DNA of 64,000 nt from Limibacter armeniacum. Its GTDB lineage: Bacteria; Bacteroidota; Bacteroidia; Cytophagales; Flammeovirgaceae. Shown here one piece after another: positions 1-64,000 of this stretch. The stretch's first letter is position 1. Each line of letters opens with the position of its first letter. The position numbers and the translations under genes were made by a program. The stretch covers positions 744,001 to 808,000 of the forward strand of contig NZ_JBAJNO010000009.1 of NCBI RefSeq assembly GCF_036880985.1, written 5' to 3'. Under the pieces are notes generated by a model, which did no database searches, had not been told where the DNA came from, and was given only the letters and a program-made list of their open reading frames with translations.

Positions 1-510
1 GAAATTCCTACAACTTACTTCCAATCCATCAATCCTGTATTTATTCTGGCATTGGCTCCTGCTTTTGATATGCTTTGGCAAAATCTGGCAAAAACCAAGT
101 TCAATCCTTCTACACCTGTTAAGTTCGCTTTTGGTTTAATTCTGCTTGGGGTTGGTTTCTTTGTCATGAACATTGCTGATTCAAGAGCTGTAGATGGCAA
201 CTTGGTAAGTCCACTGTGGCTAGTAACTGTTTATCTGTTCCATACCATGGGCGAGCTTTGCTTATCACCAATCGGGCTGTCAATGATTACCAAACTGTCC
301 CCTACTAAGATTACAGCAGTAATGATGGGACTTTGGTTTGGTTCAATTGCCTTGGCTCAATACATGGCAGGTATTCTAGAGTCTCTACTTCACAATTACT
401 TACCTGACACACCATTGTTCCTGTTCCTGACTATGACATCTGTTACAGGTGGTGTACTCTTATTATTGATATCTCCATTACTAAGCAAAATGATGAGAGG
501 TATTCACTAA
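1..510 (+). CDS. POT-family peptide transporter, C-terminal part (cut by window start)
   Basis: The reading frame is open from base 1, so the 5' part lies outside the window; about 169 residues remain. It is the C-terminal third of a proton-dependent oligopeptide transporter (POT/PTR2, major facilitator fold): it opens with a motif of the type PTTYFQSINP, followed by several hydrophobic segments, and contains a stretch (LFHTMGELCLSPIGLSMITK) closely matching the corresponding part of the next gene (LFHTIGELCVSPTALSFITK). The family imports di- and tripeptides with protons across the inner membrane. It lies head to tail with a complete paralogue at 829, so this is a transporter pair that probably arose by duplication. 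A strong terminator follows the stop. Confidence 0.9.
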   Translation, partial: EIPTTYFQSINPVFILALAPAFDMLWQNLAKTKFNPSTPVKFAFGLILLGVGFFVMNIADSRAVDGNLVSPLWLVTVYLFHTMGELCLSPIGLSMITKLSPTKITAVMMGLWFGSIALAQYMAGILESLLHNYLPDTPLFLFLTMTSVTGGVLLLLISPLLSKMMRGIH

Positions 511-536
511 TACCTAATTTTTGCTTGTATAATATA

Positions 537-577
537 AAAGCGGAAAAGGGCGATGTCCTTTTCCGCTTTCTTTTTTA
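537..577 (+). terminator. Rho-independent terminator after first POT gene
   Basis: A GC-containing stem (AAAGCGGAAAAGG pairing with CCTTTTCCGCTTT, about 13 bp) with a short loop is followed by a run of T. It sits 27 bp after the stop codon at 510. The rest of 578-828 is AT-rich and shows no gene. Confidence 0.85.
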
Positions 578-828
578 TAACTCTACCCTCGATTTAACTC
601 CAAAAATAACCGAAAGTCAGGCATGTATTTTAGGTGGATTATTCTGGATATCATCTATAAGAAAATATGATTTAAAAACCTTATTTAAGATTAAAAATTT
701 TCAAAAAAGTTCATAAAAATTTCCTTTAATTAATCATTATCGAAATATTTACATTTTGTGTTCAAATTATATTATTACCAATCTGACTGATCATATTAAA
801 CAATACAGGATAATTCAAACCTTATAAC

Positions 829-2205
829 ATGGAGACGAAAGGAACATTTTCACACCCGAAAGGGCTTTACATTCTGTTTTTCACAGAAATGTGGGAGAGA
901 TTCAGTTACTATGGCATGCGTGCACTACTTGTACTATTTGTAGTTGCAAATGTTGCTGATGGTGGCTTAGGCTGGGAAAAAGCAGATGCTTTGGCACTTT
1001 ATGGTAACTATACAATGATGGTTTACCTGATGTCCATCCCTGGTGGTATTCTTGCAGATAAACTTCTTGGACAGAAAAAAGCTGTTATGCTCGGTGGACT
1101 ATTGCTTGTGGCAGGACACGGTATCATGGCTATCCCACAAGAGTGGGCATTCTTTACAGCACTGGCATTGATCGTACTTGGTGTTGGCTGTCTAAAACCA
1201 AACATTTCCACTATGGTAGGTGGTCTTTACAAAGAAGGCGACCCAAACAGAGATAAAGGTTTTACAATTTTCTACATCGGTATCAACCTTGGTGCTGCAC
1301 TTTCATCACTGATAGTACCTGTAGTAGCTGCTGAATACGGGTGGCACTATGGATTTGGTCTTGCTGGTATCGGTATGCTTTTGGGTCAGGTTGTTTACAT
1401 GCTAGGTCAGAAGCACCTTGTAGGTATTGGTGATTATATCAACTCTTCAACATCTGTTGACAAAGAGGTTGCTAACCGTCCGCTAACTAAGATTGAACAA
1501 GACAGAGTTGTTGTACTGTTGCTTTCATTCCTAATTGTAATTGTTTTCTGGGGAGCTTTTGAGCAAGCTGGTGGTCTGATGAACCTATATGCACAGAGCA
1601 AGACGGATCGTTACCTTCCAATGTTTGACTATACAATCCCTGCGGGTGTATTCCAGTCTGTAAATGCGATCTTCATTATCCTATTCGGCTCTGCTGTGGC
1701 AGGCTTCTGGGCATGGAGACTGAAAGCTGGTAAAGAAACTTCTACATTGCTGAAAATGGCAATTGGTACAATGATCATGGGTGCAGGCTTCCTGTTTATG
1801 ACTGCTGCTGCTGCTGAAGTACAAGTTGATGCTTCAGGTAACATTATTGGTTCTAGCATGATTTGGCTAGTTCTAGCTTACCTGTTCCATACAATTGGTG
1901 AACTTTGTGTATCACCTACAGCGCTTTCATTCATTACAAAACTGGCTCCAGTAAAATATGCATCAATTATGATGGGTGTTTACTTTGCAGCAACAGGTTT
2001 AGGTAACAAACTGGCTGGTGTTATTGGTGAGCACGCTGTAAGCGGTGCCGGTGAGGAGCAAGTATTTACAGGTATCGCCATATTTGCAATTGCATTTGGC
2101 TTGATCCTACTCTTTTTCTTCAAGAAGCTGAAGGCTCTAACGCACGGTGCTGAAGACAAAGAAAGAGATGCACTCAAAGCGCCTAAAGCAGCTGAAGCTG
2201 TCTAA
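829..2205 (+). CDS. POT-family proton-dependent peptide transporter
   Basis: A complete 458-residue POT/PTR2 transporter of the inner membrane. The N-terminus carries the family ExxER motif (E20, E23, R24, in FFTEMWERFSYYG), which couples proton movement to peptide uptake. A PTR2 signature (FYIGINLGA) lies near residue 148, and about 12-14 hydrophobic segments run through the protein. The C-terminal tail after the last helix is short, charged and cytoplasmic. The ATG at 829 is the only start that keeps the conserved first helix, and no strong ribosome-binding site precedes it, as is usual in Bacteroidota. It follows a partial paralogue and has its own terminator, so it is probably a single-gene transcript. 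The substrate is inferred to be small peptides. Confidence 0.93.
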   Translation: METKGTFSHPKGLYILFFTEMWERFSYYGMRALLVLFVVANVADGGLGWEKADALALYGNYTMMVYLMSIPGGILADKLLGQKKAVMLGGLLLVAGHGIMAIPQEWAFFTALALIVLGVGCLKPNISTMVGGLYKEGDPNRDKGFTIFYIGINLGAALSSLIVPVVAAEYGWHYGFGLAGIGMLLGQVVYMLGQKHLVGIGDYINSSTSVDKEVANRPLTKIEQDRVVVLLLSFLIVIVFWGAFEQAGGLMNLYAQSKTDRYLPMFDYTIPAGVFQSVNAIFIILFGSAVAGFWAWRLKAGKETSTLLKMAIGTMIMGAGFLFMTAAAAEVQVDASGNIIGSSMIWLVLAYLFHTIGELCVSPTALSFITKLAPVKYASIMMGVYFAATGLGNKLAGVIGEHAVSGAGEEQVFTGIAIFAIAFGLILLFFFKKLKALTHGAEDKERDALKAPKAAEAV

Positions 2206-2223
2206 GCTTATATATTTTAAGGC

Positions 2224-2275
2224 AAAGAAATCCCCCTTATCGATCTGTTTTCGACAAGGGGGATTTCTTTTTTCA
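2224..2275 (+). terminator. Rho-independent terminator after POT gene
   Basis: AAAGAAATCCCCCTT pairs with AAGGGGGATTTCTTT around a loop containing TATCGA and TCGAC, and is followed by T residues. It starts 19 bp after the stop at 2205. Confidence 0.88.
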
Positions 2276-2381
2276 TATCCTACATTAAGCTGATAACCCT
2301 CCTCATTTGTTTTATCATTAGGAGCAACGATATTTTGCTAAATTGTATGGAAATGATTCATTCTACAACTTTTTGAAATAC

Positions 2382-3113
2382 ATGGATATTAACTGTGATT
2401 TGGGAGAGAGTTTTGGTCAATACACCATTGGCAATGACAGTGAAGTCATACGCTATATTGATTCTTGTAATATAGCTTGTGGCTTTCATGCAGGTGACCC
2501 CATGATTATGAGAAAAACGATAGACCTCGCCCTGCAACATGATGTCAAAATTGGGGCACACCCTGGCTATCCTGACCTTGCAGGCTTTGGGCGTAGGCAT
2601 ATGGAGCTTGACCATGAAGAAATCAACAGTATCTTGCTCTATCAGATCGGAGCCTTAAAAGCGATGACAGAAGCTCTTGGTGGACAATTGCACCATGTAA
2701 AGCCACATGGCGCACTCTACAATGCTGCAGCAAAAGACTTTGAACTTGCCAAACAAATTGCTATCTCGATTAGAAGTGCAGGAAGTAACCTTATTTTCGT
2801 GGGACAAGCATCCTCCCAAATGGAAAAAGCTGCCAAAGACGTTGGCATCCCGTTTTTCAGAGAAGCCTTTGCTGACAGGCGTTACCTTACCAATGGACTA
2901 TTAGTACCTCGCTCTCAGGAAGGTGCTGTCATTCACGACACGTCTCAAGCCATGAAACAAGTATTACAGATTGCCAACCAACAAACCGTCACGAGCATTG
3001 AAGGGACTGAAATCCCATTATCAGCAGATACAGTTTGTGTACATGGAGACAATGCAAATACTTTGGCATTTGTAATCCAATTAAGGGAAAAGTTAAACCA
3101 ATCAACTGTATGA
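2382..3113 (+). CDS. pxpA: 5-oxoprolinase subunit A (LamB/YcsF family)
   Basis: A 243-residue LamB/YcsF-family protein, the PxpA subunit of the ATP-dependent 5-oxoprolinase that opens pyroglutamate to glutamate in the cytoplasm. The N-terminus MDINCDLGESFG and the motifs CGFHAGDP, GAHPGYPDL and HHVKPHGALYN are typical of the family. The frame stays open upstream to a TTG at 2343, but the family start is the ATG at 2382, giving a protein of normal length. Its stop overlaps the start of the next gene in an ATGA arrangement (3110-3113), which indicates translational coupling with pxpB. The genes pxpABC stand together, next to peptide transporters, fitting recycling of pyroglutamate from peptides (inference). 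Confidence 0.93.
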   Translation: MDINCDLGESFGQYTIGNDSEVIRYIDSCNIACGFHAGDPMIMRKTIDLALQHDVKIGAHPGYPDLAGFGRRHMELDHEEINSILLYQIGALKAMTEALGGQLHHVKPHGALYNAAAKDFELAKQIAISIRSAGSNLIFVGQASSQMEKAAKDVGIPFFREAFADRRYLTNGLLVPRSQEGAVIHDTSQAMKQVLQIANQQTVTSIEGTEIPLSADTVCVHGDNANTLAFVIQLREKLNQSTV

Positions 3114-3805
3114 AATTCCACTATACTTGCATGCCGATTGGAGATGCTGCTTTACTAATCAGTTTTGGAGACCAAATTTCTGAAGAAATCAACCAACAGG
3201 TAATTTGCTTTTGCAACACATTTGAGAAGCTTTTACCTATTGATGGTATCATCGAGCTGATTCCTTCATACAATTCGGTTACCATCATCTATAACCCCAT
3301 GTACGTCAGTTATGATTCGGCATTGGATTACCTCCCTACGGAATGCTTGGATGAAAACACCTCCTCCTCTTCAAACACAATTGAAATACCTGTTTGCTAT
3401 GATTACCGATTTGGAATGGACTTACAGGAAGTGGCTTCCCTTAACCGTCTTTCTGTTGAAGAGGTGATCCAAATACATACTTCAGGTACTTATAAAGTAT
3501 ATATGCTGGGTTTTATGCCTGGCTTTATGTATTTGGGAGGTTTAAATGAAAAGATAACCTGTCCAAGAAAACAACAACCAAGGCAGAAAGTGTATCAGGG
3601 ATCAGTCGGGATTGCAGGAAACCAAACAGGTATTTACCCGATGGAAAGCCCTGCCGGCTGGCAGATAATTGGAAGAACACCTATTGCTATTTTTTCTCCT
3701 TTCTCCAATCCTCACACTTTAGCCAAACAGGGTGATTTGATTAAATTCAAAAGCATTACTGTTGAAGAATTTGAGGAGATACAAACTGCCACGATGATCA
3801 AATAA
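3110..3805 (+). CDS. pxpB: 5-oxoprolinase subunit B (KipI-like)
   Basis: A 231-residue allophanate-hydrolase subunit 1 / KipI-family protein. Diagnostic stretches are the N-terminal GDAALLISFGDQI, the central YMLGFMPGFMYLGG and the C-terminal motif GIAGNQTGIYPMESPAGW. With PxpA and PxpC it forms the prokaryotic 5-oxoprolinase. The frame could start upstream at 3035, but that would give an unrelated 25-residue leader encoded inside pxpA; the ATG at 3110, overlapping the pxpA stop, gives the normal family N-terminus. KipI in Bacillus also inhibits the sporulation kinase KinA, but no such partner is expected here. Confidence 0.92.
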   Translation: MKFHYTCMPIGDAALLISFGDQISEEINQQVICFCNTFEKLLPIDGIIELIPSYNSVTIIYNPMYVSYDSALDYLPTECLDENTSSSSNTIEIPVCYDYRFGMDLQEVASLNRLSVEEVIQIHTSGTYKVYMLGFMPGFMYLGGLNEKITCPRKQQPRQKVYQGSVGIAGNQTGIYPMESPAGWQIIGRTPIAIFSPFSNPHTLAKQGDLIKFKSITVEEFEEIQTATMIK

Positions 3806-3876
3806 GATACTCACATTCATAAGTAATAAGGTGCATTTCCAACCTTTAACTTAGTCAACAGACTTTTTTATAGCAT

Positions 3877-4809
3877 ATGATTGAAGTAATCAAACCTGGA
3901 CTTTATACCACAATACAAGACAGTGGTAGACTCGGTTACCAAAAACTAGGCGTTCCTGCTTCAGGCGTGATGGACACCTATGCCTACAGACTTGTTAGAT
4001 GGCTTGTACAAGCCCCTCCAAACGCTCCGGTACTTGAAATCACACTCACAGGTCCAACATTACATTTTCATGCGCCCACAACCATTGCTCTTACTGGGGC
4101 AGACATTTCCCCAAGACTGAATAACCATCCTATTAGCATGTACACATCGATACCAGTGGCAGCTGGAGATATACTTTCTTTTGGCAAGTTGGTAAAAGGA
4201 TACAGAACCTACCTAGCTATTTCAGATAAATTGGAGATTCCTGAAGTGATGGATAGCTGTTCCACATATGCTTATGGCAAGTTTGGAGGGCTCAATGGTC
4301 GTCCACTTGAAAAAGGCGACACTATTGCTTTCCAAGCAAATGCACCCATTGAGCAGAGAGTTGTTCCAATTGAGTTAATTCCCCATTACGCCCAAATATT
4401 TACAGCCCGTATCATAACAGGTCCAGAACATCACCAATTGACTTCAGAAACCACTCAAAAGTTTTACAGCAATGAATATAAAGTCAGTACAGAAAGTAAT
4501 AGAATGGGCTATAGGCTAGAAGGCGCTACGCTGACACACCTTCATCAGGCTGATATTATTTCTTCGGGTATAGTGAGTGGGACAATACAGGTTCCTGGAA
4601 ATGGCAACCCAATCATTACCATGGCAGACAGTCAAACTACAGGTGGATATGCACGCCTTGGCACCATTTGCCAAGTGGATTTACCATTTGTAGCACAGCT
4701 TAAACCCGGTGATGCCATTCGCTTCAAGAAAATCTCCGTTCCTATGGCGCAAGCACTGATTAGTGTACAAGAATTGAAGCTTCAGACGTATAAGGTATTT
4801 CCCTGTTAG
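3877..4809 (+). CDS. pxpC: 5-oxoprolinase subunit C (KipA-like)
   Basis: A 310-residue allophanate-hydrolase subunit 2 / KipA-family protein (often annotated as biotin-dependent carboxyltransferase). The N-terminus has the family motif TTIQDSGRLGYQKLGVPASG, and the C-terminal part has QTTGGYARLGTICQVDLP. It starts 71 bp after pxpB, a larger gap than within pxpAB, but on the same strand and without a visible terminator, so it probably shares the transcript. No biotin carboxylase gene is nearby, which favours the 5-oxoprolinase role over a urea-amidolyase role. Confidence 0.92.
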   Translation: MIEVIKPGLYTTIQDSGRLGYQKLGVPASGVMDTYAYRLVRWLVQAPPNAPVLEITLTGPTLHFHAPTTIALTGADISPRLNNHPISMYTSIPVAAGDILSFGKLVKGYRTYLAISDKLEIPEVMDSCSTYAYGKFGGLNGRPLEKGDTIAFQANAPIEQRVVPIELIPHYAQIFTARIITGPEHHQLTSETTQKFYSNEYKVSTESNRMGYRLEGATLTHLHQADIISSGIVSGTIQVPGNGNPIITMADSQTTGGYARLGTICQVDLPFVAQLKPGDAIRFKKISVPMAQALISVQELKLQTYKVFPC

Positions 4810-5012
4810 CACTACAGCTTTTTCCTAAGATAATCCAATTCAAATTCCGATTTACTCACTTCACCTCAGTATTCCTGAAAGCTGACATACATCACAGATA
4901 AATTCTATTTTTATACCATAACTTTACCTTAACCAAAATAGACTGTTAGCAAGACTGACACCCTATCTTGGGTCTTGAAAATCACTTTGATCAAATTATC
5001 TATTGAACCAAT

Positions 5013-7388
5013 ATGAAAAGAGGTATTTATCTGTTTATGACGCTTTGGTTGTTCAGCCTTGTGGGTTGTGATCAAAAATCAGAACAGCAAACTGAAAGTA
5101 AGCAAACAACAAACAGCGAAGTTTTATCAGAACTGGGTATACAGGTACCCACAGACCAAAACAGGGAATTTTCTTATACAGATAAAAAATCCGGTTACTA
5201 TTACGCCCGCACCCATCATCAGGATAATAAGGAAACTGATGGTAGAGCTACATTTTATGGTTGGAATATCGCTACTCAACAACTTTTCAAAGACTACGAA
5301 TTAAAGATAGATGGGGCTCCAGTTGACCGTCAAAATGCCAATGTTACAATATACCCACATCAGGCAGTCAGAGAATACAAAAATGCCACTGAGACTTTCC
5401 GTATGTTTGATATGAAGCCTGTCCTCTTTATTAAACTGGACAATATTCAAGGAGAACACATCAGTCTCAAACTGTTTGGTCAGCAAATCAAATTCAAAGA
5501 ACAAGATAAAGGATACGCCCTGTATGAACTGGGCAAAGCTGTTGGTAAAACCGTAGCAGTATCTACCCTAAAAGCTTCCAATATTAAGGTACTGGAAGAT
5601 GGCACCATACAAGACAAAGCAGACCAATCAAACGGCTTTATCATTGCTTTTGGTGACACTAAAGAAAATGCCGAAAAGCTGATTGAAGCAACAAGAAACA
5701 ATGCTGACAAGTGGTTTGATGAAAGGGTTGCCCGTATGGAGAAACTGATTACGGACAATACCTATCTCCAAAGCAGCAGTGATTCTTTGGATAAGGCTGT
5801 CAAATGGATCAGTCTAACCATGGATCAGCTGATTACAAAACAAATGGGAACAGGTATTTATGCTGGCTTACCTTGGTTCAATGACTACTGGGGTAGAGAT
5901 TTGTTTATCGCAGTTCCTGGTGCAACACTTGTTACTGGACAGTTTAATGTGGCAAGAGAAATATTACTCTCTTTTGCCAAATTCCAAAATAAGGATGAAG
6001 GGTCTAAATACTATGGCAGAGTTCCGAACCGTGCAAGACCTGATGACATCATTTACAATACAACAGACGGGACACCTCGCTTTGTGATTGAATTACTGGA
6101 TTACATTAAATACTCAGGAGACACCACCCTCATTGAAGAACTATACCCTGCTGTAAAAAGATCTATTGAAGGTCCAATTCACTATTGGGTAGACCAAAAA
6201 GGCTACCTCACACATGAGGATGCTGATACTTGGATGGATGCCAAGATTGACAATAAAATTCCTTGGTCACCAAGAGGAAATCGTGCCAATGACATTCAAG
6301 CCCTATGGTATGACCAATTGAGAGCTGGAGCATATTTCGCTAAAGTGATGGGGGAAAAAGAAGACCAAAAGGAATGGACGGCATTGGCAGACAAGCTCCA
6401 GAAAAACTTTGAAAAAGACTTCTTTGACAAGCAGCATCACTATATGGCTGACAGAATCAACAAGGATAATAAAAAAGATTTCAGTATCCGCCCTAACCAG
6501 CTTTTTGCCCTGAAACTCGTAAAACGTGATGAAACCAAGATGGAAATCACAAAGACAGCTTGGGAGAATCTGGTATTCCCTTGGGGAGTAGCCTCGCTTG
6601 ATCAAAAACATGAAGATTTTCACCCTTACCATGAAAACCCTGAGTTTTATCACAAAGATGCAGCCTACCACAACGGTACAATATGGCAATGGAACAATGG
6701 TATTGCCATGCAACGCATGATCGAACTGGGACAACAGGATATGGCATTTGAGTTATTCAAAAACATGAACAGGGATGCCCTTACCCGAGATGGCGTTGGA
6801 AGTATTGCCGAAAACGCTGATGCCCTGCCTAGGGAAGGAAAAATACTGCCCAAACTCACAGGTACATTCCTGCAAGCATGGTCCAACTCTGAGCACCTGA
6901 GAGTCTGGTACCAATACTTTCTTGGCATTAGACCCAATGCCATTGAAAACAAAATCACCTTGGCTCCACGAGTTCCAACAGAGCTTACTCAATTAAAATA
7001 TCAGGTAAAAGTTTTTGATGGTACTCTGAAAGGGGAAGTATTGAAGGAAGAAGCAAAAACCACATATTTCTATCATTTCAATGGCATTACGCCTACCATT
7101 AAGCTTGAAATGCTTAATTACGCCCCAACAGAAGTAATACTGAAAGAAGGGCAAGCATTGAAAGTTACCACCAATGGAGATGGTTTTATGAATATTGAAA
7201 CAATCAATGAAGATAACTCTACAGACCAATTGACAAAAGTTGGCCCTGATAAAAAAGAGTTGTCGCGTCAGCAAAATATCAATGAGTTCTTCAAGGATAT
7301 AAAATTTGCTGAGCCATTACCGTTGAACCCTCAATCCAAAGCACTGTCAGGTAAGGGAGTACTTCGAAAGGAAAGAATGGAAAAGTAG
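5013..7388 (+). CDS. Lipoprotein with glycogen-debranching-type glucosidase domain
   Basis: A 791-residue protein with a lipoprotein signal (hydrophobic segment, then LVGC with Cys19), so it is exported and lipid-anchored. Residues 250-650 resemble the six-hairpin glucosidase domain of glycogen debranching enzymes (GDE_C, GH133-like): WFNDYWGRDLFIAVPG, GRVPNRARPDDIIYNTTDGT, a TWMDAK motif and a C-terminal GTIWQWNNGIAMQRM block match the usual spacing of W-RD, PN and (A/G)-x-WPW-type motifs. The likely role is hydrolysis of alpha-glucosidic bonds in malto-oligosaccharides or a related glycan in the periplasm. True debranching enzymes are cytoplasmic, so the lipid anchor is unusual. Asp/Glu residues in WGRD and WMDAK are candidate active-site residues. 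No SusC/SusD pair is next to it. The substrate is not provable from sequence. Confidence 0.75.
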   Translation: MKRGIYLFMTLWLFSLVGCDQKSEQQTESKQTTNSEVLSELGIQVPTDQNREFSYTDKKSGYYYARTHHQDNKETDGRATFYGWNIATQQLFKDYELKIDGAPVDRQNANVTIYPHQAVREYKNATETFRMFDMKPVLFIKLDNIQGEHISLKLFGQQIKFKEQDKGYALYELGKAVGKTVAVSTLKASNIKVLEDGTIQDKADQSNGFIIAFGDTKENAEKLIEATRNNADKWFDERVARMEKLITDNTYLQSSSDSLDKAVKWISLTMDQLITKQMGTGIYAGLPWFNDYWGRDLFIAVPGATLVTGQFNVAREILLSFAKFQNKDEGSKYYGRVPNRARPDDIIYNTTDGTPRFVIELLDYIKYSGDTTLIEELYPAVKRSIEGPIHYWVDQKGYLTHEDADTWMDAKIDNKIPWSPRGNRANDIQALWYDQLRAGAYFAKVMGEKEDQKEWTALADKLQKNFEKDFFDKQHHYMADRINKDNKKDFSIRPNQLFALKLVKRDETKMEITKTAWENLVFPWGVASLDQKHEDFHPYHENPEFYHKDAAYHNGTIWQWNNGIAMQRMIELGQQDMAFELFKNMNRDALTRDGVGSIAENADALPREGKILPKLTGTFLQAWSNSEHLRVWYQYFLGIRPNAIENKITLAPRVPTELTQLKYQVKVFDGTLKGEVLKEEAKTTYFYHFNGITPTIKLEMLNYAPTEVILKEGQALKVTTNGDGFMNIETINEDNSTDQLTKVGPDKKELSRQQNINEFFKDIKFAEPLPLNPQSKALSGKGVLRKERMEK

Positions 7389-7405
7389 GTAAGCATATAA
7401 AAACA

Positions 7406-7452
7406 GAAGACCTTCAGGAATCCCAATGTCCCTGAAGGTCTTTTGCTTTTTA
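7406..7452 (+). terminator. Terminator after the glucosidase-like lipoprotein gene
   Basis: AGACCTTCAGG pairs with CCTGAAGGTCT and is followed by a broken T run (TTTGCTTTTT). It lies between the plus-strand stop at 7388 and the minus-strand hemF stop at 7473. Confidence 0.8.
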
Positions 7453-7472
7453 ACCCACAATAAGTGGATTGA

Positions 7473-8378
7473 CTAGTCTATATTCACCCAGTCAATGCCT
7501 TTTTTCAACAGACTAAGAGTTTCAGCTTCCCTGCTTCCTGGCTGTGGTGTATGTGCATATTCCCAAGATGCCAATGGAGGTAAACTCATCAGAATAGATT
7601 CTGTTCTTCCGTTGGTATCCAAACCAAACTTAGTACCTCTATCCCATACAAGGTTAAATTCGACATACCTTCCTCTTCGAAGACGTTGCCACTCCTTTTC
7701 GTCCTCCGTAACAGGCATCTCATGATATTTCTTCATAAAATGGGTATAGATACGCGCAAAAGCATCTCCCACATCCTGAACAAATGCCCATAACTGTTCC
7801 TTATTCAATGATTCCTGTTTATCCGAAATCCTGTCAAAGAAAATTCCGCCTACGCCTCTTGTTTCTTCCCTGTGACGAATGTAGAAGTAATCGTCAGCCC
7901 ACTTTTTGAAGCGTGGATAGAATGAAGCATCGTGTTTATCACATACAGCTTTTAGCTGTTCATGAAACCATTTAGCGTCTTCCTTAATCACAAAGTGAGG
8001 GGTAAGGTCAATACCTCCACCAAACCAATAAGTTCCATTGTCCATTTCAAAGTAACGGACATTCATATGGATAATCGGCACATGTGGATTATTGGGATGC
8101 ATAACAATCGAGACACCTGTAGCCAAAAACTCATTTCCTTCTACCTCCAGTGCTTTTACCAGATTTGCAGGAGCCTCTCCCCACACAGCAGAAAAGTTTA
8201 CACCACCTTTTTCGATGATATTTCCATCCTTGAAAATTCTGGTACGACCACCGCCGCCGCCAGGTCTTTCCCAATGATCTTCCTGAAACTTTCCTTTTCC
8301 GTCAGCGTCTTCCAGTGATTGGCAAATCCTATCCTGCAAGCCTCTGAGCCAGTTCTCTATTGTATGTCTGTCAGTCAT
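7473..8378 (-). CDS. hemF: Oxygen-dependent coproporphyrinogen III oxidase
   Basis: A 301-residue HemF, which oxidatively decarboxylates coproporphyrinogen III to protoporphyrinogen IX in heme synthesis, in the cytoplasm and with O2. The sequence has the family blocks GGGGGRTRIFKDG, YWFGGGIDLTPHF, YFYIRHREETRGVGGIFFD and FNLVWDRGTKFGL. Conserved histidines are present in the HMNVRYFE and RHREE regions. The length is normal. It starts 35 bp after the tamB stop on the same strand, so the two may share a transcript, though they have no known functional link. Presence of HemF rather than only HemN implies an aerobic or facultative life style. Confidence 0.96.
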   Translation of the reverse strand: MTDRHTIENWLRGLQDRICQSLEDADGKGKFQEDHWERPGGGGGRTRIFKDGNIIEKGGVNFSAVWGEAPANLVKALEVEGNEFLATGVSIVMHPNNPHVPIIHMNVRYFEMDNGTYWFGGGIDLTPHFVIKEDAKWFHEQLKAVCDKHDASFYPRFKKWADDYFYIRHREETRGVGGIFFDRISDKQESLNKEQLWAFVQDVGDAFARIYTHFMKKYHEMPVTEDEKEWQRLRRGRYVEFNLVWDRGTKFGLDTNGRTESILMSLPPLASWEYAHTPQPGSREAETLSLLKKGIDWVNID

Positions 8379-8413
8379 TTGAATATTATCGTATTATTCG
8401 GTTTTTGTTCCGT

Positions 8414-11400
8414 TTATTTTTCTTGGTTTTTGGTAACAGGTACTGTCTCCTTTTCCTCTTGCTTATTTTCTTCCTTCTGCTCTTCTAAAGGGGGTACCGT
8501 CTCATCATTTGTCTTCCGATCAGCCTTCCGCTTGGCTTTCTCTTTTCTCTCCAGCTCCTTGATCTTCTCCTTCAGCTCATTCTCTTCTTTTTTCTTCTTC
8601 TTATTCTTCCCGAATATATCAGATAAGGTATTGAAACTCTTTGTATGCAGAATACTCGCACCTGTTGTGGTATTACCTTCCAATCCTGAGTAGATTTGCT
8701 CATTATGACGCTGGTAAAACTTAGCCCTGAAGTTACCTTGAGGAGTCAAAGCTACTTCCACAGTCCAGTCTCCCAATATACTTGCGGCATCCGTTTCATT
8801 TTTACTGTTTGTAAAACCACCGTCTCTTGAAATCCTGACCCTACCCTGCAAGAAAGTATAGGTAAATCTGAGTTGAAGTGCTTTCCATGCCTCTTCATCC
8901 AATCCATTCAGATCTAGGTCAATCTCAAAGTTTTCATCCACCTGAGACAACATGTAGCTAAGCTGATTGGACAAGAGTTCACTCACACTATTACCTGCCG
9001 ACGTTGTAAATCCTCCGAAATTATTCTCAGGAGCCAAACGCTTCATTACAATCAAGCTGAAAACCTGTCTGTTCAATTCTTGTTCGTCATTTTGGAGCCT
9101 CTGCCTATATGCCTGCACATAACTATCCATTGGAATGGTACCTTGCGACGTCACAATGGTATTAGGATAATCCTGAATCTCTATATCAAAATCAAGTTGT
9201 GGTCTTGAGATTTTTCCGGACATATCCAGCAATACATTTACAGGATACCTCCTCTTTACCTCAGGCGCATTTAAAATAATACTATCTGCATCTGTTATAA
9301 TCGGAGACAAGGATACTTTCTGTTCATATGCTGCAGTAATGTTCAGTTCAGCACCATATGGATCCCCTGCCCATGTAATAGATGAGTTAGGCTCAATACT
9401 GAATCGCTTATCCAACAAATTGAAGTCCGCCATTCTCATTGTAAAGTTGTAGGCACCTTTCAGGATTTCCACTTTGCCAAACATGGTAAGGTCTCCTTGA
9501 GGGGTCATACTCATTTGTAACTTCCCTACTCCATTACCACGAATGATATCTCCTGATTTTTTATCAAATATCAGTTCACAATAAGCTTCTTGGGTCAACT
9601 CAATATCCATATCCAACTTGAGGGAGAATGAATCCGTAGCCCTGCTGTTACTGATATCAACCACTGTCTTGTCTTCTGATATTTTATTTGAGTCATAGTA
9701 ACGAATATATGACTGGTCTTCTACTACCCCATCATCACTAAGTGGGATAAATATCTTTGTATTCTTTTCCGTCTTACCTGAAATGCTCAAAGACATATCA
9801 TCAAAACTACCAGCCAGTTTCACTGTTCCGGTACCGAATACATTTCCATAGAATTCACCATTGTCTTTCTCAGTAGTGTTTAAGCCTTGGAAGTTTTGCA
9901 TTCGGGCATTGATATCAAGCCTGAAATTGTCAAAGTCCTTGTAGTAAACACCTCCATTGACATAGCAATAGTTGTCATAATTATCTATAAGCCTCAAGTT
10001 CTTTCCATAAATCCCATTTGACCTGATATAGATTTTATCACTGAAATGGTAACGAACTTTGGTATAGTTAAGTAAGAAACTACCATTGGCGATATAGGCA
10101 TCTCCCCATAATATTGGATCTTCCAAACTACCCTTGATGTTTACAAGACCGATCAGTGTCCCTTCCAGATTTGATACTACATCCTTAGAAAAGGATTCTG
10201 CAATTTTCAGGTCTGCACCATCCAGAATCATTGTCATATCCAACATGCGATCCTTTGGTGCTGTAGGCTCATAACTACCTGACAGCTTCAGTACTTTTCG
10301 CTCATTTCGGGTCAAAGAGGCCTCAACTGAAAATCGTTTGTTAATACCATCCCACTCAGAATCACCTTTTAGGTTTCCGACAAAGTAGTCATCTACATAT
10401 ACATCATCGACACTGACCTCTCCCAGCATCCGTGGGTGTTGATACAAATCCTCAAATTCAGCATTGATATTTAGCTGTCCCCTAAAAGAATATCCCAATA
10501 CCCTTTCCAAAATCCCTAAGTCAAACTTATGAATATTCAGCTTCAGCTTTTTCTGATAATCTTCAGAAATAAAACCATTGGCATAAAGGTATTTTTCTCC
10601 ACTTTCAAACCCTAAATCATCAATCTTAACCTCACCATTGTAGCCTAAAATGATACGGTTTTTCCGTCCAAAATCATTACTCCAATTGTTATCCATCAAC
10701 CTGAACTTTGACTCAGGAAAGTCCAGAACCATGCTGTCCTTATAGAAAATAAGTTCTGAAAGAAACTCCAAACGGTCTCCTGAAGAAGGATGCTCAATAA
10801 CGGCATCCATATTGAAGAGGGAATCTATATTGGAGGAAGTCATAGTTAGGTTGGCTAGCTTTACCCCTTCAAAATCCTGCTTATCAGATTTGGCATCCAT
10901 CTGAAAATCAACATTCCTTTTCCCTTTTTCCTTCGCAACGGCCATTCCTACATAGTTACCCAAAAACTGGTAGTCTCCCCACTGCAAGGAATCTGCATCA
11001 ATTTCTAGGTTCAGGTAGTCAAGTTTTCCGGTATGGAATCCCCCTCTGGCTTCCAGATTTCTTGACAAGAGCAATGTAGAATCAAATAGGTGGATAAGCT
11101 TGTTCAGGTCCTTGTTCTTCAGCTCAAAGGACATGTTGTATTGTTCGATATCTGTTAGCTCCTTATGTAGGTCTAGCACCATATCTACTTTTTCAGTATC
11201 TGCCCTCGCATTCTCCAACAATTGGTTTATAAGCTTATAAAGATCGCTGATTACTGTATTCAGTTCGTATTGCCCTGATGCCTTAAACGTGGCAAAGTCT
11301 GAATCAAACAAGACATTCCTGTCTCCGGTTTCTTTATTATGATCGGTAGATATATCAAATTCATCAATCAGCACCTCGTACCCTTTCCTGAATAACTTGG

Positions 11401-13138
11401 AGTCTACCATCCGTACCGTTCCATCCAAGGAACCCCATTGGGTACCATCAAAATCTGCAATTATATGGGACTTAATACCTAATGTTGAATCCATTAAGTG
11501 GAGCACTTTCAAATCAGGTGCATCCAGCTCAATCATTGTATTGAACTTATCCTTTTCAAAATCTGTGAGAGATTCAAAGGTCAGGTTAAGGTTTGGATCC
11601 TGAACAGTCGCATATACATCAAACTGCTTATTATTATAAATAAACTTTGGTACTGAAATATGCTTGTAGTCATATCCCTTAAGATTAATCCTTTCTATCT
11701 CTGCTCTTGAGTTCAATCGCAGCTTCTTCAGACTGTAGCCAACCCCATCAAACCTGACATAACCATCTACATCCTTGATTACTTCCTTCTGATCAAAGAA
11801 AGTCCCCAAGTCAAACCTATTCATAGACATCAAACCCTTGTACACCTCTTTATTCATATTGACATACATGTTAGGCTCTAGCCTTCCAAGAGATGTATCA
11901 AAAATGCCTTTCAATGTGAAATCACTCAGGTAACCTTTGAAGTCAGCATCTGCAATTGCTGTCGAACCGAGCAACCCAATTGTTTCATGACTGCTCGTAG
12001 GCGCATACTGATAAATATCTTTTGGCAAGTAGTATGTTCCTGCTTCCAGACGCAACTTCATATCAGTTGAATCTAATTCTGGAAAACCGCCAAATGAAAG
12101 GTCTCCGACTACCCGAGAACTGTCACCAAAAGAGATGTCCGCATTGATAAACTCAAAGTCACTAATTGTTCCATCAAATCGACCCGATATTTTGTAGCGG
12201 TCATTATAGGAATGAAGAAATGGCAAAAAACGAACAAGGTCGTCCGTTACAAAATCAGACCTATCCAGTGTTGCAGTCATACTGACACTGTCAAAAAATG
12301 ATGAGAATGATTTATAGCTATCGTATTTGAAATCTAACTGGTCTTTTACTTTCAGTGTAGAAGATCGCCCCAGTTTCAGAAAGAGGTCACCAAAGGACAT
12401 TCCCGTTTTGCAGATATAAAAGTCTGTATCCAGTTCATGGATCTTCACCTCGCTGCTGAGTTCATACCCTCTCAGGTCTCTAACATCCAAAGCAATGGTA
12501 TCACCCACTACCCTGAAATTGGTCACCTCTCCATACAATTGATCAAATACCATATGGTACTGATCAAACTGCATTTTGTCAGCAGGAGCTTTTTCAGGAA
12601 AATGTAATTCATAGTGTCCTTGCTCCACATATGCCTTCCCGATGGAAAATGTCCCTGATTTACCTGAGCTATTTACTGAATCAGGCTTACCACTTAATGC
12701 ATCGATCCATTCATCCATATTGGACAGGTTAGTGGTAGAGTCCTGTACCATAATCACCGATACATCCTTTAGCCATACTTTATCCAAGTGAATATCTCCA
12801 TCATTCTGCACCAGCAGTTTGTACTCACAGTCCACCTTTAGCTCACCTACATCAATCAGCGGAACACCTTTCGTATCCATGATTTTCACACCATCCAATG
12901 CGATAAGGTCAAACCAATTGATAGACACCCCTTCAACTGTCGTTGGGAAGCCTGTCATCTCTGTCAAACGATTGGAAGCATATTGTACGAGGCGGGTCTG
13001 TACTGCGGGGTACTGAATCATAAGGTAAAAGAGCAACCAAAAAAACACGAGCAACACCCCCAGTTTACTGAGTGTTCTCACAATTCCTCCCAGAATTTCC
13101 TTACGCGTTATTTTGATATTTCTTAATTTTGTCCTCAT
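8414..13138 (-). CDS. tamB: TamB-family translocation and assembly module protein
   Basis: A 1574-residue TamB (DUF490) protein. It has one N-terminal membrane segment (about residues 25-47, LGVLLVFFWLLFYLMIQYP) and then a very long, beta-rich, repetitive region as expected for the groove that bridges inner and outer membrane and is thought to carry lipids or help insert beta-barrel proteins. The C-terminal TamB domain covers roughly residues 1050-1480. The divergent pair tamB-tsaD is a common arrangement in Bacteroidota. An unusual feature is a strongly charged Lys/Glu-rich tail of about 64 residues (from about 1511), after the conserved domain; TamB proteins usually end at the domain. The nearest Omp85-type gene in the window (29105) is far away. 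Confidence 0.9.
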   Translation of the reverse strand: MRTKLRNIKITRKEILGGIVRTLSKLGVLLVFFWLLFYLMIQYPAVQTRLVQYASNRLTEMTGFPTTVEGVSINWFDLIALDGVKIMDTKGVPLIDVGELKVDCEYKLLVQNDGDIHLDKVWLKDVSVIMVQDSTTNLSNMDEWIDALSGKPDSVNSSGKSGTFSIGKAYVEQGHYELHFPEKAPADKMQFDQYHMVFDQLYGEVTNFRVVGDTIALDVRDLRGYELSSEVKIHELDTDFYICKTGMSFGDLFLKLGRSSTLKVKDQLDFKYDSYKSFSSFFDSVSMTATLDRSDFVTDDLVRFLPFLHSYNDRYKISGRFDGTISDFEFINADISFGDSSRVVGDLSFGGFPELDSTDMKLRLEAGTYYLPKDIYQYAPTSSHETIGLLGSTAIADADFKGYLSDFTLKGIFDTSLGRLEPNMYVNMNKEVYKGLMSMNRFDLGTFFDQKEVIKDVDGYVRFDGVGYSLKKLRLNSRAEIERINLKGYDYKHISVPKFIYNNKQFDVYATVQDPNLNLTFESLTDFEKDKFNTMIELDAPDLKVLHLMDSTLGIKSHIIADFDGTQWGSLDGTVRMVDSKLFRKGYEVLIDEFDISTDHNKETGDRNVLFDSDFATFKASGQYELNTVISDLYKLINQLLENARADTEKVDMVLDLHKELTDIEQYNMSFELKNKDLNKLIHLFDSTLLLSRNLEARGGFHTGKLDYLNLEIDADSLQWGDYQFLGNYVGMAVAKEKGKRNVDFQMDAKSDKQDFEGVKLANLTMTSSNIDSLFNMDAVIEHPSSGDRLEFLSELIFYKDSMVLDFPESKFRLMDNNWSNDFGRKNRIILGYNGEVKIDDLGFESGEKYLYANGFISEDYQKKLKLNIHKFDLGILERVLGYSFRGQLNINAEFEDLYQHPRMLGEVSVDDVYVDDYFVGNLKGDSEWDGINKRFSVEASLTRNERKVLKLSGSYEPTAPKDRMLDMTMILDGADLKIAESFSKDVVSNLEGTLIGLVNIKGSLEDPILWGDAYIANGSFLLNYTKVRYHFSDKIYIRSNGIYGKNLRLIDNYDNYCYVNGGVYYKDFDNFRLDINARMQNFQGLNTTEKDNGEFYGNVFGTGTVKLAGSFDDMSLSISGKTEKNTKIFIPLSDDGVVEDQSYIRYYDSNKISEDKTVVDISNSRATDSFSLKLDMDIELTQEAYCELIFDKKSGDIIRGNGVGKLQMSMTPQGDLTMFGKVEILKGAYNFTMRMADFNLLDKRFSIEPNSSITWAGDPYGAELNITAAYEQKVSLSPIITDADSIILNAPEVKRRYPVNVLLDMSGKISRPQLDFDIEIQDYPNTIVTSQGTIPMDSYVQAYRQRLQNDEQELNRQVFSLIVMKRLAPENNFGGFTTSAGNSVSELLSNQLSYMLSQVDENFEIDLDLNGLDEEAWKALQLRFTYTFLQGRVRISRDGGFTNSKNETDAASILGDWTVEVALTPQGNFRAKFYQRHNEQIYSGLEGNTTTGASILHTKSFNTLSDIFGKNKKKKKEENELKEKIKELERKEKAKRKADRKTNDETVPPLEEQKEENKQEEKETVPVTKNQEK

Positions 13139-13420
13139 TCAGCAATCTGAAGGTGAAAGCGGTTTTGGGCTTTCCATTTATTTGTATTCATTTCCCACAA
13201 GACAATGTACCTTGGACGAAATGACAACAAAATTAAACATTTTTAACCACGATCTGTGAATTATTGCGCTTCAAGTTCATGATTTCCTCATGAAAGATCT
13301 AGAAATGTTATCTACCTTGTCTTTTGTACATTCAAAATCAAGCGGATATGTGTTGCTAGCGCACAACAATAACGACAGACAAACTTAAAGGTTTCTTTTT
13401 CCTGAAAAGAATATTTAAAA

Positions 13421-14440
13421 ATGAATCAAACGATTCTCGCTATAGAGTCTTCTTGTGATGAAACCTCAGCAGCCGTTGTACAAGGCGGAAAGGTCATCAG
13501 TAATATCGTTGCCACACAATCAGTACACGAGCAATATGGCGGTGTAGTGCCCGAATTAGCATCAAGGGCACACCAGAAGCATATTGTTCCTGTTATTGAC
13601 CAAGCACTAAAACAGGCTGGTATCAAAAAGCAGGATCTGGACGCCATTGCGTTTACAAAAGGTCCAGGGCTTTTGGGAGCCTTACTTGTAGGTAGCTCAT
13701 TTGCTAAGTCAATGGCACAGTCCCTTGGGATTCCACTGATTGGCATCAACCATATGCAAGCACACATTCTTGCCCATTTTATTGATGAGCCACACCCTAA
13801 GTTTCCATTCCTATGCCTTACTGTCAGTGGAGGACATACACAATTGGTTGTAGTTCATGACCACTTGACCATGGAAGTTGTTGGAGAAACACAGGATGAT
13901 GCAGTAGGCGAAGCATTTGATAAAACGGCTAAAATTATAGGTTTACCATATCCAGGAGGACCTTTGATTGACAAATATGCTCAAGAAGGCAATCCATTGG
14001 CTTATGAGTTTCCGGATGTCAGTACGACAGGGCTTAACTTCTCTTTCAGTGGCATTAAAACAGCATTTCTGAACTTTTTAAGAAAAGAAGTACAAAAAGA
14101 CCCTGACTTTATCAAAAACAACTTACCTGATATTTGTGCCAGCATCCAACATACCCTGATCCGAATTTTGCTCAAGAAGCTCAAGAAAGCAACAAAGCAA
14201 TACAAGATCAGTGAGATTGCTATTGCAGGTGGTGTTTCTGCCAATTCAGGGCTTCGCAAGACCCTACAGGAGATGGGAAAAGAGAAAGGATGGAATGTGT
14301 ATATTCCGAAATTTGAATACTGTACGGACAATGCTGCCATGATTGCCATCACTGCCCACTACAAGTATTTGAAAGGAGAATTTGAAGACCTAACGGTAAC
14401 TTCAAACCCAAGATTGAAGTTCGAAGGAATCAATCAGTAG
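13421..14440 (+). CDS. tsaD: tRNA N6-adenosine threonylcarbamoyltransferase
   Basis: A 339-residue TsaD (Kae1/YgjD), which transfers threonylcarbamoyl to A37 of ANN-decoding tRNAs together with TsaB and TsaE. The N-terminus ILAIESSCDETSAAVV is the ASKHA ATP-binding start. The metal ligands are the histidines of HMQAH (H111, H115) and an Asp in the C-terminal CTDNAAM motif. The block SGGHTQLVVV and the glycine-rich IAGGVSANSGLR are also intact. The gene is divergent from tamB across a 282-bp gap and is followed by a strong terminator, so it is monocistronic on its 3' side. Confidence 0.97.
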   Translation: MNQTILAIESSCDETSAAVVQGGKVISNIVATQSVHEQYGGVVPELASRAHQKHIVPVIDQALKQAGIKKQDLDAIAFTKGPGLLGALLVGSSFAKSMAQSLGIPLIGINHMQAHILAHFIDEPHPKFPFLCLTVSGGHTQLVVVHDHLTMEVVGETQDDAVGEAFDKTAKIIGLPYPGGPLIDKYAQEGNPLAYEFPDVSTTGLNFSFSGIKTAFLNFLRKEVQKDPDFIKNNLPDICASIQHTLIRILLKKLKKATKQYKISEIAIAGGVSANSGLRKTLQEMGKEKGWNVYIPKFEYCTDNAAMIAITAHYKYLKGEFEDLTVTSNPRLKFEGINQ

Positions 14441-14458
14441 TTCATCAACAAACAGAAG

Positions 14459-14492
14459 AAGCGTGTAAGTTCTCACTTACACGCTTTTTTAT
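14459..14492 (+). terminator. Terminator after tsaD
   Basis: GCGTGTAAGT pairs perfectly with ACTTACACGC around TCTC, followed by six T. It begins about 20 bp after the tsaD stop. Confidence 0.92.
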
Positions 14493-14705
14493 GTCTACTC
14501 CATTCAAAAATTTTCTATCTGATATCGCCTACCATCTGAACCATTTGATTTATCATAACCTTTATGATTTAAACCCATCTTCCGTTGAAAAACGTAATAA
14601 AATTAAATAATTTATATGTGTACTCTTGGCCATACGCCTTGAATACTGATGAATCACGAACTGATTTCTCTTGTCGCGCTTTTCCAACCCTAACCATGTT
14701 AAGCA

Positions 14706-15269
14706 ATGGCGGTAATTATTATAGTCTTCACAATTGTAGTAGCCGGAAGTCTTGGCTTCTTTCTGATGGAGCAATCCAGTAAACGGTATGCCAATGCTCT
14801 AAAGAAAATATCCAACACTGAGGTCATTGACATTATCAGGCAGCACAACGGACAAATTGGGATTGAGGACTTCGTGTCCAGTACAGGACTTAGCCGTGAA
14901 GACGCCAAATACAAACTGTCTGCAATGCTCTCCCAACGTATTCTATCCATTGAATACAATGACCGTTTTGAAACGGTTTATGCATTGAGTGATATTGTTA
15001 AAAGTGCTCTTTATGACGTCAACTCTACTTTTTATGCCTACAAAAGGGCTTTACACAGCATTCCTGATGCTGAAGTGATTCGAATAGCGGTAGAACAACA
15101 TGGCCGAGTCACTCCCGCATCACTCTGCTTCAAAGCCAATATTAGTGCTGATGAAGCCAAAGTTCGACTGGAAGAACTTTACCAAAAAGGCATTTTTGAA
15201 CTTGATGTGACTGAAAATGGTACACTTTGCTACCAACTTACTGACAAAGACCTTTACGAAGAATTATAA
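14706..15269 (+). CDS. Membrane-anchored protein with two winged-helix-like repeats
   Basis: A 187-residue protein I cannot name. It opens with a single hydrophobic segment (residues 2-20, AVIIIVFTIVVAGSLGFFL), which looks like a membrane anchor. The rest consists of two related units of about 62 residues, roughly 36-97 and 112-173. Both have the pattern (T/A)EVI-x-I-x4-G, then two helices, then (R/A)x(D/E)AK, a further helix and a hairpin ending in a (V/C)Y-x-L-(S/T)D-like sequence. That is the shape of a winged-helix DNA-binding fold (helix-turn-helix followed by a beta wing). The function could be a membrane-tethered regulator, but winged helices also mediate protein contacts. The ATG at 14706 places the hydrophobic segment at the very N-terminus. 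Confidence 0.75.
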   Translation: MAVIIIVFTIVVAGSLGFFLMEQSSKRYANALKKISNTEVIDIIRQHNGQIGIEDFVSSTGLSREDAKYKLSAMLSQRILSIEYNDRFETVYALSDIVKSALYDVNSTFYAYKRALHSIPDAEVIRIAVEQHGRVTPASLCFKANISADEAKVRLEELYQKGIFELDVTENGTLCYQLTDKDLYEEL

Positions 15270-15311
15270 AACAGAATAATCAATCGACTTAAAAATCAAA
15301 GTCACAATATT

Positions 15312-15346
15312 ATTTTACAGAAGTGTTTATTCACTTATTGTAAAAT
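15312..15346. other. Hairpin in the gap before lgt
   Basis: ATTTTACA pairs with TGTAAAAT, and AGTG with CACT inside it, separated by a small bulge. It starts about 43 bp after the stop of the winged-helix gene and may slow or end its transcript, but it lacks a proper T tract. Confidence 0.4.
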
Positions 15347-15390
15347 GATAATTTTCTTAGAATAAGAGGTATTATTTTTAGCTCAAACCC

Positions 15391-15421
15391 TTGCATTCAT
15401 AGTGAATTATCCACTACTTTG
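15391..15421 (+). promoter_or_regulatory. Candidate promoter for a small RNA
   Basis: TTG followed after 20 bp by CTACTTTG, close to the Bacteroidota consensus TTG-N20-TAnnTTTG but with an imperfect -7 box. No open reading frame of useful size follows it before the terminator at 15519. Confidence 0.25.
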
Positions 15422-15427
15422 TAATCA

Positions 15428-15551
15428 GGAAAAGGATTTCACACAGATGATTTCCTTAGTCTGATAAGTATGGAAATGAATTATTGATTTTGGTCACATC
15501 ACGTAAAACAAGTACCGGAAAACCTTTGCCTTTTAGTCAAGGGTTTTTTTT
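15428..15551 (+). ncRNA. Candidate small RNA ending in an intrinsic terminator
   Basis: The segment of about 120 bp has no convincing ORF, is preceded by a promoter-like element at 15391-15421, contains an AAGGA/TCCTT hairpin near its 5' end, and ends in a strong terminator (15519-15551). It lies 160 bp past the stop of the winged-helix gene and about 170 bp before lgt. I do not recognise it as a known RNA family. It could simply be a long 3' or 5' untranslated region. Confidence 0.25.
15519..15551 (+). terminator. Isolated intrinsic terminator
   Basis: AAAACCTTTG pairs with CAAGGGTTTT (one G-T pair) around a 9-base loop, with the T run extending past the stem. It is about 250 bp away from the nearest upstream stop codon and so appears to serve a transcript other than a neighbouring gene. 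Confidence 0.75.
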
Positions 15552-15719
15552 ATGCTTATTACTTTTTGATGAACTGTCGATATTTTAATTGTAATCCTAG
15601 TCTAATTTTTTGTACTGTTCCTATATTTGCTTTATTGCATATTTATTGCCGTTTTTGAAAATCATTTTGATAAATTATAAGGGAGTATTTAACTCCAAAA
15701 ATTCCAATTATTTCTTGAT

Positions 15720-16535
15720 ATGGATATTCTAGCATTCATCGAATGGGCAGTGAAGCCTGAGATCATTTCCAAACCAATTGAGGTTAGATGGTACGGCCTT
15801 CTTTTTGCCCTAGGATTTTTTATTGGTCAGTCATTGATGACCAAAATTTACAAACAGGAAGGAAAACCGGAATCAGGTGTTGATTCCCTGACAATATATG
15901 TGTTGATCGCCACTGTTCTTGGTGCAAGACTAGGACACTGCCTTTTCTATGACCCTGACTATTACTTGGCTCACCCTGTTGAAATCCTAATGGTATGGAA
16001 AGGTGGATTAGCAAGTCACGGTGCAGCGATAGGTATTCTGATTGGTTTGTGGATGTACTCCAGAAAGTTCAATTACCATTTCCTTTGGGTTGTGGATAGA
16101 GTCGTGATTATGGTGGCCCTAGGCGGTGCCTTTATCCGATTGGGTAACCTGATGAACTCTGAGATTGTAGGTATCCCTACTGATGTACCTTGGGCTTTTA
16201 TCTTCGAAAGACTTGGGGACAACACTCCTCGCCACCCAGTACAGCTTTATGAATCGCTGACTTACTTTGCCACTTTCGCTATCCTTTGGGGGATGTACAA
16301 GAAGTTCGGCACATCGTTGGCTCATGGCAGATTGTTTGGCGTATTTCTGATAATGGTCTTTGGCTCCAGAATTATATGGGAGATGTTCAAAGTTCATCAA
16401 GCTGGTTTCATGGAAGGTGTTGACTTGAGAATGGGGCAACTGCTTAGTATTCCTTTAGTACTGGCTGGCCTTTACCTGCTATTCAAATCAAACAAGGGTG
16501 ATACTGTAGAACAAGAAAAGACAAAGATCGGATAG
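15720..16535 (+). CDS. lgt: Prolipoprotein diacylglyceryl transferase
   Basis: A 271-residue Lgt, an inner-membrane enzyme that transfers diacylglyceryl from phosphatidylglycerol to the lipobox cysteine of prolipoproteins. The family motif GGLASHG is at about residues 95-101, and the signature RLGNLMNSEIVG at about 140-151 contains the conserved Arg, Asn and Glu. A later PVQLYES block is also characteristic. About seven hydrophobic segments are visible. The protein is of normal length. Its substrates would include the lipoproteins encoded at 5013, 50804 and 54698. The next gene starts 16 bp after its stop, which suggests co-transcription. Confidence 0.96.
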   Translation: MDILAFIEWAVKPEIISKPIEVRWYGLLFALGFFIGQSLMTKIYKQEGKPESGVDSLTIYVLIATVLGARLGHCLFYDPDYYLAHPVEILMVWKGGLASHGAAIGILIGLWMYSRKFNYHFLWVVDRVVIMVALGGAFIRLGNLMNSEIVGIPTDVPWAFIFERLGDNTPRHPVQLYESLTYFATFAILWGMYKKFGTSLAHGRLFGVFLIMVFGSRIIWEMFKVHQAGFMEGVDLRMGQLLSIPLVLAGLYLLFKSNKGDTVEQEKTKIG

Positions 16536-16551
16536 ATAATCTAGTATCTAC

Positions 16552-17727
16552 ATGTACGATATCATCATTATAGGCGGAGGGCTTGCGGGATTAATCAGCA
16601 GCTTCCGCCTTTCTTTTTGGGGGTACAACGTGTTATTGATTGAAAAACAATCCTACCCCCTACATCGAGTTTGTGGCGAATACATTTCCAATGAAGTCAA
16701 GGACTTTATGGAGATGCATCAGCTTTTGCCCAATATTGAACTTCCTCAAATCAATGAACTAACTGTGTCAAGTCCTAATGGGAACCAGTTTCATATGCCC
16801 CTTGGTTTGGGAGGATTTGGCATCAGCAGGTTTACAATTGATCAGTACCTTTTTGAAAAGTCCAAGCAAGCAGGTACGACAGTTCTTCAAAACACAAAAG
16901 TCCATCACTTTGATTTTGATGGTAGTTTTTTCACAGTAAATACCACTAAAGGAGAATCTTTTCAGGCTCCATTACTGATTGGTGCATTTGGGAAACGCTC
17001 TCTGCTGGACAAGCAAATGAAAAGGCCGTTTATACAAAGTAAATCCCCATACATAGGCATCAAATACCATATCAAAAACCCCATTCCTACCAACCAAATA
17101 GCACTTCACAACTTCAAGGATGGGTATTGTGGCATTTCCAAAGTTGAAGAAGGGAAAACCAATTTGTGTTACCTATCAAGCAGACAAAACCTAAAAAAGT
17201 TTGGCTCTATTGAAAAAATGGAACAAGAAGTGCTTTTTGAGAACCCACACATCAGACAGATCTTTGAGGAATCTGAGTTTCTATTCGAAAAACCCATCGT
17301 CATCAATGAAATCTCTTTTTCTGCCAAATCCTGTATTGAGCAACATGTGATGATGGCTGGTGACTCAGCGGGCTTAATCACACCACTCTGTGGCAACGGC
17401 ATGGCTATGGCCATCCACTCTGCCATCATATTGACTGACTTGATTGGTATTTATTTCAAGAAGGGTGAGAAGGTAAATAGGGAACAATTAGAAAATGCTT
17501 ACCAACAAAAATGGCAGCAGGCTTTTGCCTTCAGACTTAATGCAGGCAGACAATTACAAAAGCTATTTGGTTCCAAGAAACTGACAAACCATACCGTCAA
17601 TATATTAAAGCATTTACCTACGGTAAGTAAGTGGCTTGTCAGTCTCACACATGGAAAGCCTATTACATATGCAAAAGCACCTTTGCAACAGAAAAATAGA
17701 CAGCCAAGCCAAGAAGGTCATTTGTAG
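16552..17727 (+). CDS. FAD-dependent oxidoreductase, geranylgeranyl-reductase-like
   Basis: A 391-residue flavoprotein. The N-terminal IIIIGGGLAGLISSFRL is a dinucleotide-binding GxGxxG fold, followed by an acidic residue after the second strand (LLIEKQ). The C-terminal GDSAGLITPLCGNGMAMA is the second FAD-contact motif of the group that includes geranylgeranyl reductases and halogenase-like monooxygenases. It is not possible to name the substrate. Similar proteins in Bacteroidota occur in pigment or polyketide loci, but no such genes are beside it; it follows lgt by 16 bp. Its last 65 bases overlap the end of mgtE on the opposite strand, so both C-termini are encoded by the same DNA. Confidence 0.85.
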   Translation: MYDIIIIGGGLAGLISSFRLSFWGYNVLLIEKQSYPLHRVCGEYISNEVKDFMEMHQLLPNIELPQINELTVSSPNGNQFHMPLGLGGFGISRFTIDQYLFEKSKQAGTTVLQNTKVHHFDFDGSFFTVNTTKGESFQAPLLIGAFGKRSLLDKQMKRPFIQSKSPYIGIKYHIKNPIPTNQIALHNFKDGYCGISKVEEGKTNLCYLSSRQNLKKFGSIEKMEQEVLFENPHIRQIFEESEFLFEKPIVINEISFSAKSCIEQHVMMAGDSAGLITPLCGNGMAMAIHSAIILTDLIGIYFKKGEKVNREQLENAYQQKWQQAFAFRLNAGRQLQKLFGSKKLTNHTVNILKHLPTVSKWLVSLTHGKPITYAKAPLQQKNRQPSQEGHL

Positions 17728-19012
17728 TGGTAATAAAAGGCCCTGAAGCCAAGGCAGGGTTAATTCCAAACCTATCTAGAACAATAGGAGTAATTGTTCC
17801 CATAAAAGAAGCGAGCATCACGACACTGAACAGCGCAGCTGACACAACAAATGCCAATGAGCTATCTCCCAAAAAGTAATTAAATACAAAAACTAAGCCT
17901 GCAATCACCAATCCGTTAACAATAGCGACTAAAAGCACTTTAAAAAAACGCTCTGCCATTGTTTCCTGTACAGATGGACTACTAGCCATAGACTGTACAA
18001 CAATGGTTGAAGACTGGATACCTACGTTACCGCCAGTTGCTGTAATCAATGGTATAAAGAAGGCCATTGCCGGAACAAGCGTTAACTCGTTTTCAAAGAT
18101 GCCAATAAACTTGGCTCCCAACAAACCGCCGAACATTCCTACAATCAACCAAGGCAATCTCGCACGAGACATGGTAATGACACTATCATTGGGCTCTACG
18201 CTCTCAGAGATACCAGCCATTGCCTGCTGATCTATTTCTGCCTGCTCCGTGATTACGTCGACAATATCGTCAATGGTAATACGACCTTGTAACTTACCTT
18301 GTACATTCACTACAGGAATGACTTCAAGGTCATACTTCTGCATCAGTTCCGCAACCTCTTCCTCAGCCTGAAAAGTATTGACCATGGCGATCTCAGGTAC
18401 ATAAATGTCTTTGATCTTGGCCTCATCTTTTGCCAGAATGATTCTTTTCAATGAGACACGTCCTAACAGTACATCATGATCATCGACAACATATACAGTA
18501 TAAATCTTATCTACTTTGGTTGCCTGCCTACGTATTTCTTCAATACACTGCAGTACGGTCCAGTTGACATTAGCCTTGATCAGCTCTTTTGCCATCAGAC
18601 CACCAGCACAATCTTCATCATAATGAAGAAGCTCCAAGATGTTGTTTGCCTTCTCCTTGTCTTGCATATGGGAAAGCACCTCTTCCCTTACCTTTACAGG
18701 CTGCTCATTCAGGATATCTACGGCATCATCGGAATCAACATAATCAATATAGCGGAGAAGCTCTTTAGAAGAGAAGCTTTTGAGGAACTCAACACGAATA
18801 TCTTCTTCCAGCTCACTAAGTACATCTGCACCAACCCTAGGACTTAACGAATCGAGAATATACCTACAGTCTTCTGTATTCAAATAATACAGCATCTCTG
18901 TAATATCGGCATAGTGCATCTCAGACAGCTCCTTTACTATAAAGTCTCTGTCTTCATTTCTGATGGCTGACTCAATTTGTTTGTAGTATTTTCTGGTGTG
19001 CTCAAATGACAT
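17663..19012 (-). CDS. mgtE: Magnesium transporter MgtE
   Basis: A 449-residue MgtE. In order it has an N-terminal helical superhelix domain (about 1-130), a pair of CBS domains (about 130-255) that sense cytoplasmic Mg2+, a linking helix, and a membrane domain of five segments (about 270-449). The signature GGNVGIQSSTIVVQSMA lies in the membrane part, and the domain starts after a typical ARLPWL. The family forms a homodimeric Mg2+ channel closed by bound Mg2+. The 3' end overlaps the upstream-transcribed oxidoreductase gene by 65 bp in a convergent arrangement. In many relatives a ksgA gene stands before mgtE; that is not the case here. Confidence 0.95.
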   Translation of the reverse strand: MSFEHTRKYYKQIESAIRNEDRDFIVKELSEMHYADITEMLYYLNTEDCRYILDSLSPRVGADVLSELEEDIRVEFLKSFSSKELLRYIDYVDSDDAVDILNEQPVKVREEVLSHMQDKEKANNILELLHYDEDCAGGLMAKELIKANVNWTVLQCIEEIRRQATKVDKIYTVYVVDDHDVLLGRVSLKRIILAKDEAKIKDIYVPEIAMVNTFQAEEEVAELMQKYDLEVIPVVNVQGKLQGRITIDDIVDVITEQAEIDQQAMAGISESVEPNDSVITMSRARLPWLIVGMFGGLLGAKFIGIFENELTLVPAMAFFIPLITATGGNVGIQSSTIVVQSMASSPSVQETMAERFFKVLLVAIVNGLVIAGLVFVFNYFLGDSSLAFVVSAALFSVVMLASFMGTITPIVLDRFGINPALASGPFITTTNDLLGLAVYFSVAKVLLHM

Positions 19013-19140
19013 ACTCAGCTATTTTCAAAGTGTCGTTAGAATAAAATCCAGAAGCTAGACGCCTCTTCCCAATCTGCCATTCCATGTTTTATCCAGACAA
19101 TACGAAATGCGTATGTGATAAATACCAAATGAAACAAATT

Positions 19141-19169
19141 GGAAAACCCTGACAAATTTTGTCAGGGTT
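19141..19169 (-). terminator. Hairpin after the START-like gene
   Basis: AACCCTGACAAA and TTTGTCAGGGTT form an almost uninterrupted palindrome; on the minus strand it is followed by TTTTCC. It lies about 120 bp beyond the stop at 19289 and before mgtE. Confidence 0.6.
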
Positions 19170-19288
19170 ATACTACAAATCTAGTTTTTTTAATATAGAT
19201 AACAGAAAATAGCATAGATTTCCTGCGATCAATCCACAAAAAATCTATTATTTGAGCGCTTTCGAGTCAAATATGACGACAAATTGGG

Positions 19289-19684
19289 TTAAGCTCCTAC
19301 TTGTTTCTTCAAATCATCAAAAAACTGCCCCCACATCTCATCAAGCTCAATCTCATCATCCATTTCTGAATAATCTATGACCTTTATAAAGGTAGATTGG
19401 GTAAGTTCATTATAATCCATCTTAAACTCTACATACGCCAGATCATGTTCGTCTGCCTCATTTACGGGATCAAATTGAAACTTGACATGCTGGTTGGTGC
19501 GCTTGATTACCATTCTTGCAGGTTTCAGCTCCCCTTGCCATTCAAAAACAAATTTCTTTTCTGATTCCATATTCACATCATCAGCAAACCACTCCTTCAA
19601 ACCGGTAGCTGTTGAAAAGTATGGATATAACATATTGACAGAGGCATTCACCTCAAATTCTGTTGTGTATTTATACTTAGCCAT
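19289..19684 (-). CDS. START-like (SRPBCC) domain protein
   Basis: A protein of 131 residues when started at the ATG at 19684 (MAKYKYTTEFEV). An in-frame upstream ATG at 19720 would add 12 residues, but the family starts close to the first beta strand, so the shorter form is preferred. The sequence has the pattern of the Bacteroidota START-like family: an N-terminal strand, a helix with MLYPYFSTATGLKEWFADDV, several beta strands and a C-terminal amphipathic helix (WGQFFDDLKKQV). Such folds bind hydrophobic ligands or act as chaperone-like modules. The specific role is unknown. It is followed by a hairpin terminator and is not in an operon with mgtE. Confidence 0.8.
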   Translation of the reverse strand: MAKYKYTTEFEVNASVNMLYPYFSTATGLKEWFADDVNMESEKKFVFEWQGELKPARMVIKRTNQHVKFQFDPVNEADEHDLAYVEFKMDYNELTQSTFIKVIDYSEMDDEIELDEMWGQFFDDLKKQVGA

Positions 19685-20008
19685 AGAATTTTTGATAAAG
19701 TAATTCATACCGTCCAACACCGCGTTCTCTTCCTTCAGGCTGTGTTCAATTTACAATTTTCGATCAAACGAACAATACCAAGAATTAATACAAAGTATAA
19801 CAAGCACGAAAGCCTTAGATAATCCTATATTTTTCTTTGCTTACTTAAACCGCTACCACCTTAAATGGAAAGAAAAGCCCCTCTTTTCATTTTTTTTCAA
19901 AAGAATTTTAAAAAAAATTACACGTGATTATTCATTCTAGCTCAATTAAATACATCAATTCTACAAAGGAATATTATCACTTTTCATAGTTTTTTCCCTA
20001 TTTCCAAC

Positions 20009-20039
20009 TTGCATATTTGCAGATAACCCCTCATATTTG
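20009..20039 (+). promoter_or_regulatory. Promoter of the tRNA-Met array
   Basis: TTG followed after 20 bp by CATATTTG, matching the Bacteroidota form TTG-N17..23-TAnnTTTG except for one base. Transcription would begin close to the first tRNA at 20051. A second CATATTTG copy lies 20 bp upstream. The rest of the 19685-20050 gap is AT-rich and shows nothing else. Confidence 0.5.
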
Positions 20040-20050
20040 CACACCGATTC

Positions 20051-20124
20051 GGCGAGGTAGCTCAGTTGGTTAGAGCGCAGGATTCATAACCCTGAGGTCA
20101 CGGGTTCAACTCCCGTCCTCGCTA
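20051..20124 (+). tRNA. tRNA-Met (CAT), copy 1
   Basis: The cloverleaf is complete: acceptor GGCGAGG/CCTCGCT, D arm GCTC/GAGC, anticodon CAT, T arm ACGGG/CCCGT. CCA is not encoded. The D arm is of elongator type, and the G1-T72 pair argues against initiator tRNA. Position 31/39 is an A-C mismatch in the anticodon stem. Confidence 0.95.
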
Positions 20125-20167
20125 CAACATACGGTATCGGCTTTTTTCTTTAACAGAAAACTTCTTT

Positions 20168-20241
20168 GGCGAGGTAGCTCAGTTGGTTAGAGCGTCGGAT
20201 TCATAACCCGGAGGTCACGGGTTCAACTCCCGTCCTCGCTA
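20168..20241 (+). tRNA. tRNA-Met (CAT), copy 2 (variant anticodon stem)
   Basis: Identical to the other copies except in the anticodon stem, where CAGGA...CCCTG has become TCGGA...CCCGG. The 28-42 pair changes from A-T to C-G and 27-43 from C-G to T-G, so pairing is kept. Confidence 0.95.
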
Positions 20242-20291
20242 CAAACCGATATCGAAATCGTTCTTTTGAATAGTATAAGTGATCATAATTT

Positions 20292-20365
20292 GGCGAGGTA
20301 GCTCAGTTGGTTAGAGCGCAGGATTCATAACCCTGAGGTCACGGGTTCAACTCCCGTCCTCGCTA
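20292..20365 (+). tRNA. tRNA-Met (CAT), copy 3
   Basis: Same sequence as copy 1. The spacer after it begins a repeated spacer type (TATTTTATTTTCACTATTC) that also follows copy 4 and, diverged, copy 5. Confidence 0.95.
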
Positions 20366-20403
20366 CTATTTTATTTTCACTATTCTGTACAGAATCATTC
20401 TCT

Positions 20404-20477
20404 GGCGAGGTAGCTCAGTTGGTTAGAGCGCAGGATTCATAACCCTGAGGTCACGGGTTCAACTCCCGTCCTCGCTA
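20404..20477 (+). tRNA. tRNA-Met (CAT), copy 4
   Basis: Same sequence as copy 1, with 38-bp spacers on both sides. Confidence 0.95.
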
Positions 20478-20515
20478 CTATTTTATTTTCACTATTCTGT
20501 ACAGAAACACTCTCT

Positions 20516-20589
20516 GGCGAGGTAGCTCAGTTGGTTAGAGCGCAGGATTCATAACCCTGAGGTCACGGGTTCAACTCCCGTCCTCGCTA
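20516..20589 (+). tRNA. tRNA-Met (CAT), copy 5
   Basis: Same sequence as copy 1; the following spacer is a slightly changed version of the one before it. Confidence 0.95.
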
Positions 20590-20625
20590 CTATTCATTTT
20601 TACTATTCAATACAGAACATTCTCT

Positions 20626-20699
20626 GGCGAGGTAGCTCAGTTGGTTAGAGCGCAGGATTCATAACCCTGAGGTCACGGGTTCAACTCCCGTCCTCGCTA
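20626..20699 (+). tRNA. tRNA-Met (CAT), copy 6
   Basis: Same sequence as copy 1 and last of the array; an intrinsic terminator follows 6 bp later. Confidence 0.95.
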
Positions 20700-20705
20700 C
20701 TACTT

Positions 20706-20748
20706 AAAAGTCCTCAATTACCATGTGTAATTGAGGACTTTTTTTTGC
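20706..20748 (+). terminator. Terminator of the tRNA-Met array
   Basis: AAAAGTCCTCAATTA pairs with TAATTGAGGACTTTT around a short loop, followed by more T. Confidence 0.93.
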
Positions 20749-20778
20749 CATAAAATTCCACTCACCATTAATAAAACA

Positions 20779-20820
20779 AAAGAGGGTCAATTCAATACAG
20801 AATTGACCCTCTTTTTATTT
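20779..20820 (-). terminator. Terminator of the Ig-like repeat gene
   Basis: AAAAGAGGGTCAATT pairs with AATTGACCCTCTTTT, with T or A runs on both sides, so it can work in either direction. It sits just past the stop at 20834 on the minus strand. Confidence 0.88.
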
Positions 20821-20833
20821 TTATCGGTTTGCC

Positions 20834-23800
20834 TTATTTCCCCTCATACAAGGTAGTTTCAGCCCATTTGTAACCAGATTCATTTTGAGCTTTATCCTTA
20901 AAGCGGACATACACTCTCTTAAGTCCCGGCCCTGGAGGCAAATCCCAGCTCAGCACAGGGTTGTATGGCTGCCACAATGCTCCATCATCAAATGTTGGAG
21001 AGTTAGAGACCTGCATCATATCTACATCGCCTCTTGCTTGAATACTCAAGGTTACACGGTTGTTATCAACAGCAGTTGCCCCATCATTGATTTTCACAAA
21101 CTGTGGTATTGGAGGTGTTGTATCTAGGATAATTTTCGCTTCAGCAATTGCTGACTCATTTCCTGCATCATCCCTGAACTTCACATAAACATATTTAGCT
21201 CCATCCCTTGACGCTACAATTCTCCACTTTTTCTCTTCACCATAAGGCTCCCATTTAACATTTGTACGGAAGTAACGGTCGTTTGAAACAACCATATCTT
21301 TTGCTCCTTCTGCCGAAATGGTCAGCACTACTTCACCTGATTTCTCACTTGTGAATTCCTCACCATTATTGATTACGATAGATTCTCTAACTGGCTCCTG
21401 ACGATCCAGAATAATCGAACTAGTTTGACCTGGAGTAGTTTCGTTACCTGCGTCATCACTGAACTTGTAATAAACTACCTTCTTGCCATCTTCTTCAGCA
21501 TCCAGATAGTAATCGTAAACAACATCCTGATACTTTTGCCATTCAGCATTTTCAAATGAATTGCTGTTGCTCAACATCATTTTGGTTGCTCCTCTAGCAG
21601 TTATTCTCAGCGTCACTTTACCATCTACATCAGTACAATACTTATCATCTCTCTTGTTGATGTAAACATAACCACCTTCAGGAGCTGATGTATCGACACC
21701 AATTTTTGCATATACTGGTTTGGAAACGTTACCAACAGCATCTCTGTATCGAACAAAAATCATTTTAACTCCATCACCTCCACCTAACATATACTCCATT
21801 GTAGGTTTGAATGGTATCCATTCAGCTTCTGTAAAGTTATGGCTTCTTGAAAGCTGCATCTCTTTAGCATTCACTGCTGCAAGTTCTAGAATTACCTTAT
21901 TGGAATTACTCAACTTGCTATTTTCGTTGATAGCGATTGTTCCTTCATATGGTGGTTTTGTATCAAGCAAAATACTGTCACCAACAACCTTAGAAATATT
22001 GCCTGCCTCATCTTGGAAGAAAGCATATACACTTCTTACACCATCTCCACCTGCAAGTTTCCATCCTATATTATATGGATTGTAACCTCTCCAAGGATAT
22101 TTACTCATATCAGGCGTATGACCAATTTTCATTTTGACCGCATCTTTTGCCGTCACTTTCACCTGAACAGCTTTGTCAGGGTTATTGGTCACTTCAGCAC
22201 CTTTGTTAATCAGAATTGAGATATTCTGAGGAGGCTCTCTGTCCAACATAATATTGTCAGAAACAGGCTGAGATTCATTTCCTGCTATATCCTTATACTT
22301 GACAAATACTGTCTTAAGTCCATCATCTCCCTCAAGTTGCCACTTGGCAAACTCACTGTATGGTTTCCATTCAGCACCATTGAAAGTAGGGTCATTACTG
22401 ATCATCACAAAGTCTGCATGACGGGCAAACAAGCTCAAGCCAACATTCTTTTCTTTATCAGTTGCAAATGGCGCTTGATTATCAATCACTACCTTACAGT
22501 CAATTGGCGGCTCATTATCTACAATCACCTGATCTCTTACAGTCTCAGAAACGTTACGGGCACGGTCCATGTACTTCACATAAACAGAACGTCTACCATC
22601 ACTGTCCGACTCATCAAGGTGCCAGTCAGATACTTTAGGTCTATATGGCTGCCAAGTTGCACCGTAGAATGAGCTCACATTTGAGATCATCATGAAAAGT
22701 GCATCCTCTACATGAAGCTCCAAGTCAACCACTTTCCCTTCATCTTTCAGGATAGCAATCTTATTTTCTTCATCATAAACGGCATTCTCAGATACGATTT
22801 TAACACCAGGGCTACTTGGAGGTGTTGAGTCCAGTTTAACTGAAGCAAAATATACTTCAGACTCATTCCCTGCCTGATCCCTAAATTTCACATAAACCGT
22901 TTTCTCACCATCACCTTCAGTAAAAGTCCATGTTGGGACTATCTGACGGTAAGGTTGCCAATCCGCTCCCGAGAAGCTTTCATTATTGGAAACCATCATT
23001 TCTGTGGCTCCCTGAACAAACAGCTGAATAGGCTGCTTTGTATTACTTTCTATATAGCGCTTTCCTTTGTTGATAATCACCTTACCAAACTGAGGAGGTG
23101 TTTTATCAATAAAGATACTTGCTCTAGCAACACCAGAAACGTTACCCGCCTCATCCATAAAACGTGCGAAAACCACTTTCTCACCGTCTGAACTTGGCAA
23201 CAACCATTCAACTTCTTCTTGGTAAGCAACCCAACCTTCTCCACCTCTGATCTGCATTTGGGTAGCCCCTTTAGCATGCAGTTGAAGTTTCACCTGATTG
23301 TCCTTGGCAAACTTTTCTCCATTATTGATCTTAACACTTGTCTCAAGTGGTGGCGTAAAATCCAATATGATAGAAGCAGTCACCGTCTCAGAAACGTTAC
23401 CAGCAGCGTCTTTATACTGAACAAAGACCTCCTTTTTCCCTTCAATACCGATCAACCTATAATTATTGATGGTTTCATTATAAGGAGCCCATGCAGCACC
23501 ATGAAAGTCCGGCCTGCCCGATATTTTCATATAAGAAGCATCTTCAGCACCAAGCATCAAGCTTACTACCCTACCCTTATTATTAGTATAAGGCATACCT
23601 CCATTGATCATAACGGATGGGTTTTGCGGTGGTGTTCTGTCCAGTTCAATGTCATAAGAGATAACAGAGGAAACATTTCCTCTTCCATCCTTAAACATGA
23701 CATAGACAAATTTCACCCCATCGCCTTCGCCTCTACCGACCAATGGAAAGCTTCTTTTTTCTGATGAAAAAGGTTCCCACACAACACCACGAAAGCTTTC

Positions 23801-23986
23801 ATCTCTACTCACTTTCATATGGGTTGCTCCATTCGCTCTGATTTGGATGTCTACTTTCCCTTCTGGATGATTGAATATTCTGGCGCCCCTCTCTACAGAA
23901 ATCGCACCAGTCAAGCCTTCCTGCGCTGTTTGAGCAGAAGCTTGCCAAGTCATCAGAAGAAAAAGAATTATGAATCGAATTCTCAT
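20834..23986 (-). CDS. Secreted protein of eleven Ig-like repeats
   Basis: A 1050-residue protein with a signal peptide (about residues 1-18, ending at ASA-Q). The rest is built almost entirely of eleven similar units of about 93 residues. Each has the pattern A-x-M-x-(I/V)S-x5-F-x2-(A/V)-x-W-x-PY, then W-x-L, a (D/G)G-x-(K/R)-x-VYV-(K/R)F-(R/K)D-x-AGN-x-S and a closing (I/V)-x-LD-x-PP before the next IN-x-G. This looks like an immunoglobulin-like beta sandwich. No catalytic domain, lipobox or type IX sorting tail can be seen, so it is probably periplasmic or exported by an unrecognised route. A binding, spacer or adhesion role is inference. The gene stands alone, with 564 bp free upstream and its own terminator. 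Confidence 0.85.
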   Translation of the reverse strand: MRIRFIILFLLMTWQASAQTAQEGLTGAISVERGARIFNHPEGKVDIQIRANGATHMKVSRDESFRGVVWEPFSSEKRSFPLVGRGEGDGVKFVYVMFKDGRGNVSSVISYDIELDRTPPQNPSVMINGGMPYTNNKGRVVSLMLGAEDASYMKISGRPDFHGAAWAPYNETINNYRLIGIEGKKEVFVQYKDAAGNVSETVTASIILDFTPPLETSVKINNGEKFAKDNQVKLQLHAKGATQMQIRGGEGWVAYQEEVEWLLPSSDGEKVVFARFMDEAGNVSGVARASIFIDKTPPQFGKVIINKGKRYIESNTKQPIQLFVQGATEMMVSNNESFSGADWQPYRQIVPTWTFTEGDGEKTVYVKFRDQAGNESEVYFASVKLDSTPPSSPGVKIVSENAVYDEENKIAILKDEGKVVDLELHVEDALFMMISNVSSFYGATWQPYRPKVSDWHLDESDSDGRRSVYVKYMDRARNVSETVRDQVIVDNEPPIDCKVVIDNQAPFATDKEKNVGLSLFARHADFVMISNDPTFNGAEWKPYSEFAKWQLEGDDGLKTVFVKYKDIAGNESQPVSDNIMLDREPPQNISILINKGAEVTNNPDKAVQVKVTAKDAVKMKIGHTPDMSKYPWRGYNPYNIGWKLAGGDGVRSVYAFFQDEAGNISKVVGDSILLDTKPPYEGTIAINENSKLSNSNKVILELAAVNAKEMQLSRSHNFTEAEWIPFKPTMEYMLGGGDGVKMIFVRYRDAVGNVSKPVYAKIGVDTSAPEGGYVYINKRDDKYCTDVDGKVTLRITARGATKMMLSNSNSFENAEWQKYQDVVYDYYLDAEEDGKKVVYYKFSDDAGNETTPGQTSSIILDRQEPVRESIVINNGEEFTSEKSGEVVLTISAEGAKDMVVSNDRYFRTNVKWEPYGEEKKWRIVASRDGAKYVYVKFRDDAGNESAIAEAKIILDTTPPIPQFVKINDGATAVDNNRVTLSIQARGDVDMMQVSNSPTFDDGALWQPYNPVLSWDLPPGPGLKRVYVRFKDKAQNESGYKWAETTLYEGK

Positions 23987-24550
23987 AATAGTTATATGCT
24001 GAAAGTTTTTAGCCTGCTATTGATAAAGGCTTCAAAAAAACAGATTCATGCTCTGACTTTAACTGAAAAAGTTAGTCTTCAATCTTAATCACCAACTACT
24101 CCTCTAAAACTTACCTATTGTTTTCCAACCATTTAGGTAATTTTCTCTTCAAAAAGTCTGTTAAAGCACTCTTAGGTTCATTCCTACTAACGCCTTTTAT
24201 TTACAGATATTGAGTAGAATATCAAGGAAATTGTATTCTTTAAAGATTCAATATATTTTGGATATCTTCTACAAATAGTTGAATTTTCTTAATAAATTTT
24301 AACGAAAACCTTACCTAAAGCAGTATATCATAGGGTTTTAATTTATAAAGTTGATATACACGCTCACTTCCCTATCAAAAACCGCCGCTTTTCTTCTCTT
24401 TACCATATGTTAAATCCCAATAAGATGATATTTCTCAGTTAATCCTGAAAATAGGGGCATGTTTCAACCCATAAATGGCAAAATATCACTATTCATTTTA
24501 ACTTTGACTTCATAGATAGAGCTATAATTTTATATTCTAACAATTCCAGT
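23987..24550. other. 564-bp intergenic region between two divergent genes
   Basis: AT-rich, with no convincing ORF on either strand. It contains a TTACCTA/TAGGTAA inverted repeat (24111-24140, 16-bp spacer) and, at its right end, a candidate -7 element for glnN. Nothing else was recognised. Confidence 0.6.
24499..24506 (+). promoter_or_regulatory. Candidate -7 box of glnN
   Basis: TAACTTTG matches TAnnTTTG and lies 44 bp before the glnN start. I see no TTG at the expected -33 distance, so the call is weak. Confidence 0.25.
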
Positions 24551-26740
24551 ATGGCAACACAAAGATTCAAAGCACTTGAATTGGTTTCACAACGCAAGCC
24601 ACATGATGTAACCCCTCCTTCGTCAAAAGTATCCGAATACTTCGGAGTCAACACTTTTGACACTCGCATGATGAAGCAGATGCTTTCATCTGATGTTCTA
24701 GACAGTCTCACAAACGCCATAGAAAAAGGTGAGAAAATCAATGAATATGTAGCAGATGCTGTAGCCTCAGCCATGAAAACATGGGCTATCAGCAAGGGGG
24801 CAACTCATTACACGCACTGGTTCCAGCCACTAACAGGCTCAACAGCTGAAAAGCACGATGCCTTTTTTGAGTTAGCAGCTGATGGTACCCCAATGGAGAA
24901 GTTCAAAGGCAGTGCGCTTGTAAGACAAGAGCCAGACGCATCTTCATTCCCTAGTGGAGGGTTAAGACAAACATTTGAAGCCAGAGGATATACCGCTTGG
25001 GACCCTACTTCACCTGCTTTTCTGATTGAAAGTGGTAAAAGCAAGACCCTTTGTGTTCCGACCATATTCGTTTCATACACTGGCGAAGCACTTGACAACA
25101 AGGCTCCTCTCCTGAAAGCACTTGAGAGAGTAGACCGTGCAGCCACTGAGGTATGCCAATACTTTGATAAGAACGTAACGAAAGTAATTGCAACACTTGG
25201 CTGTGAGCAAGAGTTTTTCCTTGTTGACAAAGCGATGGCACAAGCCCGTCCTGACCTTATGCTAAGTGGTAGAGCTTTATTTGGCAGAAAACCACCTAAA
25301 GGACAGCAACTTGATGACCATTACTTTGGTTCTATTCCTTTAAGGGTTCAGCGTTACCTGCAAGACCTTGAAATTGAAGCTTACAAATTGGGTATTCCTA
25401 TCACTACTCGCCATAACGAGGTTGCTCCTAGCCAGTTTGAGGTAGCACCAGTGTTTGAGGAAGTAAATGTAGCCAATGACCACAACGCCCTATTGATGGA
25501 CGTGATGGAAAAAGTAGCTCAGTTCCACAACTTCACTGTACTGTTCCACGAAAAGCCATTTGCGGAATTGAACGGTTCGGGTAAGCACAACAACTGGTCA
25601 CTTTCTACAAATACAGGAAAAAACCTGCTTTCACCTAGCACTAAAGCTAAGGAAAACCTTCAATTCCTTACGTTCTTTGTCAACACACTGAAAGCTGTAC
25701 ATGATTACTCTGACCTGCTAAGAGCAAGTATCGCATCGGCAGGCAACGACCATAGACTTGGCGCTAACGAAGCTCCTCCTGCAATTATCTCTGCCTTTAT
25801 TGGTTCTCAACTGACAGCCATCCTTAACGAACTGGAACACAATGGTGATGTAAAAGTTGACAAAGGAGATAATGTTTACATGAAACTTGGCATTGACAAG
25901 ATTCCTCCAATCTTACTGGACAATACAGACAGAAACAGAACATCTCCATTTGCATTCACTGGTAACAAGTTTGAGTTCAGAGCAGTAGGTTCTTCTTCAA
26001 ACAACGCTGCACCGATGACTGTCCTGAATACTATTGTTGCTAGACAGCTTGAAGAATTCAAGATTGCGGTTGACAAACAAATCGAAAAAGATGTCAAGAA
26101 AGAAGTTGCGATCATCAATGTATTGAGAGAGTATATTTCTTCTTCAAAAAACATCCTGTTCGAAGGAAATGGTTACAGCGAAGAATGGGTAAAAGAAGCT
26201 AAGAAACGTGGCTTGCCAAACGTAAAGTCAACGCCTAAAGCTTTGGATGCCATGGTTTCCAAAAAAGCCGTGACGCTTTACAAGAAAATGGACATCATGA
26301 CTGAGTCTGAACTTCATGCCCGCCATGAGGTGATGCTTGAAAACTACGTCCTTACATTGCAGATAGAGTCTCGCATAATGGCTGACATTGCCAAGAACCA
26401 CATCGTTCCTACGGCAATTATGTACCAAAACCACCTGATTCAAAATGTAAAAGGCCTGAAAGAAATTGGTCTCGACGATGAGACACAGGAAGTGGTTACT
26501 ACTATTAGAGCAATCTCTAAGCACATAAGTGAGATCAAGCGCCTGTCACACGAAATGACGCAAGAACGCAAACGTATCAATGCTATTGAGGATTCTCGTG
26601 AAAAAGCAGTTGCTTATGATGAGGACATCAAGACTAAGTTCTTTGACGAGCTTAGATGGCACTGTGACAAGCTTGAGACAATGGTAGACGATGAGATTTG
26701 GCCAATGCTGAAATTCAGAGAAATGCTATTCTTAAGATAA
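24551..26740 (+). CDS. glnN: Type III glutamine synthetase
   Basis: A 729-residue GSIII, the large glutamine synthetase typical of Bacteroidota and some cyanobacteria. It makes glutamine from glutamate, ammonia and ATP in the cytoplasm. The N-terminal VSEYFGVNTFD and the catalytic stretches CEQEFFLVD, RHNEVAPSQFEVAPVFEE, LNGSGKHNNWSLSTN and GNDHRLGANEAPPA are all intact; they hold the metal- and substrate-binding Glu, His and Asn residues. The C-terminal helical extension, absent from GSI, covers about residues 560-729. The length is normal and it is monocistronic, with a terminator after it. It is a main entry point of ammonia, and probably nitrogen-regulated, though the regulator is not visible. 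Confidence 0.96.
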   Translation: MATQRFKALELVSQRKPHDVTPPSSKVSEYFGVNTFDTRMMKQMLSSDVLDSLTNAIEKGEKINEYVADAVASAMKTWAISKGATHYTHWFQPLTGSTAEKHDAFFELAADGTPMEKFKGSALVRQEPDASSFPSGGLRQTFEARGYTAWDPTSPAFLIESGKSKTLCVPTIFVSYTGEALDNKAPLLKALERVDRAATEVCQYFDKNVTKVIATLGCEQEFFLVDKAMAQARPDLMLSGRALFGRKPPKGQQLDDHYFGSIPLRVQRYLQDLEIEAYKLGIPITTRHNEVAPSQFEVAPVFEEVNVANDHNALLMDVMEKVAQFHNFTVLFHEKPFAELNGSGKHNNWSLSTNTGKNLLSPSTKAKENLQFLTFFVNTLKAVHDYSDLLRASIASAGNDHRLGANEAPPAIISAFIGSQLTAILNELEHNGDVKVDKGDNVYMKLGIDKIPPILLDNTDRNRTSPFAFTGNKFEFRAVGSSSNNAAPMTVLNTIVARQLEEFKIAVDKQIEKDVKKEVAIINVLREYISSSKNILFEGNGYSEEWVKEAKKRGLPNVKSTPKALDAMVSKKAVTLYKKMDIMTESELHARHEVMLENYVLTLQIESRIMADIAKNHIVPTAIMYQNHLIQNVKGLKEIGLDDETQEVVTTIRAISKHISEIKRLSHEMTQERKRINAIEDSREKAVAYDEDIKTKFFDELRWHCDKLETMVDDEIWPMLKFREMLFLR

Positions 26741-26764
26741 GCATAGAACTATCAACCATAATAA

Positions 26765-26806
26765 AAGGCACTATCGGGGATTAAACTTACCTGATAGTGC
26801 CTTTAT
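26765..26806 (+). terminator. Terminator after glnN
   Basis: AAAGGCACTATC pairs with GATAGTGCCTTT around a loop of about 16 bases, followed by ATTTG. It lies between the converging glnN and DnaJ-TPR genes and could serve both. Confidence 0.8.
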
Positions 26807-26811
26807 TTGTA

Positions 26812-27897
26812 TTACTGGCAATATGTTGAAATTGTATCTTCTGCCTTCTTAAAACCTGACTGAGCTGCCCTGAACCAATAATTACAAGCTCTCAAGGTAT
26901 CATGTTCATACCTCAACATATGCATCCCTAAATAGTAATCATTAATAGGGTAAACTTGCTGTAATGCAGCTGCCTGTATCAAGTATTGGTAAGAGTCTTC
27001 ATATTTAGCCTGTTGTTGCAAGGCAACGCCCAACCCTGTATATACTTCAGCCGAAAGGCTATCCATGTCAATTAGTTTCCTGTAAATCACTTCTGCCTCA
27101 CTTCCCTTACCAAGTTCATAAACGTTGATTTTCGCCATACTTGACAGGATTTCACCATCATTCGTATTTCCTATATCCAAGTATTGCTGATAAGCAGTAA
27201 CCGCTTCATTAAAGTTTGATGAGGCCTCGGCTGCTTGCGCATAACCTAAGATATACCTCAAAGAATCATTGTCATCATCGGCGAATGCCCTTGCCCTTCT
27301 GAAATAGACCAAAGCCCGATCAGGTCTATGCAATTTTTCCATAATCACTTGCCCTATTAGCCAGTTGGCATCCGCATGTTCTTCATCTTTCTCTAGAGCT
27401 TGCTTAAGTAAAGTATAGCCCTTCATATAATCTCCACCCTTAATGATCAAAGATGCTTCTTCATAGTGCTTTTGTGCAGTGAAACTATCCATCACACCTC
27501 CAAAAAATAATAAAACAGCTGCCAGCAACCCATACCCTGCGATAAACAGCACAATCTTTTTGGGAGTAAAACGGTCTGCCTCCTTCTGTTTCCTTCGCTC
27601 CTCTGCAAACAAATGGGAATAGTCTCCTGGCTGATAACGACCTTTATGCTCAGGGGTAGGGCTAGGCTGTTGGGTATATTGCTGCACAAGCGAGGCAAAA
27701 CCTGCATCATAATAACTTCGAAGGTTTTTATTCGACAATACACGGTAAGCCTCATTGATCTGCTTAAAGCGTTCTTCAGCCTGATGCCCTTTATTCCTAT
27801 CCGGATGGTACTGCTTTGCCTTAGCTCTGTAAGCCAATTTTATCTGCTGCTCATCTGCATCAATACTGACACCTAATATATCGTAAAATGATTCCAA
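26812..27897 (-). CDS. DnaJ-domain membrane protein with TPR repeats
   Basis: A 361-residue protein. Residues 1-68 are a J domain with the HPD motif at 31-33 (KQYHPDRNKG), which stimulates Hsp70 (DnaK) ATPase. A linker rich in Gln and Pro is followed by one hydrophobic segment (about 112-135, KKIVLFIAGYGLLAAVLLFFGG). The remaining part (about 145-361) consists of tetratricopeptide-like helix pairs (for example DYMKGYTLLKQALEKDEEHADANW and AVTAYQQYLD). The G/F and zinc-finger parts of true DnaJ are missing, so it is a specialised co-chaperone. With the J domain before a single membrane segment, that domain should face the cytoplasm and the TPRs the periplasm, unless the segment is a hairpin. 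Partner and client are unknown. Confidence 0.82.
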   Translation of the reverse strand: MESFYDILGVSIDADEQQIKLAYRAKAKQYHPDRNKGHQAEERFKQINEAYRVLSNKNLRSYYDAGFASLVQQYTQQPSPTPEHKGRYQPGDYSHLFAEERRKQKEADRFTPKKIVLFIAGYGLLAAVLLFFGGVMDSFTAQKHYEEASLIIKGGDYMKGYTLLKQALEKDEEHADANWLIGQVIMEKLHRPDRALVYFRRARAFADDDNDSLRYILGYAQAAEASSNFNEAVTAYQQYLDIGNTNDGEILSSMAKINVYELGKGSEAEVIYRKLIDMDSLSAEVYTGLGVALQQQAKYEDSYQYLIQAAALQQVYPINDYYLGMHMLRYEHDTLRACNYWFRAAQSGFKKAEDTISTYCQ

Positions 27898-28135
27898 TGC
27901 CTCTCTTTATATTTTAGTAAAAGCTAAGTGACGTACACCCATACCTTGTGAGAATAAATTAATCCAATTAAGGTGAGAATTGAACATCTTTCATTTATAA
28001 TAATGAAACACATAAATCATTCCTTTATTCTGTGATATTTTATAGCTTATGCCATTGACAGCAAGCCATATGAATGAATATGGTTTCGATAAAAGCACTT
28101 TCCAATATAAAATTAATCCAATAAACTGAAAGATT

Positions 28136-29041
28136 ATGAAATATTTCATGGGCATTGACGTGGGTGGCACCAATGTCAAGTTTGGGGAAGTAACCTCTGA
28201 TGGAGAGATTCTGAAAAAGAAAAAGTACCCCTCCGCTGAAGTAGGCCTTAATGGTGCATTTGTCGAAAACTTCGTCGCATTGGTTAAAAAAAGACTGGAT
28301 AAGTCTTCCAATGATATTAGAGAAGTTGGTATTGGTCTACCCGGCACCATCTCTGAAGACCGCTCAACAGTGTTGGAAGTCCCTAATATCCCAACTCTAA
28401 GAGGCGCTAAACTACTACGAGAACTGGAAAAGAAAATCCCTAAGGTTAATTTTCACCTAGAAAATGATGCAAATGCCGCTGCCCTTGGTGAATTCTACTT
28501 CGGAAAAGCGAAACTTCCTCCGACTTTTATGTTTATCACTTTAGGAACTGGTGTTGGTGGCGGTGCAATCATCAATAAGAAAATCTTTAAGGGGGGTGAT
28601 GGCAACGGAATGGAAATCGGACATATCGTGGCCAGTAATGGAAAAACCATTGAGGAAAATATTGGAAAAAAAGGCATGATTGGCTTCGTCCGTGAAAAAC
28701 TCAAAAGTGGCTACAAAAGTGTAATAGTGGATGATGATGACTTAAGTTCAAAAGTCATTGCAGCAGCAGCGGAAGAAGGAGACCCATTAGCACTTGAAGT
28801 TTATCAGATGTATGGTAAGTACCTTGGTGAGTTAATCGTGTCATGTGTCAGAATATTGGATATCAAAACCATCCTGATTGGTGGCGGTGTAGCTGAAGCT
28901 TATGATCACCTTGAAGAATCCATGAACAAAACCATTCACCAATACCTAACACCTTATTACACAGACCACCTTGACATCAAACTAGCAACACTTGCCAACA
29001 AGGCAGGTATTATAGGGGCAGCCTCACTCTGTTTCCAATAA
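28136..29041 (+). CDS. ROK-family sugar kinase or glucokinase-like protein
   Basis: A 301-residue ROK protein. The phosphate-1 ATP motif is GIDVGGTNVKFG (residues 6-17), and the sugar-binding and catalytic region is LENDANAAALGE with D111 as likely base, followed by TLGTGVGGGAI. The EIGH motif is at 160-163. It lacks the zinc-binding CxCGxxGCxE that normally follows: the expected cysteines are absent in residues 164-185. This places it in the zinc-free group of glucokinase-like ROK kinases. No helix-turn-helix domain is attached, so it is an enzyme rather than a repressor. It is followed 63 bp later by an outer-membrane protein on the same strand. The sugar is not known; glucose or a hexosamine is plausible. 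Confidence 0.86.
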   Translation: MKYFMGIDVGGTNVKFGEVTSDGEILKKKKYPSAEVGLNGAFVENFVALVKKRLDKSSNDIREVGIGLPGTISEDRSTVLEVPNIPTLRGAKLLRELEKKIPKVNFHLENDANAAALGEFYFGKAKLPPTFMFITLGTGVGGGAIINKKIFKGGDGNGMEIGHIVASNGKTIEENIGKKGMIGFVREKLKSGYKSVIVDDDDLSSKVIAAAAEEGDPLALEVYQMYGKYLGELIVSCVRILDIKTILIGGGVAEAYDHLEESMNKTIHQYLTPYYTDHLDIKLATLANKAGIIGAASLCFQ

Positions 29042-29104
29042 AATATCAACTTTCAACCAGCTATTATTTTCTAAGTCCCCAATTAGGTACACCTCCAATT
29101 GCCT

Positions 29105-30292
29105 ATGAATCACTTAGCTTACAGGTTCATTTTTTCACTGCTATGCTTGTACTTACCGATTATCTGTCTCTCTCAGAAAGTCAAGCAACCTCCTGAAAAA
29201 TCTGTTTGGAAAAATATTGACTCCCTTCGTATTGCAGAGATTGAAATGGGAAAGTCGAAATTCACTCCTTTCATTGCACCTTCCTACACCCCTGAGATGA
29301 AGTTCCTATTTTCTGCGGGTGGCCTTTTCACCTTTACCAACGACAAGAAAAACCCTTTACTCACTCGTTCTTCCATCCCATTTTCAGTTGGAATCAGTAG
29401 TAATGGATCTTTCCAGTTAAGTGTGAGGGCTAACCTCTACAGTAAAGGTGATAAAGTAAGACAAGTAGGAGAATTCTGGATAAAGGACATGCCTGACAAC
29501 TATTGGGGTGTTGGGTACAGCAACGGCAGAAACAGGGAGCAAGACCGTAACACAACAGGCTATCACAGGTTATGGTGGCGCTTTTATGACAAAATCATAT
29601 ACCAATACAAAACCAATTACTTTGTTGGGGTTGCAGTTGACCTAAATAAAACAGAGGCTTCTGATCTCAACCCTTTAATGGAAGATGACCCTTTTATCCT
29701 AAGGGATGGCACTGAAATAAGAAACTCAGGCATTGGAGGTGTTTTCCAGTTTGACAGCCGGGATTTGGCAGTCAACGCCTATAAAGGTATGCTACTGGAT
29801 GTCAGTTTTATTATCTATGGAGGATTACTAGGAGGTGAAAATCATTTTCAGGTACTAGAAATTGACTATCGACAATACAAGAAAGTCAGTCCACTCAGAA
29901 GGGTATTGGCTTGGCAGGTAAAAGCAAAGACTACCTTCAGTAAAGCCCCTTGGACAGAGCTTGCGCAGCTAGGCTCTCCATTTGACTTAAGAGGGTATTA
30001 TTGGGGGCGATACAGAGATGAATCAATGCTTTTTGGCTTACTCGAATACAGACATATGTTTCAGCGAAAAACGCCCAACAAACAAGGAAAACTCGAAAGT
30101 CGGTCCGGTTTTGCAGCGTGGACTGGACTTGGAGCCGTTGGTCAGGAGTTTTACAACTTAAGAGGTAAATGGCTCCCCAATATTGGAGTAGGTTACAGAC
30201 TCGAGGTCCAACCAAGAATGAACCTTCGTATTGACTTTGGCTTGGGAGTCAAGTCCAATGCCCTTTACTTCTCCTTCAATGAAGCTTTTTAA
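29105..30292 (+). CDS. Omp85-type outer-membrane beta-barrel protein (POTRA-less)
   Basis: A protein of 395 residues when started at the ATG at 29105; the frame extends only two codons further to a TTG. It has a signal peptide (about residues 1-22, ending LS-Q), then a short linker and beta strands with alternating hydrophobic residues. The C-terminal part carries features of the BamA/TamA surface-antigen barrel (PFDLRGYYWGRYRDESMLFG, followed by an EYRHMF strand and a final aromatic strand). There is room for a barrel but not for POTRA domains, so it is a short Omp85-like protein of unknown role. It starts 63 bp after the ROK gene and could share its transcript. It ends 10 bp before the convergent gene at 30303. 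Confidence 0.8.
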   Translation: MNHLAYRFIFSLLCLYLPIICLSQKVKQPPEKSVWKNIDSLRIAEIEMGKSKFTPFIAPSYTPEMKFLFSAGGLFTFTNDKKNPLLTRSSIPFSVGISSNGSFQLSVRANLYSKGDKVRQVGEFWIKDMPDNYWGVGYSNGRNREQDRNTTGYHRLWWRFYDKIIYQYKTNYFVGVAVDLNKTEASDLNPLMEDDPFILRDGTEIRNSGIGGVFQFDSRDLAVNAYKGMLLDVSFIIYGGLLGGENHFQVLEIDYRQYKKVSPLRRVLAWQVKAKTTFSKAPWTELAQLGSPFDLRGYYWGRYRDESMLFGLLEYRHMFQRKTPNKQGKLESRSGFAAWTGLGAVGQEFYNLRGKWLPNIGVGYRLEVQPRMNLRIDFGLGVKSNALYFSFNEAF

Positions 30293-30302
30293 ATACCGGA
30301 CT

Positions 30303-31313
30303 TTAACCTCTTAGTTCAGTCATTAGTACATCCTCCATCATTTTCATTTCAAATAACCTTTCCAACTTATAGGCTTCATCTTCCAATTCATATGTTCTGG
30401 CTATATTAATCAGGTTCTCGTCACTATCCTCCTGCCAAGTAAACATTGCATTATACAGGTCTTCTACCGTATCAATACTTTTACCTGAATAATCATTGAT
30501 TCTTAACTCCAACAGTGACAGCAACACAGAGACTCCTTGCTTTTGTCTGTTAGGTTCTGGTTCATTTATTATTTCAGTCAAAAGAGCAATAAGTGAGATG
30601 TTCAAATTAATAGTCCCCTTATAAGTAGAGTGAACCGTACCTGTTGCCCCTGCATCTGCTTCCCAATTACGATCAAAAAGCACTTCCTTAAAATATCCCT
30701 CCCCTTTTTTGCCACATAATGAAAAACCTAAAATAATTCCTGCATTACAATCAGTAGAACAATACTCACTTCCTGACTCATACAAATTTTCAAGCACTTC
30801 AACTTGATCCTTTAACTTACAAACCAAAGCTGGTGTAAACTCAGGAAACAGATTCTTTTGATAGGTTTCCTTAATTTTTGCAAGGATTAATTCTTCAATT
30901 TCAAAACAATCAAAATTCAACAAACCTAATGCTGCACTTCTTTTGGTATAATGATCTCCTACATTATTTAATGCAAAATGCACTAAATAAGGCTTGATAG
31001 GCTCAAATTTCAATTTCCCAAGCAACTCCATCAGCTCCAACTCAGGTAATTCACTATCCTCAAAAGATATGTTTTTCAGGTGTGTGTCAAATATTTTCGG
31101 GGCAAAAGATTCATCTCCCCACTTTTCAAAAACACCAATCAAATACTCGCTGTAAAACTCATATTTGGATGAGACAAAATAATCCAGAAGGGCTTCTGCA
31201 TCCTCTTTTGATCCACACATCAAAATTGCATTCACATAAGTAGCAACTACTTGAGTATTTTTCTCACCATCCTGTGAAAGATACTTGATCAACTTATCGG
31301 TAGTCTTGAGCAT
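30303..31313 (-). CDS. Hypothetical protein of helical repeats
   Basis: A 336-residue soluble protein without signal peptide or membrane segment. It is almost entirely predicted helix, with acidic character and a spacing of hydrophobic residues that suggests HEAT-like helix pairs (for example KRSAALGLLNFDCFEIEELIL). I cannot assign it to a named family. Two cysteine-containing patches (EYCSTDCNAG and SLCGKKGEGYF) near residues 183-205 are the only distinctive motifs. Repeat proteins of this kind mediate protein contacts. It is convergent with the Omp85-like gene, with only 10 bp between the stops, and lies downstream of parC, separated by a terminator. Confidence 0.6.
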   Translation of the reverse strand: MLKTTDKLIKYLSQDGEKNTQVVATYVNAILMCGSKEDAEALLDYFVSSKYEFYSEYLIGVFEKWGDESFAPKIFDTHLKNISFEDSELPELELMELLGKLKFEPIKPYLVHFALNNVGDHYTKRSAALGLLNFDCFEIEELILAKIKETYQKNLFPEFTPALVCKLKDQVEVLENLYESGSEYCSTDCNAGIILGFSLCGKKGEGYFKEVLFDRNWEADAGATGTVHSTYKGTINLNISLIALLTEIINEPEPNRQKQGVSVLLSLLELRINDYSGKSIDTVEDLYNAMFTWQEDSDENLINIARTYELEDEAYKLERLFEMKMMEDVLMTELRG

Positions 31314-31324
31314 ATCATTTTTTA

Positions 31325-31360
31325 ATTAAAAAAGCACTCCAAATTATGTTGGAGTGCTTC
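31325..31360 (-). terminator. Terminator after parC
   Basis: AAGCACTCCAA pairs with TTGGAGTGCTT around a six-base loop; on the minus strand the stem runs into TTTTTTAATTAAAA. It lies between the parC stop at 31388 and the next minus-strand gene. Confidence 0.85.
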
Positions 31361-31387
31361 TCTGTATTTCAATCATTCAGCCAGTAT

Positions 31388-34003
31388 TTAGAAAATACCA
31401 AGCTGATTGGTTTTTACATTATCATTCACATCATCATCCTTCTTCTTGGCTGCGTCTGCTTTTTCCTGCTCTTCAGTCACCGGATCATCTTCTGATGTAA
31501 GCTCTGCCTCTACAGAAGTATCATAAGGAAGCTTTTTACCGAGCGCCTTCCAGCCCATTACATCTGTATAGTCTTTCAGTTCCTCAGTCGTTTTACTCTT
31601 CTTACGACCTTCTTTGTAACTGATGTCTACCACAGGGTTCTCCTGAAGTGTTGCCATCAGCAAACGAGAAGCAGGGTAATCTGTAATGAACTTGAAGCGT
31701 TTGTTCATGGTCGTTGTTTCGATCAGGAATCGCTTCACATAATACGCACGGTTGTTTGTATCATAATGTACAGCTGTGATTACCTTGTTTGGTCTGAATT
31801 TCTCCAACACCACGATACGTCTCGTATCATAGCGATTGGTCAACTCAAAGTTGGTCAACTCGTACTCACCAGTATCAAAAATAACGATAATCTTGTCTTC
31901 GTCCTTGAATTTACCAAGGTACTTACCGTTACCATCCTTATTCAAGATGCCTACAGACTCATCAAACCAAAGGTCTACAGCTGGCAAGGTAGACACACCT
32001 TCCTGTACCAGTGTCACTCTTCTTACAGGATACTTGGTCAGGATATTTCCTTGTGATGTACGCCCCTTGATTTCAAGTTCAGCAAAATCATATTCAAATG
32101 ACTTTATTTTGGCCTTGCTGTTAGGTGAAAGTGATACTCCTACAATTTCTGCCTCACCGTTAGGGTTGGCTGAGAAATAAAGCACTTTACTGCCTTTATC
32201 ACCTTTTGTTACATCATACTCACGGTCTCTGGTAAAACTCAGTACTTGGAAACGTTTCACGCGTGATACACCTGATTTACCATCCAGATAAACACAGTTG
32301 TAAATCTTGCGCTCGTCTCCTTTTACATAAACTTCCGCATGAATAATGTCTTTACCCACAAACAGCTTTTCAGCAATCTTGGTGACCATATATTTACCGT
32401 CACGACGGAATACAATGATATCATCAATATCAGAACACTCCATCACTTCTTCTACGCTTTCATCTTTCTTGAGGGCATAACCGATAAAGCCTTCCTTACG
32501 GTCAACATACAGTTTAGCATTGTTTGCTGCCACTTTAGCAGCCTGAATTGTATCGAAGTTTGCAATTTCTGTGTTACGCTCTCTTCCCTTGCCGTATTTC
32601 TTCAATAGGTCCTTGAAGTAAGAGATCGCATATTCAATCATATTCGCCAAATGATGCTCAACTTCCTCCAACTGATCCTGAAGTCCTTTCATCACCTCAT
32701 CAGCCTTGAAGGAGTCAAATTTTGAGATACGTTTGATCTTGATCTCTGTAAGTCTGACGATATCTTCCTCTGTTATCTCACGGTAGAAGTCTGGCTTATA
32801 TGGCTCAAGTCCTTTATCAATTGTTTGAATTACCGCTTCCCACGTTTCACATTCCTCAATCTTGCGGTAGATTCTATTTTCGATAAAGATTTTCTCCAAT
32901 GATGAGAAAAGGATTTTTTCAAGCAATTCAGCACGCTGAATCTCCAACTCTCTCTTCAGCAGGTTAATCGTATTATTGGTATTAACCTTAAGAATATCGT
33001 TAACCGACATAAAGTGTGGACGCTCATCAATAATGACACAAGCGTTTGGAGAAATAGAAACTTCACAGTCTGTAAAGGCATACAATGCCGCAATCGCAAC
33101 ATCAGGAGACTGTCCTGTACCTAGTTGTACCTCTACCTCTACATGTTCGGCTGTATTGTCAATAACCTTCTTGATCTTGATCTTGCCTTGGTCATTGGCT
33201 TTAATGATCGAATCAATAAGGCTGGTCGTGGTAGTAGCGTACGGGATTTCCTTGACCAGGAGTGTTTTATTATCATGTACCTCAATCCTTGCTCTCACAC
33301 GGATTTTACCACCTTTCAGACCTCCATTATAGTTAGAGAAGTCTGCCTGTCCACCAGTAGGAAAATCTGGATAGAGGCTTACTTCCTTACCTTTCAGTAT
33401 ATCAATAGAACCCTTTATCAACTCCACAAAGTTGTGAGGCATAATTTTGGTCGCCAAACCAACGGCAATACCTTCTACACCCTGAGCCAACAATAAAGGG
33501 AATTTCACAGGCAAATTAATAGGCTCCCTCTTACGACCGTCATAAGAAAGCTGCCATTCAGTTGTTTTTGGGTTGAAGACAACATCCAATGCCAGTTTTG
33601 AAAGTCTTGCCTCAATGTAACGTGGCGCTGCAGCACTATCACCAGTCCTAACATCACCCCAGTTACCTTGTGTATCAATCAGGAGGTCTTTCTGACCAAG
33701 GTTCACTATAGCATCTCCAATGGCTGCATCACCATGAGGGTGAAACTGCATTGTACTACCAATAATGTTTGCCACCTTATTGAAACGACCGTCATCCAGC
33801 TCCTTCATTGCATGCATGATCCTACGTTGCACAGGCTTGAAACCATCTTCCAGCGCAGGTACCGCACGTTCTAGAATTACATAAGAAGCATAATCCAAAA
33901 ACCAGTTCTCATACATACCGGACACGTGCAGCGTTTGGCTGCCTCCATGTTCGATGTGAGATTCATCGTTGTGGTCTTCTTGTTTGTTTAGTTCGTTTTC
34001 CAC
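31388..34003 (-). CDS. parC: DNA topoisomerase IV subunit A (Bacteroidota type)
   Basis: An 871-residue type IIA topoisomerase subunit that cuts and rejoins DNA in chromosome decatenation with ParE. The catalytic tyrosine is Y129 in AAPRYIEARLS. The conserved helix is at about residues 80-100 with HPHGD at 88-92. After it come the winged-helix/tower part, a coiled-coil region (about 430-470) and a C-terminal beta-propeller domain (about 500-790). The final ~80 residues are charged and low in complexity. The position matching quinolone-target Ser83 of E. coli GyrA is alanine (A93). Distinguishing ParC from GyrA rests on the Bacteroidota-type sequence GQKDLLIDTQGNWGD and on the N-terminal extension. 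No parE is in the window. Confidence 0.9.
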   Translation of the reverse strand: MENELNKQEDHNDESHIEHGGSQTLHVSGMYENWFLDYASYVILERAVPALEDGFKPVQRRIMHAMKELDDGRFNKVANIIGSTMQFHPHGDAAIGDAIVNLGQKDLLIDTQGNWGDVRTGDSAAAPRYIEARLSKLALDVVFNPKTTEWQLSYDGRKREPINLPVKFPLLLAQGVEGIAVGLATKIMPHNFVELIKGSIDILKGKEVSLYPDFPTGGQADFSNYNGGLKGGKIRVRARIEVHDNKTLLVKEIPYATTTTSLIDSIIKANDQGKIKIKKVIDNTAEHVEVEVQLGTGQSPDVAIAALYAFTDCEVSISPNACVIIDERPHFMSVNDILKVNTNNTINLLKRELEIQRAELLEKILFSSLEKIFIENRIYRKIEECETWEAVIQTIDKGLEPYKPDFYREITEEDIVRLTEIKIKRISKFDSFKADEVMKGLQDQLEEVEHHLANMIEYAISYFKDLLKKYGKGRERNTEIANFDTIQAAKVAANNAKLYVDRKEGFIGYALKKDESVEEVMECSDIDDIIVFRRDGKYMVTKIAEKLFVGKDIIHAEVYVKGDERKIYNCVYLDGKSGVSRVKRFQVLSFTRDREYDVTKGDKGSKVLYFSANPNGEAEIVGVSLSPNSKAKIKSFEYDFAELEIKGRTSQGNILTKYPVRRVTLVQEGVSTLPAVDLWFDESVGILNKDGNGKYLGKFKDEDKIIVIFDTGEYELTNFELTNRYDTRRIVVLEKFRPNKVITAVHYDTNNRAYYVKRFLIETTTMNKRFKFITDYPASRLLMATLQENPVVDISYKEGRKKSKTTEELKDYTDVMGWKALGKKLPYDTSVEAELTSEDDPVTEEQEKADAAKKKDDDVNDNVKTNQLGIF

Positions 34004-34301
34004 GGCTATCTATATTTTAAATGCTATGATTCAATATGATCTACCTGAAAATCAAGTAAAAAAATTCTTAGGCATTTCTACGAAAAATCATATTTCCGTT
34101 CAAAATGCCTTAAATATAAACATTCACACTCATTTTCGTAAATACGCCACAAATTTAATCAAAAAAAGGTGTAATTGTACTTATCGATCTATGCAATATT
34201 CAAAAATGTCTTTTTTATAAACATTTACAGATCATTTTTTAAACAATATTGATTTTTTACACTCATTAACACTCAAAGTACTATTTTTTTTAATCCTAAT
34301 A

Positions 34302-34332
34302 TTTGGAGAAATAAAAAAACGCCTTACCTTTG
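34302..34332 (+). promoter_or_regulatory. Promoter of the Pro/Arg tRNA array
   Basis: TTTG followed after 19 bp by TACCTTTG, a perfect fit to the Bacteroidota -33/-7 consensus. The first tRNA begins 65 bp downstream. The gap 34004-34397 is otherwise AT-rich and shows no gene. Confidence 0.7.
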
Positions 34333-34397
34333 CAAAGCGTTTCAAAAAAGAGGCTTTTAGCAATAATCTTGCCAACTTTAAAAACGCAAAAAATGTT

Positions 34398-34472
34398 CGG
34401 GGCGTAGCGCAGCCCGGTTAGCGCACCTGCTTTGGGAGCAGGGGGTCGCAGGTTCGAATCCTGCCGCCCCGA
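34398..34472 (+). tRNA. tRNA-Pro (TGG), copy 1
   Basis: Acceptor CGGGGCG/CGCCCCG, anticodon loop TTTGGGA with anticodon TGG, T arm GCAGG/CCTGC. CCA is not encoded. Confidence 0.95.
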
Positions 34473-34556
34473 CGAACAGAATTAGAGACTTTAGAAAAGT
34501 CGGTTCAGAGATTGAAAAGTAAAATTGGATATCTCGATCTAAGATCTAAAAAGCTT

Positions 34557-34630
34557 GGTCCGGTAGCTCAACTGGATAGAGCTTCTGCCTTCTAAGCAGA
34601 AGGTTCCAGGTTCGAGTCCTGGCCGGATCA
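34557..34630 (+). tRNA. tRNA-Arg (TCT), copy 1
   Basis: Acceptor GGTCCGG/CCGGATC (with a G-T pair at the second position), anticodon stem TCTGC/GCAGA with loop CTTCTAA, anticodon TCT. CCA is not encoded. Confidence 0.95.
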
Positions 34631-34666
34631 CTATCATCAGTTTGGCAATTACACCAAATAATTGTT

Positions 34667-34741
34667 CGGGGCGTAGCGCAGCCCGGTTAGCGCACCTGCT
34701 TTGGGAGCAGGGGGTCGCAGGTTCGAATCCTGCCGCCCCGA
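34667..34741 (+). tRNA. tRNA-Pro (TGG), copy 2
   Basis: Identical to copy 1, with the same GTT before and CGAACA after the gene. Confidence 0.95.
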
Positions 34742-34812
34742 CGAACAATTGAATGATGTTAGATTTAAGAACCACTTATCAAAGTTTCGACAATCTGACT
34801 CGGTAAAAGCTT

Positions 34813-34886
34813 GGTCCGGTAGCTCAACTGGATAGAGCTTCTGCCTTCTAAGCAGAAGGTTCCAGGTTCGAGTCCTGGCCGGATCA
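34813..34886 (+). tRNA. tRNA-Arg (TCT), copy 2
   Basis: Identical to copy 1, and like it preceded by AAGCTT. Confidence 0.95.
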
Positions 34887-34918
34887 CCTTGTTTGGGTCA
34901 GCCGTGGCCCAAACCGTT

Positions 34919-34993
34919 CGGGGCGTAGCGCAGCCCGGTTAGCGCACCTGCTTTGGGAGCAGGGGGTCGCAGGTTCGAATCCTGCCGCCCCGA
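34919..34993 (+). tRNA. tRNA-Pro (TGG), copy 3
   Basis: Identical to copies 1 and 2; last of the array. Confidence 0.95.
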
Positions 34994-35002
34994 CGAAACA
35001 GT

Positions 35003-35040
35003 AAAAGCTGTCTCAATTATTTGAGACAGCTTTTTTTTAT
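35003..35040 (+). terminator. Terminator of the Pro/Arg tRNA array
   Basis: AAAGCTGTCTCAA pairs with TTGAGACAGCTTT around TTAT, followed by further T. Confidence 0.92.
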
Positions 35041-35062
35041 GTCCATACTTTATCTTTTTAAT

Positions 35063-35099
35063 TAAAAAAAGTCGGCCCGAACAACTCGAACCGACTTCC
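35063..35099 (-). terminator. Terminator of the double GH14 gene
   Basis: AAGTCGG pairs with CCGACTT with an inner CGA/TCG pair; on the minus strand it runs into eight T. It is 8 bp past the stop at 35107. Confidence 0.85.
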
Positions 35100-35106
35100 A
35101 TAAGTA

Positions 35107-37842
35107 TTAATAGGACAACTTCTGTATCAACTCCTTAAAGCTTGCCAAGCCATATTCGGGTGCAGACATCAGATCCTGCATCCTCAAAACAGTCAACCCT
35201 TTATAGGATTTCTCTCTCGTCAAGGCTCTCTCTACTTGCTCCCACCCTTCTTTGATCAACAATTCATGAGGGGTTGCATTCTCTCCCATTACTTCCACTC
35301 CTAGTACATAGGCCGCTTCAGCCATCCAAATCACCAAATCTTCAGCTCTTGAATAACCTTTATAATCCATATTGTACTTTTCCAGACAAGTAAAATGAAG
35401 TTCTAACCTGTCTTTTATATCTGGTGTAACGATCTTACCCAAAAACTCCTTGTACTCTCCGTGGTTTTTGGCGCTTAGGTTTTCATGGGAAGCAATCAAA
35501 CCTGCCGTAATCTCAGAGCTTCTTGGCATTTCTGGATCACTGATATTCCAATGTATACCTGGAATCTTGAATCCAATAGGCGTCTCCCTATACTCTGATG
35601 TTCCAAAAACATCTAATGCTTGCTGCAATACTCTACGACCGTGCTTCACCAAAGAACGGTTATACCATTCGATTACATTTCTGCCATAAACAGTATGGAT
35701 GTAATCTTTACTAGTAAAGAAGGCATCAACATCTGCTGGCAAATGAATTTCCTCTTCATCCTTAATATGCGTACCCCAAGCCTTATTAACACTTTCAATA
35801 TCCTGATAATAATCCACTACCCATTTCCTAAAGCTTTCTTTAGCCAACCTTGAGTAGCACTGCAAAGTACCCCGGTTAGGATAATCTCCCCAGTCATGGG
35901 CATTATAAGATGGGTAACGTAATTCCCCTGCAGGTCCTAAGCTGACATTAACTTCTTCTGTCATATCAGCAAACTCACTGTAGTGATCCCTGAAAGCCTC
36001 CATAAACTTGCGGTAATAAGGCATCACAAACCTGTCAGCCCAAAGGGACACATATTCTATACTGGCATCTCCAGTTTCTGAAACATACTGTAAGTCACTG
36101 ATACACTTAATTTCTGGGTACTCCATTAATTTCCCCCAAACCCATAGCGGAATCAATTGCAAAAAGTCATCATTTACATTACCGCCTGCTTGATGGAATG
36201 AAAGTATTGGCACCCAGTTCAAGCCATTGGAGCGAATTTTCCTCACAATGGTGTCATAGTACCTCCAATCGTAACTATTTTCTCCATTTGCCTGCACCAG
36301 TCCCCACCAAACATCAATTGAAACGGCTGTTACACCTGTTTCTTTGATCAGTTTCAGTTGCCTATCAAACTCAAACCATTGCTCATCCTCCAGTAGTTTC
36401 CTATGCGAAGTAGCTTTCACATGCAAAGGTCCCATCACACGGAATACCCTTTTCCGCTTAGGAACCGTTGACAAGTCATTTTTCAGACCTTCTACCATAC
36501 GGGTCAACCGCTGTCTTCCGATAGGGTTTTCCTCCATCAATGTCTGAATACTCTTCAAGTTGACTCCATGAAATGGCACTTCCCTGAAAAGCATCTTCTC
36601 CATCTGATCCCAAGACCTGTTATGATAAAGAGCATCCGACACGCCATTTTCTGCCACAAGACCAATTCCAAGCTTATTGGCTGCATCGGCTATCCAACCT
36701 GACAAGTCCCCTCCTCTACTGTAACCTTTATGATCCTTGTTCTCTTTTTCTACACAAGTGAAGTGAAGTACCGTTCGATCTCTATACTCCTCAGGTACAA
36801 TCTTCTCTAAAGCAGTCACATACTCCCCTTGATCATAATAGCTTAGCTTTTCATGTGTATCAATAATCCCAGAAGTGATCTCAGCTACTCGCGGCTCCAC
36901 AGGGTCACTGATTTTCCAATGCACACCAGCTATTCTAAAACCTACCTTCGCATGATTAAAGAAAAGGTTATCAAGCTCCTTGAATGATGCCGTTAGCATC
37001 CTGTTACCATGCTCCACCAAGCAGCTATGGTACCAATTGACAACATCCCGACCATATTGGGTATTGATATATGCCTTATCCTTGAAGATGTCATAATTTC
37101 GGTCCGGAAGCTCTACCTGACCAAAGTTATTCATAATACGGTCCCAAGCTTCGTTCACGGCTTCAATTGCTCCGTACTTATCCATTACATACTGTACAAA
37201 TGACTTCTTTGCCAGTCTTGAATAACACTGCAAGGTACCTCTGTTCGGGTAGCCACCCCAGTCATGCAAATCAAATGAAGGATAACGGAGCTCACCACTT
37301 GGCCCCATACTGATGATAATTTTCCTCAGGTCTTCCTTATTGTACTGGAACAGCTTCAGAAACTCATGTATAAACTCCTGATACAATGGAACAACATATT
37401 CATCTGACCAAAGTGAAACATACTCCGAAGATTTCTCACCTGTCTCACTGACATACTTCAGGTCAGATATCTTCTCCACCTTACTCTGTGTAATCAGCAG
37501 TTCTCCCCACAGCCATTCAGGCAGTGTCTGAACCTGATTCAGTTGGGATGCATATATAAAATGGAAACACAACTCAGGGACAAAACCCATCCTGTGAGAC
37601 TCCAAAATTCTTTTTACTCTCAGACAGTAAGACCAGTCAAAGTCTCTCCTGTCTTCCTCATTCACACGCCCCCAGAAGATCGGCACGACAACGTCTTGCA
37701 CTCCCAGTTGCTTCATTTCTTTCACCCACTGTTCAAACTGCTTCCACTCTTGCTCACTTCTCTCCTGCAAATTGGAAAGGTTAACGCTGAGTGGAGCTGT
37801 TACTTCGACCAGTCTGTTAGATGTTTTCAGGCCCGTAAGCAT
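35107..37842 (-). CDS. Tandem double-domain beta-amylase (GH14)
   Basis: A 911-residue protein made of two GH14 beta-amylase-like halves (about 1-455 and 465-911). GH14 enzymes release maltose from the non-reducing end of alpha-1,4-glucans. Both halves have the acid residue in (G/L)GP(S/A)GELRYPS (E184 and E640) and the base in (A/G)EN(G/A) (E398 and E854), and both share HDWG-x-YPNRGTLQCYSRLAK. The second half also has DVWWG and the flexible-loop motif GGNVND (553-558); the first half has lost both (PIFWG and an unrelated FIYASQ). So the second half looks fully active and the first may be altered. There is no signal peptide, so it should be cytoplasmic, acting on glycogen-like glucan. GH14 is rare in Bacteroidota as far as I know. 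It stands alone. Confidence 0.88.
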   Translation of the reverse strand: MLTGLKTSNRLVEVTAPLSVNLSNLQERSEQEWKQFEQWVKEMKQLGVQDVVVPIFWGRVNEEDRRDFDWSYCLRVKRILESHRMGFVPELCFHFIYASQLNQVQTLPEWLWGELLITQSKVEKISDLKYVSETGEKSSEYVSLWSDEYVVPLYQEFIHEFLKLFQYNKEDLRKIIISMGPSGELRYPSFDLHDWGGYPNRGTLQCYSRLAKKSFVQYVMDKYGAIEAVNEAWDRIMNNFGQVELPDRNYDIFKDKAYINTQYGRDVVNWYHSCLVEHGNRMLTASFKELDNLFFNHAKVGFRIAGVHWKISDPVEPRVAEITSGIIDTHEKLSYYDQGEYVTALEKIVPEEYRDRTVLHFTCVEKENKDHKGYSRGGDLSGWIADAANKLGIGLVAENGVSDALYHNRSWDQMEKMLFREVPFHGVNLKSIQTLMEENPIGRQRLTRMVEGLKNDLSTVPKRKRVFRVMGPLHVKATSHRKLLEDEQWFEFDRQLKLIKETGVTAVSIDVWWGLVQANGENSYDWRYYDTIVRKIRSNGLNWVPILSFHQAGGNVNDDFLQLIPLWVWGKLMEYPEIKCISDLQYVSETGDASIEYVSLWADRFVMPYYRKFMEAFRDHYSEFADMTEEVNVSLGPAGELRYPSYNAHDWGDYPNRGTLQCYSRLAKESFRKWVVDYYQDIESVNKAWGTHIKDEEEIHLPADVDAFFTSKDYIHTVYGRNVIEWYNRSLVKHGRRVLQQALDVFGTSEYRETPIGFKIPGIHWNISDPEMPRSSEITAGLIASHENLSAKNHGEYKEFLGKIVTPDIKDRLELHFTCLEKYNMDYKGYSRAEDLVIWMAEAAYVLGVEVMGENATPHELLIKEGWEQVERALTREKSYKGLTVLRMQDLMSAPEYGLASFKELIQKLSY

Positions 37843-38239
37843 AATAGTATTTTATTTATAGTAGTGACTCACAAAAGTCACTTCACACACACATTAATAT
37901 GAAGTAAGTTACAGTTAACACCTACCTCCAGGTGCGGTCAAAATACGCTTTAAGGAACAAGTCTGCACACATTTGGAGTGGTATTTCTCATTATCCCCCA
38001 TATTATTTTTCTGCAACCGTTTGAAATTCAAACGCTCTATCTGATTCAATTGTATAATTTGTCTAAAACAGGATTTTACCTTAATCGGTTTCACACCTTT
38101 CTTTGATCAGTATCCTTACTAGTATTGTAGAATAGTAAGTTTACACTACCTGCTATCTGCCCATATCCATTTCTTTTTTTGGGTATTTATCATTTATTTA
38201 GCCATATCTAATTGCTGACCAACATAAATTCAAAAACAG
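37843..38239. other. 397-bp divergent intergenic region
   Basis: It must hold the promoters of the GH14 gene and of the DUF3467 gene. An inverted repeat CTTACTA...TAGTAAG (38115-38139, 11-bp spacer) lies about 100 bp before the DUF3467 start and could be an operator or a leader hairpin. No ORF or clear -7 box was found. Confidence 0.5.
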
Positions 38240-38563
38240 ATGGAGAACGAGGAAAAAAAATTACCTGAAAACCAAATCAATATAGAACTAACGGAAGATG
38301 TAGCGGAAGGGGTTTATGCTAATCTGGCGATGATTGCCCACTCCAACAGTGAGTTTGTGCTGGATTTTATCAGAATGATGCCAGGTGTTCCAAAAGCGAA
38401 AGTAAAATCAAGAGTCATCCTGACTCCTGAACACGCTAAAAGGCTGATGCATGCCTTACAGGACAACCTTCAGAAATATGAGCAAAGTTTTGGACCGATT
38501 AAAAGAACAGAAGATGCCCCAAAATTCCCAATGGGATTCGGAGGTACAATGGGTGAAGCTTAA
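38240..38563 (+). CDS. DUF3467 protein
   Basis: A 107-residue protein of the DUF3467 family, known widely in Bacteroidota but without an assigned function. It has the typical order: a charged N-terminus, an INIELTEDVAEGVYANLAMIAHS strand-and-turn region, FVLDFIRMMPGVPKAKV, and an ILTPEHAKRLMHALQDNLQKYE helix near the end. It is cytoplasmic by appearance. The terminator after it isolates it from the lipase-like gene. Confidence 0.88.
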   Translation: MENEEKKLPENQINIELTEDVAEGVYANLAMIAHSNSEFVLDFIRMMPGVPKAKVKSRVILTPEHAKRLMHALQDNLQKYEQSFGPIKRTEDAPKFPMGFGGTMGEA

Positions 38564-38595
38564 TCCGGTTTATCTCATGAAATCATAACCATTAC

Positions 38596-38648
38596 AAAGC
38601 GTCAATATCTGAGGTATACCACATCTCAGGGTTGACGCTTTTTTTATA
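38596..38648 (+). terminator. Terminator after DUF3467
   Basis: AAAGCGTCAA and CTGAG pair with CTCAG and TTGACGCTTT around an 11-base loop, followed by T. Confidence 0.85.
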
Positions 38649-38666
38649 TCAATAAACACACAACCT

Positions 38667-39506
38667 ATGGATTTCAATTTCAGTTGGGAAACCAAAGACA
38701 AAGTTGTATTGGAAGGCAAGGGATGGATGCCTGACAACCAACAACCGAAAGCCATTATCTGTATGGTACATGGATTTGGCGAACACATTGGTCGTTATGA
38801 ACATGTTGCAAAATTCTTCAACACACATGGGTACGGTTTTATCGGATACGACCTACGTGGTCATGGCAAATCAGGAGGCAAACGGGGTGTCGTACCGAGC
38901 TATGACTCCCTAATGGAAAACATCACTGAATTCCTAGCACTGGTTCACAGTAAGTTTGAAGGTATTCCTATTATCCTATATGGACATAGCATGGGCGGAA
39001 ATCTGGTAACTGTCTACACCCTTCGTGAACGTCCATCCATTGTAAAAGCTGTCATTGTTACGAGTCCTTGGTTACGATTGACCAATACACCAGCCAAGCC
39101 TGTGGTCATGGTCGGAAAAGTGATTGGTAACTTACTCCCATCCTTCACCCTTCCAACCAAGTTGGTTCCTGAAGACCTTTCCTCTGACCTAACCGTTGGC
39201 AGAAAATACCAGGATGACCCACTTGTTCATGGAAAAATCAGTTCAATGCTTTTCTCAGGAGTCAATGACGCTGGACAATGGGCGCTACTTAATGCAAACC
39301 TATTAAAACACCCACTATTGCTTATGCATGGCAACGCTGACAATATCACTTCTCACAAAGCAAGTGAAGAGTTTATCAGAAATGCTCCTTCTGACCTTGT
39401 CACATACAAAAGCTGGAACGGTATGCGCCATGAGCTACACAATGAAATGGTTAAAGACAAAGTCTTGGAAGAAGAACTTCAGTTTATACAACTACACCTC
39501 AATTAA
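38667..39506 (+). CDS. Alpha/beta hydrolase, monoacylglycerol-lipase-like
   Basis: A 279-residue serine hydrolase of the Hydrolase_4 (monoglyceride lipase / lysophospholipase) group. The nucleophile elbow is GHSMGG (IILYGHSMGGNLVT), the oxyanion region is MVHGFGEHIGRY, the acid is probably the Asp of MHGNADNIT, and the histidine is that of MRHELHNE. All three catalytic residues are present at the usual spacing. There is no signal peptide, so it is cytoplasmic, probably acting on monoacylglycerol or lysophospholipid. A terminator follows directly. Confidence 0.87.
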   Translation: MDFNFSWETKDKVVLEGKGWMPDNQQPKAIICMVHGFGEHIGRYEHVAKFFNTHGYGFIGYDLRGHGKSGGKRGVVPSYDSLMENITEFLALVHSKFEGIPIILYGHSMGGNLVTVYTLRERPSIVKAVIVTSPWLRLTNTPAKPVVMVGKVIGNLLPSFTLPTKLVPEDLSSDLTVGRKYQDDPLVHGKISSMLFSGVNDAGQWALLNANLLKHPLLLMHGNADNITSHKASEEFIRNAPSDLVTYKSWNGMRHELHNEMVKDKVLEEELQFIQLHLN

Positions 39507-39510
39507 TATA

Positions 39511-39547
39511 AAAATGGACAGCACTTAAGGTACTGTCCATTTTTTTC
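39511..39547 (+). terminator. Terminator after the hydrolase gene
   Basis: AAAATGGACAG pairs with CTGTCCATTTT, followed by T. It lies between the converging hydrolase and mscS genes. Confidence 0.88.
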
Positions 39548-39549
39548 GA

Positions 39550-40401
39550 TCAGCTCAAAGGCACTGAACTGCTTACTATATGTAAATCCTGCTGTGGGAA
39601 TGGCACTACAACTCCCCTTTCCCTAAACAATTCATCGATCCGAAACCTTAACTCACTACTGATCACTTCCATTCTCCAAACATCCTCTGACCAGAAATAC
39701 AGCTCAAAATCCAAGGAAGAATTTCCAAAGTCAGAAAAGATCACTACAGGCTCCAAATGCTTTGTAACAGACTTATGCTCATAAGCACACTGCAACAACG
39801 TATCTCTTACCAACTTGAGATCTGATCCGTACGCCACCCCTACTTTGATCTTAAATCGGGTAGAGTTATTTCCTTCTGACCAGTTCACGACATTGTCAGT
39901 AATAAATTTTGAGTTAGGAATAATGATTACAATCTCATCCTTTGTCACTACCAATGATGTTCTGAAACCTATCTTCTGCACCCTACCTACAAGTCCATCT
40001 ATCTCAACAACATCCCCATTATTCACCTGACCTTCAAAAAGAATAAATAGTCCTGCTGCCAAATCATAAAACACCTGTTGCAACCCTAACCCAACACCTA
40101 CCAACAAGGCTGCCGAACCTGCCAGAAATAGACTTACATCGAGGTCTAGGATTTGCAGCACCAATATGACCAACACCACATAAGAGAGGTACTTCATTAC
40201 CTGCAATAAGTTCCCTGCTCTTCGAATGTCAATACCAGATTGCATATGCATAAAGCGTTCAACTCTACCATAAACAATTCTCCCCACAAATTTGAAAAAT
40301 ACAACTAACAGCGCTATAATAACTAACTGAAATGGGGTAAAGGATTTTCCCTGAAATTCAAATAATGGGTAGTTCAGAAACTCCTGAAGCGACAAATTCA
40401 T
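39550..40401 (-). CDS. Small-conductance mechanosensitive channel (MscS family)
   Basis: A 283-residue MscS-family channel of the inner membrane. Three hydrophobic segments lie in the first ~130 residues; the pore helix is glycine- and alanine-rich (LFLAGSAALLVGVGLGLQQ). The beta domain follows: LFEGQVNNGDVVEIDGLVGRVQKIGFR, then IPNSKFITDNVVNWSEGN. The last part is the alpha/beta vestibule domain. The family opens on membrane tension to release solutes during a fall in osmolarity, as expected for a marine bacterium. It is convergent with the hydrolase gene. Confidence 0.92.
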   Translation of the reverse strand: MNLSLQEFLNYPLFEFQGKSFTPFQLVIIALLVVFFKFVGRIVYGRVERFMHMQSGIDIRRAGNLLQVMKYLSYVVLVILVLQILDLDVSLFLAGSAALLVGVGLGLQQVFYDLAAGLFILFEGQVNNGDVVEIDGLVGRVQKIGFRTSLVVTKDEIVIIIPNSKFITDNVVNWSEGNNSTRFKIKVGVAYGSDLKLVRDTLLQCAYEHKSVTKHLEPVVIFSDFGNSSLDFELYFWSEDVWRMEVISSELRFRIDELFRERGVVVPFPQQDLHIVSSSVPLS

Positions 40402-40607
40402 AGTTAAAGAAAGTTATTATTGATGCCTTACATCTCAACAAGATTAAAAAATGTCTTACAATTATCTAATTATACAATTATTTTATCACTATATTTCAGA
40501 TAAATGTTCAATTTAGAAATGAACATATGATTCTGCTATCTTTAGTCAGCGCATAGCTGATTTCTGTTGACCCCTTTTTTTGAATAACCCAAAACCTAGA
40601 GTTTTAT

Positions 40608-40988
40608 ATGGAAGCATTGCTGATCGAACAAAAAGAGTTTATCCCACTAATCGACTTTAATACTGACTCAGACATTTTATCTATTTCTGGACAATCTTAT
40701 CACGAATACACTACAGAGTTTTTCCAGCCGGTCTTTAAATGGCTTAGAGAGTACCTTTCCACTCCTAATCGGGAAGTTACGCTCAACTTTAAGATGACAT
40801 ACTTCAATACAGCCTCTTCAAAGTGTTTTTACCACATTATTGAGATGCTGTATGAATATGACATTTCAGGAGAAGGGAAGGCTATTGTCAACTGGTATTA
40901 TCCAATCAACGATGAGGATATGATGGAAACTGGAGAGGACTACAAGTTTGACTCTGAATGGGAAAACATCACGCTTATCCCTTATTAG
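40608..40988 (+). CDS. SiaC-like (DUF1987) regulatory phosphoprotein
   Basis: A 126-residue DUF1987 protein. The family includes SiaC of Pseudomonas, a phosphoprotein controlled by the phosphatase SiaA and kinase SiaB that binds a diguanylate cyclase. The conserved YFNTASSK motif lies at residues 65-72, and its threonine is T68, at the position of the known phosphorylation site of SiaC. The hydrophobic strand pattern and the C-terminal EWENITL are also typical. No SiaA, SiaB or GGDEF gene is in the window, so its partners must be elsewhere. Confidence 0.82.
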   Translation: MEALLIEQKEFIPLIDFNTDSDILSISGQSYHEYTTEFFQPVFKWLREYLSTPNREVTLNFKMTYFNTASSKCFYHIIEMLYEYDISGEGKAIVNWYYPINDEDMMETGEDYKFDSEWENITLIPY

Positions 40989-41419
40989 TAGGTAAACTCA
41001 CCCAATTCAACAAGGCACAACACATCAAAAGAAAAGTCATCATGGACATTGCGTTCATGATGACTTTTCTTTTTCTCCCAAAAGCTAATACATGTCAGGT
41101 TTCAAGTCACAACAACCTTTTTCCACACATCGGGCTCTTGACAGACCTTATTCCTCTTTATTTCAAGTGTTTTCATCGAAATTGTCTAATAATTTTTCAA
41201 TTAACACTTATTTATTTCATATAAATTTTCTTTCTTTTGCATAATAACAACAACATTCTTCAAGTTATTGAGACATCGTAAGGTTTGAATTGCAATTTTA
41301 TTAACAACCTACAAACCTTATACGTCTTATACCACAACACCCTTTTGGTGTACATTTAAGGCAAGGATTACCCTTTAACCTAGTCGAATACATAGCTTTC
41401 ATTTATTCAAACAAAAACA
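40989..41419. other. 431-bp intergenic region
   Basis: The first part holds a terminator (41030-41075). The remaining bases are AT-rich and I see no ORF or clear promoter element. Confidence 0.6.
41030..41075 (+). terminator. Terminator after the SiaC-like gene
   Basis: AGAAAAGTCATCATG pairs with CATGATGACTTTTCT around a short loop, followed by TTTTC. Confidence 0.88.
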
Positions 41420-41677
41420 ATGTTCTGGATTTATCATTCAATTCTCATCATTTACCTGCTATTGAGCAGCACTGCCATTATCATAAGAGTATACAGATCA
41501 TTCCTTCAGTACATGCCTCCTATTAGAGGGTATGTTATAAGCGGCGCACTTATTACTGCACTGCTACTTGTGGATGTAATGGTATACAATCTTGGAAGTG
41601 ATAAAATAAGCCAATACGCAGGACAGCAAAAATCAAATACGACAATACAGACACAAGGTGCTTACAGCCTTAGGTAA
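41420..41677 (+). CDS. Small two-segment membrane protein
   Basis: An 85-residue protein of unknown function. It has two hydrophobic segments, about residues 5-25 and 40-58, separated by a basic loop (RVYRSFLQYMPPIRGY), and a polar tail of about 25 residues. It is not recognised as a known family. The gene is supported by a clean start, the hydrophobic pattern and a strong terminator after it. Confidence 0.55.
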   Translation: MFWIYHSILIIYLLLSSTAIIIRVYRSFLQYMPPIRGYVISGALITALLLVDVMVYNLGSDKISQYAGQQKSNTTIQTQGAYSLR

Positions 41678-41730
41678 TGCACTAACTGGCCATTAGCTAA
41701 AACCACTACTACAGAAAAGGATTTAAAACA

Positions 41731-41770
41731 AAAAAGCCTTGAAGATATAGAATCTTCAAGGCTTTTTTTG
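41731..41770 (+). terminator. Terminator between small membrane protein and tRNA-Asp array
   Basis: AAAAAGCCTTGAAGA pairs with TCTTCAAGGCTTTTT; A and T runs on both sides let it stop transcription from either direction, including the tRNA-Asp array on the minus strand. Confidence 0.9.
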
Positions 41771-41771
41771 T

Positions 41772-41848
41772 TGGCGGAACGGACGGGACTCGAACCCGCG
41801 ACCCCCTGCGTGACAGGCAGGTATTCTAACCAACTGAACTACCGCTCC
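41772..41848 (-). tRNA. tRNA-Asp (GTC), copy 10 in transcript order
   Basis: Acceptor GGAGCGG/CCGTTCC, anticodon stem CCTGC/GCAGG with loop CTGTCAC and anticodon GTC, discriminator G, and encoded CCA. Last gene before the terminator. Confidence 0.95.
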
Positions 41849-41884
41849 AGTTTCTGATCTTTTAAGACTTTCAGACCGTCTTGT

Positions 41885-41961
41885 TGGCGGAACGGACGGG
41901 ACTCGAACCCGCGACCCCCTGCGTGACAGGCAGGTATTCTAACCAACTGAACTACCGCTCC
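41885..41961 (-). tRNA. tRNA-Asp (GTC), copy 9
   Basis: Identical to the neighbouring copies, with encoded CCA. Confidence 0.95.
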
Positions 41962-41999
41962 AGTTTCTGATCTTTTGGAAGACTTTCAGACCGTCTTGT

Positions 42000-42076
42000 T
42001 GGCGGAACGGACGGGACTCGAACCCGCGACCCCCTGCGTGACAGGCAGGTATTCTAACCAACTGAACTACCGCTCC
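42000..42076 (-). tRNA. tRNA-Asp (GTC), copy 8
   Basis: Identical to the neighbouring copies, with encoded CCA. Confidence 0.95.
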
Positions 42077-42112
42077 AGTTTCTGATCTTTTAAGACTTTC
42101 AGACCGTCTTGT

Positions 42113-42189
42113 TGGCGGAACGGACGGGACTCGAACCCGCGACCCCCTGCGTGACAGGCAGGTATTCTAACCAACTGAACTACCGCTCC
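42113..42189 (-). tRNA. tRNA-Asp (GTC), copy 7
   Basis: Identical to the neighbouring copies; the upstream spacer has GATCGT instead of GACCGT. Confidence 0.95.
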
Positions 42190-42227
42190 AGTTTCTGATC
42201 TTTTGGAAGACTTTCAGATCGTCTTGT

Positions 42228-42304
42228 TGGCGGAACGGACGGGACTCGAACCCGCGACCCCCTGCGTGACAGGCAGGTATTCTAACCAACTGAACTACCG
42301 CTCC
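42228..42304 (-). tRNA. tRNA-Asp (GTC), copy 6
   Basis: Identical to the neighbouring copies; both adjacent spacers carry the GATCGT variant. Confidence 0.95.
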
Positions 42305-42340
42305 AGTTTCTGATCTTTTAAGACTTTCAGATCGTCTTGT

Positions 42341-42417
42341 TGGCGGAACGGACGGGACTCGAACCCGCGACCCCCTGCGTGACAGGCAGGTATTCTAACC
42401 AACTGAACTACCGCTCC
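42341..42417 (-). tRNA. tRNA-Asp (GTC), copy 5
   Basis: Identical to the neighbouring copies, with encoded CCA. Confidence 0.95.
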
Positions 42418-42455
42418 AGTTTCTGATCTTTTGGAAGACTTTCAGACCGTCTTGT

Positions 42456-42532
42456 TGGCGGAACGGACGGGACTCGAACCCGCGACCCCCTGCGTGACAG
42501 GCAGGTATTCTAACCAACTGAACTACCGCTCC
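42456..42532 (-). tRNA. tRNA-Asp (GTC), copy 4
   Basis: Identical to the neighbouring copies, with 38-bp spacers on both sides. Confidence 0.95.
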
Positions 42533-42570
42533 AGTTTCTGATCTTTTGGAAGACTTTCAGACCGTCTTGT

Positions 42571-42647
42571 TGGCGGAACGGACGGGACTCGAACCCGCGA
42601 CCCCCTGCGTGACAGGCAGGTATTCTAACCAACTGAACTACCGCTCC
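42571..42647 (-). tRNA. tRNA-Asp (GTC), copy 3
   Basis: Identical to the neighbouring copies, with 38-bp spacers on both sides. Confidence 0.95.
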
Positions 42648-42685
42648 AGTTTCTGATCTTTTGGAAGACTTTCAGACCGTCTTGT

Positions 42686-42762
42686 TGGCGGAACGGACGG
42701 GACTCGAACCCGCGACCCCCTGCGTGACAGGCAGGTATTCTAACCAACTGAACTACCGCTCC
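42686..42762 (-). tRNA. tRNA-Asp (GTC), copy 2
   Basis: Identical to the neighbouring copies; the upstream spacer is a 36-bp form with GACTGT. Confidence 0.95.
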
Positions 42763-42798
42763 AGTTTCTGATCTTTTAAGACTTTCAGACTGTCTTGT

Positions 42799-42875
42799 TG
42801 GCGGAACGGACGGGACTCGAACCCGCGACCCCCTGCGTGACAGGCAGGTATTCTAACCAACTGAACTACCGCTCC
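42799..42875 (-). tRNA. tRNA-Asp (GTC), copy 1 (promoter-proximal)
   Basis: First gene of the array in the direction of transcription, with encoded CCA; the promoter candidate lies 36 bp upstream of it. Confidence 0.95.
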
Positions 42876-42910
42876 TGATATTGTCAGTGCCTTTACCGTG
42901 AAAAGCGATG

Positions 42911-42941
42911 CAAAGATGCACGGTACAATCGTTATTTGCAA
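42911..42941 (-). promoter_or_regulatory. Promoter of the tRNA-Asp array
   Basis: On the minus strand TTG is followed after 20 bp by CATCTTTG, the same variant box (CA in place of TA) and spacing as at the tRNA-Met array. The rest of 42876-43228 is AT-rich and shows nothing else. Confidence 0.5.
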
Positions 42942-43228
42942 CTCTGTTCATGTAAAAAATCAAGACTTGAAAAGCCCAAAACGGCTAATTTACTGATTAT
43001 CAAATTCAGGTCAAGCAAATATTTTTTCTATTTTTTTTCCTCAGCATAACAAACAACTCCTGCTTTACGCAAAATAATGTGGCAACGAGATGTGAAAAAA
43101 AATTTACGATTCAGTAAAAAATGATGCAACCTTTTTCAATTAAGTAGCATCTTATATACAATGATTGACAGTAAAATTTATCTTTGCTAGTACAATTGCT
43201 CAGATCAACTCCCAAAACAATTCACAAA

Positions 43229-43681
43229 ATGAAACTCTCATTGCTATCGATGCTTCTATCTCTAATGCTTTTTGTCTCCAACATACCAACAAGACAGAAC
43301 GCTGAATCCAACTTATTGGGAAAAGTAATCGGCAAAACTTGGGAGTATCAGAAATGCACAATTCTTGGCATCCCCTACCCAGCAGAACAACATGAGGTAA
43401 ATGACCGGCTAAAATTATCTTCCAATCATGAATATATGCTTGTAGAAGATGGGAAAAAATCTACAGGAAGTTGGACATTTGACAGCAAGAATAAAAAAAT
43501 CACTTTGATAGACATTACTTCGGGCAATACCCGTGAGCTTTTCCTGAAAGAGGTTTCTAAGGAAGAAATGGTATACCAGTTAAAAGAAAGCTGGAAGTTC
43601 AATGTGACTGTATTTATGCGAAGTGACACCCAACTTACACACCCAACCATCAGTATTCAACAAGCCCCTCATAGTACGTAA
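43229..43681 (+). CDS. Exported lipocalin-like protein
   Basis: A protein of 150 residues when started at the ATG at 43229, which places a hydrophobic signal segment (MKLSLLSMLLSLMLFVSNI) at the N-terminus; the frame stays open to 43184 but the extra residues are basic and unlike a signal. The mature part has a G-x-W-type opening (LGKVIGKTWEYQKC) and a row of beta strands ending in a (S/T)GSWTFDSKNKKITL repeat-like pair, as in short lipocalin-like proteins of Bacteroidota. The ligand is unknown. It is convergent with the prohibitin gene. Confidence 0.65.
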   Translation: MKLSLLSMLLSLMLFVSNIPTRQNAESNLLGKVIGKTWEYQKCTILGIPYPAEQHEVNDRLKLSSNHEYMLVEDGKKSTGSWTFDSKNKKITLIDITSGNTRELFLKEVSKEEMVYQLKESWKFNVTVFMRSDTQLTHPTISIQQAPHST

Positions 43682-43713
43682 AAAGGGTGTACAGGAAACC
43701 CCAATACACCCTT
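43679..43713 (-). terminator. Terminator of the prohibitin gene
   Basis: AAGGGTGTA pairs with TACACCCTT; on the minus strand it continues into TTTTTACG. It lies 30 bp past the stop at 43743. Confidence 0.7.
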
Positions 43714-43742
43714 CAAACATTATATAGTCAACTTAATATATT

Positions 43743-44621
43743 TTATTTTTTGCTCTTACTATTGATCATGCCAACCATATCCAAATAAGCCCCTGTTCCC
43801 TCACCTATAGAAACAGGCATTACACCATCCCATTTTTCAATACTCCTTAATTTCAACACCTTCTCCGTAATCGACTGGGATAGCATACGCTGCGCTTCGG
43901 CTTCGGCTTTTGCCATCGCAAGTTTAGCATTTGCTTCACCTTCTGCTTTGGCTTTGACTTGTTCCGCTTCGGTCTTGATCCTATTCAAATCATTCTTGGC
44001 TGTTAAAGCCCTTTGTTCTGCAATCTGCTTTGCCTCAATGGCACGGTTAAACTCCTCTGAAAAATTGAAATCAATAATGGAAAAATCCGTCACCATGATA
44101 TTGTTGATTTCAAGTCGCTTCTTGATCACTTTGTACACTGCTTCCTTTACATCAGGTCGTTTTGTAATCAACTCCTCCGCCGTAAACATCGCTGTTACTG
44201 ACTTGATTGACTCCTGAATAGTCGGTTCAATTATCGTCTGCTGATAATCCTTTCCTAATTCCTGAAAGACCGTATTTGCCTTATCTTTTGATAGAAAATA
44301 GTTCAACGCTACTCTTGAAGTCACATTCTGCAAATCCTTGGATGATGCTGCGGCATCTGCTTCTACTTTTTGGACACGTACATTGATAGGAATCACCTTT
44401 GTTCGAAACGGAACGACCATATGCATTCCTTCAGGAAGGATTTCATTCTGAACAGCTCCAAAATTTGTCTTGACCCCTACAAATCCTGAATCAACTACGA
44501 CAAACGGATTTAGGACAAGTAACCCAACCATTGTCAATACTGACCCTACTACAATATTTCTGAGTTTCCGCCTATAAGGCTTACTCATACTGAAATCGCC
44601 AGGAGATTGTATCTTGTTCAT
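43743..44621 (-). CDS. Prohibitin/SPFH-domain membrane protein
   Basis: A 292-residue SPFH protein. One N-terminal membrane segment (about 22-45, VVGSVLTMVGLLVLNPFVVV) is followed by the band-7 domain with VDSGFVGVKTNFGAVQNEILPEGMH and VRVQKVEADA. After it comes a long Ala/Glu/Lys-rich coiled coil (about 190-255, including KAEAEAQRML). Such proteins form large membrane rings or microdomains that affect protease and membrane organisation (FtsH/HflKC-like). There is no NfeD partner beside it. It has its own terminator. Confidence 0.9.
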   Translation of the reverse strand: MNKIQSPGDFSMSKPYRRKLRNIVVGSVLTMVGLLVLNPFVVVDSGFVGVKTNFGAVQNEILPEGMHMVVPFRTKVIPINVRVQKVEADAAASSKDLQNVTSRVALNYFLSKDKANTVFQELGKDYQQTIIEPTIQESIKSVTAMFTAEELITKRPDVKEAVYKVIKKRLEINNIMVTDFSIIDFNFSEEFNRAIEAKQIAEQRALTAKNDLNRIKTEAEQVKAKAEGEANAKLAMAKAEAEAQRMLSQSITEKVLKLRSIEKWDGVMPVSIGEGTGAYLDMVGMINSKSKK

Positions 44622-44763
44622 AGTCTAAGGGTTTGGTAAACAATGTAGCAATGAAAGTGATTCATTACTGATGTAAGGTTATCGAACGGTAATTCACTTT
44701 TAAAGGTTTTTCTCGACTATTAATAACAATGCACTACAACACCCTACTCACTGCTGAAAAATA

Positions 44764-44808
44764 GAAAAGCGCTGTACTCTCCTGAAATCAAGAATACAGC
44801 GCTTTTTG
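44764..44808 (-). terminator. Terminator of ispE
   Basis: AAAAGCGCTGTA pairs with TACAGCGCTTTT around an 18-base loop, with a T tract on the minus strand after CTAT. It starts 20 bp past the ispE stop. Confidence 0.85.
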
Positions 44809-44826
44809 ATATAATACGAAGGCTTT

Positions 44827-45633
44827 TTACAACACTCCCTGCCAACTTGTGATACCTTCACCCAAGTAAACATTAGGGTCTTCTTCAAAAATTCCAAATA
44901 CGGCAGAACCAGACCCCGTCATGCTCGCATAAAACGCCCCTTTCAGGTAAAAGTATTCTTTCAAATCAGCTACTTGCTTATACTTAACAAGAATACTATC
45001 CTCAAAGTCATTCTTGAGCTTATCTTTCCAAAGGTCATAAGGCTCATTTTCTAGTACCTGCTTGGCATTCAGCTGAGGTATTTGAGGTGTAATACCAGCG
45101 TAAGCCTCTCCTGTTGAAACATGCAAATTAGGATAAGCCAAAACAATATATTTACCTGACAAATCAAGGTTTATTGCTTCAAACACTTCTCCTCGCCCTG
45201 TGACCCATACAGGCTTGTTATCTATAAAAAATGGGCAATCGCTACCTAGTTTTGCTGCATATTCCTGCATTTGGACAGAAGTCAAGCCCAACTCAAACAG
45301 CTCATTCAAAAGTTTGAAGGTAAAAGCACAGTCAGAAGAACCGCCCCCCATTCCCGCACCAATTGGAACGACTTTATGCAGGTGAATTTTTACAGGCGGC
45401 AAGTCAAAATCTGCTTTCAGTAGCTCATAAGCTCTTACACACAAATTAGAAGCTGGGTCTCCTGGAATATCAATACCTGAAGAAGTAAAAGAAAACGCTT
45501 CAGCAGGAATAATTTCCAAGGCATCAGCCCATCCTACTGGATAGAAACAGGATTCAATATTATGAAACCCATCTGATCGCTTCTCTATGATATTAAGCCC
45601 TAAGTTTATCTTTGCGTTCGGAAATACAATCAT
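44827..45633 (-). CDS. ispE: 4-diphosphocytidyl-2-C-methyl-D-erythritol kinase
   Basis: A 268-residue GHMP kinase, IspE, which phosphorylates CDP-methylerythritol at the 2-hydroxyl in the non-mevalonate isoprenoid pathway. The N-terminus has AKINLGLNIIEKRSDGFHNI, the ATP loop is PIGAGMGGGSSDCA, and the C-terminal motif is MTGSGSAVFGIF. All key regions are intact and the length is normal. It lies 52 bp behind the sodium symporter gene, but a terminator-like hairpin stands in that gap, so it may be transcribed on its own. Confidence 0.96.
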   Translation of the reverse strand: MIVFPNAKINLGLNIIEKRSDGFHNIESCFYPVGWADALEIIPAEAFSFTSSGIDIPGDPASNLCVRAYELLKADFDLPPVKIHLHKVVPIGAGMGGGSSDCAFTFKLLNELFELGLTSVQMQEYAAKLGSDCPFFIDNKPVWVTGRGEVFEAINLDLSGKYIVLAYPNLHVSTGEAYAGITPQIPQLNAKQVLENEPYDLWKDKLKNDFEDSILVKYKQVADLKEYFYLKGAFYASMTGSGSAVFGIFEEDPNVYLGEGITSWQGVL

Positions 45634-45644
45634 TGTCTTATAAA

Positions 45645-45678
45645 ACTGAATCCGTCTCCAAAACAGGGACGGATTCTC
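45645..45678 (-). terminator. Hairpin between symporter gene and ispE
   Basis: GAATCCGTC pairs with GACGGATTC (9 bp), followed on the minus strand by AGTTTTATAAG. It fills most of the 52-bp gap, either ending the symporter transcript or acting as a leader hairpin of ispE. Confidence 0.6.
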
Positions 45679-45685
45679 AATTTAA

Positions 45686-47221
45686 TTAATCGTTCTGCAA
45701 TACGGCAGTGCCTTTTGGCTTACCGTTTCCCATTAAATATTTATATAACCAACCATTCAATATAATTCCCAAAAGCAGGACAAGTCCCCATTGGGTAATA
45801 ATGGTGGCATTAGAGTAGACGTCCATCATATTCCAAGTGCCGTCTTCCGTGAACCAAGGTGACTCACTGTAACCTCTAGACATCCACCACCAGATTAGCA
45901 ATGCGCCAAGAGGAATATTCAACACTAAAGTAAAGATGTAGTACACATTTGGAACCTTAAAGTCTGAGTCCTTATCAATAAAGCGCTCCTTGTAAGTGAA
46001 AATATCATTCTTAAATGCCACAAAAATGATAAAGAGTCCAGAGACGATCAGACCGATACCCCATACCCAATCCTGATTGGAAAAGAAATCCAAAGACCAA
46101 GCTGAAGGGAATCCAAAGATTAGGCAAGCAACACCTGTAACCACGGTGGCTGATTTTCTCGTCAAGCCCATATCTGTCACTAACCTGATAAACAATTCCA
46201 GCATTGTCAGCAGTGAACTGAAGGCTGCCAATGTGAATGCAAGGAAGAATACAACTGACAGTATATTACCTCCTGCTATCTTCGTGTAGAGCTGAGGTAT
46301 TACCGTAAATGTCAATGCCTGATTTCCACTTTGTAAAAAGCTGATGGCTTCCTGCTCATTGCCTGCCACTGCAAACACAGAAGGTAGAATTGCAATACCT
46401 GCAACCATTGATGCTACATTGTTACCAACTCCACTGATAAAGATATTCATGGTCACATCTTCCTTATCCCTTGAATAAGAAGAAATCGTAAGCATCAATC
46501 CCCATCCTGCACCTGTTGACCATGCAGACTGTGACAATGCTTCAATCCAGACCTGCGGATCCCTGAAAAGGGACATATCCACTGAGAACATATAATACAA
46601 CCCTTTCACTCCATTCTCAGTATTGAGCGCCACAGCTGCTACCACCAACATTAGAATAAAAAGAGAAGGTATCAGGAACTTATTGACCTGCTCCAAACCT
46701 TTTTGAATTCCACGGAATAACACCAATATTCCAATACCGACAGCCAAAGCATGGAGTACTAGAGTCAGTATATTTCCATTGGATATTTGCTCCCAAAATG
46801 ATTTAAGATATGAAGGATTTTGAGCTAGCTCACTGCCCAATGACTCCTGAGAAAACAGGAACGACAGAGACATCCCCAAATAACGCATTCCCCACGCAGT
46901 AACTACAGAATAGTAAAAAGTAATTCCCAAGGTACATAGGGCGATAAACACACCCATCCAAGTAAAGTTTTTGCCGACAGCTCCTGCAAAGGAAGCTATC
47001 ACACCTTTCTTGAATCTTTTACCAATGGAAAATTCTGTCATCAAAATCGGAATAGACCATACAAAGAGAAATAGTGTCCAAAGAATAAGGAAAGTTCCTC
47101 CGTACTGTCCTGCAATCCTAGGAAAACGCCAAAGGTTTCCTGCTCCAATTGCCATTCCTAAAGAGGCTAGAATCAGCCCCCACCTGCTACTGAATTGTTC
47201 GTTATGAGTCGTCTTAGTCAT
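45686..47221 (-). CDS. Sodium-dependent transporter (NSS/LeuT family)
   Basis: A 511-residue neurotransmitter:sodium symporter-family protein of the inner membrane. The first helix is WGLILASLGMAIGAGNLWRFP, holding the conserved unwound Na+-site region; a second helix follows with GGTFLILWTLFLFVWSIPIL. About 12 segments are visible. The frame extends to an ATG at 47260, but the ATG at 47221 is preferred since the upstream part would run through a hairpin. The substrate is probably an amino acid, but cannot be told. It lies 56 bp behind a CapA-like gene and before ispE, all on the minus strand. Confidence 0.92.
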   Translation of the reverse strand: MTKTTHNEQFSSRWGLILASLGMAIGAGNLWRFPRIAGQYGGTFLILWTLFLFVWSIPILMTEFSIGKRFKKGVIASFAGAVGKNFTWMGVFIALCTLGITFYYSVVTAWGMRYLGMSLSFLFSQESLGSELAQNPSYLKSFWEQISNGNILTLVLHALAVGIGILVLFRGIQKGLEQVNKFLIPSLFILMLVVAAVALNTENGVKGLYYMFSVDMSLFRDPQVWIEALSQSAWSTGAGWGLMLTISSYSRDKEDVTMNIFISGVGNNVASMVAGIAILPSVFAVAGNEQEAISFLQSGNQALTFTVIPQLYTKIAGGNILSVVFFLAFTLAAFSSLLTMLELFIRLVTDMGLTRKSATVVTGVACLIFGFPSAWSLDFFSNQDWVWGIGLIVSGLFIIFVAFKNDIFTYKERFIDKDSDFKVPNVYYIFTLVLNIPLGALLIWWWMSRGYSESPWFTEDGTWNMMDVYSNATIITQWGLVLLLGIILNGWLYKYLMGNGKPKGTAVLQND

Positions 47222-47230
47222 AGTTACAGA

Positions 47231-47265
47231 AAATAGAAAGGCAGGTAACCTGTCAGTCACCTGCC
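47231..47265 (-). terminator. Hairpin between CapA-like and symporter genes
   Basis: GGCAGGT pairs with ACCTGCC around 12 bases, followed on the minus strand by a broken T tract (TTTCTATTTTC) just before the symporter ATG. It is either the CapA terminator or an attenuator. Confidence 0.5.
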
Positions 47266-47277
47266 AATATGATTAGT

Positions 47278-48426
47278 TTATCTACTTTGTTTCGCAATGT
47301 CTTTTTCAGATTTGCGAACCATTCTTCCAGAATTCACATCAATATATAAGTCCGTCTTTGGAAAATCCGCTGACGTCAACTCCTTCACTTCTCTAATTGC
47401 TGTTTTGCGTGGATCAACCACAGGAATACCTTCCCCGATTTGTTTGATTGGCACCAAGGTCCCATCAACAAAGCTTCCATCCTTTCTGACATTCAACCTA
47501 ACAAGAGGCGCAACGCCTGCATGCCCTGTCAGGTTAAAACGGTGATAAGTGCAGAAGTTCCCCATACTATATGCCACAAAGCGATCTTTATAAAGTTCTA
47601 CAGCCCGTGTCACATGAGGTCCGTGTCCAAAAACAATGTCTGCTCCATTATCAATCATCAGGTGAGCAAACTGAGACACATTGCCTCTATTCTCACCATA
47701 AAATTTTTCAATTTTGCCAGGTACATGTCTGTGCTTAGGTCCCTCAGCACCACCATGGAAAGATACAATCACAATATCTGTTGAGCGCTCCAACGCTTTC
47801 ACTATTTCAACCGCCTTTTTATAGTCATTAATTCTGACAGTACCATTGTTTGGTGAAAACGCTGCAAAACCGTAGCGGACACCATCTTTCTCAAAGATCG
47901 CGTATTGCTTCTCCAACAGTCCTGCATACTCCATCCCAATTCTGTCCAATGTCATCATACAACGCGTCCTGCCTGTTTTACCAAAATCACTGACATGGTT
48001 GTTGGATACACTTACGACATCAAAACCATTGTTGACCAATATCTGTCCATAACTCTCAGGCATCCTGAAAGCATAACATTTTGTCGAGTCCTGACACTGT
48101 TTCATTTCCCCATCTACCTGAAAGTTGGAGAACGAGCCTTCCAAATTTCCAAAAGTCAGGTCCGCATCCTTCAAGTGATAGGAAACCTTATCCAATATAT
48201 TGAAAGGATCCTCAGGCAAGTGCATTCCTGATTCAGGGTATATGGTTCCCATCATGATATCTCCCACACCTACAATGCTCAGGGTGTCTTTTGTAAACTC
48301 CTTGAACTGATGATTCCTCGGCAATGGTTGAGGTGTTATTTTCTTGAGTTCAGGAGTTGGCCACTGTGCGAATGCTGTCACAGAAGCAGCAAACACCAAT
48401 AAGACCATTAGTTTTAATGACTTCAT
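47278..48426 (-). CDS. CapA-family exported protein
   Basis: A 382-residue protein with a signal peptide (about 1-20, ending AFA-Q) and one CapA/PGA_cap domain. Its metallophosphatase-like blocks are VGVGDIMMG, DADLTFGNLEGSFS, VSNNHVSDFGKTG, VSFHGGAEGPKH and VFGHGPHV. CapA proteins take part in poly-gamma-glutamate export, but many exported members have other, unknown jobs. No CapB, CapC or CapE genes are near, so poly-gamma-glutamate synthesis is not implied. It is the first gene of a minus-strand run with the symporter and ispE, from which hairpins may separate it. Confidence 0.85.
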   Translation of the reverse strand: MKSLKLMVLLVFAASVTAFAQWPTPELKKITPQPLPRNHQFKEFTKDTLSIVGVGDIMMGTIYPESGMHLPEDPFNILDKVSYHLKDADLTFGNLEGSFSNFQVDGEMKQCQDSTKCYAFRMPESYGQILVNNGFDVVSVSNNHVSDFGKTGRTRCMMTLDRIGMEYAGLLEKQYAIFEKDGVRYGFAAFSPNNGTVRINDYKKAVEIVKALERSTDIVIVSFHGGAEGPKHRHVPGKIEKFYGENRGNVSQFAHLMIDNGADIVFGHGPHVTRAVELYKDRFVAYSMGNFCTYHRFNLTGHAGVAPLVRLNVRKDGSFVDGTLVPIKQIGEGIPVVDPRKTAIREVKELTSADFPKTDLYIDVNSGRMVRKSEKDIAKQSR

Positions 48427-48947
48427 CTGTGTGTAATTTTATTGTATAGGCTGTTTTGATCTTAGTTTTCCACAAAAAAAACGGTTGAATGTACAAAAGT
48501 CTTGCAACATTCAATAGTTTGAAACCGTCAGATAATGGAATTGCTATCAAATTGAGACGCATGACGTGAAATGCCAAATTGCAATTGCTAATAATAAACA
48601 ACAGCATTGTAATACTGCTCCCGCTTATACTCACCTATTTCACTTGTTCAGCCTTAATAAGGATAACACCACCTGTTCAAAAACAGCTTATTTGATTCAT
48701 TAAAAAATCCAAATCAGGTAAATATAAAGAATAATCGTACACCCCCTGATGTGATTCGCTTCAGTAATTATATAAAATCAAAAAGGCCCTTGACAAAATG
48801 TCTTGGGCCTTATTTCAGCACACATAAGTATAGTTCACGAAGTTGGTCTTGGTTGTTTGGAGCGAGAAAGAAGATTATGCCGCCTAAAAGACGGCACATT
48901 CTTAACGCTATATGTAAACAACCTATCAGACAAATTTCTTTTATCTA
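48427..48947. other. 521-bp intergenic region
   Basis: It holds one hairpin (48781-48812) described separately and a smaller TGCCG...CGGCA hairpin near 48880. The rest is AT-rich without a convincing gene; the plus-strand frame here runs into the T9SS gene and is not credible. Confidence 0.6.
48781..48815 (-). terminator. Hairpin after the SprB-repeat gene
   Basis: AAGGCCC and TGACA pair with TGTC and GGGCCTT; on the minus strand TTTTTGATTTT follows. It lies about 135 bp past the stop at 48948, so its link to that gene is likely but not certain. Confidence 0.6.
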
Positions 48948-50354
48948 TTATCTAAGGATAAACTTACTTGTTTTCACATTGCCATCTATGACCGTTCTGA
49001 TCAGGTAAAGCCCTGCTTCTTGATTTGTAAGGTTCACCTCTACCTCATAGCCACCTTCAATCTTTTTCTGGAAAACTGACTTTCCGCTTGCATCGAAGAT
49101 GTCTACTTCTGCTGCCTGTCCATCAGGGAGACGTAATTTCAGGATACCATCTGTTGGGTTAGGATAAAATGATATCTCTCTAGCTGCATCCTGATAGGCA
49201 CTTCTTGCATTTGGAGTCCTTGGAGGGTCTGTCATATAGTAAGTGAAGTAGGCACGACAACCATTCAAGTCAAATACTCTCAGTATATAAGTACCGGCTT
49301 TCATTCCTGTTGCATCTTTTCCTAGGAAGGTATAACCATCAGGTCCTGTCCAGATATAAACATAAGGCGCATTTCCACCAAACACATCCACAGATATCGA
49401 ACCATCAGATGCGCCTATATAAGTAGGGTTTATGATCATTGGGTATGCCAATATCCTTTGTGAATCACATGGCTTCAAGTTCCTTCCATCCTTAGTCAGG
49501 ATTTCAAACATAAATTCATGTTCACAATTGTTCGCATCACGAATAACCAGTTTATACTCCCCTCCTTTCATTCTTGTCGGATCCTGACTGTAGCTTTTAT
49601 AACCATCAGGTCCTGTCCAGGTATAGAAGAACGGAGCCTTTCCTTTTAGCAGTTGAATGTCAATCTTGCCATCCTTAGCACCTTCATAAGACTCGTGTGT
49701 AATACGTCTTACATCAAGTTCTACATAACTGTTTCTGCAAACGTCTTCTTCTTTGACGGTTCTCACATTGTAGGTGAAAAAACCTTCACAACCATTTCGG
49801 TCTGTTACCCTAACTTGGTATTTACCTCCTTTAAGGTTACTTAAGTCTTCGGTGTTAGCTGTATAACCATCAGGCCCAGACCATGCACAACTGTAAGGAG
49901 CTTGCCCTCCATAAGGGCTTATATCAATTGCACCGTCCTTTGCATTTGTAACGGTTTCGCTGGTGACTCTAAATATTAGCCTGATACGGCCACAATCATT
50001 TCCTGTTCCGCCTCCACCATTATCGGTGTTGGTCGTTCTAATTTCATAGCTGTACGTTGACTCACACCCTCTTCTGTCCTTGATTTTGACACGATAGATT
50101 CCTGCTGTAATATTCATCAGGTCTTCATCGGTAGACGTAAAGCCATTTGGTCCAGTCCATTCACAAGAATAAGGGGAAAGTCCACCATAAGGGCGCAAGT
50201 TTATAGCACCATCATAGCCGCCTGTTACATTTTCATGGGAAAGGTCATAGATGACCCTGATACGGGATCTTTCACATTCATCTGTCGATTGTGCGTAACT
50301 GCTATTACCAAATAGCACGAACACAACAAAGAGTAGTAGATAAGTTGGTTTCAT
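48948..50354 (-). CDS. SprB-repeat protein with type IX secretion tail
   Basis: A 468-residue exported protein. After a signal peptide (about 1-22) come four SprB-type repeats of about 80-90 residues; each has the pattern (D/G)G-I/S, an (Y/F)-x-(W)TGPDGY core and an (A/K)G-x-Y-x-(V/L)-x-(V/I)-x-D-x-(N/R)GC end. The last ~75 residues (about 393-468) form a Por secretion tail: FYPNPTDGILKL, DIFDASGKSVFQKKI and a final GLYLIRTVIDGN-x2-T-x-KFIL. This tail sends proteins through the type IX secretion system to the cell surface, where A-type tails are cut off. SprB repeats are known from the gliding adhesin SprB, but this protein is far smaller. It is probably a surface or secreted binding protein. 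Confidence 0.92.
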   Translation of the reverse strand: MKPTYLLLFVVFVLFGNSSYAQSTDECERSRIRVIYDLSHENVTGGYDGAINLRPYGGLSPYSCEWTGPNGFTSTDEDLMNITAGIYRVKIKDRRGCESTYSYEIRTTNTDNGGGGTGNDCGRIRLIFRVTSETVTNAKDGAIDISPYGGQAPYSCAWSGPDGYTANTEDLSNLKGGKYQVRVTDRNGCEGFFTYNVRTVKEEDVCRNSYVELDVRRITHESYEGAKDGKIDIQLLKGKAPFFYTWTGPDGYKSYSQDPTRMKGGEYKLVIRDANNCEHEFMFEILTKDGRNLKPCDSQRILAYPMIINPTYIGASDGSISVDVFGGNAPYVYIWTGPDGYTFLGKDATGMKAGTYILRVFDLNGCRAYFTYYMTDPPRTPNARSAYQDAAREISFYPNPTDGILKLRLPDGQAAEVDIFDASGKSVFQKKIEGGYEVEVNLTNQEAGLYLIRTVIDGNVKTSKFILR

Positions 50355-50803
50355 TCGTAGCTGAAGTTAGGTTGTTTTCGACGTAGGGTTTGTCGAAAAA
50401 ACGGGGTAAAAGATTAAGTAATCAAATTATTTTAGGGAATAGCGTATATCACCTTACAGCACTGATCCATTACGATAGCTTGATTTTTAAGATAGGAAGT
50501 TGCAGATTTTGTCTAATGTTTGGTATTACAGGCTTCTAGGTGTGATTTAGCTAAATGGGATTAGTAAAACGCTGATAAGTAGAATATTGAGACTTGCAAG
50601 TTTTATTCTCTTTGATCTATTACAAATGTAAGGTTTAGATACAAATACGCAATGTTATAAGGGTTAACAATTGTGAGTCAAATACAACTTTTTAAGATCC
50701 TAAAACTTTCATTCAACCTTGTAAGCCAAAAAAAGTGGTTACCAAAAGGCAACCACTTGTTGATCAATGAATGACAATAAATTAGGAGCCGGTATAATCA
50801 TCA
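50355..50803. other. 449-bp intergenic region
   Basis: Contains the terminator at 50729-50758; otherwise AT-rich, with no ORF or clear promoter box seen. Confidence 0.6.
50729..50758 (-). terminator. Terminator of the small lipoprotein gene
   Basis: AAGTGGTT and CC pair with GG and AACCACTT around AAAA; on the minus strand it runs into six T. Confidence 0.85.
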
Positions 50804-51205
50804 TCAATCAGATAGCTGACTGGTGACTGTCTTAAATATTATGGCAAGAGAATCAGTATTTCCCCCTACGATTACAGCACTGGGGATTGCTTCCAACCCA
50901 TCATTTGTAGCGCCATACCAGTAGGGTGTATATATATCATAAGCTAGCTCAGCTGACTCGGCTTCCAATACAGAAAGAGGCTCGTTGTCGAGTCTTATTA
51001 CTGCAAAGCGTAGTTTACCTTGCAAGAGTAGCTGTCCTGTCACATAAAGTGAGTCTTTATCTATGTTATCAGTTTTGACAGTAAGGTGTACATCTTTGGT
51101 TGGTCCTGAATATTCATCCGATGATTCTGAACAAGACGATGTCATGAATGCGACCAACATCATCATGGTCGTAAAAACCAAGAACCACTTATCAATTTTT
51201 TTCAT
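50804..51205 (-). CDS. Small hypothetical lipoprotein
   Basis: A 133-residue protein with a lipoprotein signal: basic start MKKIDK, a hydrophobic segment rich in Met, and a lipobox TSSC with Cys25. The residues after the cysteine are Ser and acidic (SESSDEY), a pattern that may favour the outer membrane in Bacteroidota. The mature part of about 108 residues has no family I recognise. The gene has its own terminator. Confidence 0.7.
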   Translation of the reverse strand: MKKIDKWFLVFTTMMMLVAFMTSSCSESSDEYSGPTKDVHLTVKTDNIDKDSLYVTGQLLLQGKLRFAVIRLDNEPLSVLEAESAELAYDIYTPYWYGATNDGLEAIPSAVIVGGNTDSLAIIFKTVTSQLSD

Positions 51206-51434
51206 TTCTGGTTGCTGTTAGTTAAATAATAGGCTCATCACATGCTAAAGACACTGACTCCAAGTTGGAGGTTGGATCACCCCTTATTTTTCTTCATTTC
51301 ACCCGCCTTACACCATCGTATTTACGACCTCTTCCCTTATAAGAAACCGTCATTCAGAACTAGCTTACTTTCAAATAGGTTTATATGTCAAGGATCTTTA
51401 ACAAAGCATCCAACTAACCCAATAATTTGACAAT

Positions 51435-53810
51435 ATGAAGCTTCTCAATCTTATACGGTTGGCACTTACACTGACTGCACTGATATTTATTTCCCACTTA
51501 GGATTTAGCCAAAATTGGCCCAAGGAGGTTTCGCTCCAGTCTGGTGGAGTTGTGACCATTTACCAGCCACAACCCGAAAGCCTTGAGGGTAATGTCCTAT
51601 CATCACGAGCTGCTGTCTCTGTAAAAGAAACTGCCAACAGTGAACCCGCATTTGGGGCAATATGGGCAGAAGCCCAACTCCTCACTGATACAGACTCACG
51701 TACTGCTACACTAGAGTCTATCAAGATCAAGCAAGCCAAGTTTCCGAGCATTGAAGACCAAAGTAAAACGGACAAACTGGTAGCGCTACTGGAGAAGGAA
51801 GCCCCTTCATGGAACCTTGAGATACACTTGGATGAAATTGTTTCCACCTTGGAGACTCAGGGAAAGCATGCTTCTGACAACCTGAGTACAAGTCCTCCCA
51901 ATATCATTTATACAAAAAAGCCAACTACATTGATTACAATTGATGGAGACCCGATTGTCAAGGAAGACAAAGACCTTGACACAGAGAGGGTGGTCAATAC
52001 CCCATTCTTTATTATTAAAAGTAAGTCAGACAACAAGTTTTATATATATGGAGGTGGTTATTGGTACAATGGAACTTCAGTAAAAGACAATTGGCAATAT
52101 GTATCCAAGCTGCCAAAAGACATCTCAAAAATAGACAAGGAAATAAAGAAACAAGAGAAGGAAAATAGTGAAAATGTACCTGAAAAAGCCGCCTCTCCAC
52201 CTGCCATTATCATTACGACTACTCCTGCCGAACTGATTCAGTCGGAAGGGGAAGCGGACTTTGCGACTGTTGAAGGTTCTGGATTGCTTTACATGACCAA
52301 CTCAAAAGAAGATATTTTTATGGATATCAACTCCCAGCAATACTATGTGCTACTTTCGGGAAGGTGGTATCGCAACAGTAGCCTCGAGACAGGAAATTGG
52401 GACTATATCTCTTCTGATCAATTACCTGAGTCCTTTAGTAAAATCCCTGAAGGTTCAGACAAGGATAATGTTTTGGCAAACGTAGCAGGAACAGATGCCG
52501 CCAATGAAGCCAAACTGGACGCACAGATTCCTCAGACTGCAAAGGTCGATAGAAACTCCACTGATTGTAATGTCACTTATGATGGCTCTCCTAAATTTGA
52601 GAAAATAGATGGAACCAGTATGGAAGTTGCGGTCAACACATCCAGTACTGTACTGAAAGCAAACGGAAAATACTACTGCGTGGAAAATGGGGTATGGTTT
52701 GTCAGCAAGAAAGCGACAGGCCCTTGGAAGGTATCTACGGAGCGTCCTTCAGAAGTAGAAAAGATTCCGCCCGAAAACCAGGCTTATAATACCAAATACG
52801 TTTATGTCTACGATGTAACACCTGAATATATCTATATGGGATATACGCCTGGGTACCTTGGAACGTACGTTTACGGTCCTACCGTAGTCTATGGAACAGG
52901 ATACTACTACCGTCCTTGGTATGGCACTTACTATTACCCACGACCATGTACATGGGGGTTTGGCATGCACTACAACCCTTGGTCAGGATGGAGCATGAAT
53001 TTCGGTTTCAGCTCTGGATGGTTCTCCTTTGGGATGAGCTTTGGAGGCAGTTCCTATTACCACAGACCTGGCGGATGGTGGGGGCCTCCAGTCTATAGAC
53101 CACCATACCGACCTCCTTACCGTGGTGGTTACTATTCTCATGGTGGCAGACCGAATTACAACAGAGTGACCAACAATCGCATTTCGGGCAATCAAATCAA
53201 TATTGACAATTCCAAAAATGTCAATATCAACGTCAATAACAATCAGACCAATAACCTCTATAACTTCAGAAAGGATGCTAAGACAAAAGACATCAACTTA
53301 TCATCCAACAAAAACCTGAACCGAAATAACCTTTCGCAAAATCAGAAAAACCAAATCAACAATGCCCGCAACAAGGTTGACAATATGACTCCTGAGCAGA
53401 AACAGCAAGCTCAGAATAAAGCGAACAATACCAGAAATAAAATTGAAAACGCAACACCCCAACAAAAGCAACAGGCTCGAGACAAGGTCAATAATGCCTC
53501 CAAGAATATGTCTGCTGAACAAAAGGCACAACTCAACAATGCCAAACAAAGAGCCAATAATGTTTATACCGATAAGCAGGGTAATGTTTTCAAGCGGGAA
53601 AACAATGGAGATTGGAAAAGCAGGTCATCTGGCAACAATTGGCAATCTGCGGGAAACAACCAAAACCTCAACAATATAAAGCGGGAAGCACAACAAAGAA
53701 GCCGCAGTACGGAAAGGGTCAATAACTTTCAAAGATCCAACAATGGCTTTCGAGGCAGTGGTGGAGCAGGTAATTTCAGAGGAGGTGGCAACTTCCGAGG
53801 CAGACGATAA
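51435..53810 (+). CDS. Exported protein with W/Y repeats and Asn-rich, RGG-like tail
   Basis: A 791-residue protein with a signal peptide (about 1-25, ending GFS-Q). Four regions can be seen. First, three related modules of about 80 residues (about 155-230, 255-335 and 375-445) with a (Y/V)Y-x4-G-x-W(Y/F) strand pair and a G(N/P)W-x-(Y/V)S end. Second, a region of about 130 residues (450-580) dominated by Tyr, Trp, Gly and Pro. Third, an Asn/Gln-rich, apparently disordered stretch (about 590-770). Last, a tail with FRG and RGG motifs. The modules recall carbohydrate-binding or SH3-like repeats. I cannot assign a function. There is no T9SS sorting domain, so it may remain periplasmic. A terminator follows directly. 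Confidence 0.75.
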   Translation: MKLLNLIRLALTLTALIFISHLGFSQNWPKEVSLQSGGVVTIYQPQPESLEGNVLSSRAAVSVKETANSEPAFGAIWAEAQLLTDTDSRTATLESIKIKQAKFPSIEDQSKTDKLVALLEKEAPSWNLEIHLDEIVSTLETQGKHASDNLSTSPPNIIYTKKPTTLITIDGDPIVKEDKDLDTERVVNTPFFIIKSKSDNKFYIYGGGYWYNGTSVKDNWQYVSKLPKDISKIDKEIKKQEKENSENVPEKAASPPAIIITTTPAELIQSEGEADFATVEGSGLLYMTNSKEDIFMDINSQQYYVLLSGRWYRNSSLETGNWDYISSDQLPESFSKIPEGSDKDNVLANVAGTDAANEAKLDAQIPQTAKVDRNSTDCNVTYDGSPKFEKIDGTSMEVAVNTSSTVLKANGKYYCVENGVWFVSKKATGPWKVSTERPSEVEKIPPENQAYNTKYVYVYDVTPEYIYMGYTPGYLGTYVYGPTVVYGTGYYYRPWYGTYYYPRPCTWGFGMHYNPWSGWSMNFGFSSGWFSFGMSFGGSSYYHRPGGWWGPPVYRPPYRPPYRGGYYSHGGRPNYNRVTNNRISGNQINIDNSKNVNINVNNNQTNNLYNFRKDAKTKDINLSSNKNLNRNNLSQNQKNQINNARNKVDNMTPEQKQQAQNKANNTRNKIENATPQQKQQARDKVNNASKNMSAEQKAQLNNAKQRANNVYTDKQGNVFKRENNGDWKSRSSGNNWQSAGNNQNLNNIKREAQQRSRSTERVNNFQRSNNGFRGSGGAGNFRGGGNFRGRR

Positions 53811-53816
53811 CACAAT

Positions 53817-53851
53817 AAAAAAGGAGGGCTTTGAACCCTCCTTTTTCTTTT
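53817..53851 (+). terminator. Terminator after the W/Y-repeat gene
   Basis: AAAAAGGAGGG pairs with CCCTCCTTTTT around seven bases. It lies between converging genes and can serve both. Confidence 0.9.
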
Positions 53852-53859
53852 CATATCAA

Positions 53860-54465
53860 TCATACGTTACTTTTTCGCCCTCTTATCTTTTTCACTCCCC
53901 ATACAATTAGCCAAATACCACCTGCCAAGACCAAAAAGGTAATCACCCCCAAGGCAATCATTAATGGGGGAGAAAATACAGCCCCTATCGCTGCCAATGC
54001 CATTCCCGTAGAAGAGCCATTTTCTATTGTAGAAACACCAATATTCCCCAATCCGCCAGTCATGGCAGTGGAAGCTCCTCTTGCCACAGTTGTGGCTGCC
54101 TGTGTAATACCTGCCGCACCACCTCCAGCAATTATTGCCAGCGTCCACTTAAAAAACGGACTGATATCACCAAGTGTGGAAGCTGTCAAGACAGTACCCG
54201 CCACCACTGCAGCAGGTCCTGCTATAGTATCTACTAGGTTATCTACTGCTGGGATATAATACACCAGCACCTCTACAATAGAAGCAGTCAAGAAACAGCC
54301 AAAAGCCAACCAGGTATCCATCCAGCTAAAACTCTCAGACAAGTCTATAATATTGAAATTGGCAGCTGCACTCACCGCCAACAATGGGAGAAATACCCGA
54401 AAGCCACTGGCGGCACTTAAACCAACTCCCGTAATGATACCGAATAAAAGGTCACTTACTTCCAT
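53860..54465 (-). CDS. DUF4126 membrane protein
   Basis: A 201-residue protein of the DUF4126 family. It has about five hydrophobic segments, starts with the family motif GVGLSAASGFRVFLPLL and is rich in Gly and Ala in the middle (ITQAATTVARGAST). The last segment is followed by a basic tail (KKIRGRKSN). The family is a common inner-membrane protein of unknown function. It is convergent with the W/Y-repeat gene. Confidence 0.85.
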   Translation of the reverse strand: MEVSDLLFGIITGVGLSAASGFRVFLPLLAVSAAANFNIIDLSESFSWMDTWLAFGCFLTASIVEVLVYYIPAVDNLVDTIAGPAAVVAGTVLTASTLGDISPFFKWTLAIIAGGGAAGITQAATTVARGASTAMTGGLGNIGVSTIENGSSTGMALAAIGAVFSPPLMIALGVITFLVLAGGIWLIVWGVKKIRGRKSNV

Positions 54466-54697
54466 AAAATACTATGAGTTAACTTATTGGATCAAAATCT
54501 AAAATAAACAAATCAGGCTGTTACCATAATGATTAAACTCACTGTATTAGTTCTCTTGATTTATGAGAAAGAAAAGAAATTGGCAAAACCTTATTCTTTG
54601 GCAATGAAAATAGCAATTAGAATAAAAACTACGCTTTTATCTTTATTTTAACATCCTTATTATTAAAACTAAGTTTACAGATAAGTGCCCCTGAATT

Positions 54698-55393
54698 ATG
54701 AATAAATTAATCGGCTTGTCACTCTTATTCATCACATCATGTTCTGAACAGGAAATGAGAGAACAGACAACCAACCAAAAAGAAGAAATTGTGGAGCAGG
54801 ACAAAACAGTCTCTATAGATGTTGCTAAAAGCAGTTTAACATTTGAAGAACTTCAAGACTCTTTAAGGCTTCAGCTTCTCAAATCAAAACCTAACAACAA
54901 CCTAAAAGCTGGTTTCCTTCAGGAGTTTTACATTCGTGGACTTGTCAGACAAGAGGGAAATAAAATAGTATTTGAGTTACCATTCGATCTCCACAGCTTT
55001 GATTGTGGCGCTCCTGATTGCTATTTAACTGATATAACATTTAGTATTCCAGCAACAGAACCTATCTCCTTTCCTCAAAAAGTAGAGTTTTCGCTATCAG
55101 AATATGGATGTGGCATAGATCAAGAAACCTCAATCAATGGAATATTTGAACGAGTTGAAAGCACTTCCAACTATGTTAACTACTACACCAAGGAAACTAA
55201 GAGTAATTTGGCAATTGATGGGAATACAAGGCAAGTATATTATTTCACTGATGTAGAACCAAATTCAACCAAAGTGGACTCCATCGATAAAATACTTGAG
55301 AGGTACAATGAAGAAGATCCAAACGCCATTGTTCCTTACAGATCAACAGTAATGACTTCCAATGAATATGAACGGTTTCTAAAAACAGAATAA
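54698..55393 (+). CDS. Hypothetical lipoprotein, 231 residues
   Basis: A 231-residue protein with a very short lipoprotein signal and lipobox ITSC (Cys15). The mature part is acidic; a Cys-containing centre (DCGAPDC and EYGCGIDQ) at about residues 108-152 could carry disulphides. The family is not recognised. It sits in a low-GC stretch together with the small ORF at 55546 and looks less conserved in composition than its neighbours. Confidence 0.65.
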   Translation: MNKLIGLSLLFITSCSEQEMREQTTNQKEEIVEQDKTVSIDVAKSSLTFEELQDSLRLQLLKSKPNNNLKAGFLQEFYIRGLVRQEGNKIVFELPFDLHSFDCGAPDCYLTDITFSIPATEPISFPQKVEFSLSEYGCGIDQETSINGIFERVESTSNYVNYYTKETKSNLAIDGNTRQVYYFTDVEPNSTKVDSIDKILERYNEEDPNAIVPYRSTVMTSNEYERFLKTE

Positions 55394-55545
55394 ACTTACA
55401 ACTACGTACATGTTAGTTTACAGCATTTATGCTATAACTTTTAGGTTGTATTTATTTTCAAAAAATAGATCTAAGAACTGTTTTACTAGCGCTCAATAAG
55501 CTTGTCCCTAATAGGAAAACAAAGAAGCTATAATATATTTAAAAA

Positions 55546-55719
55546 TCAGCCCTTAACTTCATACAGTTCAATAAACAAACCTATCAAACCACACGACAAA
55601 ATTACAACATAAGACACCCAATCAAATAATTCATTTTCATCCACAAACAAGATCATCTTTGAAATTGAATAAAATATCAATAAAAAATTTATTATATAAA
55701 TAAATACTTTTTTAACCAT
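55546..55719 (-). CDS. Possible small membrane protein, 57 residues
   Basis: An ATG-to-TGA frame of 58 codons on the minus strand. It starts MVKKVFIYII and has two hydrophobic segments (about residues 5-26 and 33-51) separated by an acidic turn (DENELFD), then a polar end (ELYEVKG). The pattern of a two-segment membrane protein with a basic N-terminus argues for a real gene, but AT-rich DNA can produce such frames by chance. No upstream signal was recognised. Confidence 0.35.
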   Translation of the reverse strand: MVKKVFIYIINFLLIFYSISKMILFVDENELFDWVSYVVILSCGLIGLFIELYEVKG

Positions 55720-55935
55720 ACCAATAAAATCAGCAAAATATCGAACTCTAAAATTTAGACATCAACAGCATTCTAACCTCAGATTAAATTACTGCAAAAA
55801 CTAAACATTCACAGCAATCTAACTACTAAAGTTTTATCAAAATAAAAATGTGAAACGAATATCCGTTTATGAAAAGTGTGTTAGAGCTTTCAAGAAGCAT
55901 AGCCTTTTACAAAAAAATCTAATCCAGTTGATATA

Positions 55936-55968
55936 GAAAAGGCTGAATCTTTTAACAGTTCAGCCTTT
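55936..55968 (-). terminator. Terminator of the mutA-mutB operon
   Basis: AAAGGCTGAA pairs with TTCAGCCTTT around 11 bases, followed on the minus strand by a short T tract. It lies just past the mutB stop at 55976. Confidence 0.78.
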
Positions 55969-55975
55969 ATTATTT

Positions 55976-58117
55976 CTATTCTTCCTCCATCAACAGCTTC
56001 AACACTTTCTTCGCCGCTGCCGGAATCTTAGTTCCCGGACCAAAGATTTCTGCTACGCCTGCCTTATACAGGAAATCATAATCTTGCGGAGGGATGACAC
56101 CACCTGCAAATACCACAATATCTTCCCTACCCAGTTTCTTGAGTTCTGCAATCAACTGCGGTACAAGGGTCTTGTGCCCTGCTGCCAAACTGGAAGCACC
56201 AACTGCATGGACATCGTTTTCCGCTGCCTGCAAGGCAATTTCCTGTGGGGTCTGGAACAATGCGCTGACATCCACATCAAAACCGAGGTCTGCAAAACTG
56301 GTCGCCACTACCTTAGCTCCTCGATCATGTCCGTCCTGTCCCATCTTGGCAATCATTACCCTTGGGCGTCTGCCTTCCAATTGGGCAAACTCATCTGCCA
56401 AGGCTTTGGCTTCTGTAAATTCCTTATCCTGCTTGGCTTCGTGAGAATATACTCCCGATACTGATCGGATAACAGCTTTGTGCCTGCCGAAGGCAGTTTC
56501 CATAGCATCTGATATTTCTCCCAAAGTGGCTCTGTTTCGGGCTGCTTCCACTGCCAATGCCAACAGGTTTCCTTCGCCTGTTTTGGCGGCTTCTTCTATG
56601 GCTTTTAGCGAAGCTATTACCGCTTCCTGATTTCTGTCTGCCTTCAGTTTTCTTAGTCGCTCTAGCTGCGCATTTCTTACAGCAGTGTTGTCCACTTCCA
56701 GTACATCAAAGTCAGGGACTTCATCTGTCTGGAATTTATTGACCCCTACAATGGTATCTTTCCCTGAATCGATTCTTGCCTGCTTACGTGCTGCCGCTTC
56801 CTCAATCCGCATCTTTGGCACACCAGTTTCTATGGCTTTTGCCATACCGCCCAGTTCTTCGACCTCCTGAATCAGTTTCCACGCTTTCTGCGCAATCTGG
56901 TCAGTCAGGTATTCCACATAATAAGAACCGGCCCAAGGGTCTACAACCTTGCAGACATTGGTTTCATCCTGTAAATAAAGTTGGGTATTACGAGCAATTC
57001 TTGCCGAGAAGTCTGTCGGCAGTGCGATTGCCTCATCCAAAGCATTGGTATGCAACGATTGGGTATGTCCCAAAGCAGCTGCCAATGCTTCCACACAGGT
57101 ACGGGCTACGTTGTTGTAAGGATCCTGCTCACTCAAACTCCAACCGGAAGTTTGTGAGTGAGTACGCAGTGCCATGGATTTCGGGTTTTTCGGATCAAAC
57201 TGTTTCACCAGTTTTGCCCAAAGCATCCTTCCTGCACGCATCTTGGCAATTTCCATAAAATGGTTCATGCCAATTCCCCAAAAGAAAGAAAGACGGGGTG
57301 CAAACTCATCGATTTTCAGTCCTGATTCCAGACCTGTACGGATATACTCCAAGCCATCTGCTAAGGTATAGGCAAGCTCAATATCAGCTGTAGCACCTGC
57401 TTCTTGCATATGGTAACCTGAGATGGAAATGGAGTTGAATTTCGGCATATGCTCCGCTGTATAGGCGAAGATATCCCCGATAATCCTCATGGAAGGTTTC
57501 GGTGGATAGATATAGGTATTACGAACCATAAATTCCTTCAGGATATCATTCTGGATAGTTCCGCTCAGTTTTTCTTTGGAAACACCCTGTTCTTCCGCTG
57601 CCACAATGTAGAAAGCCATAATCGGAATCACGGCACCATTCATGGTCATCGACACAGACATCTTGTCCAGTGGAATCTGGTCAAACAGGATTTTCATATC
57701 CAAAATGGAATCGATGGCCACGCCTGCCTTTCCGACATCCCCTTCTACCCTTGGATGATCTGAGTCATATCCACGGTGTGTTGCCAAGTCAAAGGCTACA
57801 GAAAGTCCTTTCTGCCCTGCCGCCAGATTTCGTCTGTAAAAAGCGTTGGATTCTTCTGCTGTCGAAAAACCCGCATACTGACGTATCGTCCAAGGACGTG
57901 AAGCGTACATGGTCGAGTAAGGACCTCTAAGGTATGGTGGCAAGCCTGCGGCAAAATGAAGGTGTTCCGCCTCTTTCAAATCCTCTGATGAGAAAGTCGG
58001 CTTTACTTCAATACCTTCTGCAGTTTGCCATGTATTAAGCTGTTTCAGGTCTGCATTTTCTGCCAGTTCCTGAATTCTGAATTTATCTGCTGATAGTGTT
58101 GAAAAATCGGGACGCAT
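55976..58117 (-). CDS. mutB: Methylmalonyl-CoA mutase, catalytic large subunit
   Basis: A 713-residue B12-dependent mutase that interconverts (R)-methylmalonyl-CoA and succinyl-CoA. The N-terminal barrel has [36 protein letters not shown] and [15 protein letters not shown]. The C-terminal B12 domain (about 575-713) has the base-off motif [11 protein letters not shown] (DxHxxG) and a GGVIPPQDY block. All catalytic regions are intact. It is the second gene of an operon, 18 bp behind mutA. Together with an epimerase and meaB it forms a propionate-succinate route, which in Bacteroidota can run either towards propionate formation or its use. Confidence 0.97.
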
Positions 58118-58135
58118 AGTTGAATCGGTTCTAGG

Positions 58136-59968
58136 TTAGAAAAGTTTACGCTGAAAGTCTGACAATACTGAGATGGCATCGGATTTCAGATGGACAAATT
58201 CATCCACGCCTGCCTCTTCCAACTTGCTCGCAAATGACTCGGCAAAACCTGCCACTACAACCTGCTTATCTGTAGCTTCACGCTTCAGTTGCTGTATAAA
58301 TGACTCACTCTCTGCCTCATAATCCTCATCGGCAGCACACATGACTACAATATCCGCATCGGAGGTGATACTTTCTTTGGCGGCCTGTTCTGACGAATCA
58401 AACATCTTTTCTTCTACTGCAAAACCTGCAATACCAAAAAACTCTCCAGCAAATGCAGCCCTCGCTTTACGCATGGTGACATTACCAAAAAGTGCCAGCA
58501 ATACTTTTGGTCTTTTCTTTCCTGCTTCTACATTGCGATCTGTCTCCAATCTCAACGTCTCAAAACAACTAGCAGCCCGCTGTGGCTTCAGCAACTCAAA
58601 CGCTACATCTGACACTTCTGTTGATTGTGCTTTGTTTGAGGTGATAACTTCTCCTGTATTTGGATAGCGGTTGGTTCCTACCAAAACCTGCTTTCGTCTT
58701 TTGATCTGCGTTTCTTTTTGCTTTCTGATTACCGCAATCTGCTGCTGGATTTCGCCTGCTGTAAAGCTTTTGATAAACCCACCCGCTTCTTCAGTTTGCT
58801 TGAAAAGCGTCAAGGCTTTCTCTGCTAAGGTATGCGTCAGGTAATCCAAATAATAAGACCCTGCCGCAGGATCTACTACCTTATCCAGATATGATTCCTC
58901 TTTGAGCAGGTGAGAAATATTGAGGGCAATCCTTCTTGAGAAAGAAGAATCCTTTTCAAAAGAGCTATTATGTGGCGCAACATACAAGGCATTGACCCCA
59001 CCCAAGATGGCTGCCATACTTTCAGTGGCATTGCGAAGCATATTCACATAAGGATCATAGAGTGTTTTTGACCATACAGATGATACGCCCATCAGGAAAA
59101 TATCCTGAATTGGCAATGTCACCTGATATGCTCCCATCAACTCAAACAGTAATACCCTTGCTGCCCTAAACTTCGCCATCTCCTGAAAGTAGTCACTACC
59201 TACTCCCATCAAAACCGCTACATTTTCAAAAACATGTTGTGCTGTAAGTCCCTTGTCTGTCAGGTGATCAATATAGTCTGTAAGGCTATTCAGCATCAAT
59301 GCCAACTCCTGTACATGGCTAGCACCCGCATCCGTAAAGTGCTGACTACTGATTGCCAATACTCTAAAACCTGCCAAGTCAGCCGTCAAGCGAATGGCTT
59401 CTGCCATATCACCCAGTTCACTTTCATCCCACTGTCCAGTAAGGGTCAATCTAGCAATTGGGTCCTGCATCAGGTAACCTTTTACCTGATCCAATGGCAC
59501 TTGTGAATCTTTCAGGTAGGATAGGTATTCCTTCAACAGTACCAATGGGGCTTCACAATTCTCAAATGCAATTGAACAAATCGTCAGGTCTATGTCTTTC
59601 AACAAGGAGTTGAATTCTATATCCTGACCATTCAGGTTAAATATCACACCATCGGCACCTCTTTCGAGCGCTTCCAAGGCATCTGCATTTGCCTGAGATA
59701 TTCCTGAGATATTTATTTTGGTATAATTCACCCATTCCCTTGCTCCCTCATTGTAAAAGGCGGGTTTGGGAAATGCCTCTTTCAGACGATCCAAATAAGG
59801 TGAGTTGATTTTATCTTCTTCCGTATAAAATGGCTTTACTGAAATGCCATTTTCTGTTTCCCACGTAAGCCTTGCCAGTTGCTCCTCCCCTTTCAGGTCT
59901 GCCACTGCCTTGCTTATCCACTCTTCTTTTGAGACGGATGAGAATTCATCAAAAAGTTTTTCTTTCAT
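58136..59968 (-). CDS. mutA: Methylmalonyl-CoA mutase, small subunit
   Basis: A 610-residue homologue of MutB that forms the non-catalytic partner subunit. It keeps the barrel and the C-terminal Rossmann-like domain, but the B12-binding DxHxxG is missing: the corresponding stretch is LFGNVTMRKARAAF. That loss is the rule for the small subunit. It is the first gene of the mutA-mutB operon. The gap upstream (59969-60068) carries a perfect 14-bp palindrome (CAAGACATGTCTTG) that may be an operator. Confidence 0.94.
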   Translation of the reverse strand: MKEKLFDEFSSVSKEEWISKAVADLKGEEQLARLTWETENGISVKPFYTEEDKINSPYLDRLKEAFPKPAFYNEGAREWVNYTKINISGISQANADALEALERGADGVIFNLNGQDIEFNSLLKDIDLTICSIAFENCEAPLVLLKEYLSYLKDSQVPLDQVKGYLMQDPIARLTLTGQWDESELGDMAEAIRLTADLAGFRVLAISSQHFTDAGASHVQELALMLNSLTDYIDHLTDKGLTAQHVFENVAVLMGVGSDYFQEMAKFRAARVLLFELMGAYQVTLPIQDIFLMGVSSVWSKTLYDPYVNMLRNATESMAAILGGVNALYVAPHNSSFEKDSSFSRRIALNISHLLKEESYLDKVVDPAAGSYYLDYLTHTLAEKALTLFKQTEEAGGFIKSFTAGEIQQQIAVIRKQKETQIKRRKQVLVGTNRYPNTGEVITSNKAQSTEVSDVAFELLKPQRAASCFETLRLETDRNVEAGKKRPKVLLALFGNVTMRKARAAFAGEFFGIAGFAVEEKMFDSSEQAAKESITSDADIVVMCAADEDYEAESESFIQQLKREATDKQVVVAGFAESFASKLEEAGVDEFVHLKSDAISVLSDFQRKLF

Positions 59969-60040
59969 ATTGAAAGCACGTTTGTTTAGGCAATACTGCC
60001 TTATATGGTTGGTTATTGGTTAGATATAATTTTATAGAGA

Positions 60041-60054
60041 CAAGACATGTCTTG
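60041..60054. promoter_or_regulatory. Perfect palindrome upstream of mutA
   Basis: CAAGACATGTCTTG is fully self-complementary and lies 73 bp before the mutA start, between it and the epimerase. It may be a regulator site; no known operator was recognised. Confidence 0.3.
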
Positions 60055-60068
60055 CATCAACTGGCTTG

Positions 60069-60478
60069 CTATTTCTGCTTGTCTTCACAGAATTCGGTTA
60101 GTACCCCAAAGGTTGATTTTGGGTGCAAAAAACCGATATGCAGCCCTTCAGCACCTTTTCTGGGTTGCTCATCTATCAGCCTGACGCCTTTATCATGGGC
60201 TTCCTCAGGCTTTTTTCTATGTCATTTACTGCAAATGCCAAATGGTGAATCCCTTCCCCTTTTTTCTCAATAAATTTACCGACAGGACCGTCGTCTGAAG
60301 TTGATTCGAGTAGTTCAATTTTGGTCTGACCAACCTGAAAAAAAGCTGTTTTCACTTGCTGGTCCTTCACTTCCTCAATGGCATAGCACTTCAATCCAAG
60401 CACCTCTTCGTAGTAGCGGATACTTTCTTCCAAGTTCTTTACAGCAATGCCAATGTGTTCGATATGTGAAATGTTCAT
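60069..60478 (-). pseudogene. mce: Methylmalonyl-CoA epimerase, frame broken at an A6 run
   Basis: The frame begins as a normal epimerase (MNISHIEHIGIAVKNLEES) and holds GVGH-type metal motifs such as IHHLAFAV. At 60211-60216 the minus strand has six A; after it the frame ends early with KSLRKPMIKASG and a stop at 60176. In the other frame the missing part continues in full: EEAHDKGVRLIDEQP, GAEGLHIGFLHP, STFGVLTEFCED, stopping at 60069. One more A would restore a 136-residue protein. The break removes the C-terminal Glu that binds the metal. This may be a real mutation, a sequencing error, or slippage on the A run. The enzyme converts (S)- to (R)-methylmalonyl-CoA and is expected beside mutA and mutB. 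Confidence 0.85.
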
Positions 60479-60663
60479 GTTTATTGGTAGTTGTTGTTTA
60501 TGCAAATTTTGCATTCGGTAATCGTAATACCAGATAAAGTGAATAGCAGATACCATCCTTCAATACTGATTTACTTTCAACGCCAATATATAAACTTCCT
60601 AAGATTGAATTAAAGGGTATGTAGATTATCTAACTTATTTTTGAGGCTTTTAGGGCTTTCTTA

Positions 60664-61086
60664 CTAGTGGATTAACCTTTTTTCCATTATGACATAATCC
60701 AATCCCCCTTTACTGAACTGGTTTCTCGTTTCTTTCAAACCAAATCGATTGTAAAAAGTAGTTTTATTTGCCCTTGCATTGCACCAAACCCTTGTCACAC
60801 CCAATTCAGCTACAGCATCCATCAAATGCGTCAACAGTTTTGAACCATAACCTTTCCCCTGCTCTTCCTCCAAAGTGGCAAACTTGCGGAATTGTGCTTC
60901 CCCGTTTTCTACAAAAAGCGACACAATGGAAACCAGCTTACCTTCCACCTCCAAACCAAAATGCATCCCTTTTTTATCCTCATCAAGCTTTACATAATCT
61001 ATTGGTTTATCAGGCCACATTACTTGGTGCCTGATCTGCCAGGTTTGACTTGCCTCTATTTCCTTTAGAATAATTTGCTTCTCCAT
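60664..61086 (-). CDS. GNAT-family N-acetyltransferase
   Basis: A 140-residue GNAT protein. The acetyl-CoA loop is EEQGKGYGSKLLTHLM (Q-x-x-G-x-G), followed by the beta-5/alpha-4 part VWCNARANKTTFYNRFGLKE that is typical of amino-acid or small-molecule acetyltransferases. The substrate is unknown. It starts 12 bp after the LysR gene on the same strand, so both are probably transcribed together. Confidence 0.87.
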   Translation of the reverse strand: MEKQIILKEIEASQTWQIRHQVMWPDKPIDYVKLDEDKKGMHFGLEVEGKLVSIVSLFVENGEAQFRKFATLEEEQGKGYGSKLLTHLMDAVAELGVTRVWCNARANKTTFYNRFGLKETRNQFSKGGLDYVIMEKRLIH

Positions 61087-61098
61087 TGGTTTTCAAGT

Positions 61099-61947
61099 TT
61101 AAATTTTCACATCCAAAAACTTTTTCAGGACAGCTGAGTCTGCATTCTTTTTCCAGATAAAGAATACTTTCCGAGTAAATTTCCTGTCAGAAATAGGTAC
61201 AAAGCTGATACCGGGGTAGTCCACTCCAATATCAGGCACCAGTGAAACTCCTATACTTGATGCAACCAATGCTTTTGTTGTCTCATCTCTTTTTGCACTG
61301 AAAACTACTTTAGGATTAATCCCCTCATCATCAAAAGCCTTTTTCACTTCATTATACAGCGAGCAACTTTTTCGCTCAATAAAGTCAATACCCTGAAGCT
61401 CCTTGAAGCAGACTTTACTTTTCTGTGCCATATGGTGGTTTTCAGGAACAGCCAACGCCAACTTATCCTGCCTAATAAGCTTATAGGCATATTGCTCTGT
61501 ATCTGTAGGAGGCATTTTTTGGAAAAAGCCCTCTACCTCCTGTGTCCTTAGCTGCTGATACAGCTCTTTCTGAGGCAACTCAAATACCTGCACCTGACAG
61601 TTCGGGTAAAGCCCTTGAAAAGTTTTAAAATACGGCACAAGCGTCTGAAAGTCCACTTCATCACTGATCCCAATATGAAAAGGCTTTGCCTCATCAACTG
61701 AAAATGTGGATTCCATAGATGCCCAGATTGCCAACAATTGCTTGGCTTTAGGTAACAGGATCTTTCCTTCCTCTGTTAAATGCACAAGCTTATTATCCCG
61801 ATAGAAAAGTTGACAATTCAGCTGTTCTTCCAGCTTTTTAATCCCAGTTGAGAAGGTCGACTGCACAACATGTACCTGCTGGGCTGCCTTAGTAAAGTTC
61901 CCTGTCTCAGATAGCGCCACGAAGTATTTGACAAACTGAAGGTTCAT
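61099..61947 (-). CDS. LysR-family transcriptional regulator
   Basis: A 282-residue LysR regulator. The N-terminal helix-turn-helix spans about residues 3-60 (FVALSETGNFTKAAQQVHVVQSTFS and IKKLEEQLNCQLFYR), followed by the co-inducer-binding domain from about 88. It is divergent from the MdaB-like/bestrophin operon, a classic arrangement for a LysR regulator of its neighbours. The inducer is not known; similar regulators next to quinone reductases often respond to electrophiles or oxidants (inference). Confidence 0.92.
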   Translation of the reverse strand: MNLQFVKYFVALSETGNFTKAAQQVHVVQSTFSTGIKKLEEQLNCQLFYRDNKLVHLTEEGKILLPKAKQLLAIWASMESTFSVDEAKPFHIGISDEVDFQTLVPYFKTFQGLYPNCQVQVFELPQKELYQQLRTQEVEGFFQKMPPTDTEQYAYKLIRQDKLALAVPENHHMAQKSKVCFKELQGIDFIERKSCSLYNEVKKAFDDEGINPKVVFSAKRDETTKALVASSIGVSLVPDIGVDYPGISFVPISDRKFTRKVFFIWKKNADSAVLKKFLDVKI

Positions 61948-62030
61948 GCCATCTAAAATTACGATTAAACCTATTGAATTATTCTATTTTTACGATACAA
62001 AAATACCACTTTAATTTGCATCAACAAAAA

Positions 62031-62054
62031 CGATTGATAAACAACCAACAATCG
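62031..62054. promoter_or_regulatory. Candidate LysR operator
   Basis: CGATTG-N12-CAATCG is an inverted repeat with the ATTG/CAAT arms typical of LysR boxes. It lies between the divergent LysR gene and the MdaB-like gene. Confidence 0.45.
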
Positions 62055-62085
62055 ATTATCTACAATGCAATTTAATAATAGAGAC

Positions 62086-62670
62086 ATGAAGAAGGTATTA
62101 ATCATCAATGGACATCAATACTACCCATTTTCTGAAGGCAAACTGAATGCTGCCCTAGTGGATATCACAAAAGAGGTACTCACAACAAAAGGGTATGAGA
62201 TCAAAGAAGTCAATATGAAAGATGAGTACAATGTGGAAGAAGAAGTTGAAAAGCACCTTTGGGCTGACATTGTAATCCTTCAGACACCAATTAACTGGAT
62301 GGGTATTACTTGGAGCTTCAAAAAATATATGGACGAGGTTTATACCACTGGCATGTTTGGACAACTTTGTAACGGTGATGGCAGAAGTGAGGCAGCTCCC
62401 AAAAAGAATTATGGTACAGGTGGATTGCTGACTGATTCTAAATATATGATGTCTGTCACATTCAATGCACCAAGTGAAGCATTCGACAATGAAGATGAGT
62501 ACCTTTTTGGAGGTAAAGGAGTAGACAACCTGTTGTTTCCTCAACATATGAACTTCAGGTTCTTTGGGATGAAACCACTACCAACCTTTGCCTGTTTTGA
62601 TGTTATGAAGAACCCTGACATTGAAAACGACTTCAAGCGATTCAGGGAGCACCTTGAACAAAACGTCTAA
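62086..62670 (+). CDS. MdaB-like NAD(P)H-dependent quinone oxidoreductase
   Basis: A protein of 194 residues when started at the ATG at 62086 ([18 protein letters not shown]); an upstream ATG at 62065 would add seven residues. It is a flavodoxin-fold reductase of the MdaB group: [27 protein letters not shown], the [21 protein letters not shown] block and a C-terminal [18 protein letters not shown] are characteristic. MdaB reduces quinones with two electrons using NADPH and FAD, protecting against oxidative stress. It is 3 bp before the bestrophin gene and probably controlled by the divergent LysR. Confidence 0.88.
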
Positions 62671-62673
62671 TTC

Positions 62674-63735
62674 ATGCTTACCAAAGTAAGATACTCTGTC
62701 AAAGATATGACACTCTGGACCCGATGGGAAACATCGGGTTTCATTGCTTATTCCTTTCTGGCAGTTTTCCTGTATGAAGAACTCGAACTAACCTTCCTTG
62801 CTGTTCCTTGGACACCCATTGCACTGGTCGGTACAGCAGTAGCTTTTATTCTGGGTTTCCAAAACAGTGCTGCCTACGGAAGAATCTGGGAAGCCCGCAA
62901 GGTATGGGGAGGGATCGTGAACACTTCCAGAACTTGGGGAATGAAAACCAAGGACATGGTCACGAATGAGTATGCCACTGAACCCGAAACAGAAGCTGAA
63001 CTAAAAGAGCAAAAACGCATCTTGGTATATCGGCATATCGCTTGGCTGACAACTTTGAGATATGCCATGAGGCAGAGAAAAAAATGGGAAACCTTTGATA
63101 ACCATTTCACCAACAGAGAATGGTCCAATGCTATTCACATTCCTGAAAAGGTTTTACCTATAGAAGAAGCCCTTTTCCCTTATCTCAGTCCTGAGGAACT
63201 TCGCTACACAATGGACAAAAACAATAAGTCCACTACACTTCTTTACCTGCAATCCAATCATCTTAGGGAGCTCAAAGAAAAAGGGCTGATCTGGGAATTC
63301 TCATTTCTCGAACTCGAAAACCTTTTGCAGGAATTCCTCACCTTTCAAGGGCAATCCGAAAGAATCAAAAACTTCCCATATCCCCGTCAATACGCTACGC
63401 TCTCGTATATCTTTGTAATGATTTTCATTATCCTTTTACCATTCGGCATTGTCCCTGAATTCTCAAAAATCGCTACATCACTGACAGATAATTTCCCTCG
63501 TATCAGCGAAGTATTCACATGGCTGGCAATCCCCTTCTGCACCATCGTTTCATGGGTTTTTCACACCATGCAAAGAATCGGAGTGGTGGGAGAAAACCCA
63601 TTTGAAGGGACTGCCAATGACGTCCCTATCTCCACCATTTCAAGGGGAATTGAGATTGACCTCCGCCAACTGCTGGATGAAGAAAAAAGCAGCATTCCTA
63701 AACAGTTTCCTGAAAACAAAAATGTCCAGATGTAA
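62674..63735 (+). CDS. Bestrophin-like ion channel
   Basis: A 353-residue protein of the bestrophin/UPF0187 family. Hydrophobic segments occur at about 20-45 and 45-65, and two more near 245-300. The motif LGFQNSAAYGRIWEARKVWGGIVNTSRTW is diagnostic, as is FEGTANDVPI near the C-terminus. Bacterial members form pentameric channels; some are cation-selective. It starts 3 bp after the reductase gene, so translation is probably coupled. Why it is paired with a quinone reductase is unclear; the tie may be to membrane potential or redox stress (inference). Confidence 0.88.
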   Translation: MLTKVRYSVKDMTLWTRWETSGFIAYSFLAVFLYEELELTFLAVPWTPIALVGTAVAFILGFQNSAAYGRIWEARKVWGGIVNTSRTWGMKTKDMVTNEYATEPETEAELKEQKRILVYRHIAWLTTLRYAMRQRKKWETFDNHFTNREWSNAIHIPEKVLPIEEALFPYLSPEELRYTMDKNNKSTTLLYLQSNHLRELKEKGLIWEFSFLELENLLQEFLTFQGQSERIKNFPYPRQYATLSYIFVMIFIILLPFGIVPEFSKIATSLTDNFPRISEVFTWLAIPFCTIVSWVFHTMQRIGVVGENPFEGTANDVPISTISRGIEIDLRQLLDEEKSSIPKQFPENKNVQM

Positions 63736-63848
63736 AACTGCGTTTCAAAAGCTATGATAGTGATAAATAAGGGGCTATTTTTGAATGGAGTCCATATGGT
63801 TGACGAATTCGTTTTTTTAGCTAACCTATAAATTACACTAACACATAA

Positions 63849-64000
63849 ATGAAACAAAGAAGAAGGAAAAGACTGACAGCAGACGAATATGCACAAGGGA
63901 TACTTGCTGGTGACAGGATTATCCTGAGCAGGGCAATTACACTAATAGAAAGTGCTTTGCCCGAAGACAATGAACTGGCAGAAACAGTATTGGAGAAAGT
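63849..64000 (+). CDS. meaB: MeaB-like GTPase, N-terminal part (cut by window end)
   Basis: Only the first 50 codons are in the window. The sequence MKQRRRKRLTADEYAQGI, then LAGDRIILSRAITLIES and LPEDNELAE, matches the N-terminus of MeaB/ArgK G3E GTPases, which protect and reload B12 in methylmalonyl-CoA mutase. The P-loop lies beyond the window. Its nearness to mutA-mutB supports the call, although five genes lie in between. Confidence 0.8.
   Translation, partial: MKQRRRKRLTADEYAQGILAGDRIILSRAITLIESALPEDNELAETVLEK

Follow-up and report, generated by a model that had tools for sequence, protein, structure and literature searches.

A recurrent tandem GH14 protein of Limibacter armeniacum, probably a beta-amylase with an attached pseudo-beta-amylase partner

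Inactive members of the beta-amylase family are described in plants and, as far as the accessible portions of the cited articles extend, the closest precedents for an attached inactive GH14 domain are the plant BAM4, BAM9 and BZR1-type proteins. The Arabidopsis proteins BAM4 and BAM9 are non-catalytic and regulate starch breakdown (PMC8774843, available text). BAM9 is devoid of the flexible loop and carries Gln in place of the second catalytic Glu and Pro in place of Thr; the recombinant protein was inactive and is termed a nonenzymatic regulator of starch degradation in the available text of PMC8774843. An excerpted review (PMC12892837) reports that BAM9 interacts with BAM1 and that the inactive BAM4 binds amylose and amylopectin. 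According to the accessible part of PMC6394054, Glu-186 is conserved even in inactive plant BAM clades and Glu-380 is kept in most BAM10. The maize BZR1-type beta-amylase (7upv) is a GH14 barrel with, according to the title of the structure, a 'noncatalytic adaptation', joined to a BZR-type domain and not to a second GH14 domain (PMC6394054, same portion). Among bacterial enzymes, the beta-amylases of Bacillus cereus and Paenibacillus polymyxa (1b90, 3voc) possess a single GH14 domain.

The protein analyzed here is encoded in a stretch of 64,000 nucleotides of the Limibacter armeniacum genome, hereafter called the window, and contains two GH14 domains. Its C-terminal half aligns with the B. 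cereus and P. polymyxa enzymes across the catalytic domain, including the Glu pair, and its N-terminal half has the same predicted fold. The N-terminal half shares with BAM9 and BAM4 a GH14 barrel in which the flexible loop is lost or altered (PMC8774843, accessible text), but differs from both in retaining the second Glu (E398) and the Thr (T362, at the anchoring Thr position). Related bacterial N-halves come closer: some have also lost the second Glu, the Thr or both, the Thr being replaced by Pro in the Flammeovirga N-halves as in BAM9, and the residue losses are of the same kind as those of inactive plant BAMs in the parts of PMC8774843 and PMC6394054 at hand. BAM4 and BAM9 are separate polypeptides, whereas the altered bacterial barrel shares its chain with a second one that appears to be active.

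The architecture was established with Pfam and with direct alignment of the halves. The GH14 family (PF01373, cut-off 27 bits) matches the 911-residue protein in two stretches and, when the halves were scanned separately, scored 217.6 bits for the N-half (residues 1-461) and 312.4 bits for the C-half. Aligned to each other, the halves share 183 identities over 442 residues (41%) with a score of 932, which may be compared to a maximum of 60 in 200 shuffled alignments. The preliminary description, made from the sequence, had proposed two fused GH14 domains with the Glu pairs E184/E398 and E640/E854 about 456 residues apart and a loop restricted to the second domain. All of this is confirmed: the four Glu residues are present with a pair-to-pair spacing of 456, and the strings GGNVND (residue 553) and DVWWG (residue 510) each occur once, in the C-half. 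Pfam detected no starch-binding module in the protein, which is probably cytosolic judging by eye from its N-terminus. The coordinates of the features are collected in Table 1.

Table 1. Features of the tandem GH14 gene, in window coordinates. Counts refer to doubles from 29 genomes.
Feature	Position	Strand	Evidence
Whole gene, tandem GH14 protein, 911 aa	35107..37842	-	ORF, Pfam, half-versus-half alignment
N-terminal GH14 half, residues 1-463, predicted non-working as beta-amylase	36454..37842	-	Pfam, AlphaFold, VIA-align
C-terminal GH14 half, residues 464-911, beta-amylase predicted to be active	35110..36453	-	Pfam, complete active-site residues
P54, replaces substrate-binding Asp (soybean D53)	37681..37683	-	P in 28/29, S in 1/29
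E184, N-half general-acid equivalent	37291..37293	-	E in 26/29
E398, N-half general-base equivalent	36649..36651	-	E in 23/29
D510, C-half equivalent of soybean D53	36313..36315	-	D in 29/29
Flexible-loop motif GGNVND, residues 553-558, C-half only	36169..36186	-	in 29/29 C-halves
E640, C-half general acid	35923..35925	-	E in 29/29; aligns with B. cereus E172 (counted by hand)
E854, C-half general base	35281..35283	-	E in 28/29, gap in 1; aligns with B. cereus E367 (counted by hand)

That the first half adopts the GH14 barrel is supported by structure prediction. The AlphaFold model of residues 1-461 displays a mean pLDDT of 81.2 and a pTM of 0.86, with a stretch of low confidence (190-202) directly after E184. 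A Foldseek search of the PDB ranked beta-amylases first (E 5.6e-28). Superposition with VIA-align gave a Z of 38.1 to 3voc (rmsd 2.7 over 404 residues) and of 32.2 to the BZR1-type protein 7upv, and other glycosidase barrels followed from Z 24.5 down. The full-length model has a pTM of 0.58, at which the arrangement of the halves is not reliable, and it therefore offers no interface in support of a partner role.

The preliminary description considered GH14 uncommon in Bacteroidota. At the scale of the phylum this holds: in a draw of 395 Bacteroidota genomes, seven had a GH14 match, only one of them strong (the window's own) and six weak and partial, with at most 29.5 bits per single stretch, although four of these six still exceed the curated cut-off. 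It does not hold for the window's own family. GH14 matches were found in 14 of 58 related genomes (the window's included); the 12 strong ones all correspond to the same fused double and represent 12 of the 18 genomes of that family. A scan of named genomes with the alignment of these 12 sequences retrieved 36 loci, namely 22 doubles (including L063, whose C-half is cut by the contig end), one C-half truncated where its contig begins (L065) and 13 single-domain loci; the scan used two peptide patterns, one of which is the start of the C-half of doubles, so that the ratio of doubles to singles is biased. Doubles were observed in Flammeovirga, Persicobacter, Aeromonas and other Aeromonadaceae, Neiella, Psychromonas, Aliagarivorans, Agarivorans and Alginatibacterium. 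Free of the peptide-pattern bias, a Pfam search of 394 genomes from the order to which an Aeromonas genome belongs (seven of which belong to another sample as well) gave 27 genomes with a match, distributed as 22 doubles, two single domains, one fragment with stops and two weak matches. The fragment (L124, genome G741) contains two internal stops and is possibly a pseudogene.

The tandem is thus not unique to this genome, a possibility rejected by the doubles of the family, of Persicobacter and of the Gammaproteobacteria. Such recurrence across genomes indicates an established architecture rather than an assembly accident, and the frequency of tandem GH14 genes in sequenced genomes means that the window protein is no isolated oddity. 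The claim that a tandem GH14 was undescribed consequently stands for the literature and not for the sequence record: no description was found in the titles, abstract beginnings and passages covered by the literature search, where some matches apparently concerned the prefix only (GH146, GH149). The accessible part of PMC5385347 lists Flammeovirga pacifica with one GH14.

The history of the two halves was addressed with a tree built from 19 N-halves, 19 C-halves and 9 single-domain proteins (47 domains in total). The N-halves fall on one side with a support of 100/100, the C-halves with 94/90 and the single-domain proteins with 100/100. A single shared duplication behind all doubles fits the tree, on sequence evidence that is good but imperfect, as the tree tool flags long branches among the N-halves. 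Separate duplication in each phylum was rejected by forcing the Cytophagales N- and C-halves together (p-AU 0.005). A topology with the Cytophagales C-halves as a single clade is not rejected (p-AU 0.108). That doubles occur in two phyla suggests that the fused gene was transferred, in one direction or the other. The tandem is in sum a real, old and shared architecture. The single-domain proteins of Geodermatophilus and kin, of Alkaliphilus and of two Aeromonas-order genomes differ from it in having one GH14 region each. Over the best segment, the 13 single-domain loci (L071-L076, L078-L084) share 41-45% identity with the query; three of them sit in open frames of 902-954 aa, of which the GH14 region was studied. 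The two Aeromonas-order singles (L107 of genome G484 and L114 of genome G824), whose starts look signal-peptide-like by eye, cluster with the Alkaliphilus and Geodermatophilus proteins, apart from the doubles.

Active-site residues were counted in the doubles of 29 genomes and in a separate alignment of 19 doubles and 9 single-domain relatives. Positions are labeled with what we take to be the soybean numbers for D53, W55, H93, K295, H300, W301, N381 and R420. The numbers of Glu186, Glu380 and Thr342 are those given in the accessible text of PMC8774843. All eleven positions (the eight above, E186, T342 and E380) are retained in 19/19 C-halves and 9/9 single-domain relatives. In the larger set the eleven positions checked are intact in 28 of 29 C-halves; the remaining one has gaps at the final four, which fits the contig-cut L063. 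The C-half of the window protein has the Glu pair, the loop GGNVxD, D53, K295, T342 and R420, and should on this sequence evidence be an active beta-amylase.

The N-halves display a very different picture. The equivalents of D53, K295 and the loop motif are gone in 29/29 doubles, the K295 position being occupied by Arg (25), Asn (2) or Leu (2), and in the 19-row alignment none of the N-halves retains D53, W55, K295 or R420 (0/19 each). Asp is found in the D101 column of 7/19 N-halves, but the alignment is gappy in this region. A GGN-like string occurs in a single N-half of 29 (a Flammeovirga sequence), some 35-40 residues past the place of the loop, and we take it as a chance occurrence. At the general-acid position 26 N-halves have Glu, two have Asp and one has Gln; at the general-base position 23 have Glu, four Gln and two Gly. 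Both are retained as Glu in 22/29 doubles, and one or both are gone in seven, which form three groups: Aeromonas simiae, two Psychromonas, and Agarivorans with Aliagarivorans and Alginatibacterium. The His-Trp pair (308-309 in the window protein) is kept in 5/29 N-halves.

The N-half of the window protein has the catalytic Glu pair (E184, E398) and is devoid of the flexible loop and of the substrate residues D53, K295 and R420. Without these it is a GH14 homologue that cannot be classed as a working beta-amylase, and its intact Glu pair leaves room for some, possibly altered, activity. In this N-half and its four nearest relatives in the tree, the two Glu, the Asn that follows the second of them and the His-Trp pair are all retained, as is the Thr in four of these five sequences; a fully dead domain would be expected to retain less. 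The two Glu and that Asn do not vary among the N-halves of the 12 family sequences; the N-halves of the genus supplying nine of the 12 differ at most other active-site positions.

The two halves also evolve at different rates. Mean identity among the 19 doubles is 28% for the N-halves and 59% for the C-halves, the former being lower in 171/171 pairs. In 12 of 12 close pairs dN is higher in the N-half, by a factor of 1.6 to 6.5 in ten pairs and of 8 to 9 in the two closest, in which very few C-half changes underlie the ratio. In the eight usable pairs, dN/dS is 0.03-0.30 for the N-half and 0.01-0.13 for the C-half; these ratios are rough, N-half dS being beyond correction in the four pairs left out and greater than 1 in five of the eight used (once 3.1). 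Free decay of the N-half is rejected by such low values, which indicate a domain under selection and not freely drifting. Loss of residues and faster change under maintained purifying selection suggest that the beta-amylase site is dispensable and that the N-half domain is still needed. Its conserved positions are mostly Trp, Gly and Pro common to the C-half.

On the whole, the GH14 gene stands alone. No starch gene was recognised in the ten neighbouring ORFs scanned (24551 to 40988), which include DNA topoisomerase IV subunit A, a DUF3467 protein, a hydrolase, an MscS-type channel, SiaC and a ROK kinase. The earlier statement that the gene stands without other starch genes agrees with these neighbours; GH77 and CBM48 genes are found elsewhere in the genome. 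In a comparison of 34 loci and the window (ORFs of at least 90 aa, with our own ORF caller and genus labels), each neighbour family was common to at most two of 13 groups, and the shared neighbours thus do not tie the GH14 gene to glycogen; the cut locus L065, mislabelled as Flammeovirga in this comparison, is in no listed shared family beyond GH14. In Neiella marina (L054:12792-16555) the two genes that come next after the tandem gene, in the same orientation, encode an MFS_2 sugar transporter and a GH94 phosphorylase, as seen among 10 neighbouring ORFs scanned; the comparison shows no such pair in common with another genus group. Three tRNA arrays were also observed in the window: six tandem tRNA-Met (CAT) genes at 20051-20700 (plus strand, start-to-start 110-124 bases), ten tandem tRNA-Asp (GTC) genes at 41772-42875 (minus strand, 115-base repeat, 9.7 copies, 98% matches) and five genes alternating between tRNA-Pro (TGG) and tRNA-Arg (TCT) at 34398-34994 (plus strand), the latter lying between the topoisomerase and GH14 genes, which are 1.1 kb apart.

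Elsewhere in the genome we found a glycogen-synthase-like GT5 match, four CBM48 matches and a GH77 4-alpha-glucanotransferase (L128, genome G000, C8:2264555-2266453), which is about 930 aa long, includes two CBM20 stretches and presumably resembles plant DPE2. These genes make an intracellular glucan a plausible substrate. A specific link of the tandem GH14 to GH77/CBM20 was rejected, since GH14-free relatives likewise carry long GH77 frames and no GH77 match was found in one of the GH14 genomes. Glycogen phosphorylase is represented in the window's genome by a 42-bit partial match only, and in full length in one of 18 genomes, that one without GH14, which is too few for inferring a replacement. 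The search for maltose phosphorylase gave a 27-bit GH65-like match only.

From the sequence comparisons and predictions on domains, shared origin, residue loss, selection and fold, we infer that the protein is probably a beta-amylase (C-half) with a covalently attached pseudo-beta-amylase partner (N-half), standalone and probably cytosolic. The C-half would be the working enzyme and cleave maltose off glycogen or maltodextrin chains at their non-reducing ends. The N-half would be a GH14 barrel without a flexible loop to close over the glucan, and the disappearance of its sugar-holding Asp, Lys and Arg would preclude beta-amylase action; it would be retained as an attached partner which most likely stabilizes or regulates the C-half or contacts the glucan. 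That both halves are ordinary beta-amylases releasing maltose, as the two intact Glu pairs of the window protein might suggest, is highly improbable with N-halves lacking the loop motif and three substrate-binding residues.

The preliminary description had left the choice between an enzyme of altered specificity and a glucan-binding partner, and the relatives favour a non-catalytic partner through the loss of D53, K295 and the loop in 29/29 doubles and of a Glu in 7/29. A live N-half that has kept the two Glu, has lost the loop by which a beta-amylase releases maltose and cuts another alpha-glucan or acts as a transferase would agree with the purifying selection and with the Glu and Asn residues invariant in the family, but we regard it as rather improbable: D53, K295 and R420 are found in 0/19 N-halves, and the seven doubles that lost a Glu keep the architecture. 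Nor is a kept Glu proof of catalysis, given that inactive plant BAMs retain Glu-186 and most BAM10 Glu-380 (PMC6394054, accessible part). A special case of the partner role, with glycogen bound close to the C-half in the former cleft or at a site on the surface of the N-half, would be consistent with the predicted GH14 fold of the N-half and, by analogy, with the reported binding of amylose and amylopectin by BAM4 (PMC12892837, excerpt). We consider such a glucan-binding module unlikely, as several sugar-contact residues are among those lost and the conserved positions are mostly the Trp, Gly and Pro residues common to the C-half.

As a tentative and rather doubtful extension of the attached-partner reading, the protein may be a prokaryotic, covalently linked counterpart of the plant regulatory pseudo-beta-amylases, in which the inactive half would sense or dock glycogen and control the active half, the fused pair having been exchanged as a unit between Cytophagales and Gammaproteobacteria. 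The tandem GH14 proteins provide a conserved example, in two bacterial phyla, of an enzyme apparently carrying its own pseudoenzyme twin. As this twin is at different stages of decay across genera, the order in which catalysis is lost in a retained glycoside hydrolase becomes readable and testable. The architecture may also serve as a one-gene system for asking why inactive beta-amylases persist, a question posed in plants in the accessible portions of the literature cited.
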